Source: Candidatus Saccharimonadota bacterium
GTDB lineage: Bacteria > Patescibacteriota > Saccharimonadia > Saccharimonadales > Saccharimonadaceae
DNA: 37,561 nt
Direction of reading: 5' to 3'
NCBI GenBank assembly: GCA_017552385.1
Contig: JAFZQB010000006.1
Span: 1 to 37,561, forward strand
The notes beneath the pieces are model-generated. The model made no database searches. It saw nothing but the letters and a program-made list of their open reading frames with translations, and was not told where the DNA came from. This document shows positions 1 to 37,561 of the stretch, piece by piece. Within the stretch, counting starts at the first letter, position 1; each line of letters begins with the position of its first letter. The translations under genes and the position numbers were made by a program.

Positions 1-150
1 AACATACATACACAAATACATACATGATGAGTGCAATAAACGTTTTTAGCCTTAAACAATATTTATTATATATGTTTGTTTATAACTCTGATAACTCTAC
101 GTGTATCATTTTAGCATGAGGGGGATGGAAAAGTCAAGAGATTCTTTTAA

Positions 151-170
151 AAAAGACCAGATGGTCTTTT
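151..170 (-). terminator. Rho-independent terminator after tRNA-Pro(GGG)
   Basis: An 8-bp inverted repeat (AAAAGACC / GGTCTTTT, 4-nt loop) lies directly downstream of tRNA-Pro on the minus strand and is followed there by a U-run. It closes the tRNA-Ser/tRNA-Pro unit. Confidence 0.75.
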
Positions 171-172
171 AT

Positions 173-247
173 TGGTCGGGGCTACCAGGATCGAACTGGC
201 GACCTCACGCCCCCCAGGCGTGCGCGCTACCGCTGCGCCAAGCCCCG
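173..247 (-). tRNA. tRNA-Pro(GGG)
   Basis: The cloverleaf reads completely on the minus strand. The acceptor CGGGGCT pairs with AGCCCCG, the discriminator is A, and CCA is encoded. The anticodon stem CACGC/GCGTG encloses loop CTGGGGG, giving anticodon GGG. It is one of three proline isoacceptors in the window (also TGG and CGG). It follows tRNA-Ser by 7 nt, so the two are probably one transcript. Confidence 0.95.
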
Positions 248-254
248 TAAAAAA

Positions 255-342
255 TGGCGGAAGCGAGAGGATTCGAACCTCCGATACATTTCTGCATACA
301 CGATTTCGAGTCGTGCGCCTTCAACCACTCGGCCACGCTTCC
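255..342 (-). tRNA. tRNA-Ser(CGA)
   Basis: This is a class II tRNA with a long variable arm. The acceptor GGAAGCG pairs with CGCTTCC, the discriminator is G and CCA is encoded. The anticodon stem CACGA/TCGTG encloses CTCGAAA, giving anticodon CGA. A strong extended -10 (TGt-TATAAT on the minus strand) ends only 7 nt before the mature 5' end, so the primary transcript may have almost no 5' leader. Confidence 0.95.
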
Positions 343-349
343 GCGTCCT

Positions 350-355
350 ATTATA
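350..355 (-). promoter_or_regulatory. -10 box of the tRNA-Ser/tRNA-Pro unit
   Basis: TATAAT on the minus strand, preceded by TGt (extended -10). It ends 7 nt upstream of the mature tRNA-Ser 5' end and lies just past the stop codon of the gene at 361-1227. No convincing -35 is visible. Confidence 0.65.
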
Positions 356-360
356 ACATA

Positions 361-1227
361 CTAAAAGCTGCCGTAATCGCCGATGTCTTCTTCCGACGCA
401 ATAACTAATCGTCTACGGATTGCTTCCCTGGAACTGACGGGAGCTTTGCTAGGTGCTTCTTCGGGCGCTATTGGACGAGGGCGAAGCATAGGTTCTGCTT
501 CTTCGCGGACTGAGCTGTCCATATTGTGCGACATGGTCTCTGGAGTGCGCTTTCCAAAGAGCTTTTGGATTTTCCTGCGAATACCACCCGACGATCGTTG
601 TCTTGATATCTCGTTATGACGAGTCATTCTCCCATGACGAGCAGAATCGTGTTCTGGGCCAGAATCATGCCTGGAGCCAGACTCATTGCCAGATGTTTCT
701 GGGGATTTTTTCTTCTTAAACGATCTAGGTTCTTTAAGGCGGTATGGCCCAAACTCACTTGATGAGCTCTCTTCTAGCTCTTCTGGAGAAACCATAACTA
801 TCTTTAGTGGGTCAACTGACACTAATTTCGCTATGAGCTTTGGCTCTGGGCGTGTCGTTTCCGCGATGCTATCTCTGTCTGCCAATACGCGTCGTCGTCG
901 CCTTGGCGGGATTGCTGGTTCTGGAGGCTCTACGTGGTCAGGCTCCGACGCCGGCTCTGGTGTTATTGGAAGATGACCTAGCGGCTCTACATCTGGTTCA
1001 TCCGAATCTGGCAACTCTGGTGGCATTTCCTGAGCATCAAACAACCTAACTCGTTTCGAGAATAAATTTGGATTACCATCGGTAGCTTCAGGCGATGCAG
1101 GCGTAGCTTCTTCGTTTTCGCCATATCGTATGCGCCGCATAACTTTCCGTCCAATTATAGACGCGTCTGCGACTGGTGGATCTTCCGGACTGGCATTGTT
1201 AGCTTCTATTCTTCTTCGAATCCTCAT
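361..1227 (-). CDS. hypothetical Arg/Glu/Ser/Pro-rich disordered protein
   Basis: A 288-aa protein I do not recognise. It has no signal peptide and no membrane segment. The composition is low-complexity and strongly charged, with clusters of Arg (for example PPRRRRRV), Pro-Glu stretches and Ser runs, so it is probably largely disordered. The N-terminus (MRIRRRIEANNAS) and C-terminus (IRRRLVIASEED) carry similar Arg-rich motifs followed by acidic residues. The ATG start is supported by an extended -10 (TGt-TATAAT, 1236-1241) ending 8 nt upstream and by the absence of a Shine-Dalgarno, so the mRNA is nearly leaderless. The antisense strand also has open frames, but they lack such signals. Function unknown. 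Confidence 0.7.
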   Translation of the reverse strand: MRIRRRIEANNASPEDPPVADASIIGRKVMRRIRYGENEEATPASPEATDGNPNLFSKRVRLFDAQEMPPELPDSDEPDVEPLGHLPITPEPASEPDHVEPPEPAIPPRRRRRVLADRDSIAETTRPEPKLIAKLVSVDPLKIVMVSPEELEESSSSEFGPYRLKEPRSFKKKKSPETSGNESGSRHDSGPEHDSARHGRMTRHNEISRQRSSGGIRRKIQKLFGKRTPETMSHNMDSSVREEAEPMLRPRPIAPEEAPSKAPVSSREAIRRRLVIASEEDIGDYGSF

Positions 1228-1407
1228 CTTGATATATTATAACATGTTTATGTTAAAAAGAGCAAAGCTCGCTTTTTCTCTAAAATTCCACTATTATTCT
1301 GAAACGAAATATGATATAATACTAGCGTCGCTTATACCGCGATGAACATTAATTTCTAGGTGGATGTCGTAGCGAGGGTATTTTATTCTTTGCGAAAACA
1401 CCCACAT

Positions 1408-1484
1408 GTGCCCGTAGCTCAGATGGATAGAGCGTCAGCTTGCGGAGCTGAAGGTCGCACGTTCGACTCGTGTCGGGCATACCA
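1408..1484 (+). tRNA. tRNA-Arg(GCG)
   Basis: The acceptor GTGCCCG pairs with CGGGCAT, with G1-U72 as a wobble pair. The discriminator is A and CCA is encoded. The D-stem is GCTC/GAGC. The anticodon stem TCAGC/GCTGA encloses TTGCGGA, giving anticodon GCG (reads CGC/CGU). Most bacteria use an ACG tRNA edited to inosine for this box, so G34 is unusual. A terminator follows at 1511-1534. An extended -10 (TGa-TATAAT) at 1315-1320 may drive it from about 80 nt upstream, but I see no clear promoter closer in. Confidence 0.93.
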
Positions 1485-1510
1485 TTTTACACCTAGAAAC
1501 AAAATCCAAA

Positions 1511-1534
1511 AAACTCTCCCCAGAGAGTTTTTTT
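1511..1534 (+). terminator. Rho-independent terminator after tRNA-Arg(GCG)
   Basis: An 8-bp stem AAACTCTC/GAGAGTTT with CCCA loop is followed by a T-run. The T-run runs directly into the TGt-TATAAT promoter of the next gene, so terminator and promoter abut. Confidence 0.85.
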
Positions 1535-1550
1535 GTGTTATAATGGCCTC

Positions 1551-2324
1551 ATGATGGATAACTCTAATAATTCCCTGCAACCGAAAACCGAAACGAAAAA
1601 GAAACCTTCTGTAAAGTCTAAACTTCAGCGTATCAGGGCAAAAGCGTTGTCGAGTTATTACGGCAATCCAATTCGTGATATGAAGCTGATTTGCATTACA
1701 GGTACTACTGGTAAAGCTACCGTCGCGCATTTCGTTCACGAAATCTTGCGTGCAGCCGGGCAACATGTTGCCGTTTTGGCATCAGATAATCCAATCAAGA
1801 TTTCAACATTGCATAAATTTCTTTCTGAAGCCTGGAAGGCTGGCTCATCTTATGTTGTAGTAACGGCACCGGCTGAATCTCTAGATAATAATGTGTTTTA
1901 CGGGTTGCCTGTTTATGCGGCCGTAATGACGGATTACTTACCGGCTTCGTTGTCTGCACCATCAGCAGAAGATTTTGCCGCTTCTGAGACGACACTTTTC
2001 AAAATGTCTCCTGAAGTCGTAGTGTTAAATGAAGACGATGCGAATTTTTCATACTTTTCTCGTTTTGCGGGACGAGCTGATACCTTGACCTATGGCACAA
2101 CACGCTCATCGACTCTTCGTATTGACGGCGCGAAACTCTACAAAAAAGGAACTGAAGCAAGTTTATCGCTTGGATCTTCACGCTTTTCTGTTGCGAGCTT
2201 CTTGACGGGCGAGCCAGTTGTTTCCTATATGGCTTGTGCGGCTGCTGTAGCTACAGCACTGCATGTTGCGAATGATGTAATAGCAGACGGAATCGCTAAT
2301 TACAATCCAGAAGACATCGGATAA
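1551..2324 (+). CDS. truncated Mur-ligase-like protein (MurE-type central domain only)
   Basis: A 257-aa protein with a Mur-ligase ATP-binding motif, ITGTTGKAT (about residues 49-57), preceded by a short Lys-rich N-terminus. Full MurE enzymes are about 480 aa. Here the usual N-terminal UDP-sugar domain is missing, and the protein ends (NYNPEDIG) about where the VPGR-ME link to the C-terminal amino-acid-binding domain would begin. The conserved DHLDYH region is degenerate (TDYLPASLSAPSAEDFAAS), and the position I align with the carbamylated Lys reads Glu. The start at 1551 is chosen because TATAAT (1539-1544) ends exactly 6 nt upstream, and upstream in-frame codons lie inside the promoter and terminator. 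Only about 54 nt separate it from dnaJ, so no frameshifted remainder exists. It may bind nucleotide or a Mur precursor, but ligase activity is doubtful. Confidence 0.7.
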   Translation: MMDNSNNSLQPKTETKKKPSVKSKLQRIRAKALSSYYGNPIRDMKLICITGTTGKATVAHFVHEILRAAGQHVAVLASDNPIKISTLHKFLSEAWKAGSSYVVVTAPAESLDNNVFYGLPVYAAVMTDYLPASLSAPSAEDFAASETTLFKMSPEVVVLNEDDANFSYFSRFAGRADTLTYGTTRSSTLRIDGAKLYKKGTEASLSLGSSRFSVASFLTGEPVVSYMACAAAVATALHVANDVIADGIANYNPEDIG

Positions 2325-2378
2325 TTAGGATATATTAGCACTCTTGCATTTTGACTGCTAGTTTTGTATAATTGGCTC

Positions 2379-3308
2379 ATGTCAAAACGCGATTACTATG
2401 AAGTGTTAGGCGTTGGGAAGAACGCCTCTGATGATGAGATCAAGAAAGCTTACCGAAAGCTAGCGATTAAATACCATCCAGATAAGAACCCTGGCAATAA
2501 GGAAGCTGAAGAAAAATTTAAAGAGGCGACTGAAGCGTATGAGGTCTTGAACGACAAGCAAAAGCGTGCGCGTTATGATCAGTTTGGCCACGCTGGCGTA
2601 GGTGGAGACGCCGGAAACCCGTTTGCCGGAGGGAACCCATTTGGCCAAGCTGGTGGTTTTAACTTTAACGGACAAAATATCCGCTTCGATTTTGGTGGGG
2701 CCGGCGGTGGACTTGATGATATACTTGGAGATTTATTCGGTTTTGGCGGCGGAGCTAGGCGTCGTCGTGCGATGCGTGGTCAAGATTTCGAAACACAAGT
2801 AGTAATTGATTTTAAAGAAGCTGTATTTGGGACAACGCGCGATATTAGCGCACCAGAAAACGGACATAAGCTCAAAGTCAAAATCCCAGCTGGAATAGAT
2901 GACGGTATGGCGATACGTTTGGCTGGTAAAGGTGGCGAGGCTCCTAAAGATGGTGAGCCTGGCGACTTATATGTGCGAGTGCGAGTAAAGCCTGATAAGA
3001 ATCTTACTCGTGAAGGAAATATAATATTATCTGAAGCAGTAGTATCTATGGCTGATGCAGCACTAGGCTGCGAGCTAGAAGTTGAAACTGTTGATGGTAA
3101 GGTAACCATGAAAGTGCCCGCTGGTACACAGAGCGGTACTCCATTCCGTTTATCTGGGCACGGTGTACCAATGCGCGCAGATGGTGATCGTGGACCGCAT
3201 ATCGTAACAATTATCGTCGAGACTCCAAAGAATTTATCAAAGAGGCAAAAAGAGCTGCTCGAAGAGTTGCGCGACTCAAAAAATAAGAAACGTGGTTTTT
3301 GGGGTTAG
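2379..3308 (+). CDS. dnaJ: DnaJ-family co-chaperone, type B (CbpA-like)
   Basis: A 309-aa J-domain protein that stimulates DnaK ATPase. Residues 1-70 form the J domain with the HPD motif at residues 33-35. A Gly/Phe-rich linker follows (about 75-130), then the two DnaJ C-terminal beta-domains. The CxxCxGxG zinc-finger repeats of type A DnaJ are absent, so this is a type B or CbpA-like protein. ATG at 2379 is chosen because TATAAT (2367-2372) ends 6 nt upstream, and a TTGCAT at a 17-bp spacing could serve as -35. No dnaK or grpE is adjacent. Confidence 0.93.
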
Positions 3309-3402
3309 TGATCCATCCCCTATCTACTATTGATAGAGGACAGTTTTGCGGCCCCAGATAAAGTGTTGTAAAAATTACAATGCATTTTTTTCTTTAAGGT
3401 GT

Positions 3403-3408
3403 TATACT
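3403..3408 (+). promoter_or_regulatory. extended -10 box of the small ORF at 3429
   Basis: TGt-TATACT about 20 nt upstream of the ATG. A short AT-only palindrome TTGTAA-AAA-TTACAA lies at 3366-3380, upstream of the -10, and could be an operator or only a weak hairpin. Confidence 0.5.
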
Positions 3409-3428
3409 AAAGAAAAATTGAGGAGTGT

Positions 3429-3638
3429 ATGGAATTAATCCGGCAAATGCTATTAAGAAATGGGCTTATCGCAAATGATGGCAGTTACATTACAGATGCT
3501 TTAGTCCGCAATGAGATATGTGTATGCGATAGACATGGTTACGTAACGCACCGGATTGAGCGCGCTTCGAATGGAGTCGATTTACTTGTTAGGAATGTGA
3601 AGACTAGATTGGTCGAATGTAAACTGAGGTTCAGCTAA
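3429..3638 (+). CDS. small hypothetical protein (69 aa)
   Basis: A 69-aa ORF that I do not recognise. It is supported by its own extended -10 (TGt-TATACT, 3403-3408) and a Shine-Dalgarno (GAGGAG, 3420-3425) just before the ATG, unlike its leaderless neighbours. The product is soluble, with two Cys close together (ICVCDRHG), a basic middle and a final CKLRFS. It ends 10 bp before the stop of the convergent gene at 3649-4266. No domain is evident. Confidence 0.6.
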   Translation: MELIRQMLLRNGLIANDGSYITDALVRNEICVCDRHGYVTHRIERASNGVDLLVRNVKTRLVECKLRFS

Positions 3639-3648
3639 AGGGTGCCCG

Positions 3649-4266
3649 TTACTCGTTTAATTCCCCGCCATTTTCTAGTATCTGAAGATCTGCATTAACA
3701 TTGGCAAGACGTTCTTGTTGATCTTCGGATAATGATGTTTGGTCAAAAGAGTTGAGAATCTCTTTCGCTTCAGAATATCGCTCCATGGCCATATAGTATA
3801 CTGCGGTCGAAAGTTTTGCATCGAATGTCTCTTCGTCTGTTGATTGTACGTTATTAATGATCTCGGTCTGATATTCAACAAAAGCTTCTCCAGAATTTTC
3901 TTTGTTCTCGTCACTGCCAAATTGTTCTCTCTGGCCGGTTTCTGAATCCTTTGCTGTGCTATATCTTTGGGCACTTTTCTGTTCGTCTTCAGATTGAGCA
4001 GTATTGTCTGCTGTCTCAGGAGTATTATCTGTCGTTGTCTCATTCGGCTTGTAGAGGATAAGGAATATTACTGCACCGATTACGAGCAAGGCCAAGAGTA
4101 TCCCTAATATCTTAGCTACTCGCTTTATTTTGGCGTCGTCTGGATTAACAGGAGTGACATTAGGCACAGTAGCGGCAGTGCTTGAAGCTGGCTCACTGGG
4201 CTGAGGATTTATATTGTTGAATGGGTTTGCTTCACTTTGTATGGGTGGTTGATTGTTGTTTTCCAT
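3649..4266 (-). CDS. hypothetical single-TM protein, cotranscribed with the pilin-like adhesin
   Basis: A 205-aa protein with a Pro/Asn/Ser-rich N-terminus (about 1-45), one membrane helix (about 51-72, KILGILLALLVIGAVIFLIL) and an acidic, Thr/Glu/Asn-rich region. The C-terminus has an alpha-helical part (VYYMAMERYSEAKEILNSF) that looks like a single TPR-type hairpin. It lies 14 nt downstream of the stop of the 1108-aa pilin-like gene, with AGAAAGG as a probable ribosome binding site, so the two form an operon. The role is unknown. An accessory or assembly partner of the large pilin-like protein is an inference from context only. Confidence 0.72.
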   Translation of the reverse strand: MENNNQPPIQSEANPFNNINPQPSEPASSTAATVPNVTPVNPDDAKIKRVAKILGILLALLVIGAVIFLILYKPNETTTDNTPETADNTAQSEDEQKSAQRYSTAKDSETGQREQFGSDENKENSGEAFVEYQTEIINNVQSTDEETFDAKLSTAVYYMAMERYSEAKEILNSFDQTSLSEDQQERLANVNADLQILENGGELNE

Positions 4267-4280
4267 TTTGGCCTTTCTTA

Positions 4281-7200
4281 TTAATCCTTATCCATAACAC
4301 ATCGGACTGAATATCCGAAATGACGGCGCGCGTTATTAGTACCAGGTTGCACGTTGCCAGAGTAGAGGTACAAGCTGTAAGCATCTTCTGTGTTGATCGT
4401 GGTGCTACTCCAGTAGAGTCCGTATGTGCCAACTGAGTAAACCTTGGTGCCGGCATAGCCAGCAAGTGAGAAGTTAATTGGCGCAGTCGTTAAGCTACTC
4501 TGACCAACAAGCCTATCAAGCTCATAGAATTCGCCATAGGTGTCACCTGTTGGTAAATGCCATCCTTTAGGACAAATGTCACCGTCCACATTGCCACTAG
4601 TCTTAGAGCTAATGCCGTGGCCAGCTGTTGCAGTATACCAGTTATAGTATATCCCATAAGTGTTCAAGTTAGCCGTGCTATACTTTATAGACTCAACGGA
4701 ATCAGCGCTGAATCCGCTATCCATGGCGGCCGGTCTTTGATTGGCGATACTCATAAAGGCATTTGTTGGGTTGTTAGTGTTTGCGGCAGTTATATTCTCA
4801 GCGAAGTTCGAAAGATCGAGGCGAAGGTTTTCAGTCATCCAAACATTATTATCTCTTAGTAGCGTTACCTTGTAGATGGCGCGGTTACGTGAATCACAAA
4901 GCTGTATGGTCTGGCCAATATTCCTCAAAGTATTTGTCCAGTTTTGCATAGTTGGATACCCAAGATCTGTACAAGTTGATGTCTGAGAGCTGCCATTAGA
5001 TCGCCACTGTGCGTAAAGTTTAATGAAGCTATCGCGTGGTGCAAGGTTGTTGACGCTCTGGCTGTTAGAGTAATTGGTCCCTGTGCCATTCGCCTTAGTG
5101 TTCCAGCCTCTAAAGGTATAGCTATTGCGGACAAACGGATTAGAAGTAAGATTGACCGCAGAATTGACTGGCGCGTATTGGACAGTATGGTTTTGCGTTC
5201 CGTCATTCGCCATGAATATAATTTGATAGCCTGCGGAAGTCCAAGTTGGGTTTATCTCTAATGTGCCAGTAACGGTATAAGACATGTCGGAGTTGCTCAC
5301 GACGTATCCGGCTTTAGGATTGACGATAACGCGAATTGTAGTGCCGCCTGAAACTGGTTGATAGAAATCTATGACGTCATCCGCAGCTTGGATGCCATCA
5401 ATAAACACGTCGAAAGTAAACCCAGTTCTACCACTGTTAACAAATTCTCCATTAATGACCGAGTTGACATCAACCCAGATACCCGTGTTTGACCATTGCG
5501 CATAAAGCGTTATGGATTTATCTCTTTTCGCTAAATTATATACAACTTCACGGTCAGTATAAGATATACCTGTGCCGTTTGCCTTGGTATTCCAACCATT
5601 AAAGCGATACCCGCTTCTGAAGAAGGTGTTGAAAGTGAGCGGAGTGTTTTCGCCACGATTAATTGTTTGTACTTTTGATGTGTAGCCCGAAGCGCCATTA
5701 GGCATGAAGACTACGAGATACGTATCATGAGCCCATTGAGCATAAAGCGTAACGGTTTGATTAGCTTCCGCTAAATCTGTGACTGCTTCACGATTCGAGT
5801 AGGATGTCCCTCTGCCGTTCGACTGGGTGTTCCATCCTGCGAAATGATAATCCGTTCGAGTGAAGGTGTTATTTGGGAGATTAACGGTCGTTCCAGAACG
5901 AACAGTCATAGAGCTCATATAGCCAGAGCCACCATTTGCATTAAAGTTGATTTGGTAATAAGCTTCATCCCACCTGGCATAGAGCGTAATCGTACCGCCT
6001 GCGCTAGTGAGATTACGAACAAAGTCTTCATCTCTATAGCTTATGCCCGACCCATCGGCTTCGGTGTTCCATCCAGTAAAGTAATAACCTGTCATTGTGA
6101 AAGTGTTCTTTGGCAGCTGCCCAACTTCATTGAGATAGTACTTTGTCGATGGCATAGTGCCGCTACCGCCATTCGCATCAAAGGCCACTGTATAGTTGAG
6201 CCGAGATTGCGTACCACAATAGTCGATACTGTCATATGATGGTTGGCCGATGTTAGTAATCGTAGACATATTATTGATGTAAACTTGTGGCACTGTACTG
6301 CTACAATGAACTGCGCCTTGAGAGAAGTAGATGCTAAGCGTAGTATTGCCGTGAGACGATTCATTAGCTACGCCTACAATCTCGCCATTTACCAAGACTT
6401 CGAAGTGGCCAGTAGTTGTGACTGTCATCTTGAGATTGAATTGCGAGCCAACGTCTGCAACCGCTCTTTCTCTTACGTAAATAGACCCGCCATTCTGATC
6501 GAGCGACATCCTAATCGGCCCCATCGAAATATCTAGCATTCCGCCTGATCCAGTCTGAATGCCCGAGGTGTTGATATCGGCGGTAAATTCAAAGCCATTG
6601 TTGGCGTCGACAGTGTGTTCTACCCCTTCGTTAGTTGCTGCTGCCGTGTAGCCTCTGAATATAATTTGATTTGGCGTAACCATCATATGCTCTGTTGGCT
6701 CTACGCCACATGTCCCGACACTAGTATCGGTATTATTGACGCGATGCCAATCGACAATGTAAGATTCCCCAGTCGTAATGTCCGGCATAACCCTAGCTTG
6801 ATCTGGGTTAGATACCCGTATAGTCGATCCAATCGTGGAAGAGCCATTGCCGCCTGGTTCATCCCAACAAGTACGAACATAGAAATCGTAGTAGTCTGGG
6901 CGGAAAGAACCGCCTTCGTGATGTGAACAGTCAATTCCATTTTCAGACTCTACTGCAGTCACCCATATTCCTTCAGCGGCATACAAATTGTCGATGTAAT
7001 TTTCTGCTGATAAATCTGAGTCTGATAAATTCTTTTGTTCTATCTGCGACTCACTATATCCAAACAATAGGCGTGGATACGTGCTTGATTGACGAAGATT
7101 ATTGTTATCCGATACAGGAAGGTCTTGAGACATAATTAGGTCGGAGATGCTTGCGCTATTGGTCCCGTTAATTATGTCTTTTACGCTTGCAGGATCAAGG

Positions 7201-7607
7201 ACCCTAGGATTGATCACAAATGCATTATTAGGAAGCTTCTCGTATAGTTCTGCGCAAGAATGCTCGCTGCCATTGTAATTAGTATAGAAATTAGGATTCT
7301 CCGTGATTAGATCGCTATAACTATAGGCGCGATTAGTCAATTCCTCCCATATTTCGGTATAGGTCTTAGTGTCTATAGGACCTTCTGCAGCATATGCATT
7401 GGCGATAAATCTAATAGACTCTGCCTGCGCATCAATCTCTTGACGCGCCATAGTGATTTCCAAAGCCTTCTGAGCTTCCAATAAGCCATGGTTCATTAGC
7501 TCAATAGTACCGATGGCGACAAGCCCAAAAATGCCCACCGCGAACATGACTTCAATCAAGGTATCACCAGAGAGAAAACGCAAAAATCTTTTTTTTGTTT
7601 TGACCAT
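4281..7607 (-). CDS. giant type IV pilin-like adhesin: prepilin N-terminus, LamG-like region, InlB B repeats, FISUMP domain
   Basis: An 1108-aa protein that begins with a class III (prepilin) signal. A basic 14-residue leader ends in Gly14, followed by DTLIEVMFAVGIFGLVAIG, with Glu at mature position +5 and the hydrophobic helix at about 17-40. The +1 residue is Asp rather than the usual Phe or Met. After a helical spacer (about 45-200), residues 305-460 look like a LamG/concanavalin-type beta-sandwich. InlB B-type repeats follow at about 471-547, 548-626, 629-705 and 793-868, each with a GYxFxGWNT core and ending LYAxW. A different beta-module is inserted at about 706-792. The C-terminus (about 880-1104) is a FISUMP domain (WMTENLRLD, GDICPKGWHLPTG, YWSSTT, SVRCV). 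A TATAAT lies 11 nt upstream of the ATG. It is probably displayed on or with type IV pili and binds a surface; the ligand is unknown. Confidence 0.88.
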   Translation of the reverse strand: MVKTKKRFLRFLSGDTLIEVMFAVGIFGLVAIGTIELMNHGLLEAQKALEITMARQEIDAQAESIRFIANAYAAEGPIDTKTYTEIWEELTNRAYSYSDLITENPNFYTNYNGSEHSCAELYEKLPNNAFVINPRVLDPASVKDIINGTNSASISDLIMSQDLPVSDNNNLRQSSTYPRLLFGYSESQIEQKNLSDSDLSAENYIDNLYAAEGIWVTAVESENGIDCSHHEGGSFRPDYYDFYVRTCWDEPGGNGSSTIGSTIRVSNPDQARVMPDITTGESYIVDWHRVNNTDTSVGTCGVEPTEHMMVTPNQIIFRGYTAAATNEGVEHTVDANNGFEFTADINTSGIQTGSGGMLDISMGPIRMSLDQNGGSIYVRERAVADVGSQFNLKMTVTTTGHFEVLVNGEIVGVANESSHGNTTLSIYFSQGAVHCSSTVPQVYINNMSTITNIGQPSYDSIDYCGTQSRLNYTVAFDANGGSGTMPSTKYYLNEVGQLPKNTFTMTGYYFTGWNTEADGSGISYRDEDFVRNLTSAGGTITLYARWDEAYYQINFNANGGSGYMSSMTVRSGTTVNLPNNTFTRTDYHFAGWNTQSNGRGTSYSNREAVTDLAEANQTVTLYAQWAHDTYLVVFMPNGASGYTSKVQTINRGENTPLTFNTFFRSGYRFNGWNTKANGTGISYTDREVVYNLAKRDKSITLYAQWSNTGIWVDVNSVINGEFVNSGRTGFTFDVFIDGIQAADDVIDFYQPVSGGTTIRVIVNPKAGYVVSNSDMSYTVTGTLEINPTWTSAGYQIIFMANDGTQNHTVQYAPVNSAVNLTSNPFVRNSYTFRGWNTKANGTGTNYSNSQSVNNLAPRDSFIKLYAQWRSNGSSQTSTCTDLGYPTMQNWTNTLRNIGQTIQLCDSRNRAIYKVTLLRDNNVWMTENLRLDLSNFAENITAANTNNPTNAFMSIANQRPAAMDSGFSADSVESIKYSTANLNTYGIYYNWYTATAGHGISSKTSGNVDGDICPKGWHLPTGDTYGEFYELDRLVGQSSLTTAPINFSLAGYAGTKVYSVGTYGLYWSSTTINTEDAYSLYLYSGNVQPGTNNARRHFGYSVRCVMDKD
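5004..6197 (-). repeat. InlB B-type (Listeria-Bacteroides) repeat array in the pilin-like adhesin
   Basis: There are four copies of about 76-80 aa. Each has a [V/I]xFxxNGGxG or similar opening, a NTFxRxxYxFxGWNTxxxGxGxxY core and a closing TLYAxW. Three are in tandem and the fourth is separated from them by an unrelated module of about 87 aa (5232-5492). Confidence 0.85.
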
Positions 7608-7681
7608 TTATATATATTATTATATATGCTTATGTTAAAGTCAATGGTACGCTGATAAAAATCTTCACTATTTGATTAGCA

Positions 7682-7702
7682 AAAAAATAATCCCGAAAGG
7701 GA
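7682..7702 (-). terminator. Rho-independent terminator after tRNA-Met
   Basis: On the minus strand a short TCCC-TTTC-GGGA hairpin is followed by TTATTTTTTT. The stem is short but the U-run and the position just after the tRNA support it. Confidence 0.6.
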
Positions 7703-7714
7703 CAATATTATAAA

Positions 7715-7791
7715 TGGTAGTACCGACTGGGATCGAACCAGTGACCTTGGGCTTATGAGTCCCACGCTCTAACCATCTGAGCTACGGTACC
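7715..7791 (-). tRNA. tRNA with CAT anticodon, probably elongator tRNA-Met
   Basis: The acceptor GGTACCG pairs with CGGTACT, with G1-U72 as a wobble. A73 is present and CCA is encoded. The anticodon loop is CTCATAA. The stem TGGGA/GCCCA has an A31-G39 mismatch and GGG at 28-30, not the 29-31 GC run of initiators, so it is not initiator-like. Elongator Met is most likely. A lysidine-modified tRNA-Ile(CAT) cannot be excluded, and tilS lies 3.6 kb away. Confidence 0.9.
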
Positions 7792-7802
7792 AAGTATCTT
7801 AA

Positions 7803-7831
7803 AATATACGCTGTTTTTGGGTTTTTGTCAA
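7803..7831 (-). promoter_or_regulatory. sigma70-type promoter of tRNA-Met
   Basis: On the minus strand a perfect TTGACA (7826-7831) is followed by a 17-bp spacer and TATATT (7803-7808), which ends 11 nt before the tRNA 5' end. This is the clearest consensus -35/-10 pair in the window. Confidence 0.88.
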
Positions 7832-7891
7832 ACAGCAGGGGCGAGAGCACAGTATCTGCCATATCTTTATATTCTATGATATAATAGCCGT

Positions 7892-8461
7892 ATGAAATCT
7901 TCCCTTGTGCGCATACGTCATGCGCGATCGAAAAAGGATTTCCCGTTTCTTTCGCTCGAAGAGGGCGAGTATGTTGAATTGGCCATCGCTCGCTCAAAAG
8001 TCGGGTTAATCCTAATTTGGGTGGTAGTCATACTTGCTATTGTGCTTCTCGGTATTATGGGCGCTACTATTATTGGTTCGATTTCGCGAGAGAGTGTGAT
8101 TACGCCTCAATCCATGCGTTATTTCTGGTTATTGCTTGGTGTTTTGTTTACATTCTTAATATTGCTCGGGCTGGGACTCAGCAAGGTTTACACCGATAAC
8201 AAGCTATTCGTTACAAATAGGCGTGTGTTCCATTATGAGGTGCAGTCATTGTTCGCAAAGTCGGTTAATATAATTGATCTTTCAAGAATTGAAGATGTTT
8301 CTTTTAAGCAAAAAAACATTATAGATCATGTTTTTTCTCTAGGCACAATTCGTATGTCTACCGTCGGTGATGAGACGACGTATACTTTCCCTTACGTTGA
8401 CACCCCTACTGACGAAATTGAACTGATCGCGCATTTAATACAGCAAGTCAAAAAGAAGTAG
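7892..8461 (+). CDS. PH-domain (DUF304/YdbS-like) membrane protein
   Basis: A 189-aa protein. After a charged N-terminus of about 35 residues there are two membrane helices (about 37-62 and 76-98). A bacterial PH domain follows (about 105-180), with a typical core reading KLFVTNRRVFHYEV, SRIEDVSFKQ and GTIRMSTVGDETTYTFPYV. Such proteins are usually membrane-anchored and of poorly known role. TATAAT (7880-7885) ends 6 nt before the ATG, giving a leaderless start. The glycosyltransferase at 8466 starts 4 nt after its stop, so the two are one operon and may act at the same membrane. Confidence 0.85.
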   Translation: MKSSLVRIRHARSKKDFPFLSLEEGEYVELAIARSKVGLILIWVVVILAIVLLGIMGATIIGSISRESVITPQSMRYFWLLLGVLFTFLILLGLGLSKVYTDNKLFVTNRRVFHYEVQSLFAKSVNIIDLSRIEDVSFKQKNIIDHVFSLGTIRMSTVGDETTYTFPYVDTPTDEIELIAHLIQQVKKK

Positions 8462-8465
8462 TTGA

Positions 8466-9626
8466 ATGATTATTGGACAGTTTTGTGATTCTTATCCACC
8501 AACGCTGGATGGAGTGGCAAGGGTCACGTATTCGTATTGCGATGTTTTGACCAAAATGGGGCATGCGGCATATTTCATAGCGCCGAACGATCCAGATGCA
8601 CCAGATTATCCGTTTTTGAATACAGTTCTGTCGCCAAGCATAAAAATTCCAACCGAGCAGTGGCACGTGGGACTTCCTGGATTTGGATTTAAGTTCCGAA
8701 AAAATTTGAAGGAGATACCTTTCGATATCGTACACGCACAAAGCCCGTTCGTTGCCGGTCATGAAGCATTGCGGATTGCAAAAAAACGCAACATCCCATT
8801 GGTCTCCACTTTTCATTCCAAGTACTATGATGATTTTCTACAACACACTCATTCAAAAAAAATATCACAATTGCTCACAAAAAATGTAATTGAGTTTTAT
8901 AACAAATGTGATGCAGTGTGGGCAGTGAATGATGGTACAGCGGATGTGCTTCGTCAGTATGGGTTTGGAGGGAAAATCACAGTTATGGAAAATGGCACCG
9001 ATGCTGAAACGGCTCCCCCAGAAGTATTAGAAGAAATGAAACAGAGAATTCGATACGACGAGGCCACTCCGCTACTGATTTTTGTCGGGCAGCATAATGT
9101 CAAGAAAAATATCGATAGCGTGATTGAGGCTTGTAAAATCATGGTGGATAGGGGAGCACGGTTTCGCCTAGTAACGGCTGGTAACGGCCCGGATTTTGAT
9201 AAGATGGTGAGACTAAGTCATAAGCTAGGATTAGACGAAGTGGCACAGTTCCTTGGTTATATAGATAACCGCTCAGAAATAATGGCGCTTTATTCGCTAG
9301 CTAATCTGTTAGTTTTTCCAAGCCTATACGACAACGCGCCGATGGTACTGCGCGAAGCAGCAGCAATGAGGACACCCGCACTTCTTGTGGCTGGGTCAAC
9401 CGCTGCTGAAAATTTAACTGATGGCGAGAATGCTTTAATTGCGCGCGATGAATCTCCTGAAGCAATTGCTGAAAGAATTTTAGACGGATTTAACTCGCTC
9501 GATACAATAGGCGAAAAGGCGCAAAAGACTATTCCGATATCGTGGAGCGTCATTATGAAAAAAGTAGCTTCCGAATACGAAGAGCTGATCCGTGAGAAAC
9601 AAGGACGGATAAGCGAACGAGCTTAG
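8466..9626 (+). CDS. glycosyltransferase family 4 (GT-B)
   Basis: A 386-aa GT-B glycosyltransferase. The N-terminal acceptor half starts MIIGQFCDSYPPTLDGVARVTYSY, as in GT4 enzymes that modify diacylglycerol or phosphatidylinositol, and contains FDIVHAQSPFVAGHEAL and STFHSKYYDDF. The C-terminal nucleotide-sugar half contains LLIFVGQHNVKKNID, LVTAGNGPDF and FPSLYDNAPMVLREAAAM. In that last motif the first acidic residue of the EX7E pair is Asp. There is no signal peptide, so it should work at the cytoplasmic membrane face using a nucleotide sugar. A glycolipid or surface-glycan product is likely but the acceptor cannot be read from sequence. It is translated 4 nt after the PH-domain gene. Confidence 0.87.
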   Translation: MIIGQFCDSYPPTLDGVARVTYSYCDVLTKMGHAAYFIAPNDPDAPDYPFLNTVLSPSIKIPTEQWHVGLPGFGFKFRKNLKEIPFDIVHAQSPFVAGHEALRIAKKRNIPLVSTFHSKYYDDFLQHTHSKKISQLLTKNVIEFYNKCDAVWAVNDGTADVLRQYGFGGKITVMENGTDAETAPPEVLEEMKQRIRYDEATPLLIFVGQHNVKKNIDSVIEACKIMVDRGARFRLVTAGNGPDFDKMVRLSHKLGLDEVAQFLGYIDNRSEIMALYSLANLLVFPSLYDNAPMVLREAAAMRTPALLVAGSTAAENLTDGENALIARDESPEAIAERILDGFNSLDTIGEKAQKTIPISWSVIMKKVASEYEELIREKQGRISERA

Positions 9627-9667
9627 CCAGGGTACGAAAAAGATATGGTTTGTGCTATAATTACCGC

Positions 9668-10495
9668 ATGACTGCGAAGAAGAAAACTACTAAAAAATCC
9701 GCGGGCGAGACTAAGCCGGCGAAAAAAACTACTACTAAAAAACCTGATTTAGATCATGCTGTCATTGCCGATTACAATGGCTACGATTACAAGAAAATAT
9801 TCTGGGAAGATGGTAAGAGAGACTATGAGGATCTAGCCGATCGTTTAGCGGTCCGTAGATTACTACCAGATGCAATGGACGATTTTGTTGATATTGCGGG
9901 CGGGTATGGTAGGTTAGCCGATGAATATATCTCTCGCGCGAAGCATGCAACGATTTTCGATTATTCTAAAACGGAATTAGCTGATGCAAAAAAGACTTAT
10001 GGCGACAGAATAATGACGCAAGAAGGTGATATCTATAATTTGCCGTTTAAGAACGAGTCGTTCGATGGCTTGATGATGGTCCGCGCAACGCATCACTTTA
10101 AAGATATGCCAAAGGTTATCGAAGAGCTTTATCGAGTAATGAAGCCGGGTGGCGTAGCGGTGATTGAAATAGCTAGTAAGAAGACTCTGCCAAAAATGTT
10201 TCGTTATTGGTTCCGTCGTTCTGATATCAACCCGTTTTCAAAAGAGCCGTCGTATTTAAAAGAACTTGAAATGTATAATTATCATCCAAAATATATGGAA
10301 GATTTATTCAAGAAACAAGGGTTTAAAATTCTTAAAGTATTGTCTGTTTCAAACTTTCGTTCGACAAAATTAAAGAAAATTTTTGGGACAAAAACTCTTG
10401 GGAAACTAGAGAAGGTTGCACAACCGGCACTCGCACCAATCCGTTTTGCGCCATCGATTTATTATAAGTTAGAAAAGACTCTAAAAAATGTCTGA
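9668..10495 (+). CDS. class I SAM-dependent methyltransferase (Methyltransf_11 type)
   Basis: A 275-aa protein. The N-terminus (about 1-28) is a Lys/Thr-rich tail (AKKKTTKK, KKTTTKK) like those of nucleic-acid-binding proteins. The SAM motif I is DIAGGYGRLADEY (from about residue 75). Motif-II-like sequence (GDIYNLPFKNESFDGLMMVRATHHF) and VIEELYRVMKPGG follow, as in UbiE/Methyltransf_11 enzymes. The C-terminal part is basic. ATG at 9668 is chosen because TATAAT (9656-9661) ends 6 nt upstream; the in-frame ATT/TTG-type codons before it lie in the promoter. Its 3' end overlaps murI by 8 nt. Substrate unknown. Confidence 0.83.
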   Translation: MTAKKKTTKKSAGETKPAKKTTTKKPDLDHAVIADYNGYDYKKIFWEDGKRDYEDLADRLAVRRLLPDAMDDFVDIAGGYGRLADEYISRAKHATIFDYSKTELADAKKTYGDRIMTQEGDIYNLPFKNESFDGLMMVRATHHFKDMPKVIEELYRVMKPGGVAVIEIASKKTLPKMFRYWFRRSDINPFSKEPSYLKELEMYNYHPKYMEDLFKKQGFKILKVLSVSNFRSTKLKKIFGTKTLGKLEKVAQPALAPIRFAPSIYYKLEKTLKNV

Positions 10496-11213
10496 CAGTC
10501 CGATTGGAGTGTTTGATTCTGGCATTGGCGGGACAACAATCTTACAAGCTGTACAGAAGTTGTTGCCAAATGAAGATTACGTGTTTTTTGGTGACTCAAA
10601 AAACTGCCCATTTGGGACCAAGGAGTTACCAGAGCTAAAAGAGATCGTGAAGAGTGCAGCCGAATTTCTTATTGACAAACAGGCAAAACTCATTGTCGTG
10701 GCTTGCAATACTGCAACTACTCAGACGATTGATTACCTCCGCGAGACTTTTCCAGACATTCCATTTGTAGGAACGGAGCCAGCAATAAAGCTCGCCTGCG
10801 ATTCCGGAGCGTCAAATATTTTATTACTATCGACAGAGGGCACTGCGCATAGTCCACGCACTCAAGAGCTAATAGAGCAAAATATAAAGCCTGGTCAGCG
10901 AGTGGATAACTTCCCCTGTCTTGGGCTTGCGGAGGCGATTGAAACACGCAATATCGATAAGATTCGCGCGAATCTCGTTGAGAATTTCAAAAATATATCA
11001 GAGCCGGAGAAGATAGAGGTAGTAGTACTAGGATGTACGCATTACCCACTAGCAAGCACCGAGATTCAAAAGTTTTTCCCGAATGCGAAGCTAGTAGATG
11101 GCGGCGAGGGAGTGGCAAAGCAGACAAAAAAGCTGCTCGAAGAAAAAGGTCTTCTAAACCAAAGCCGTAAACGTGGTGAAGTGGAGTATTACTTCTCAAA
11201 AGCTGAAGAATAG
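10488..11213 (+). CDS. murI: glutamate racemase
   Basis: A 241-aa enzyme that interconverts L- and D-glutamate for peptidoglycan. It has FDSGIGG (Asp10-Ser11) at the N-terminus and the two catalytic cysteines, Cys73 in VVACNTAT and Cys183 in LGCTHYPL. The DxxxCPFG motif stands where most family members have PYG. It is slightly shorter than the usual 260-270 aa. The start overlaps the end of the methyltransferase gene by 8 nt, which suggests translational coupling. A -10 for the following tRNA begins just past its TAG stop. Confidence 0.93.
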   Translation: MSDSPIGVFDSGIGGTTILQAVQKLLPNEDYVFFGDSKNCPFGTKELPELKEIVKSAAEFLIDKQAKLIVVACNTATTQTIDYLRETFPDIPFVGTEPAIKLACDSGASNILLLSTEGTAHSPRTQELIEQNIKPGQRVDNFPCLGLAEAIETRNIDKIRANLVENFKNISEPEKIEVVVLGCTHYPLASTEIQKFFPNAKLVDGGEGVAKQTKKLLEEKGLLNQSRKRGEVEYYFSKAEE

Positions 11214-11215
11214 TA

Positions 11216-11221
11216 TATAAT
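11216..11221 (+). promoter_or_regulatory. -10 box of tRNA-Arg(TCT)
   Basis: TATAAT immediately after the murI stop codon and 13 nt before the tRNA 5' end. A TTCTCA at 11193-11198 (17-bp spacing, 4 of 6 to consensus) could serve as -35. Confidence 0.6.
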
Positions 11222-11234
11222 ATATAAACGGTTC

Positions 11235-11309
11235 GGGGCAGTCGTTCAACGGATAGGACATATCCCCTCTAAGGATACAATGCTGGTTCGATTCCAACCT
11301 GCCCTACCA
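11235..11309 (+). tRNA. tRNA-Arg(TCT)
   Basis: The acceptor GGGGCAG pairs with CTGCCCT, with G1-U72 as a wobble. A73 is present and CCA is encoded. The D-stem is GTTC/GGAC. The anticodon stem TATCC/GGATA encloses CCTCTAA, giving anticodon TCT (AGA codons). One pair of the T-stem (second position, C-A) is mismatched. Confidence 0.92.
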
Positions 11310-11318
11310 TGTGTTTTT

Positions 11319-11340
11319 AATGACCTGAGGGTTATTTTTT
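11319..11340 (+). terminator. Rho-independent terminator after tRNA-Arg(TCT)
   Basis: A 7-bp stem AATGACC/GGTTATT (one G-T pair) with TGAG loop runs into a T-run. It lies between the tRNA and the tilS promoter. Confidence 0.75.
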
Positions 11341-11366
11341 GTATCTATATGTTATATAATATCGGC

Positions 11367-12224
11367 ATGATTAAGGTGTTAGCTGTGTCCGGTGGGGTCG
11401 ACTCGATGGTGATGCTTGATTTGATGAGAAGCAAGTATTCTGCTGAGAATTTGGTGTTGGCTACTTTTGACCATGGAACGAGGGAGAACTCCAGCAAAGA
11501 TGCTGATTTTGTTGATCGAATTGGTAACGATCTCGGCATCCGTGTACTGCGCGGAAAAACAGAACTAGGAGCAGGCGCCAGCGAAGAAGAAGCACGAGAG
11601 AAGCGCTATGACTTCTTGCACAGTGTAGCCCATAACGTAGGCGGTGAAATTTATACCGCCCATCATCTAGATGATTTAGTTGAATCGGTTGCTATCAACA
11701 TTACTCGCGGAACAGGCTTTCGTGGATTGGCTGCACTAAATGCGCCAGACGTAAAACGCCCATTCTTAGACGGTTCATTTGGCAAAATATTTAGCAAGCA
11801 CGATATATTGGAATACGCGTCCAAAAAGAGTATAGTATTTCGCCAGGATCCAACGAATACGAGTGATGATTACTTGCGCAATCGACTACGTCCGAGCGTA
11901 TCGGCATTGTCACAAGAAACTAAGAATCGCCTTTGTGAGCTGTGGCAAAAACAGATGAAGTTGACGCAGGAAATCGACGGCATAACTAAGGAAATTATTC
12001 CTGAGAGTTTGAAATTTGAACGACTATGGTTTATGGATCTAGACGATGATGCGGCGTTGGAAATATTGCGTGCTGGGTTATTACAGGCTAATATCTCAGC
12101 AACGCGACCGCAGATTCGAAATTTTTTGGTGGCAATTCGAAAATATGCACCCGGGAAGAAGTTTAATCTACCGGGTGACACGTTGGTGCGCATAAACCGT
12201 AAGGATTTTACGCTTAAAGTGTGA
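11367..12224 (+). CDS. tilS: tRNA(Ile)-lysidine synthase
   Basis: A 285-aa N-type PP-loop ATPase that converts C34 of tRNA-Ile(CAT) to lysidine. The PP-loop SGGVDS is at residues 8-13. TFDHGTRENSSKDADFV, the TAHHLDDLVES motif and RPFLD further support TilS. At 285 aa it is a short form: the C-terminal domains of the 432-aa E. coli enzyme are reduced to about 80 residues. ATG at 11367 is chosen because TATAAT (11355-11360) ends 6 nt upstream. The frame stays open through the terminator and tRNA upstream, but that part is not coding. It ends in TGA next to the -10 of the following gene. Confidence 0.9.
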   Translation: MIKVLAVSGGVDSMVMLDLMRSKYSAENLVLATFDHGTRENSSKDADFVDRIGNDLGIRVLRGKTELGAGASEEEAREKRYDFLHSVAHNVGGEIYTAHHLDDLVESVAINITRGTGFRGLAALNAPDVKRPFLDGSFGKIFSKHDILEYASKKSIVFRQDPTNTSDDYLRNRLRPSVSALSQETKNRLCELWQKQMKLTQEIDGITKEIIPESLKFERLWFMDLDDDAALEILRAGLLQANISATRPQIRNFLVAIRKYAPGKKFNLPGDTLVRINRKDFTLKV

Positions 12225-12236
12225 TAAAATGAAACT

Positions 12237-12836
12237 ATGTTAGTGAATGCTTCTCGGTTAATAAATTATCCGGTGCTTAGTCTTCATGTAGGGGGTCCGA
12301 TTGCTTGGACAAATTCAACGATTGTCGACCCAGAAAAACTAAAGATTGTGGCTTTTGTTGTTGATGGGCCAGCGATTAAGAACGATCCAGAGGCCGGTAA
12401 TATTCTAGAGATTAGTGATATCCGAGAGTTTGCCGATACGGGCATGATTATTGATTCGGTTAGCGATTTCGTGAACCAAGGTGACGTAATCAAGCTTGAT
12501 AAGATTATGGAGCTAAACTTTTTCCTAAATGGCCTTAAGGTCGAGACGAAGAAAGGTTCAAAGCTCGGTAAGATTATAGATTTCGTGGTGGACACGGAAA
12601 CATTTACCGTACACCAATTAGTTGTGAAGCGGCCGGCTATAAAATCATTCATTGATCCGGAGTTAATTATTCCGCGTAGCGAAATCGTTGAAGTGAATGA
12701 TTATAAGATAATCGTAAAAGACGAGGAAGAAAAAATCCGTAAGCGCGTGGCCCATGAGGAATTCGTTCCTAACTTTGTAAATCCATTCCGCGAGCCAGAT
12801 TTTTCTGCTAACCGCATGGAAAAAGAAAGGGAGTAA
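12237..12836 (+). CDS. PRC-barrel domain protein
   Basis: A 199-aa protein with two PRC-barrel-like modules. The first (about 1-80) reads MLVNASRLINYPVLSLHVGGPIAWTNSTIVDPEKLKIVAF. The second (about 88-165) reads LNGLKVETKKGSKLGKIIDFVVDTETFTVHQLVVK and IIPRSEIVEV. A charged tail follows. The -10 TAAAAT (12225-12230), with an upstream TG that is part of the tilS TGA stop, ends 6 nt before the ATG, so this gene is also leaderless. PRC-barrels act in RNA processing (RimM) or as small-ligand and protein-binding modules; the partner here is unknown. It is followed at once by the DUF3152 gene. Confidence 0.82.
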   Translation: MLVNASRLINYPVLSLHVGGPIAWTNSTIVDPEKLKIVAFVVDGPAIKNDPEAGNILEISDIREFADTGMIIDSVSDFVNQGDVIKLDKIMELNFFLNGLKVETKKGSKLGKIIDFVVDTETFTVHQLVVKRPAIKSFIDPELIIPRSEIVEVNDYKIIVKDEEEKIRKRVAHEEFVPNFVNPFREPDFSANRMEKERE

Positions 12837-12839
12837 TTG

Positions 12840-13691
12840 GTGACAGAAAAAGCGGAAAAACTAGAAAACTATAAAAGGGTGTGGCTATGGATGGTGACAC
12901 CGTTTTTATTTTTGATGATAGGTGCTGGTGCATTCTTTGGGCTGAAGTATTATTTCGAAAACTATAGTCGTGACGCCGAAATTAATGAAAACACCGATGC
13001 AGTGGAGGAAGAAATTCCTGAGGACGAAGAATATATATCGGAGCTTGAAGGCCCTGAGAAATTCCATGGGGAAACGGAGCAATCCGCGTTGGATACTAAT
13101 GAGCTAATAACTTCACCATTTGCTGGCAATGCCTTAAACGCGAATGGCACAAATTCTTCATCAACTTATGACGCCACTGCTCATGAAATTGACGGCGTGA
13201 AGTATGTTTATTATAAAACTCTCGTGTGGGGTACGGTTGAAGCAAGTTTTGATGATTTTCGCACCAAAGTAGCTGAGACTCTGAGAGATTCGCGTGGTTG
13301 GACGCGTGCAGGACTTACTTTTATAGAAGTGTCTGATGGGCAAGATTTAAATATCGTATTGTCGGACCCAGCGCATTTGGAAGGTTATAATGGCTATTGC
13401 TCAGGCGATCTTTCATGCACATCTGGCTATAATGAAGTGATTATTAACGATATACGTTGGCGTACTGGCACGGATGTGACAACTGGTGCAGGCTTAATGA
13501 ATATACGCGATTATCAACATATGGTAGTTAATCATGAGATGGGCCATTGGCTTGGGCACTATCAGCATATCGATTCTTGTGTTCAGGATGGCGGAGTAGC
13601 GCCTATTATGCTACAACAATCGACTGGCCTTAGAAATTGCGGTGCATTCAACCCATGGCCGCTAGGTGATGAACTCTGGACTCTCCGTTGA
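12840..13691 (+). CDS. membrane-anchored DUF3152-type zinc-metalloprotease-like protein
   Basis: A 283-aa protein with one N-terminal membrane helix (about 14-38), a Glu/Asp-rich linker and an outside domain matching DUF3152. Zinc-protease features are NHEMGHWLGHYQH, giving HExxHxxGH with His232, Glu233, His236 and His240, and a downstream PIMLQQS with the Met typical of this family. A Cys pair frames the active site region (YCSGDLSC; later SC and NC). DUF3152 is mainly an actinobacterial family, and actinobacteria are the usual hosts of Saccharibacteria. GTG at 12840 is preferred over TTG at 12837, because the Shine-Dalgarno AAGGGAG (12827-12833) is then 6 nt away. The 3' end overlaps recX by 30 bp on the opposite strand. 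Proteolysis is inferred, not shown. Confidence 0.83.
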   Translation: MTEKAEKLENYKRVWLWMVTPFLFLMIGAGAFFGLKYYFENYSRDAEINENTDAVEEEIPEDEEYISELEGPEKFHGETEQSALDTNELITSPFAGNALNANGTNSSSTYDATAHEIDGVKYVYYKTLVWGTVEASFDDFRTKVAETLRDSRGWTRAGLTFIEVSDGQDLNIVLSDPAHLEGYNGYCSGDLSCTSGYNEVIINDIRWRTGTDVTTGAGLMNIRDYQHMVVNHEMGHWLGHYQHIDSCVQDGGVAPIMLQQSTGLRNCGAFNPWPLGDELWTLR

Positions 13692-14486
13692 GTTGCCGTA
13701 ATGCTTAGTGACAAGCTCGCGTGATAAATCAATTGGGAAACCGTGGCGGACAAGGTAGGCAAGTAGTTTTTTCGCATCCATTTTGTCGCCCTTTTTCTGG
13801 ATAACTTTTTGGATTTCCGTAGCCTCATCGCGCGAAGAGTTTTCTAATATTTCGTCGATAAGATTCTTATCGATTCCCTTTTCGCATAATTCCTGACGTA
13901 AACGAAGTGATGAGATGCCTTTGGTCGTAAACCGGTTTTCGATATACCATTCGGTGAATTTTCTGTCGTCGAGATACTTTTTATCGACGAGCTGTTCGAT
14001 GACTTTTTCGATATCGTCTTTAGTAAATGTATTACGAGCCGATGTTCTAACTCTGCGCTCGCGCGCGAGCTTCCTAAACTCTGGATCAGATTCGATGCGC
14101 TCGCGATTTTCTGCGCAACGACGGTTGTCGATTTCTAGCTTGACTAATCTTTGAAGCAAATGGTCGCGCGTTTCTTTGATAGAGCGTGGTCGCGAAAGCG
14201 CCCATTCCAAAGTTTGAGCATAGAGCTTGCCGAACGTAGATGCGTGACGGAGTTCAATAACTTCTGTTGGAGCGAGAATCTTTCCGACTTTGAGCCGATA
14301 ATCAACGATTTGCGCAATGTCGAGTGAAAAGCCAAATTCGCCGTCGATAAATACATTCACTCGGTTTTGATCACGAAGGCCTGCTTTCAAATCGGTGATT
14401 TGGTTCTTAGACGAACCATTAGCGGTATTTGATAAACTCGGCGAGAGAGATTCCTCGTCATCCGACTTTAGATTAACTATCTCCAT
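13662..14486 (-). CDS. recX: regulatory protein RecX
   Basis: A 274-aa protein of the RecX family, which modulates RecA filaments. The first 100 residues resemble the longer N-terminal extension seen in many Gram-positive RecX proteins (NVFIDGEFGFSLDIAQIVDYRLKVGK). The three-helix RecX repeats follow, with ALEWALSRPRSIKETRDHLLQRL, KYLDDRKFTEWYIENRF, GISSLRLRQELCEKGID and the final KLLAYLVRHGF. Its ATG shares one base with the stop of the Nudix gene (TAATG), so the two are translationally coupled, in the order recA-Nudix-recX. Its last 30 bp overlap the end of the DUF3152 gene on the other strand. Confidence 0.9.
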   Translation of the reverse strand: MEIVNLKSDDEESLSPSLSNTANGSSKNQITDLKAGLRDQNRVNVFIDGEFGFSLDIAQIVDYRLKVGKILAPTEVIELRHASTFGKLYAQTLEWALSRPRSIKETRDHLLQRLVKLEIDNRRCAENRERIESDPEFRKLARERRVRTSARNTFTKDDIEKVIEQLVDKKYLDDRKFTEWYIENRFTTKGISSLRLRQELCEKGIDKNLIDEILENSSRDEATEIQKVIQKKGDKMDAKKLLAYLVRHGFPIDLSRELVTKHYGNSTESPEFIT

Positions 14487-14989
14487 TATAGATAGTTCTC
14501 AATATAATAACGCAGAACTGGTAAGTGTGGGACTAGCTCACGAAGTGGCGGTTTAACACGTGCACGAACAAACATATCAAACTCTTCTAGCGTGATCCAC
14601 TCCACCAGGTCGACTTCGTCTTCGTTCAGTGTGAGCGTATCTTCTTTGCCGGTGCGATCGGCGATATAGACGGAAATATATTTCTTATCGGTGGCATAAG
14701 TACAGACAAACTTAAGTTCATCTGGACTGAGATCCAACCCAATTTCTTCTCTAGTCTCACGGAGCGCGGCGGTTAGTGGATCTTCGCCTTCGTCAATATG
14801 CCCGCCAGCAGACGCATCGTAGAATCCGCCGTTTTGGACGTTCATGGATCGCTTTTGGAACAAGATAGAAACTTTTTCTTCTTCTCGTTTGATGAGCCAT
14901 ACACATGCTCCCCCCTCAAGCGGGCCATTCACCTCGGGAATGCCTAATCGGTTAAAGTGTTCGTATGGTTTATCTTCTATGTCTCCCAC
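14486..14989 (-). CDS. Nudix hydrolase
   Basis: A 167-aa Nudix protein. The Nudix box lies at residues 63-85 and fits Gx5Ex7REUxEExGU exactly (G63, E69, R77, E78, E81, E82, G84). GGFYDASAGGH precedes it, as in the YfcD/isopentenyl-diphosphate-isomerase-like branch. The start is placed at GTG 14989 because AGGAG (14997-15001, minus strand) is 7 nt upstream. The longer alternative ATG at 15034 would overlap recA by 35 nt and has no such site. It lies between recA and recX in one operon. Substrate is not readable; a nucleotide-sanitation role beside recA is only a suggestion. Confidence 0.86.
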   Translation of the reverse strand: MGDIEDKPYEHFNRLGIPEVNGPLEGGACVWLIKREEEKVSILFQKRSMNVQNGGFYDASAGGHIDEGEDPLTAALRETREEIGLDLSPDELKFVCTYATDKKYISVYIADRTGKEDTLTLNEDEVDLVEWITLEEFDMFVRARVKPPLRELVPHLPVLRYYIENYL

Positions 14990-14999
14990 CTTGGTGCTC

Positions 15000-16046
15000 C
15001 TAATTCTCTGCCTCACGGCGTGCGGCCTCTTCACGAACCTTCTTCTCGATTTCGTTCATGAACTCTGGCTTCTCACGGAAGAGTTTTTTAACGGATTCGC
15101 GGCCTTGCCCAATAGTCTCGCCATTGTACTTGAGAAAGGCGCCAGCTTTATCGATAATGCCATATTGAACTGCTAGATCGAGAATATCGCCAACTTTGGA
15201 AATGCCCTCGTTGTACATGATATCGAATTCGGCAGTACGGAACGGAGCGGCAATCTTGTTTTTGACAACCTTAACCTTGGTGCGATTGCCCGTAATGTTA
15301 TCCCCTTCTTTAATCTGGCCAATACGACGAATATCAAGACGAACTGAGGCATAGAATTTGAGAGCGTTACCGCCAGTCGTGGTCTCTGGGTTACCGAACA
15401 TAACACCAATCTTCATGCGAATTTGATTAATGAAGATTACGGTAGCTTTGGATTTGCTAATGATGCCGGTGAGCTTACGCATAGCCTGAGACATCAAACG
15501 TGCCTGGAGGCCCATCTGAGACTCACCCATGTCACCGTCAATTTCAGCTTGTGGGACAAGCGCCGCTACGGAGTCAACTACGATGAGATCAACCGCACCA
15601 GAGCGGACTAGAGTTTCGCATATTTCAAGAGCTTGTTCGCCGTTATCGGGTTGAGAGATGAGTAAATTTGCAGTATCGACGCCAATACGTTTTGCATAAG
15701 CTGGGTCAAGAGCATGCTCCGCATCGATGAAGGCCGCAGTGCCACCTTGTTTCTGAATCTCAGCAATAGCGTGAAGCGTCAAAGTAGTTTTACCAGAGGA
15801 TTCTGGACCATAAATTTCAATGATACGCCCTTTTGGATAACCGCCGCCAAGTGCGAGGTCCAATGAAAGAGAGCCGGATGGGATGAGTTGTACGTCAATT
15901 TTCTTGGCATCGCCGAGTTTCATAATCGAACCGTCGCCGAAGGTCTTAGTAATCTGAGCGATAGCGAGGTTAAGTGCTTGGGCGCGCCCGTCGGACTTTT
16001 TGTTATTTTCGTCTGTTGCATTTTCCACCGCTGGTTTCTTGACCAT
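15000..16046 (-). CDS. recA: recombinase RecA
   Basis: A 348-aa RecA for homologous recombination and DNA repair. It has Walker [10 protein letters not shown] (about residues 80-88), [72 protein letters not shown] and the standard C-terminal domain. The start is MVKKPAVEN at 16046. A longer frame to 16148 would run through the promoter. TATAAT lies at 16077-16082 on the minus strand, followed by a leader of about 24 nt with GAGG as Shine-Dalgarno, so recA is not leaderless. No LexA box is evident. It leads the recA-Nudix-recX operon. Confidence 0.97.
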
Positions 16047-16076
16047 AAATATTACCTCGTTATTAAATGTATTCTT

Positions 16077-16123
16077 ATTATATCTGGTTTTAAAAAAATC
16101 CGGAAGGGGGTTTGTGCTATAAT
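16077..16123. promoter_or_regulatory. divergent promoters of recA (minus) and HIT gene (plus)
   Basis: The recA -10 is ATTATA on the plus strand at 16077-16082. The HIT -10 is TGc-TATAAT with the hexamer at 16118-16123. The two hexamers are 35 bp apart, so their polymerase footprints must overlap. Confidence 0.7.
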
Positions 16124-16129
16124 CTTGAT

Positions 16130-16504
16130 ATGGATAACGTGTTCTCAAAAATTATTCGGGGTGAGATTCCCTGTTATAAAATCTATGAAGACGATAAGAA
16201 CCTTGCGTTTCTCGATATTGCACCGGAATCCAAGGGACATACATTAGTGATACCAAAAGTAGAGGTAGATAAAGTCTATGAACTTGAAGACGAAGATTAT
16301 GATGCGCTATTCCACGCTGTAAAGAAAATAGCCAAACATATGGAAGAAGTCTTAGGAACTAGAATTTTGATGAAGGTAGTGGGGACGGACGTTCCACACG
16401 CGCACGTGCACTTAATGCCTCTAGATCCAATGTGGAAACATGGAAGAACTTTGGAACTATCCGAAGCTGAGTTTAAAGAGATCCAGGCAAAACTTGCTTT
16501 TTAA
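16130..16504 (+). CDS. HIT-family hydrolase
   Basis: A 124-aa histidine-triad protein (nucleoside phosphoramidate or dinucleotide hydrolase). The HIT motif is H90-A-H92-V-H94-LMP, preceded by [29 protein letters not shown]. Length and order are typical of HinT-type proteins. ATG at 16130 is chosen because extended -10 TGc-TATAAT (16118-16123) ends 6 nt upstream; it has no Shine-Dalgarno. Its stop is directly adjacent to the stop of the convergent DUF167 gene. Confidence 0.92.
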
Positions 16505-16723
16505 CTATAGCTCAACGCGTTTTATGCGAGAGGAAAAACCGGATTTGATTTTGACGGCAGTTTTTGGGATTTTAAAGTAATCGGCGAGGAGACAGACTAG
16601 AGCGGTATTGGCTTCGCCATCATGGGCTCGAGCACGAAGGTAGACTAAATATTCGGACTCGTTAATATGTTCAACCACGTCGCCCTTTTTGGAGCCTGGC
16701 TTAACTCTCACGGTGATAATCAT
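16505..16723 (-). CDS. DUF167 (YggU) family protein
   Basis: A 72-aa protein matching DUF167 over its whole length: VRVKPGSKKGDVV at the start, VYLRARAHDGEANTALVCLLADYF in the middle and VKIKSGFSSRIKRV at the end. The family is widespread and its function is unknown. TATAAT (16730-16735, minus) ends 6 nt before the ATG. The stop codon of the upstream PilB-type gene (16731-16733) lies inside this -10 box. Confidence 0.88.
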   Translation of the reverse strand: MIITVRVKPGSKKGDVVEHINESEYLVYLRARAHDGEANTALVCLLADYFKIPKTAVKIKSGFSSRIKRVEL

Positions 16724-16730
16724 GAATATA

Positions 16731-18338
16731 TTATACTACGCGAGAGACTTCTTCGATGGTAGTCACTCCTGAGAGCGCCATGAGTAAGCCTTTCTGTTCT
16801 AGCGTCAACATACCGTTTTTACGCGCGGTTGCTTCAATCTTCTTGGCATTAGCGTCGGCTACACTACCGCGAAGATATTCAGAAATTTCATCATTAACGA
16901 CTAATTGCTCCATGATTACTGCGCGTCCGGCGTAGCCAAATGGATTTTCTTCAGTCGGGACAGGGCGATAAAGTCGAATGTTATCTGGGTTGAAGCCTTC
17001 GACTCTGTCTAGAGTCTCACGGATATATTTCTTAACCATATCGTCAGGTTCATATTCTTCTTTGCTGTCGGTAAGCCGGCGTACTAAGCGCTGAGCGACG
17101 ACGAGGCGAATGGAATTAGCAAAAATTGGGTTAGTGCCAATGAGATCAATCATGCGAGAAAAGGCGGCAGAGCTAGAATCGGCATGGAATGAGCTCAATA
17201 CAAGGTGACCAGTAATAGATGCTTGGATGGCGGTTTTGGCGGTATCGGCATCACGAATCTCGCCAACCATCACAACGTCTGGGTCAAGACGTAGTACCGA
17301 GCGAAGAGCTTCGGCAAATGAGCCGCCATTATCAGTCTTGATTGGAATCTGCGAAATACCCGTAATACCATATTCGATTGGGTCCTCGAGGGTAATGATT
17401 TTCTTGTCAGACGTGTTGAGGGCGTTTAACATAGAGTAAAGCGTGGTCGATTTACCTGAGCCGGTTGGACCAACCATAAGAACGAGCCCTCTTGGTTTTT
17501 GGATTATTTCATTTATTTCAAGTTTTTCATCGTCAGTAAGGCCAAGAAGGTCGAGTTGTAAGAGGGACTCGTCAAAATTAAATAGACGAAGTACGGCGTC
17601 TTGGCCATACATAGTTGGCACTGTTTCGACGCGGACGTTCAATATGTGCGAAGAGTTATCGCGGTGTATTTCGGTTTGAAGATGGCCTGATTGCGATTTA
17701 GCACTGGCAGTAGATATATTAGCGCGAGAAGAAAGTTCGCCCATAATAACGCGATAGCGATCTTTGCTGAGATTGGCAACTGGATGGAGTATGCCGTCGA
17801 CGCGCATGCGAACTCGAATTTCCGTACGGAGATTTTCGATATGGATATCGGAAGCAGTAAGCCTATCGGCTTGATCAAGAAGAAAGTCAAAGATTTTGTC
17901 CGAGGAGACAGAGTTCAAGGTTTCGGATACTTCTGCGATGGTTTCGGAGTCGCCCTCGGTAGATATCTTGATATCGTCATAATGTATTTCCTTCGGTGGG
18001 TCGTAACGAAGCATAAATACACGGAATGCTGAACTGGAAATTAGGAAGAAGTCAACGCGTTCTCCCTCTCGCTCATAGCTGTCTCGAATCTCGTGCAAAA
18101 GATGACGCGGGGTCTGTGAAGTAATCATGAACTGGAAATGCTCGCCATTGCCTCCTTTAGAAAGTGGCAGGATGTAATTTTTATGCATCTCTTCTTTGTC
18201 GAGAAGTCCTGGAACTAGCGGAATGGAGTTCTCGAACTCACGAGTATCGAGATATGGAAGACCAAGAATTCTGGCTCGACTTCTGGTCGCGTCCTCTTCA
18301 TTGTCGCGGCGCCTCATTTGGCGTTCTTCTTCGTTCAT
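16731..18338 (-). CDS. type II/IV secretion ATPase, PilB/GspE family
   Basis: A 535-aa hexameric assembly ATPase that powers type IV pilus extension or a related secretion system. The N-terminal domain is about 20-110 (RILGLPYLDTREF). SDIHIENLRTEIRVRMRVDGIL marks the N2 domain. Walker A is GPTGSGKS (290-297), the Asp box is LEDPIEY (317-323), Walker B is DPDVVMVGEIRD (352-363) and the His box is ITGHLVLSSFHAD (375-387). The CxxC pairs that bind zinc after the AQRLVRRL motif in classical PilB/GspE are absent (LTDSKEEYEPDD). TGt-TATAAT (18346-18351, minus) ends 7 nt before the ATG. It is the only obvious pilus-assembly gene here and could serve the pilin-like adhesin at 4281-7607. Confidence 0.92.
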   Translation of the reverse strand: MNEEERQMRRRDNEEDATRSRARILGLPYLDTREFENSIPLVPGLLDKEEMHKNYILPLSKGGNGEHFQFMITSQTPRHLLHEIRDSYEREGERVDFFLISSSAFRVFMLRYDPPKEIHYDDIKISTEGDSETIAEVSETLNSVSSDKIFDFLLDQADRLTASDIHIENLRTEIRVRMRVDGILHPVANLSKDRYRVIMGELSSRANISTASAKSQSGHLQTEIHRDNSSHILNVRVETVPTMYGQDAVLRLFNFDESLLQLDLLGLTDDEKLEINEIIQKPRGLVLMVGPTGSGKSTTLYSMLNALNTSDKKIITLEDPIEYGITGISQIPIKTDNGGSFAEALRSVLRLDPDVVMVGEIRDADTAKTAIQASITGHLVLSSFHADSSSAAFSRMIDLIGTNPIFANSIRLVVAQRLVRRLTDSKEEYEPDDMVKKYIRETLDRVEGFNPDNIRLYRPVPTEENPFGYAGRAVIMEQLVVNDEISEYLRGSVADANAKKIEATARKNGMLTLEQKGLLMALSGVTTIEEVSRVV

Positions 18339-18345
18339 GCTTATG

Positions 18346-18395
18346 ATTATAACACACCTGGTGTGGTTTGCAAAACTGAGCCTCTGTGGTATAAT
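18346..18395. promoter_or_regulatory. divergent promoters with palindrome (pilB-type gene and 33-aa gene)
   Basis: Minus-strand TATAAT of the ATPase gene is at 18346-18351. Plus-strand TGg-TATAAT of the microgene has its hexamer at 18390-18395. A perfect inverted repeat CACACC-T-GGTGTG (18353-18365) lies directly upstream of the minus -10 and overlaps its extended element, a position suited to an operator. Confidence 0.55.
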
Positions 18396-18403
18396 TTGTT
18401 ATT

Positions 18404-18505
18404 ATGCGAAAAAAGCTCGATAAAGTGATTGCAAAACTCAATCGCAATAATAACCACAAACATAGCGATAAGCGCAAGCACTTGCGCCATAAAGACGGTC
18501 GCTAA
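18404..18505 (+). CDS. 33-aa highly basic microprotein
   Basis: A short gene complete with signals. TGg-TATAAT (18390-18395) ends 8 nt before the ATG, the ORF encodes 33 residues, and a strong terminator starts 4 nt after the TAA. The peptide begins MRKKLDKVIAKLNRNN and continues with His/Lys/Arg-rich sequence (NHKHSDKRKHLRHKDGR). It has no Cys, no membrane segment and more than ten Lys/Arg residues. Such a peptide would suit RNA, ribosome or DNA binding. The region could also be a small RNA, as the transcript would be only about 130 nt. Confidence 0.6.
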   Translation: MRKKLDKVIAKLNRNNNHKHSDKRKHLRHKDGR

Positions 18506-18509
18506 AAGG

Positions 18510-18534
18510 ATCCCGCTATAAATGCGGGATTTTT
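18510..18534 (+). terminator. Rho-independent terminator of the 33-aa gene
   Basis: A 7-bp GC-rich stem ATCCCGC/GCGGGAT with a 7-nt loop is followed by TTTT. It lies between the microgene and the convergent FNT gene. Confidence 0.85.
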
Positions 18535-18536
18535 GA

Positions 18537-19133
18537 TTACTTATTTTTCTTATTGGATGTCTTGGCGCGCTGAGAGTCAATCGTAATAAAGCTTGTAATT
18601 AGGCTACCGATGAAATTACCGGCGATAGCGAGTGACAAGCTCCAGGAGAAGCTGGCTGCAACGCCAAGAGTTATAACATTGGCAATACAGTGTTGGAATC
18701 CGCAGAAGATAAAGAGCGGTATACCAAAGATGATACCTAGTGGTGTGCCTTTCTTATACATTTTAACGGCGAGATACATAATGACGCCACAAAGAAGCGA
18801 TTTGACAAAGAATGCAATGGAAAACTCCCAGCCAGCTGTTTTGCTTGTAGCCGCTTCGATAATCGTAGGGTCAGCAACACGAAAAAGCAAGCCAACGAGA
18901 TAGCCGAAGATGAGGTTGACGCCTAAGATTATAGCGAGATCGCGAACCTTAAGCTTGTCTTCGAATAGAAAGCCGCACTTGCCAGTGAACAGATTTAGAC
19001 CGAGATAGCAAACGCCGAGTAGGCCAAAGGCGAAGATGATTGGCCCAATCGGGTTGCCAAGTTTTAGAAGCGCAAAGTTGCCGAGGCCAATAAGAAGAGA
19101 GGCGGCAGCAGATTTTTTGATGAGATTTAACAT
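18537..19133 (-). CDS. formate/nitrite transporter (FNT) family membrane protein
   Basis: A 198-aa protein with about six membrane helices. LNLFTGKCGFLFED corresponds to the ELFTGN motif of FocA/NirC channels, GFQHCIANVITLG to the GFEHSVANM loop, and IAGNFIGSLI to the GNIVGG motif. It is short for the family (usually 250-290 aa), mainly at the termini. The central channel His position (GFEHS in FocA) is kept as His in GFQHC. The likely cargo is a small anion such as formate, nitrite, lactate or acetate. It has a Shine-Dalgarno AAGGA 5 nt before the ATG and starts 1 nt after the stop of the gene at 19135-19632, so the two are one operon. Confidence 0.82.
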   Translation of the reverse strand: MLNLIKKSAAASLLIGLGNFALLKLGNPIGPIIFAFGLLGVCYLGLNLFTGKCGFLFEDKLKVRDLAIILGVNLIFGYLVGLLFRVADPTIIEAATSKTAGWEFSIAFFVKSLLCGVIMYLAVKMYKKGTPLGIIFGIPLFIFCGFQHCIANVITLGVAASFSWSLSLAIAGNFIGSLITSFITIDSQRAKTSNKKNK

Positions 19134-19134
19134 T

Positions 19135-19632
19135 TTATTCCTTAGATTTTTTTATGTCGGCGTAAAAGGTTTTAAGTGTAAGGCAAAGAGGTGGTAGCGG
19201 ATCGTCGGTCTTCATATAGTCGTAAATTATGGAACCGTCAGCAGCGGAAACTTTGGCATAATAACGCCAAAGAAGACCATGGCCAAAGCACTCTAGATGT
19301 TTGTCTGGATTATCGATGGTATCAGAAAGAAAATCTTCAAGGCGATTGAGATAGCGCGCTTGCTTGGCTTTGTAACTTTTAGAGAAGATATTCTCCCATA
19401 GGTTCTTCTGGGCAAAATATTCTAGCACCTCTTCGTCTTTACCTTCTGGGCTAATTTCGTTGCCGAAAGCGTCATGTTTAACAGCAGCTTTGAGTTCGCT
19501 TTCTAGCGAGGAGAATTGTTTTTCAATTTCTTGACGATAGTCACGCATTAGTTCCCCGAGAAGTTTTTGGAAATCTTCGTCGAGGCTTTTACGCTTCTTA
19601 TCGTCTTCGTGAGCTTCTTCATCCCAGAACAT
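19135..19632 (-). CDS. hypothetical soluble protein (165 aa), operon with FNT gene
   Basis: An acidic, helical protein that I do not recognise. The N-terminus is charged (MFWDEEAHEDDKKRKSLDEDF) and a possible coiled coil covers about 15-55. The C-terminus is more conserved-looking (LECFGHGLLWRYYAKVSAADGSIIYDYMKTDDPLPPLCLTLKTFY). A TGa-TACAAT (hexamer 19640-19645, minus) ends 7 nt before the ATG, a near-leaderless start. It is followed after 1 nt by the FNT-family channel, so it may be a partner or regulator of it, by context only. Confidence 0.7.
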   Translation of the reverse strand: MFWDEEAHEDDKKRKSLDEDFQKLLGELMRDYRQEIEKQFSSLESELKAAVKHDAFGNEISPEGKDEEVLEYFAQKNLWENIFSKSYKAKQARYLNRLEDFLSDTIDNPDKHLECFGHGLLWRYYAKVSAADGSIIYDYMKTDDPLPPLCLTLKTFYADIKKSKE

Positions 19633-19639
19633 TGACTCT

Positions 19640-19673
19640 ATTGTATCATAAAAAACTGATTTGATGCTATAAT
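19640..19673. promoter_or_regulatory. divergent promoters (hypothetical/FNT operon and P-type ATPase)
   Basis: Minus TACAAT is at 19640-19645 and plus TGc-TATAAT has its hexamer at 19668-19673. They are separated by 22 bp, so binding of RNA polymerase to both at once is unlikely. The layout may tie the channel and the ion pump in one switch. Confidence 0.6.
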
Positions 19674-19679
19674 TATCTC

Positions 19680-22016
19680 ATGAAATTCCAAGGTCTTTCT
19701 CGCGAAGATGTGCGTGAGAGGGTGCAGGCAGGCCAAGATAATAAACCGGTGAAGACTCCATCAAAGTCGGTGGCTAGGGTAATTATTGACAATACCTTCA
19801 CATATTTTAATGGCGTATTTGCAGCGATAGCAACCGTGCTCATACTTGTAGAGTCATATCGTGATCTGTCATTTCTTGGTGTAATCCTGGCAAATACACT
19901 TATCGGTATTATCCAAGAGTTACGAGCAAAAAGTGCGCTCGATAAGTTGAACATGCTAAATATCCAAAAGATAAGTGTGGTGCGAGAAGGCAAGATGGAG
20001 ACTGTACCCGTAAACGAGTTGGTGCTAGATGATGTGGTACGCTTCAAGGCTGGCGATCAAATACCGGCAGACGCAAAAGTGCTCGATGGGAACGTAGCGG
20101 TGAATGAGGCCTTGCTCACAGGTGAAGCCGATGAGATTCAAAAGGGTCATGGAGTTGAGTTGTTGTCTGGGAGTTTTGTAGTATCGGGCGAATGCTATGC
20201 CGTGCTTACGAGAGTTCGCGCTGACTCATACATTTCTCGGTTGACCATGCAAGCAAAGGCCATCAAAAACGGCGAGCAATCTGAGATCATACGGTCGCTC
20301 AATCGAATCGTACGAGTGGCAGGGATTGCCATTATACCTGTCGGAGTTTTAGTTTATGGGCAACAGATGCTAGTCAGTCATTTACCGATTAACGTTAGCG
20401 TACAGGGCGCAGCGTCCGCCGTACTTGGAATGATCCCCGAAGGGTTATTCTTGCTTGCGAGCGTGAGCTTAGCAATTAGTGTAATACGCTTAGCTAAGGA
20501 CAAGGTGTTGGTCCATGAGATGAAGTGCATCGAAACGCTTGCGAGAGTGGATGTACTATGCGTCGATAAAACCGGGACGATTACAAGCCCAGATATGAAG
20601 GTACGGGAATGGGTGGCGCTTAGCGAATCTAAAGATACAGAGGAGCTGATTGCTGGCTTTGTAGCCTCACAGATGGCCGACAACGCAACGATGAAGGCAT
20701 TAAAAAAATATTTTAAGGTAAAAAGAGCTAACTTTGAGGCGGAAAAAGTATGGGGTTTCTCCTCAAAATATAAATATAGCGCAGTAAGGCTCAATAAGAA
20801 GAATTATGTGTTGGGTGCTCCAGAATTTGTCCTGGGAGACACTTATGGTGATTATAAGAAAGAGATCCAACAGTATACAAGAAAGGGATATCGTGTACTG
20901 GTTTTTGGCGAATATGATTCCCCGCTCCAAGATCAGGGGCTTGATAAGCCAGTCAAGGCGCTGGCAATGATTGTTCTAGAAAACCCAGTACGGAAAACCG
21001 CAGTAGAAACATTTCGTTACTTCCGAGAACAGGGCGTTAAGGTGAAAGTAATATCTGGCGACAATGTGCTCACGGTGGCAGAAGTCGCTCGGCAAGCGCA
21101 AATAGAGGATGCAGACAAATACATTGATGCTTCCACATTGACGACCGATGAGCAACTTTGCGCAGTGGCTGAAGAATATACGGTGTTTGGCCGCGTGACG
21201 CCAGAACAAAAAAGAAAACTGATAAAGGCTTTACAGGCGAAAAAGCATTATGTCGCAATGACTGGCGACGGCGTAAATGATATCTTGGCGCTAAAAGACG
21301 CTGATTGTAGCATTGCGATGGCGTCCGGTAGTGAAGCTGCCGTGCAAGCTGCTCAATTAGTTCTGTTAGAATCTGACTTCTCTAAGATGCCCAAAGTTGT
21401 AAAAGAAGGACGTCGAGTTGTGAATAACCTAGAACGATCGGGCAGTTTATTCATTGTAAAAAATGTTTTTTCGTTCATCGCGGCAATCCTAACGTTGGCC
21501 TTCAGAACAAGATATCCGATGCTTCCGGCGCAAGTGTCTATGTTGTCCGTTTGGGCAATTGGGCTCCCTTCATTCTTCCTTGCACAAATGCCTAATGAAA
21601 ATAGGATCGAAGGAAAGTTTATGATGAACATCCTCGGTAAGGCTATACCAGCTGGTATAGCGAGCGTCATAATAGTATTCATGGCATTGTCCATAGGCCG
21701 AACTATTGGGATACCCGAGTCGGAGCTCTCCACGACGTGTACGCTGGCGTTTGGTATAGTCGGGCTAATATATTTATACCGTATCTGTCAGCCACTTAAT
21801 CTATACCGTACAATAGTGCTTGCTGGGTGTATTATAGGCTTAACGGTTTGTTTCTGGTGGCTCGGCTGGGCATTTAGTCTTTCGACTGAAATCTCTTCAA
21901 CAACACTACTGCTTTGCCTAGGGCTTGGGGTATTAGCATGTCCTATGCTTATTTTCTTCCCGAAATTAATGCGCACAAGGCTTGAAAAATTCGTTACAAA
22001 AATAGAGCGTAAATAA
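19680..22016 (+). CDS. cation-translocating P-type ATPase (CtpE/PacL-like, probably Ca2+)
   Basis: A 778-aa P-type ATPase. The actuator motif is LLTGEADE (about 146-152), the membrane motif PEGL is at about 253-256, the phosphorylation site is DKTGTIT (Asp296), and KVISGDN and MTGDGVNDILALKDADCSIAM form the hinge. It has about ten membrane helices in total. There are no CPC/SPC or N-terminal metal-binding motifs, so it is not a heavy-metal pump. PEGL and overall form fit the CtpE-type branch linked to calcium in actinobacteria. The TGES motif reads TGEA. ATG at 19680 follows TATAAT (19668-19673) by 6 nt. Ion specificity is an inference from resemblance. Confidence 0.85.
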   Translation: MKFQGLSREDVRERVQAGQDNKPVKTPSKSVARVIIDNTFTYFNGVFAAIATVLILVESYRDLSFLGVILANTLIGIIQELRAKSALDKLNMLNIQKISVVREGKMETVPVNELVLDDVVRFKAGDQIPADAKVLDGNVAVNEALLTGEADEIQKGHGVELLSGSFVVSGECYAVLTRVRADSYISRLTMQAKAIKNGEQSEIIRSLNRIVRVAGIAIIPVGVLVYGQQMLVSHLPINVSVQGAASAVLGMIPEGLFLLASVSLAISVIRLAKDKVLVHEMKCIETLARVDVLCVDKTGTITSPDMKVREWVALSESKDTEELIAGFVASQMADNATMKALKKYFKVKRANFEAEKVWGFSSKYKYSAVRLNKKNYVLGAPEFVLGDTYGDYKKEIQQYTRKGYRVLVFGEYDSPLQDQGLDKPVKALAMIVLENPVRKTAVETFRYFREQGVKVKVISGDNVLTVAEVARQAQIEDADKYIDASTLTTDEQLCAVAEEYTVFGRVTPEQKRKLIKALQAKKHYVAMTGDGVNDILALKDADCSIAMASGSEAAVQAAQLVLLESDFSKMPKVVKEGRRVVNNLERSGSLFIVKNVFSFIAAILTLAFRTRYPMLPAQVSMLSVWAIGLPSFFLAQMPNENRIEGKFMMNILGKAIPAGIASVIIVFMALSIGRTIGIPESELSTTCTLAFGIVGLIYLYRICQPLNLYRTIVLAGCIIGLTVCFWWLGWAFSLSTEISSTTLLLCLGLGVLACPMLIFFPKLMRTRLEKFVTKIERK

Positions 22017-22064
22017 TTATCGTATTATTTGACGTCCATTGGTGGCGGCGCTATAATTTTATTA

Positions 22065-23009
22065 ATGGGCGGAATTGTCAAAGAGGTTATTAGTTTCTTC
22101 CGGCGTAGTGATTTTGTTGAAGTAATCTTTTTGTATTTAAGCGAGCACTATGAGCTGCTCCTGATTGCGGCGGCTATTATTTTTATTATGGTATTAAGTT
22201 TGTGGGTAATCTTAGAAAGATTACGGAAGAAAGGTTGGGTTGCGCTGATCCCATTATACCGTTTCGTTGTGTTATTCAAGGCAATTGGTCTCAGGACATG
22301 GTGTGCCGTTTTAATGCTAATACCAGGTGTTAATATATCTATGCGAATAGTATTTTATATCGCACTCGCTAAGAGGTTTAACAGGAATTATTTCTTTGTG
22401 CCGCTACTAGTAATATTGCCGCTGGTATTCTTGCCGATTGTAGCATTTGGCGAAGGACAACATATCTATGTCAAACGTGAACGAAAACTAAAGAAAATAG
22501 ATTCCAAACACGTAAGAGATCGAGAGCATTATAACGTAGAACGGCCATTGCCCAAGGAGCGATATGTTGCTTATGAGGACGTAGGCGAAGCTAAAGAAGA
22601 TGTAATGTCTATGGCGGAATTAAGGAAAGAACGAGCACAGGCGCAAGTCAAGAAGATAACAACAAAAGTCCAATCTGAGTCAACAAAGAGCATAGTGGAG
22701 AGAAAAACCGTTGCCGTGAAGAAAATGATGCCAGAAATGAAGCAAGGGCCGATTGGAGAAAAGTATAGCAATGCCGAAGCTCGGTATGAACGTCTTCTTA
22801 AAGAACAAGAAGCGAGACAAAAACGACGCGAACAGGCGAAAAAGAAAATGGTAAGTAATACCCACGCTCCCGTGGATAGACCCATGCTTGGCGTGCCGAA
22901 TGCGCACTTAACAGCTAATGACGTTCGTGCGTCTGTAAACACTACGAAAAAAATTGAAGCAAAGCCCGAGCCAAGACCATCTGCAAGGCGAACTAGGATA
23001 GACTTTTAG
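22065..23009 (+). CDS. DUF5684-type membrane protein with long basic C-terminal tail
   Basis: A 314-aa protein. The membrane part (about 25-140) has four or five helices and the DUF5684 pattern: GWVALIPLYRFVVLFKAIG, LMLIPGVNISMRI, YIALAKRF and PIVAFGEGQHIY. The remaining about 170 residues are Lys/Arg/Glu-rich and helical, with likely coiled coil at RYERLLKEQEARQKRREQAKKK. ATG at 22065 is chosen because TATAAT (22052-22057) ends 7 nt upstream; a longer frame to 22029 runs through the promoter. DUF5684 is found mainly in small-membrane proteins of unknown role. The tail may contact nucleic acid or the cytoskeleton, but this is not shown. Confidence 0.78.
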   Translation: MGGIVKEVISFFRRSDFVEVIFLYLSEHYELLLIAAAIIFIMVLSLWVILERLRKKGWVALIPLYRFVVLFKAIGLRTWCAVLMLIPGVNISMRIVFYIALAKRFNRNYFFVPLLVILPLVFLPIVAFGEGQHIYVKRERKLKKIDSKHVRDREHYNVERPLPKERYVAYEDVGEAKEDVMSMAELRKERAQAQVKKITTKVQSESTKSIVERKTVAVKKMMPEMKQGPIGEKYSNAEARYERLLKEQEARQKRREQAKKKMVSNTHAPVDRPMLGVPNAHLTANDVRASVNTTKKIEAKPEPRPSARRTRIDF

Positions 23010-23017
23010 CCTTTAAA

Positions 23018-23045
23018 AACTTCCGGAGTATTCCGGAAGTTTTTT
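23018..23045. terminator. bidirectional Rho-independent terminator
   Basis: A 10-bp stem AACTTCCGGA/TCCGGAAGTT with GTAT loop, A-run on the left and T-run on the right. It lies between the convergent genes at 22065 and 23058 and can serve both. Confidence 0.9.
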
Positions 23046-23057
23046 GAATGGCGAAAG

Positions 23058-23966
23058 CTATTCTTCTCTCCTTTTCTTACCTATGATGCCGGTGATAACG
23101 CGGTACAGAATGACTATGACCAGAGCACATATGATGACGAGCAACCATATTGGACAAACGATAACAATCTTGGAAATCTCGTCAGTGACGCCCTCAAACT
23201 CAACGGAGTATTCAACGCGGAAGATGCCGATAGATGGGGTGCTTTCCCAAACTACTTCAGTAAGACGGGTGCCACCAGGCATGATAACATTTTCTTGGGG
23301 TTTATTCTCGTTAGTATAATATTCTTCACCGCCGAAAAGTGGATAAACTTTGAGAGTGTGTTTGGCGCGCGAATGGACATTACCTAGGTTAGTGATGGAA
23401 GCGCTACCCTTAATATCCCCCGAACTAATGAAGCCTGCTACTTCTATAGAATTGAGTCGTCCTTTTCTAATAGTTTCGCCGGCTACCTCAGCGTAAACAA
23501 GGTGAGCCATAGCATATTTCTCTTTGATCATACCCGTATCGACGCTATCAGTGGTAACTACTATGGCAAAGTACTGGCCTCCAGCTGGAGTATCTTCTGG
23601 CACTTTAATTCTAAAAGCTATTTCTTTCATTTCATTTGGTTGAAGCGTGCCGGAGGTCTCTTCTGGTGTAACCCAATCAACTATTTGTGAATAGCTCTCG
23701 TCATTTTCATACAGAATGCTATCATCATTGTTCATCTTAAACGGCTTAACGGCAATTTCGTAATCTGTGGGCGTAGTGGACTCTGCAGAGCTTGCCAAAA
23801 TTATAGTGACTACATCTTCACTACCTGGGACTAATACTTTATCTTGATTGATTGGCGAGATGATAAATCCTCCCGCAGAGCAGCTTCTGTTCAGAGTGAA
23901 AACACTGAATAGCACAGCCACGGCTAGGCTCAGGACTGTTATGGACTTGTACCTAAAAACTTTCAT
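23058..23966 (-). CDS. surface protein resembling DUF916/WxLIP proteins
   Basis: A 302-aa protein with a signal peptide (about 1-31, ending near CSAGG), a beta-rich outside part and a C-terminal membrane helix (about 268-292) followed by a basic KKRREE tail. SPINQDKVLVPGSEDVVTIILASSAESTTPTDYEIAVKPF and IAFRIKVPEDTPAGGQYFAIVVTT resemble DUF916/WxLIP domains. The second part (SITNLGNVHSRAKHTLKVYPLFGG, VWESTPSIGIFRVEYSVEF) resembles the host-binding half. In Firmicutes such proteins sit beside secreted WxL proteins and bridge them to peptidoglycan. Here a secreted beta-sandwich protein is two genes upstream. TATAAT lies 22 nt before the ATG, and AGAGGA acts as Shine-Dalgarno. Confidence 0.72.
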   Translation of the reverse strand: MKVFRYKSITVLSLAVAVLFSVFTLNRSCSAGGFIISPINQDKVLVPGSEDVVTIILASSAESTTPTDYEIAVKPFKMNNDDSILYENDESYSQIVDWVTPEETSGTLQPNEMKEIAFRIKVPEDTPAGGQYFAIVVTTDSVDTGMIKEKYAMAHLVYAEVAGETIRKGRLNSIEVAGFISSGDIKGSASITNLGNVHSRAKHTLKVYPLFGGEEYYTNENKPQENVIMPGGTRLTEVVWESTPSIGIFRVEYSVEFEGVTDEISKIVIVCPIWLLVIICALVIVILYRVITGIIGKKRREE

Positions 23967-24005
23967 TTCCTCTCTTTTCCTGTTTATTATACTGATTGTA
24001 TCATA

Positions 24006-24581
24006 CTAGTCGTTAGTAGTCGACGAACATTTGAAGCCTTGCTTCTCGTAGGCGGACTGGAAATCGTTAAGGGTAGAAGGAATTATCTTACTATCTAGCA
24101 GAAAATATGAAGCCGTGTTTGTGGTTAAATCTTCTGGCTCAGCATAGAGGGCGAGAGTATTCTTGTTCTCGTAGATCGTGAACTTGTTATTAAATTCGTC
24201 AAACGATAGCCCGTCTTTTTCTAGGCTTTTGGCGAAATCAGCGCGAAGATATGGTTCCTCCGCATCGAGCAAACCACGGTTTTCGTAACTTAACGCATAC
24301 TCAAAAGATAGCTTAATAAGGCTCCCGGAATCGTCAAATATTCCGACAAAGCGCACATCATTGTTTGTGGTTGACCCTTTATTCAGCTTATCGTATGCGC
24401 GTTTTGAAGCAATACACTCAAGGGATTTGGTTTTGACGCTATCTGGAAAAGAACCCGTCGTCGTGTGCTTGCCGTTCACAAAACTAAGAAGCAGTATGGC
24501 GATTACAATGACAACGATCGCCAATATAGACAATCTAAGGTACGGGTTTTGAAATAATTTGTGGCGTGAGTCGGCTGTCAT
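24006..24581 (-). CDS. hypothetical single-TM protein in surface-protein group
   Basis: A 191-aa protein I do not recognise. It has one membrane helix near the N-terminus (about 17-36, LSILAIVVIVIAILLLSFVNG) and an outside domain of about 150 residues with two widely spaced Cys (KSLECIASKRAYD and FKCSSTTND) that could form a disulfide. The start at 24581 is chosen because AGGAGG lies 3 nt upstream; a longer frame to 24686 runs through the -10 and terminator. A TGa-TACAAT lies upstream of this leader. It lies between the DUF916-like gene and the secreted beta-sandwich protein, so a role in surface assembly is plausible from context. Confidence 0.7.
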   Translation of the reverse strand: MTADSRHKLFQNPYLRLSILAIVVIVIAILLLSFVNGKHTTTGSFPDSVKTKSLECIASKRAYDKLNKGSTTNNDVRFVGIFDDSGSLIKLSFEYALSYENRGLLDAEEPYLRADFAKSLEKDGLSFDEFNNKFTIYENKNTLALYAEPEDLTTNTASYFLLDSKIIPSTLNDFQSAYEKQGFKCSSTTND

Positions 24582-24639
24582 TTTCCTCCTGTTATTTTCA
24601 TGGTTAATTGTATCATGATTTATAAAATTATAGAATAAA

Positions 24640-24666
24640 AAAAGAGACCACTTAGTGGTCTCTTTT
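24640..24666 (-). terminator. strong terminator after the secreted beta-sandwich gene
   Basis: A 12-bp stem AAAAGAGACCAC/GTGGTCTCTTTT with TTA loop. On the minus strand it ends with a U-run of seven. It separates the secreted protein gene from the two genes downstream. Confidence 0.9.
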
Positions 24667-24675
24667 AGGCGCAAA

Positions 24676-25218
24676 TTACGCTGCATCTAGGAAGTGAACT
24701 GTATAGGTAACCGTACCAGTGTAAGTACCAGCTGGAGTAGTGGTTAGGGTAGTACCCTGATAGCCATTAACCGTGAACGTCACTGGGCTAGTAGTGATTG
24801 TAGTTGCGGTGACAAGCTCAGTATCGGTGCCAAGCGTTACGTAGCTACCGCCATTGACGGCAACTTTATAAGCTGGGAGCGTGTCGGAGCCTTTAGTCAA
24901 AGTAGTACCGGTCGCGGAGACGCTATAACGAGCGCCAGCGTTACAGTTGATGGAGACGCTATTAACATTATTCCCTGAGCCAGCCGTAATTGACCATGGG
25001 TCACCTGGCGTGACTTGAGTAGAATAAGTGTTGCTCCATGCTTGATAGCTGTCGCCATCACGTGGCGTAAGCGAGCAGCCCTGTAGAACAGTAACGTTGA
25101 GCGTGTCTGTCCCAGCTACCACGTCTTGAGCATCGGCGAAGGTCGCGAGCGGAGCAAGTGCTACGCCAAGGCCCGCAACAACACCTAAACCGGCCATGAT
25201 TTTTGTTGATTTGCGCAT
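24676..25218 (-). CDS. secreted beta-sandwich surface protein (spore-coat-U/WxL-like)
   Basis: A 180-aa protein with a signal peptide (about 1-30, GVALAPLATFADAQD). The mature part is Thr/Ser/Val-rich and beta-structured. It has VTVLQGCSLTPRDG and VSINCNAGARYSVSATG with two Cys, and ends PAGTYTGTVTYTVHFLDAA. This matches the general form of spore coat U/fimbrial-type and WxL-type surface subunits. It has no sorting signal or C-terminal helix. It has its own strong promoter, a 46-nt leader, a Shine-Dalgarno AAAGGA 7 nt before ATG and a strong terminator. This suggests a monocistronic, abundant structural protein. The DUF916-like protein downstream is a candidate anchor. Confidence 0.75.
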   Translation of the reverse strand: MRKSTKIMAGLGVVAGLGVALAPLATFADAQDVVAGTDTLNVTVLQGCSLTPRDGDSYQAWSNTYSTQVTPGDPWSITAGSGNNVNSVSINCNAGARYSVSATGTTLTKGSDTLPAYKVAVNGGSYVTLGTDTELVTATTITTSPVTFTVNGYQGTTLTTTPAGTYTGTVTYTVHFLDAA

Positions 25219-25270
25219 ATATATTCCTTTTTATATTTATATTATTAATAATATGACCTTTTGTGGTTTG

Positions 25271-25299
25271 ATTATACAACGAGCTTGCGCTTATTGCAA
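25271..25299 (-). promoter_or_regulatory. promoter of secreted beta-sandwich gene
   Basis: On the minus strand TTGCAA (25294-25299) is 17 bp from a perfect TATAAT (25271-25276). The start site is predicted near 25264, giving a leader of about 46 nt, long for this genome. A CTTGC/GCAAG inverted repeat overlaps the spacer. Confidence 0.75.
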
Positions 25300-25433
25300 G
25301 AATAATTTTAAAAATATTATGTTTTTCTTAGTTTTATAGACTAACTCAAGAGAAAGAATATAAAGAATATGTTGTAAAAAATACATGTACTTCTTGCATA
25401 CCTTGTCAGAATAAACGATGAAAAGTAAAAAAT

Positions 25434-25448
25434 AAGGCCTTTGGCCTT
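25434..25448 (-). terminator. Rho-independent terminator after tRNA-Arg(TCG)
   Basis: A 6-bp stem AAGGCC/GGCCTT with 3-nt loop is followed on the minus strand by ATTTTTT. The stretch from here to 25270 holds no gene I can support. Confidence 0.75.
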
Positions 25449-25458
25449 CTCTTTTTGT

Positions 25459-25535
25459 TGGTACCGCCTGAGGGATTCGAACCCACGACCCCTTGTTCCG
25501 AAGACAAGTGCTCTAATCCACTGAGCTAAGGCGGC
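25459..25535 (-). tRNA. tRNA-Arg(TCG)
   Basis: The acceptor GCCGCCT pairs with AGGCGGT, with G1-U72 as a wobble. A73 is present and CCA is encoded. The anticodon stem CTTGT/ACAAG encloses CTTCGGA, giving anticodon TCG (CGA and perhaps CGG codons). It lies 30 nt after tRNA-Pro(TGG) and probably shares its transcript. Confidence 0.93.
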
Positions 25536-25565
25536 TTGTCTCTCTAGGCGTTTAAAATAACGAAA

Positions 25566-25641
25566 TGGTCGGGGCTAGCAGACTCGAACTGCTGGCCTCG
25601 CGCTCCCAAAGCGCGCGCGCTACCAACTGCGCCAAGCCCCG
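25566..25641 (-). tRNA. tRNA-Pro(TGG)
   Basis: The acceptor CGGGGCT pairs with AGCCCCG, with A73 and encoded CCA. The anticodon stem CGCGC/GCGCG encloses TTTGGGA, giving anticodon TGG. The acceptor stem is identical to tRNA-Pro(GGG) at 173-247. Confidence 0.95.
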
Positions 25642-25656
25642 ATTCACGTCTAGTAG

Positions 25657-25685
25657 ATTATACCACACTTTGCCTTATACGCCAA
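25657..25685 (-). promoter_or_regulatory. promoter of tRNA-Pro(TGG)/tRNA-Arg(TCG)
   Basis: On the minus strand TTGGCG (25680-25685), a 17-bp spacer and a perfect TATAAT (25657-25662), which ends 15 nt before the tRNA 5' end. Confidence 0.75.
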
Positions 25686-25701
25686 CTATGAGTTCGAAGC
25701 A

Positions 25702-25729
25702 TAAAAAAACAGTCCTTAACTGGCTGTTT
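25702..25729 (-). terminator. terminator after tRNA-Pro(CGG)
   Basis: The inverted repeat AACAG(T)CC / GGCTGTT has one bulged base and is followed on the minus strand by TTTTTTAT. It separates tRNA-Pro(CGG) from the next tRNA promoter. Confidence 0.6.
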
Positions 25730-25739
25730 AGTGCTTGGC

Positions 25740-25815
25740 TGGTCAGGGTGATCGGACTTGAACCGACGACCTCAGCGTCCCGAACGCTGCGCGCTACCAA
25801 CTGCGCCACACCCTG
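25740..25815 (-). tRNA. tRNA-Pro(CGG)
   Basis: The acceptor CAGGGTG pairs with CACCCTG, with A73 and encoded CCA. The anticodon stem CAGCG/CGCTG encloses TTCGGGA, giving anticodon CGG. It is the third proline isoacceptor in the window. Confidence 0.95.
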
Positions 25816-25826
25816 AACTTCTCTTG

Positions 25827-25855
25827 ATTTTAACATGTTTCGCTTGAAATGTCGA
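25827..25855 (-). promoter_or_regulatory. promoter of tRNA-Pro(CGG)
   Basis: On the minus strand TCGACA (25850-25855, 5 of 6 to consensus), a 17-bp spacer and TGt-TAAAAT (25827-25832), which ends 11 nt before the tRNA. It is arranged back to back with the promoter at 25875-25880 on the plus strand. Confidence 0.78.
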
Positions 25856-25886
25856 CAAGACCCCAAGAACTTGCTAAAATGAAGCT

Positions 25887-26438
25887 ATGAAAAAGTTCTT
25901 ACCTTTTATTCTATCTATTGCAATTGTTTTACTGGCTCTTCCCTATCTTTCAACAGGGACATCTGCGTTCATGGCAAAGTGGGCGTATGATTGGGGCCTA
26001 CCAGTGCCAGTAGTAAAGCTCATCCTCATATTGATAGCCGCATTAATACTATTAGGAGTATTCAAACTGATCAAGAAGGCGGTGGCAGTATTAGCAATTG
26101 CGGTCTTAGTAATGGTGGGGCTAAATGCTCTCGGCCTCTATAGCATGCGAACAGATCCAAAGGATATCGTCGCTCAGGTTTCTAAAGTGGCGTCGGAAAA
26201 CAGTGAGACGATCGTGACCTCGACAAAAGATTTGTTCTATCAGGCTTCAGTGTATGTGACGGAGGTAAACCCCGTACAAACAATGATGGATTTCGCTTCA
26301 GGTGAAGATTCTTATTGGTATATGGCTAAAAAAGATGAAGAAGTGGATTTCTCCCAGGAAGTATTCCAAGGTTATGAAGTAGTAGAAGAGAAAGAAGTGG
26401 GCGAATTTAAGGCTTACCATTTGGCGCGAGAAAAATAA
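25887..26438 (+). CDS. small membrane protein, first gene of the membrane Clp-like cluster
   Basis: A 183-aa protein with three membrane helices (about 4-26, 40-60 and 64-85). The C-terminal part is about 95 residues, mixed-charge and mainly helical (RTDPKDIVAQVSKVASENSETIVTSTKDL). It has no recognised domain. TAAAAT (25875-25880) ends 6 nt before the ATG, a leaderless start. It lies on the same strand 20 nt upstream of another small membrane protein, which overlaps the AAA+ gene; the three look like a functional unit, though the second gene has its own -10. Function unknown. Confidence 0.72.
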   Translation: MKKFLPFILSIAIVLLALPYLSTGTSAFMAKWAYDWGLPVPVVKLILILIAALILLGVFKLIKKAVAVLAIAVLVMVGLNALGLYSMRTDPKDIVAQVSKVASENSETIVTSTKDLFYQASVYVTEVNPVQTMMDFASGEDSYWYMAKKDEEVDFSQEVFQGYEVVEEKEVGEFKAYHLAREK

Positions 26439-26458
26439 TTATATGATATAATAAGCTT

Positions 26459-26836
26459 ATGCTAATCGTAAGCTTTTTTACGTGGTGGTATGGGAGAGGA
26501 TTCAAAGGTTATCTAGCTGGTTTTGTTGACCATCTGAGGGATCTGACAGATTTTTTCTCTATTCGATTACTGATAAGGAATCTATTTGCTCCGTTTAGAC
26601 AAATTGCAGCAGAAAAGGGAGCAAACTTGCCACTCAATGCTAGAATCCGCGAGATGTTCGATCTTTTGATATCTCGGCTGGTCGGCGCGACGGTGCGATG
26701 TATGATTTTAATTGTAGGATTAGTATTGTTGACGCTTAGAACAATCTTAGGATTGATTGTCGGAATACTCTGGCCTCTAATGCCACTACTGGTGATTTAT
26801 TCAGTAATGCTGTTTATAAGGGGGGTGGTATTCTAA
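26459..26836 (+). CDS. small membrane protein coupled to the Clp-like AAA+ gene
   Basis: A 125-aa protein. It has an amphipathic N-terminus with several aromatic residues (MLIVSFFTWWYGRGFKGYLAGF), a cytoplasmic-looking loop (IRNLFAPFRQIAAEKGANLPLNARIREMF) and two membrane helices (about 74-96 and 98-122). TATAAT (26447-26452) ends 6 nt before the ATG. Its stop shares a base with the ATG of the AAA+ gene (TAATG), so the two are translationally coupled. It probably contacts the membrane part of the AAA+ protein. No family is recognised. Confidence 0.73.
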   Translation: MLIVSFFTWWYGRGFKGYLAGFVDHLRDLTDFFSIRLLIRNLFAPFRQIAAEKGANLPLNARIREMFDLLISRLVGATVRCMILIVGLVLLTLRTILGLIVGILWPLMPLLVIYSVMLFIRGVVF

Positions 26837-29220
26837 TGGACGAATATAAATATTACAGCTTAAGGGCAAGAAAAGCGCGCTTGGGCAAAATACTAAAAGC
26901 CCCGGTGGTGCATATATTGCTAATTCTGTTTGTGATACTTGGCATAGGTGGATTCGCATATTTGGTATTTTTTGCCAAAAACCCGGTAGGGTGGCTCGGT
27001 ATTACGCTCTCGATAATATCTACCGTATTGTTGTTATGGGAGAAGAATGAGTTGCACCGCGTGCCAATTGGTAAGACCGAAAACATAAATGACATTTTGT
27101 CGGCGAATGTAATATGCGCTCTTGGGAGAAACCCAACGCCAATGCAGTTTATAACTAACTATTATAAAACGCGGAGTGGGAGATTCCTTTCGGCTAGATT
27201 TGGTATCACCAAAGATTTTCTCGAATCGATTGCGGCTCAAATTCCGGAAGACATGACGCCGATTTATATTAAAGCGCGCGAGATACGCAAAGAGATAAAC
27301 GCGGAAGTAATTGGTGGCGGTATTATGGCGACAGCAATAGTTGCGCAACATCCAGAATATGAGCGCTTGCTTAACGAGAGACGATTAGACCTGAATGATC
27401 TGATCGATGGTGTAAACTGGTACAACCACCTCTTCGGCATGGTACATACGATTAAGAAGAGGCGTAGGGATGGTGGGATAGCGAGAGACTTTTCGTTTGG
27501 TTATACACCGACGCTATCAAAATACAGCACCAACATTTCTTTAGCTAGAAGTTATCAAATGCGAACACAAATACATCTTGCTAGCCATCGTGAAATCGTG
27601 CAGAAAATGGTTGAGGCGTTCTCGAAGGGTGGACGGCAAAATATCGCTTTGGTTGGGCCAGAGGGGGCTGGCAGGATGACAATTGTCAATGCTTTCGCAG
27701 AGACCTTGATGGATGCAGACGCAAAGATTCCAAGTGGACTAAAGTATCGCCAAGTGGTAGCTCTTGATGCAAGCGCATTAATTGCTTCGGCCGGAGAGCG
27801 TGGTGAATTGGAGGCTTTGGTACAACTGGTGATGAAGGAGGCCTTCCTTGCGAAGAATATAATTATTTGTCTTAACAATGCGCAGTTGTTCTTTGAGGAA
27901 GCAGTGGGGTCTGTAAATATCGCAAACGTATTGATGCCCTTTATAGATGAAGGAAGGCTCAGGATCATACTCACGATGGACGAGCAGAAGTACCTAGAAA
28001 TCGCCGCAAAGAATAGCACTCTTGCTAACAAACTAAACAAGGTCATGGTGGAGCCGGCCGACGAAGAGCAAACGATGCGCATCATGCAAGATGAGATTTT
28101 GAGTCTAGAGGCTAAGTATAATGTTCTATATGAATACTTGGCACTCAAGGAAGCATATCGGTTAAGCAAACGGTACTTGCATGATATCGAGATGCCCGGA
28201 AAGGCATTAAGCCTGCTTGAGAGTGCAGCTAATTATGCAAATGGCGAGATAGTGACGGCGGAGTCTGTGAGAGTGGCGATAGAGAAAACGAAAGGGGTAA
28301 AGCTATCGAGCGCTAATGACAAAGATGATCGCGAGAGATTGCTCAATCTAGAGGAATTAATCCGTAAGCGCATGGTCGGACAAGACTACGCGGTGAGGAC
28401 TGTTTCCGATGCAATGCGCAGGGCGGCGGCCGGCGTTAGAAGCCAGAAAAAGCCAATTGGCACTTTCTTGTTCCTAGGACCAACTGGCGTAGGCAAGACG
28501 GAGCTTTCTAAGTCGCTTGCGGAAGTGTACTTTCATGGTGAGGATAATCTTATTCGTCTTGATATGAACGAATTCGTAACGGAAAGTGATGTAAACAGAT
28601 TAATTGAAGAGGGTAAAGACAACGCAGAAAGTTTAACAGCACAGGTGATGACGCATCCGTTCTCAGTGGTACTACTTGATGAGATTGAAAAAGCGCACCC
28701 TGCGGTGCTGACAACTCTGCTACAGCTACTTGATGAGGGTGTGATGCGCGATGCGAAGAACCGTGAGATTAGCTTTAGAGATGCAATTGTAATTGCGACA
28801 AGCAACGCTGGGGCGGACAGGATTCGCCAATATGTAGAAGAGGGTAAAGATCTAGCTCAGGCGAAGGAGGAAATAATCAATGAATTGATTGATCGGGGTG
28901 AGTTCAAGCCAGAGTTCATAAACCGTTTTGATGAAATATGTGTGTTCACACCGCTTACTAAACAAGACTTGGTCAAGATTGTTGAGCTGAACATGAAGTC
29001 TATCAATAAGACCCTTGAGCCGCAGAAGATTAAAGTCGCGCTCGGCGAGGGCGCTGCGGAAGAATTGGCTGAACAGGGCTATGATCCGAAGATGGGCGCA
29101 AGACCTTTGAAGCGCACGATGCAGAAGACCGTAGAAAATATTGTTGCTATGAAAGTACTCGAAGGGCAAGCCGAGAGTGGCGCAGAGATTCTAATTACGC
29201 GCGATATGTTAGTAAGATAG
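26836..29220 (+). CDS. membrane-anchored Clp/Hsp100-like AAA+ protein with degenerate first ATPase site
   Basis: A 794-aa double AAA+ protein. It has two membrane helices at about 22-46 and 49-68, then a helical region (about 85-200) that vaguely resembles Clp N repeats. In D1 the Walker A reads GPEGAGRM (274-281, Lys replaced by Arg) and the Walker B region reads NIIICLNN with no acidic residues. The pore-loop site reads AGERGELE, without the usual Tyr. In D2 the Walker A GPTGVGKT (548-555), Walker B VVLLDEIE (611-618), sensor-1 Asn657, Arg finger Arg697 and sensor-2 GARPLKR are intact. The GYVG pore-loop motif is missing: VNRLIEEGKDNAESLT stands in its place. It therefore should hydrolyse ATP at D2 only and may not thread substrates like ClpB/ClpC. 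It is coupled to two small membrane proteins upstream. Confidence 0.88.
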   Translation: MDEYKYYSLRARKARLGKILKAPVVHILLILFVILGIGGFAYLVFFAKNPVGWLGITLSIISTVLLLWEKNELHRVPIGKTENINDILSANVICALGRNPTPMQFITNYYKTRSGRFLSARFGITKDFLESIAAQIPEDMTPIYIKAREIRKEINAEVIGGGIMATAIVAQHPEYERLLNERRLDLNDLIDGVNWYNHLFGMVHTIKKRRRDGGIARDFSFGYTPTLSKYSTNISLARSYQMRTQIHLASHREIVQKMVEAFSKGGRQNIALVGPEGAGRMTIVNAFAETLMDADAKIPSGLKYRQVVALDASALIASAGERGELEALVQLVMKEAFLAKNIIICLNNAQLFFEEAVGSVNIANVLMPFIDEGRLRIILTMDEQKYLEIAAKNSTLANKLNKVMVEPADEEQTMRIMQDEILSLEAKYNVLYEYLALKEAYRLSKRYLHDIEMPGKALSLLESAANYANGEIVTAESVRVAIEKTKGVKLSSANDKDDRERLLNLEELIRKRMVGQDYAVRTVSDAMRRAAAGVRSQKKPIGTFLFLGPTGVGKTELSKSLAEVYFHGEDNLIRLDMNEFVTESDVNRLIEEGKDNAESLTAQVMTHPFSVVLLDEIEKAHPAVLTTLLQLLDEGVMRDAKNREISFRDAIVIATSNAGADRIRQYVEEGKDLAQAKEEIINELIDRGEFKPEFINRFDEICVFTPLTKQDLVKIVELNMKSINKTLEPQKIKVALGEGAAEELAEQGYDPKMGARPLKRTMQKTVENIVAMKVLEGQAESGAEILITRDMLVR

Positions 29221-29796
29221 TTATTTGTTTAAGATTGCAAGAGTGTGTTTTTGAGCTAAGTGAAACTCTGGATGAACGCGAAGGAATTCGTCTACGGCCC
29301 TTGATGAGCCTGGAAGCTCAGGATTGTTGTAATCATGAACAATAATAATTCCCTGTTTGTCTAGTTTTGGAGTGACAAGGTGGAGTGAAGTTTTGATAGA
29401 GGCGTAAAGATCTCCATCCAAGAAGGCAAAAGAAATCAATCCCGGTAAATCATTCTCTGAGTTAAGGTCTTCAAAGAAAGCTTTTTTGATAATAGGGACC
29501 CTGAGTCCAGCACGCTTAAATTTCTCGATTACTTCGCGTTTAGACACAAATAACTCGCCTGCTTTAAACTGGATACCAGCAGCAGAGTAATCCTCTTTTG
29601 TCTTTTCTGGAAGACCAGCAAAAGAATCGTAAAGCCAAAGCTTCTTGTCGGAGTTGTGCGATTTCAGAAGTTTTGCGAGAAGAAGCGAGGTTTCGCCTTT
29701 ATAACAGCCGAGCTCAACAAAATCTCCGCTAGTCGAAATCGATTGTTCGGCAAGGCGGAGAATTTCTGTAGTTTCTTGGCTAGAGACTTGTTCCAT
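29221..29796 (-). CDS. TylF/MycF-family methyltransferase
   Basis: A 191-aa class I SAM-dependent methyltransferase. FVELGCYKGETSLLLAKLL (about 26-44) is motif I. DSFAGLPE (about 57-64), FAFLDGDLYASIKTSLHLV (from about 123) and IIIVHDYNNPELPGSSRAV are typical of the macrocin O-methyltransferase group. The metal-binding Asp residues of that group appear present (LDGD, HDY). It starts within the stop of ackA (TAATG), so it is translated from the ackA transcript. The substrate is probably a sugar on a surface glycan or a small molecule; not readable. Confidence 0.83.
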   Translation of the reverse strand: MEQVSSQETTEILRLAEQSISTSGDFVELGCYKGETSLLLAKLLKSHNSDKKLWLYDSFAGLPEKTKEDYSAAGIQFKAGELFVSKREVIEKFKRAGLRVPIIKKAFFEDLNSENDLPGLISFAFLDGDLYASIKTSLHLVTPKLDKQGIIIVHDYNNPELPGSSRAVDEFLRVHPEFHLAQKHTLAILNK

Positions 29797-31058
29797 TATT
29801 TATTTTTGCAATCGCAATTTTCGCAATCGCATTCGGACTTATTGTGGCCGCAGCCGCATTCGCATTTGTCACCGTCGAGAACAACTTTAGCACGGCGAAT
29901 CATTTCTTCAAACTCATCGGTACGAATAACATAAATTGGCTTAGAATTATCCGCGGCAATATTCTCATGACGATTTGGAAGATCGCCCTCGTTTTTAGCG
30001 TTGTCAAGTTCGAAGCCGAGATAGCCTAACTTCTGAGAAACACAACGGCGAATCTCATCAGAACGTTCGCCGATAGTAGCTGTAAAGACGATGGCGTCGA
30101 CGCCTCCTAGGGATGCAGCCATACGTCCGATTTCAGATTGGATGCGGTAGACGAACATGGCGTGTGCGAAGGTTGCGCGATCGTCGCCCTCATCACGCAA
30201 GCGAATGATCTCGCGCATATCATCGGTCTGGCCAGAGACGCCAAGAAGGCCACATTTTTTATTAAGGTATTGTTCGAGATCTTCATCATCCGTAAATTTC
30301 ATCGCGCGCTTAATAGCGAGAGCAGCAGCTGGATCGATGGAGCCAGAACGAGTAGACATCATGAGCCCTTCAAGCGGAGTATAGCCCATGGTGGTATCTA
30401 GAGATTGACCTTTGAACACGGCGGTAATTGAGGAGCCAGAACCGAGATGACAAACAATAAGTTTCTCAGGAAGAATATCTTCTTTGGTCATATAGTTTAC
30501 GATAGAGCCAACGGAGAGACCATGAGCACCGTAACGCTTAATCTCGTATTTGTCGGCAAGGTCTTTATCGATGGCATAATACTCGGTAAGATCTGGGCGA
30601 GCAGCATGGAAAGAGGAATCGGAAATAGCAATAACCGGGGTGCCCTTAAACTCTTTCACGAAAGCTTCGATCTCATTGGCGACGACAGGAACATGGAGTG
30701 GCGTGCGCTTCTTGGCAATTTCAAGATACTTCAAGCACTCTTTGTCGACGAGGTGATCTTCGGTGAAATACTCGCCAGTCGCAACAATACGGGCGAGAAT
30801 GGCGTCAATTTTGGAAACACCGCCAAGGTAACCTTCGTCAGTAAGAATTTCATTGAGCGCACCGACTGTAGAACTCAGATCTTTGTAGGTTTTGCCGAGT
30901 TTCTTCTTGCTGCCGTCAGCCTTCTTGAGAGTACAAACGACTTTGCGACCTTCGAATTCAAAATGAAGAGAGCAAAGCAGTTCATCCTCTCGGTAGAGGG
31001 CATACTTACGGGAACTAGAACCCGGGTTAGTAATCAAAATGAGACGTGGATTTTTCAT
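29796..31058 (-). CDS. ackA: acetate kinase with Cys-rich C-terminal tail
   Basis: A 420-aa acetate kinase: acetyl phosphate + ADP to acetate + ATP. It has the N-terminal ITNPGSSSRKYALY, the VIAISDSSFHAARP segment, CHLGSGSSITAV, DTTMGYTPLEGLMMSTRSGSIDP, and FTATIGERSDEIRR. TDEFEEMI carries the late conserved Glu region. After the normal end there is an added tail (399-420) with seven Cys at 399, 401, 403, 410, 412, 415 and 417 and one His, spaced as CxC and CxxC. This is metallothionein-like and not usual for AckA. The Shine-Dalgarno AAGGAG is 4 nt before the ATG, and TATAAT lies at 31080-31085 (minus). No pta gene is adjacent. The TylF-like gene is coupled downstream. Confidence 0.93.
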   Translation of the reverse strand: MKNPRLILITNPGSSSRKYALYREDELLCSLHFEFEGRKVVCTLKKADGSKKKLGKTYKDLSSTVGALNEILTDEGYLGGVSKIDAILARIVATGEYFTEDHLVDKECLKYLEIAKKRTPLHVPVVANEIEAFVKEFKGTPVIAISDSSFHAARPDLTEYYAIDKDLADKYEIKRYGAHGLSVGSIVNYMTKEDILPEKLIVCHLGSGSSITAVFKGQSLDTTMGYTPLEGLMMSTRSGSIDPAAALAIKRAMKFTDDEDLEQYLNKKCGLLGVSGQTDDMREIIRLRDEGDDRATFAHAMFVYRIQSEIGRMAASLGGVDAIVFTATIGERSDEIRRCVSQKLGYLGFELDNAKNEGDLPNRHENIAADNSKPIYVIRTDEFEEMIRRAKVVLDGDKCECGCGHNKSECDCENCDCKNK

Positions 31059-31087
31059 ATAGCTCCTTTAGTTATATATATTATATA

Positions 31088-31702
31088 CTATTTTTCTTTA
31101 CGCGTCGAGGATTTCTCGTGTTTTATAGTTTTGGCTTCTTTGATAATGATAGCTTCTTCGATTTTCTTATACTCACCCTTCTTGTTAGATTTTTTGACTG
31201 CGGATTCAATTGTGGCAACTCCAGTCAAATAAACGATTGCATAAATGATAAGAGCAATGCCAATCAACCGGGCAATTTCATTAGGAACAATGAATCGGCC
31301 GGTGATGCAGAGGATACCGACAATGATGCCGATGATGGGCCAGATGAGAGACTTTGTGCGATGAAGCTTGGAAATTCCAAGTAGCTGAACAGAGCAAGTC
31401 ATGATGATATAAATACCGATTGCAAACGAAATAACTTCTTTAATAAAATCAGCGTGTGAGACAAGCGTAATACCAACAGTAGCAGAGATAATGATGTAGA
31501 AAAGTGGGAGGGCGGTACGTTCCACTGGATTGGCCTTAGCATATTTAATAGTCTTGATAAATGCATAGATGAGGGCGAGGATACCAAAAAGAGTAGCAAG
31601 CCAGTCCGTAATTTTGTCTGCCCAAATAATAAAACTGATGCCGATAAAGAGTAGCGCAATAGACGTGATCACCTTCTCGGATTTTGGAGATATCTTTTCC
31701 AT
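31088..31702 (-). CDS. DUF308 (HdeD-like) membrane protein
   Basis: A 204-aa protein with about six membrane helices, then a charged Lys/Glu tail (about 165-204). WADKITDWLATLFGILALIYAFIKTIKYAK, VSFAIGIYIIMTCSVQLLGI and IIGIIVGILCITGRFIVPN form the three two-helix repeats typical of DUF308/HdeD. TGt-TACAAT (hexamer 31709-31714, minus) ends 6 nt before the ATG, a leaderless start. It lies upstream of ackA on the same strand (29 nt between), but ackA has its own promoter. Function unclear. Confidence 0.82.
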   Translation of the reverse strand: MEKISPKSEKVITSIALLFIGISFIIWADKITDWLATLFGILALIYAFIKTIKYAKANPVERTALPLFYIIISATVGITLVSHADFIKEVISFAIGIYIIMTCSVQLLGISKLHRTKSLIWPIIGIIVGILCITGRFIVPNEIARLIGIALIIYAIVYLTGVATIESAVKKSNKKGEYKKIEEAIIIKEAKTIKHEKSSTRKEK

Positions 31703-31759
31703 AAGTTTATTGTAACATAGGCAGTAGGTATTTGATATGCCCTGTTTTTTTACGAGTGC

Positions 31760-34700
31760 CTAAAAGTCAACTTTAGGTTGTTCTTCTTCGTCTTCCTCTC
31801 GCTTTTTTCCAGCTAGAAGCAGAAGGCCAGTAGTCGTGACAATACCGGCTCCAACTATGGCAATAGTACCAAAAATACTAGTTGTGTTGTCCGAGTTGCT
31901 AATATTTGCGGCAGAGCTTACCGCTTCATCGAGTTCTTTATTTACACCAAGCGGTTGAGTATTTGTTTCTTCTGAACTGTCTTCTTTGGTCTCATCTTTA
32001 GTGTTTTCTTCACTATTTGTTTGCTGAGACATGGTCTGAGCTTGCATAGGAGCAGAGTAGCTTGATTGATAGCTCTGCTGCGGAGCAGATTGTGGCTCAG
32101 GGTTTTGCTGGGATGGTTCTTGGGACCCTGGAGTAGCTTCTGGTTCGTTGCTTTGTTGATTGGACTCGGCAGGAGTATTGTCGGCGATACAGCGAACTGA
32201 GGCGCCATTAGAGCGAATATAGCCATTGCTCGTAGCGACAAGTGAAGGGTAGATAGACATATCATACATAGCATTACTTCCCATCATCGTAGACGACCAG
32301 TAGTAGCCTTTGGAACCCTGATCCACGATATTCTTATCGCTGAAGTAGCCCGCAGAAGAAAAGCCAAAGTCGGATTGGAGCTTGGTGGAACCAGCAGCAT
32401 CGTTTGTAATGGAGTTAGCATCGTTTAGCTCCTTGAATTCTCCGGAGTTGCCACCGGTTGGAAGACGCCAACTGGAAGGACAGAGACTATACTGAGCATC
32501 GCCAGTTCCAGAATTTTCTGCATAAACGTAGGTGCCAGCAGAAGCAGCGGCGTAGTTGTAGAGGGCGCCATATTTGTTGCCATAAGTGTCTGAGGTGGTT
32601 TGAGCAGCAAACTTTGGATCGGTATAAGAAGCCTTCCTCTTTGAGGGCGAGGTAGTGCGATCCCACTCCGCAAAGGTGGAAGCGCTAACAAATTTGGTGG
32701 GGTCATCCGGTAGATTAGTGTTGGTATTATCGAGTTGAGTGACGCCAGAAGCAAAGTCGTAACGACCGAGGTTGAGGTTATCTTTCATCCAGCAGGCGGT
32801 AGAGGAGCCATCAGAGCTCATCTTCCATTTGCCAATACGATAAGTTTGATTATCGCGAGTGTCAATTACTGTTCCAGTCTGCCCGGTAGCAACGGCAGAG
32901 CAGATGGTTGCTGTCATGTCTTGCATTTTATAATAGCCGTTATATTTGGTCTTGCCGGCAGAAGCATAGGCGCTGTCGAAGGTAACCTCTTTGGCGCTAG
33001 CAGTGAGAGTAGCATCAGAAGAGCCCATGGTGAAGGCAGTGCTTTGAGTGGAGGTGGAAGCTACGCTAGCACCTGTACCTGAGATAGACCAACTATCAAA
33101 CTCATAGCCAGAAGCGAAGGTCATGTTGATGGTATGGGTGGAGTTTTCTGCGAGAGAGAGAGTAGTATTGCTGCTATATGTTACGCCATCGACTTCAATA
33201 CTGGCAACGTTGGCGCCGAGGGAGAGGGAGAAGTTGTAGTGAGGGGCAGAGACGCAGCGAACGGCTTTCCCATAATTTTTATTGGTGCTAGAATTAGCCG
33301 TTCCGGGATTTACGCCCGTACCCATATACATATAATAACTGGTATTGTTGTTGTTGGCCTTACCGCTCCAATAAAAGCCGTTACCTCGAAGCCATGTAGA
33401 TGCTTCTTTATAACTCCCAGATCCAATATAGTTATTAGGATATTCGCGCCATTTAATACTTGATGCTGTTCCTGACGAAGTGATTGCGCCAAGCTTGTCG
33501 CTGAGATAATAAAAGCCGCCTGAAGTATTGCCTCCACCGATGTTAGCATCATCACTTCCATATCCTAAATGCCAGCCAGTTGGACAAATATCTCCCGGCA
33601 TATTGCCGTCACTACTCGTTTTACTATACGTTCCATGCCCGGCCGTAGCGGTGTACCAGTTGTACATAACACCGTAAGAATACCAGCGAGAGGCCTGATC
33701 GCCCGAGGTACGGTTGGATGTAGTTCCCGTGATGTTCCCCAGCCCGAATGAGATCTGGTCCATGCAAGTTGGCCCATTGGTACTATCCATATCGTTGCAA
33801 GTTCTGAAGTAGTTATTGGCATAGGCTTTCTTTCCAGTGTTGTCAGTAATATTTGCTAGAGTAATATCTGTATCAATAAAAGTACTAGTAGGGTTATTGG
33901 TGTTACTGGCATTAATAGTAGTATTTGGATCGGCAGGATTAAGTCTTAGGTTTTCTATCATCCACCAGTTACCATCAGCTAGTTTGGCGATAGCATAAAC
34001 GTTGGTGGCGTCACGGGAGTCATTAAGGGCAATGACGGAACCGATAGATTTGCCACTATAAGTAGAATCAGATGGGTTGAAGGTCTGCATCGTAATGTTC
34101 TGTTCTGGAGCGACCCAGACAGCGTAAAGAGTAAGCGTATTATCGTCGTCGGCATATTCTGGAACCGCGATTGTCTCGTTTGGACCATAGATGACTGGAT
34201 CGTTAGTCAAGTCGTTATCGACCAGATGCGTCCAAGCATCTGGATCGACGGACCAGCCAGCAAAACCATAGCCATCCCTTCTGAAATTAGAAGCCCATAA
34301 TGTAACTTTGCTGTATTCATAAATACCAGTTTGGTTGCTCATGGTACCATCATCGCCACCATTGATATTGTAGACAATTTTTCTGCTTCTACCCCAAACG
34401 GCATAAAGCGTAACTTCTAGTGGGTTTAGCCCGACAACGGTAGGAGCAGTGTACGAATCTTTATCTGTATATTCGACTATCGTAGAGTTCTCTGCTGTAG
34501 CCCATCCCGAGAAGCCGTAACCAGATTTGCTGAAGGTATTGGAGCGCAAGGTTCTGGAAGTGTTTGCCGGAACACCTTGATCCGTCATAGCGCCAGTACC
34601 GCCATTGCTATTGAAGTGGATGATGACTTCTGGGACCCAGACAGCATAGAGGGCAGTTGATAGTTGGTAGAATGTATATGTTTGTCCTGGTTGATATAGT

Positions 34701-37561
34701 ATGCTCTCTTCAGTAGCATTCTGGTCCGTCGACCAACCTGCAAAGGAAAGATCGGAACGAGTAGGAACGGTAGAGCTAATCGTAAAATCAAAGCTATGCG
34801 TACGAGAGGAGCCTGTTTGCTGAATTGGAGTGCCTGAGCCACCGTTGGCGTTATAGGATAAAGTGAAGGTTTCTGCGGTATTCGCAACACAACGGATACT
34901 AGTTCCGCTCGCTTTGCCACGGGGCATATCATTGCCTAAAGCAACATCGCTCCCTGTGAGCTTGACATACATGTCAAACCCATTGTTATAAGCTAAGTTA
35001 GTCGAATAACAACCTGTACTACCACGAGCAGTAATCTGTGTGCCATAATAATACCCGGAACGTATAAGATTGTTTGGATAAGAACGAAGATTTTTTGAAG
35101 CGGTAGCATCAGTAACGCTATTACCACCATTTAGCATCCGATTAAGATAATAGAATCCCCCGGGAATATTGCCTATGCGATCTCCTGTGTCAGAATCATA
35201 TCCACCATACGGGAGATGCCAGCCCATAGGACAAATGTCTCCTGATACGGCGCCATTATTTTTTGTTGTATTATATGTCCCGGTCCCGCCCGTAGCGGTG
35301 TACCAGTTATAATGAATGCCGTAGCTTTGCCAACCATGTTGTGCGTAGTTATAGCTAGGATTGCTGAAGTTACTCGTAAGATTAATTTTTTGAAATGAGA
35401 CCTGATCGATACAGATGGAGTCTTCTGTAGTACAGTTTTTCCAGAGTGTCGCTTCACTGTTCCCTTTATAGTTTGTATTGATATCGTCAATAAAAGCTTG
35501 AGTAGGATGATTAGTGTTTGACGTGGTAATGGTGGTGTTGGCGTCTGACGGGTCTAATCTTAGATTTTCTATCATCCAGTAGTTGCCATCAGCTAGTTTA
35601 GCTACAGCATAAACCTCGTTGTCACGAGTATCTCTGAGGGCAATAACGTCACCGTTGCTTCTACTAGCATATGGGGCTGCTTCTGGGTTGAAGGATTGGA
35701 AGGTGAGGTCTTGGTTATTGCCATCCTTTTCTACAGGAACCCAGATTGCATAGAGGGTTAATTCCTTGTTACTATCAAAGTTAGAAGCGGATGGTTTAAT
35801 TTGGGCATTAGGGCCATAGACCTTATTCTGAGACACGGCTGTAGCAAGGTTAGTGGCGAAGTTGGCATTAGTCGGATCTAGTGGTTCGGTGGACCAACCT
35901 GCAAAACCATAGTTGGCTCTAGAAAAGTTAGAAGCTATGAGAGTAAATTCAGTGCTACCATTTGGTGCTGTAGTGCCTAGACTTTGCGGATCACCATAGC
36001 CAGTACCGCCATTATTATTGTAGATGATGTAGTAGTTGGGGTTGCCGGAGAGACAGCGAACCGCATTGCCACCATATTTACCATAACCATTGTTGGTCCC
36101 AGGTAAAACAATGTTGGCTCCCAAGTCCAGAAGAAATGTGCTGCCGGCATTATAAGCAGTAGAAACTCGAAATCTTCCTGCGCTGCCTCGTTCTTGAGCG
36201 GAAAAAACAGAATAGCTCCCAGAATATGAAACGTTAATGGGGTAGGTACGCCAGCGATTTGAAGCAGCCGAAGAAGACTGATATCTACCGTTACCTCCTA
36301 GGGCCGCGTCGAGTTTGCTGACATCTCCTTCATCGGGTTTACCTGTGGGCAATCGCCAACCGCTTGGGCAAATATCGCCAACAGCCGATCCAGAGTTCAT
36401 GCCGTAAAGCCCATTTCCGGCCGTAGCGGTAAACCAGTTATACATGCCGCCATAAGCATACCAAGAGCTAGTTTGGTTGTTGGCGTTGTGGCTCGCATTA
36501 TTATTACGATCAATATTGGCAATACTGTAAGAAATCTGGTCGATACATGCGACAGATTCAGCTCCACACCCTTGCCAGGTATCGCCGCTGAATGCATCTT
36601 TTTGTGCTAAGAAACTTGAAGCAGGATAGTTAGTATTAGAGTTATTGATCGTGACGCTGGGGCTAGCAGCGTCTATTCTTAAGTTCTCCGTCATCCAGCA
36701 TTCACTGTAGTTTTTGGTGGTATTAACGATTTTTGTAATTGTGTAGACGTTGTTATCACGACTATCAGTGAGTACTTTGACTTCATTTGCGTTCATAGCA
36801 GAACACCCAGTCCAGCCTTGGAGATAGACTGGTTGGTTGTTGGCATCTTTTTCTGCAGGTAACCATATGGCATAGAGTTCTATTGGAGTGGCTGGGTCTG
36901 GCATAGTGATGGTTTGGTTAGGACCATAGATCTTGTTATCTCCTGCTAGATTAGTAATCTGGGTTTTGATGTCAGCAATAGGTAGATCTGGGCTTACTGG
37001 TGTTTCGCTCCAACCGACAAAGCCGTAGCCAGTCTTAGAATAGTTAGGAGCAACAAGAGTCTGGCTGCTTCCTGCACTATAGGCACTGGATTGAAGAGTG
37101 TTTTGCTTCATGGTACCTTGACCTGCATCAGCGCCATTCTCGTGGTAGCAAATATAGCCATCACCACAGCCCCAGATGGCATAAAGGACGATAGGGTTAT
37201 CATCGGTTGGATCAATTTCTAGGATGTTGTTTGAGCTAGTGTATTGTGGTGCTATGGCATCTTGATTAGTATCCCAGCCAAGGAAGCTATAACCAGATCT
37301 AGTAGGAGTTGGGTAGAACGGAAGAGTAAGTTCTACGCCAGAAAGAGTGGTGTCACTGGCAGTTGGCATGTTAGTAACAGTGTCAGTACCAGCATTAGGG
37401 TTGAAGGTCACATTATAGCTAGCCTCATTCGCCACCGCCGTAAGGGTAAAGGTCTTGTTGTAAGTACCAGCAGGAGTGTCGATGTCGGTCTTAACACCAA
37501 AGGTAAGATTGTATTCGTTAGTTTGAGGATCGGTCTCGGTAGTAGTGTCTAGGATGTCACC
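31760..37561 (-). CDS. giant surface protein with InlB B repeats and four FISUMP domains (partial, start beyond right edge)
   Basis: The frame is open to the last base, so at least 1933 aa are present and the true start lies outside. A GTG at 37435 is merely the first internal start codon. Counting from that codon, InlB B-type repeats lie at about 5-88, 89-192, 466-566, 856-934, 937-1015, 1018-1108 and a divergent one at 1400-1485. FISUMP domains lie at about 205-463, 579-852, 1116-1396 and 1503-1752. The first three carry an extra conserved Cys pair before IDQ[V/I]S or MDQIS. A Pro/Gln/Ser/Glu-rich stalk (1753-1845), one membrane helix (about 1853-1876) and an acidic cytoplasmic tail follow. 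There is no LPxTG. It is anchored by its C-terminus and probably reaches far from the cell. The ligand is unknown. Stop TAG at 31760-31762. Confidence 0.9.
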   Translation of the reverse strand, partial: GDILDTTTETDPQTNEYNLTFGVKTDIDTPAGTYNKTFTLTAVANEASYNVTFNPNAGTDTVTNMPTASDTTLSGVELTLPFYPTPTRSGYSFLGWDTNQDAIAPQYTSSNNILEIDPTDDNPIVLYAIWGCGDGYICYHENGADAGQGTMKQNTLQSSAYSAGSSQTLVAPNYSKTGYGFVGWSETPVSPDLPIADIKTQITNLAGDNKIYGPNQTITMPDPATPIELYAIWLPAEKDANNQPVYLQGWTGCSAMNANEVKVLTDSRDNNVYTITKIVNTTKNYSECWMTENLRIDAASPSVTINNSNTNYPASSFLAQKDAFSGDTWQGCGAESVACIDQISYSIANIDRNNNASHNANNQTSSWYAYGGMYNWFTATAGNGLYGMNSGSAVGDICPSGWRLPTGKPDEGDVSKLDAALGGNGRYQSSSAASNRWRTYPINVSYSGSYSVFSAQERGSAGRFRVSTAYNAGSTFLLDLGANIVLPGTNNGYGKYGGNAVRCLSGNPNYYIIYNNNGGTGYGDPQSLGTTAPNGSTEFTLIASNFSRANYGFAGWSTEPLDPTNANFATNLATAVSQNKVYGPNAQIKPSASNFDSNKELTLYAIWVPVEKDGNNQDLTFQSFNPEAAPYASRSNGDVIALRDTRDNEVYAVAKLADGNYWMIENLRLDPSDANTTITTSNTNHPTQAFIDDINTNYKGNSEATLWKNCTTEDSICIDQVSFQKINLTSNFSNPSYNYAQHGWQSYGIHYNWYTATGGTGTYNTTKNNGAVSGDICPMGWHLPYGGYDSDTGDRIGNIPGGFYYLNRMLNGGNSVTDATASKNLRSYPNNLIRSGYYYGTQITARGSTGCYSTNLAYNNGFDMYVKLTGSDVALGNDMPRGKASGTSIRCVANTAETFTLSYNANGGSGTPIQQTGSSRTHSFDFTISSTVPTRSDLSFAGWSTDQNATEESILYQPGQTYTFYQLSTALYAVWVPEVIIHFNSNGGTGAMTDQGVPANTSRTLRSNTFSKSGYGFSGWATAENSTIVEYTDKDSYTAPTVVGLNPLEVTLYAVWGRSRKIVYNINGGDDGTMSNQTGIYEYSKVTLWASNFRRDGYGFAGWSVDPDAWTHLVDNDLTNDPVIYGPNETIAVPEYADDDNTLTLYAVWVAPEQNITMQTFNPSDSTYSGKSIGSVIALNDSRDATNVYAIAKLADGNWWMIENLRLNPADPNTTINASNTNNPTSTFIDTDITLANITDNTGKKAYANNYFRTCNDMDSTNGPTCMDQISFGLGNITGTTSNRTSGDQASRWYSYGVMYNWYTATAGHGTYSKTSSDGNMPGDICPTGWHLGYGSDDANIGGGNTSGGFYYLSDKLGAITSSGTASSIKWREYPNNYIGSGSYKEASTWLRGNGFYWSGKANNNNTSYYMYMGTGVNPGTANSSTNKNYGKAVRCVSAPHYNFSLSLGANVASIEVDGVTYSSNTTLSLAENSTHTINMTFASGYEFDSWSISGTGASVASTSTQSTAFTMGSSDATLTASAKEVTFDSAYASAGKTKYNGYYKMQDMTATICSAVATGQTGTVIDTRDNQTYRIGKWKMSSDGSSTACWMKDNLNLGRYDFASGVTQLDNTNTNLPDDPTKFVSASTFAEWDRTTSPSKRKASYTDPKFAAQTTSDTYGNKYGALYNYAAASAGTYVYAENSGTGDAQYSLCPSSWRLPTGGNSGEFKELNDANSITNDAAGSTKLQSDFGFSSAGYFSDKNIVDQGSKGYYWSSTMMGSNAMYDMSIYPSLVATSNGYIRSNGASVRCIADNTPAESNQQSNEPEATPGSQEPSQQNPEPQSAPQQSYQSSYSAPMQAQTMSQQTNSEENTKDETKEDSSEETNTQPLGVNKELDEAVSSAANISNSDNTTSIFGTIAIVGAGIVTTTGLLLLAGKKREEDEEEQPKVDF
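32180..32929 (-). repeat. FISUMP module 4 of the giant surface protein
   Basis: Protein repeat with ACWMKDNLNLG, YSLCPSSWRLPTGG, YYWSSTMM and ASVRCIAD. The most divergent copy, without the extra Cys pair of modules 1-3. Confidence 0.8.
33248..34090 (-). repeat. FISUMP module 3 of the giant surface protein
   Basis: Has AIAKLADGNWWMIENLRL, PGDICPTGWHLGYG and AVRCV, with the Cys pair RTCNDMDSTNGPTC. Similar to module 2 also at DNA level (for example shared TTTTCTATCATCCA and CCATCAGCTAGTTT). Confidence 0.85.
34880..35701 (-). repeat. FISUMP module 2 of the giant surface protein
   Basis: Has AVAKLADGNYWMIENLRL, SGDICPMGWHLPYGG and SIRCV, with the Cys pair KNCTTEDSIC. Closest copy to module 3. 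Confidence 0.85.
36047..36823 (-). repeat. FISUMP module 1 of the giant surface protein
   Basis: Has CWMTENLRIDA, GDICPSGWRLPTGKP and AVRCL, with the Cys pair QGCGAESVAC. Confidence 0.83.

Follow-up and report, generated by a model that had tools for sequence, protein, structure and literature searches.

The pilin gene and its surroundings

The window analysed here (the whole stretch of DNA, 37,561 bp) corresponds to one entire contig, C7, of a 766-kb genome split into 13 contigs and 97% complete, which belongs to an ultrasmall Saccharibacterium akin to strains from ruminant guts. Its reverse strand carries a gene encoding a long modular prepilin, whose parts are reported in Table 1 together with the flanking features. 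The mature protein has a computed mass of about 120 kDa and a computed pI of 4.7.

Table 1. Features of the modular prepilin gene and of the adjacent sequences (positions in the window; aa numbering from the start codon)
Feature	Position	Strand	Basis
Promoter-like site TTGACT-N17-AATAAT, ending 8 nt before the ATG	7616..7644	-	Sequence
Modular minor prepilin (predicted), 1108 aa, ATG start	4281..7607	-	ORF call, Pfam/NCBIfam, family comparison
Class III leader peptide, 14 aa, predicted cut after Gly14	7566..7607	-	Sequence; G-1 and E+5 in 80/80 homologues
I-type pilin module, aa 1-270; beta strands aa 208-266; invariant Cys118 and Cys247	6798..7607	-	Alignment, profiles, AlphaFold2
Pilin helix alpha1, aa 16-75	7383..7562	-	AlphaFold2, pLDDT mostly above 90
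Concanavalin-A-like lectin (LamG-like) module (predicted), aa 277-455	6243..6779	-	AlphaFold2 and fold search
InlB B repeat 1	5976..6194	-	PF09479
InlB B repeat 2	5736..5957	-	PF09479
InlB B repeat 3	5496..5720	-	PF09479
Segment between InlB repeats 3 and 4, aa 705-793	5229..5495	-	No Pfam match over cut-off, no clear counterpart in relatives
InlB B repeat 4	5049..5228	-	PF09479
FISUMP domain, C-terminal, aa 903-1106	4290..4901	-	TIGR02145, PF09603
Single-pass membrane protein, 205 aa, 14 bp past the pilin stop	3649..4266	-	ORF, comparison

The N-terminus reads MVKTKKRFLRFLSG/DTLIEVMFAVGIFGLVAIG, where the slash marks the predicted cut; in the leader context (MVKTKKRFLRFLSG/DTLIEV), Gly14 occupies position -1, Asp15 position +1 and Glu19 position +5, so that the class III signal pointed out in the preliminary description is indeed present. 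The only strongly hydrophobic stretch spans residues 15-38, and a C-terminal membrane anchor, sought along the 1108 residues, is absent. Taken alone, the sequence scores below the curated cut-off of the N_methyl profile PF07963 (14.5 vs 21.2 bits) and below the equivalog cut-off of GspI, TIGR01707 (15.4-16.9 vs 44.35 bits). Since these single-sequence scores are weak, the signal was judged from its conservation in the family and from the operon context of the homologues. An AlphaFold2 model built on an alignment of 46 homologues (pLDDT 80) displays the long helix and the strands of the pilin module, followed by a beta-sandwich at residues 288-451. The results of a fold search with this model were filled by matches to the lectin domain, which masked the pilin head, and among the sequences of the PDB the pilin profile found only weak pilin matches (E 0.25-0.57).

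The short distance between the promoter-like site and the start codon suggests that the gene is possibly transcribed without a leader. A -10 box ending exactly 6 nt before the ATG, nearly always of the extended TGnTATAAT type, was observed in 33 of 79 homologues of the pilin module (L073-L148), and such exact spacing suggests transcripts beginning at the start codon. Downstream, the small membrane protein gene is likely co-transcribed with the pilin gene. A homologue of its product (44% identity, E 4e-37) is encoded 25 bp behind the tailed pilin of locus L070, and a more distant relative (E 2.5e-6) adjoins the minor pilin genes H, J and K on contig C9 of the source genome; the 205-aa protein may be an accessory of these pilins.

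The N-terminal module probably belongs to an I-type minor pilin family

The pilin module (query residues 1-290) was retrieved from 83 genomes of the same genus among those searched, the source genome included. Eighty named homologues were fetched, mostly of ruminant-gut origin and from records titled Candidatus Saccharibacteria or, in a few cases, just "bacterium". Both G-1 and E+5 are present in all 80 (79 by pattern, L143 by eye, as G/DTMIE), including each of the 18 tailed ones, and the two cysteines listed in Table 1 are invariant in an alignment of 17 sequences. The window copy is an orphan; 63 of the 80 homologues are embedded in type IV pilus (T4P) operons, either directly after pilD, in the order pilB-pilT-pilC-pilD, or between H-like and J-like pilins, the latter placement occurring in about 31 relatives. 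In the operon copies lying next to other minor pilins, the reading frames often overlap.

When 46 members of the family were scanned with NCBIfam profiles, GspI was the commonest and strongest match (41/46), and ComGE was also found in 12/46. The pilin encoded upstream at locus L093 matches GspH, and the last, K-like pilin of the set, located downstream, does not possess Glu5, as is known for K subunits (PMC10191384). Taken together, the GspI/ComGE matches, the upstream GspH and the K-like pilin devoid of Glu5 indicate that the gene order is H-I-J-K and that the family holds the I position. The reading of the window protein as a pilin is well supported, and its N-terminal 270 residues or so are assigned to the I-type (GspI/ComGE/PilI-like) minor pilins; the family was kept out of the GspI equivalog class because the TIGR01707 cut-off was not reached. 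The preliminary description had mentioned adhesin-tipped minor pilins in general; the carrier can be specified as the I-type subunit, encoded elsewhere in the genus within T4P operons.

Type IV pilus genes in the source genome

A complete T4P cluster is located on contig C12 and comprises PilM, PilN, PilO (these three named by gene order and sequence appearance rather than by profile), a small protein, PilB, PilT, PilC and PilD. It is the only complete cluster of the genome, and its PilC is the only platform protein. The preliminary description had named a lack of T4P genes elsewhere in the genome as evidence against its proposal, and this cluster answers that objection. Contig C9 carries the genes H, J and K, and the space between H and J is devoid of an I gene; on C12, pilD is immediately followed by an integrase-like gene, at the site where many relatives carry the I gene. 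Only two I-type genes were found in the genome, that of the window and a paralogue of about 803 aa on contig C1, both long-tailed; outside the window, the genome was read as stretches around matches, and its 97% completeness limits how far the absence of a tailless I copy can be taken. Within this limit, the I gene appears to have left the T4P operon in this lineage and to survive only as two tailed paralogues.

The window also contains, at 16731-18338 of the reverse strand, a second PilB/GspE-type ATPase, which is 45-81% identical across relatives and has no PilC of its own in the genome. Its vicinity to the pilin gene (9 kb) had been put forward as support for a pilus function. This argument was rejected: the same paralogue is present in 30 of 30 relatives searched, so that the distance is uninformative, and the T4P cluster with the sole PilC lies on a different contig.

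The modules of the tail

The region previously described as LamG-like has no Pfam match, and yet the AlphaFold2 model predicts a lectin-type beta-sandwich for it (residues 288-451), resembling concanavalin-A-like lectins and glucanases (best Z 12.3 over 154 residues, 3.1 A). The module, named here a ConA-like jelly-roll fold, may bind glycans; its identity to the closest folds is about 10%. Since GH16 and PL7 enzymes are among these folds, it might in principle be an enzyme acting on partner glycans rather than a binder; this is very improbable in view of the low identity and of the absence from the module of both the GH16 ExDx(x)E and the PL7 catalytic motifs, which were looked for.

The lectin module is followed by the four InlB B repeats of the preliminary description, all recovered above the cut-off of PF09479 (Flg_new; whole-protein E 6.5e-40). 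The C-terminal FISUMP domain was likewise confirmed, passing the curated cut-offs of both TIGR02145 (62.7 vs 41.65 bits) and PF09603 (54.7 vs 33.9 bits). IPR011871 is, we assume, the FISUMP entry of InterPro. The AlphaFold2 model of this domain (pLDDT 51) was too poor for a fold search, and no PDB entry was matched when its sequence was used as the query; hence the module-by-module structure prediction proposed earlier yielded a lectin fold and left the FISUMP model unusable. The fusion of a prepilin to adhesin-type modules is supported by the conservation of the signal, by the membership of the family in T4P operons and by the domains of the tail.

Gain, loss and exchange of tails

Most homologues are about 250 aa long, and 62 of 80 end no more than 24 aa past the pilin module. 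The other 18 carry tails ranging from 123 to more than 2000 aa (for L072 and L138, in which the end of the module was not detected, tail length was taken as the total length minus 262 aa). On the tree of the pilin module, parsimony calls for 15 changes of tail state, and at least six changes fall on well-supported branches, which suggests that tails have been repeatedly gained or lost, at least six times, across the genus. Phase variation of the tail was considered and discarded, no out-of-frame tail remnants being found behind the 15 tailless homologues examined. A link between tail and departure from the operon was also dropped: tails occur in 6/15 orphans and in 10/63 operon copies, a difference that is not significant (p = 0.07, two ambiguous loci left out).

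The comparison of the tails points to modules that vary and recombine independently among relatives. The nearest relative, L070, has in common with the window protein the pilin module (59%) and the repeats (54%), and possesses neither lectin nor FISUMP; pilin and lectin are common to the window protein, the C1 paralogue and L074, L077 and L079; pilin, repeats and FISUMP (44%) are common to the window protein and L072, a protein of at least 2262 aa that runs off the fetched stretch and carries five FISUMP and seven InlB stretches. Moreover, the C-terminus of L112, an operon copy, is formed by a divergent FISUMP-like region, which only the alignment revealed. The same type of fusion thus exists in part in other Saccharibacteria, as pilin, repeats and FISUMP in L072 and as pilin and lectin in the three loci above (and in the C1 paralogue of the source genome), and is reduced to pilin and repeats in L070. 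The mix of domains is also less unusual than had been stated, both for the presence of FISUMP or a FISUMP-like region in L072 and L112 and because pilin plus FISUMP ranks among the 15 commonest modular architectures (PMC8179133).

A further C-terminal module, with the signature W...D.DS[HY], recurs at the tips of L077, L079, L037 (the C1 paralogue), L102, L113, L117 and L122; by eye only, it resembles a YfaP/DUF2135-type domain.

Other surface proteins of the genome

The genome encodes further FISUMP proteins, and those with complete ends bear a Sec-type signal and, in most cases, a C-terminal membrane segment. One module type would thus be displayed in two ways, on a pilin and on anchored proteins. 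A tree of FISUMP domains from the pilin and the anchored copies gave, from its branching, no origin for the FISUMP of the pilin. The action of a diversity-generating retroelement on FISUMP was ruled out, the genome having no reverse transcriptase.

The window itself ends within another such gene: positions 31760-37561 of the reverse strand encode the last 1933 aa of a FISUMP/InlB surface protein that is truncated where the contig stops. A piece of this protein (GDILDTTTETDPQTNEYNLTFGVKTD...) also opens contigs C4 and C6, and because these two contigs begin with the same piece as the window end, the assembly was probably broken by repeated surface genes. Lastly, contig C8 (G000:C8, about 21134-25561) contains an open frame of 2188 aa that includes eight InlB B repeats.

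Proposed role of the modular pilin

On the basis of these data, the window gene probably encodes a modular I-type minor pilin of the single T4P of this genome, whose tail, held past the tip, would be an adhesin. If the protein behaves like its counterparts in HIJK-type systems and like the PilA/B/C complex of Streptococcus sanguinis (PMC9934059), the PilD encoded on C12 would cut the prepilin after Gly14; the mature subunit would then associate with H, J and K as the filament begins to form, and would leave the cell at the tip of the pilus. Beyond the tip, the lectin module, the stalk of four InlB repeats and the terminal FISUMP domain would act as an adhesin for the surface of a partner cell, and retraction by PilT would draw the two cells together. 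From this analogy we infer the cleavage, the incorporation, the tip position, the binding of a ligand and the identity of the target as a partner cell; likewise, the gripping of a host or partner cell, suggested in the preliminary description, is a putative role of the tail. What speaks against this scheme is the position of the gene, an orphan that does not share a contig with the T4P cluster and lies 9 kb from a PilB paralogue with no particular connection to it, as well as the GspI and N_methyl scores of this single sequence, which fall short of the curated cut-offs.

The lack of linkage to that cluster would also fit a surface adhesin outside pili, which retains its N-terminus as a plain membrane anchor, and FISUMP and InlB modules do occur in the anchored surface proteins of this genome. 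However, a plain anchor would need neither G-1 nor E+5, and yet both are kept in every homologue; the family is located within T4P operons at 63 of 80 loci, and the other FISUMP proteins with complete ends use a Sec-type signal and mostly a C-terminal membrane segment. We therefore regard such an anchor, the other piece of counter-evidence named in the preliminary description, as unlikely. It might also be supposed that the protein is assembled as an I-type minor pilin whose tail has a part in taking up DNA or in priming the filament and not in adhesion, I subunits being thought to initiate filaments (PMC9934059, PMC10191384) and ComGE-type matches occurring in 12/46 members. The modules of the tail are, however, typical of surface-binding proteins, and the tail must be dispensable for assembly, since 62 of 80 homologues do without it; this makes the supposition quite improbable.

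Returning to the tip-borne adhesin, the survival of the I gene solely as two tailed paralogues (window and C1) implies that the pili may have two alternative tips. A bolder and more doubtful possibility is that, in this clade of gut Saccharibacteria, the I subunit itself has turned into an adhesin, having left the operon, been duplicated and persisted here only in tailed form, with two alternative giant tips. If this were true, one or the other giant adhesin would initiate each pilus and hence form its tip, which would provide a choice between tips for recognising partners.

The means by which Saccharibacteria identify and capture partner cells are still largely unsettled; T4P are implicated, and a candidate ligand-bearing pilin has been tested so far in one oral strain only. 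A core pilin with interchangeable adhesin tails would provide a concrete list of candidates for partner recognition in gut lineages, and tailed/tailless sister pairs (the window protein and L070 vs L071) permit direct tests.

Comparison with known systems

In the literature searched, no paper joining Saccharibacteria and FISUMP was found. Modular pilins as such are an established kind, with more than 1,200 proteins in 264 architectures (PMC8179133). The pilins with IPR011871, a domain whose function is not stated in the body of that survey, are among its 15 commonest types and represent the same graft of FISUMP on a prepilin, to which the window protein adds a lectin module and an InlB stalk. 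Tip adhesins of the PilY1/PilC type are likewise proposed tip effectors; nevertheless, they are not pilins and are defined by the beta-propeller IPR008707, which is absent from the Pfam and NCBIfam matches of the window protein.

Among Saccharibacteria, the PilX1 and PilX2 of Nanosynbacter lyticus (TM7x), compared by description, are minor pilins with extra C-terminal domains like the window pilin. PilX2, without which host binding drops by half, carries a beta-propeller; it has no predicted PilD site and belongs to T4P-2 (PMC12206443). Unlike PilX2, the window pilin has no Pfam match to a propeller family, and its genome has a single PilC platform, with PilT.

The GspI/PilI/ComGE subunits provide the best profile match of the N-terminal module and show the H-I-J-K order also seen in the relatives, whereas the window protein differs from them in its longer pilin module (about 250 aa), its 840-aa tail and its score under the GspI cut-off. 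A parallel in design is offered by PilB and PilC of Streptococcus sanguinis (PMC8179133, PMC9934059), in which a class III signal, Glu5 and a small pilin module are likewise followed by adhesive modules at the C-terminus. A tip location has been proposed for these proteins, and PilC also has a ConA-like lectin module. These proteins are, however, of about 50 kDa, against the 120 kDa of the window protein, and have neither InlB stalk nor FISUMP; moreover, in S. sanguinis the I-like PilA is the non-modular subunit, whereas here the tail sits on the I-type one. What is new in the present case is the absence of a tailless I copy (at 97% genome completeness), the position of the tail on the I-type subunit, its size, and its repeated gain or loss across the genus.
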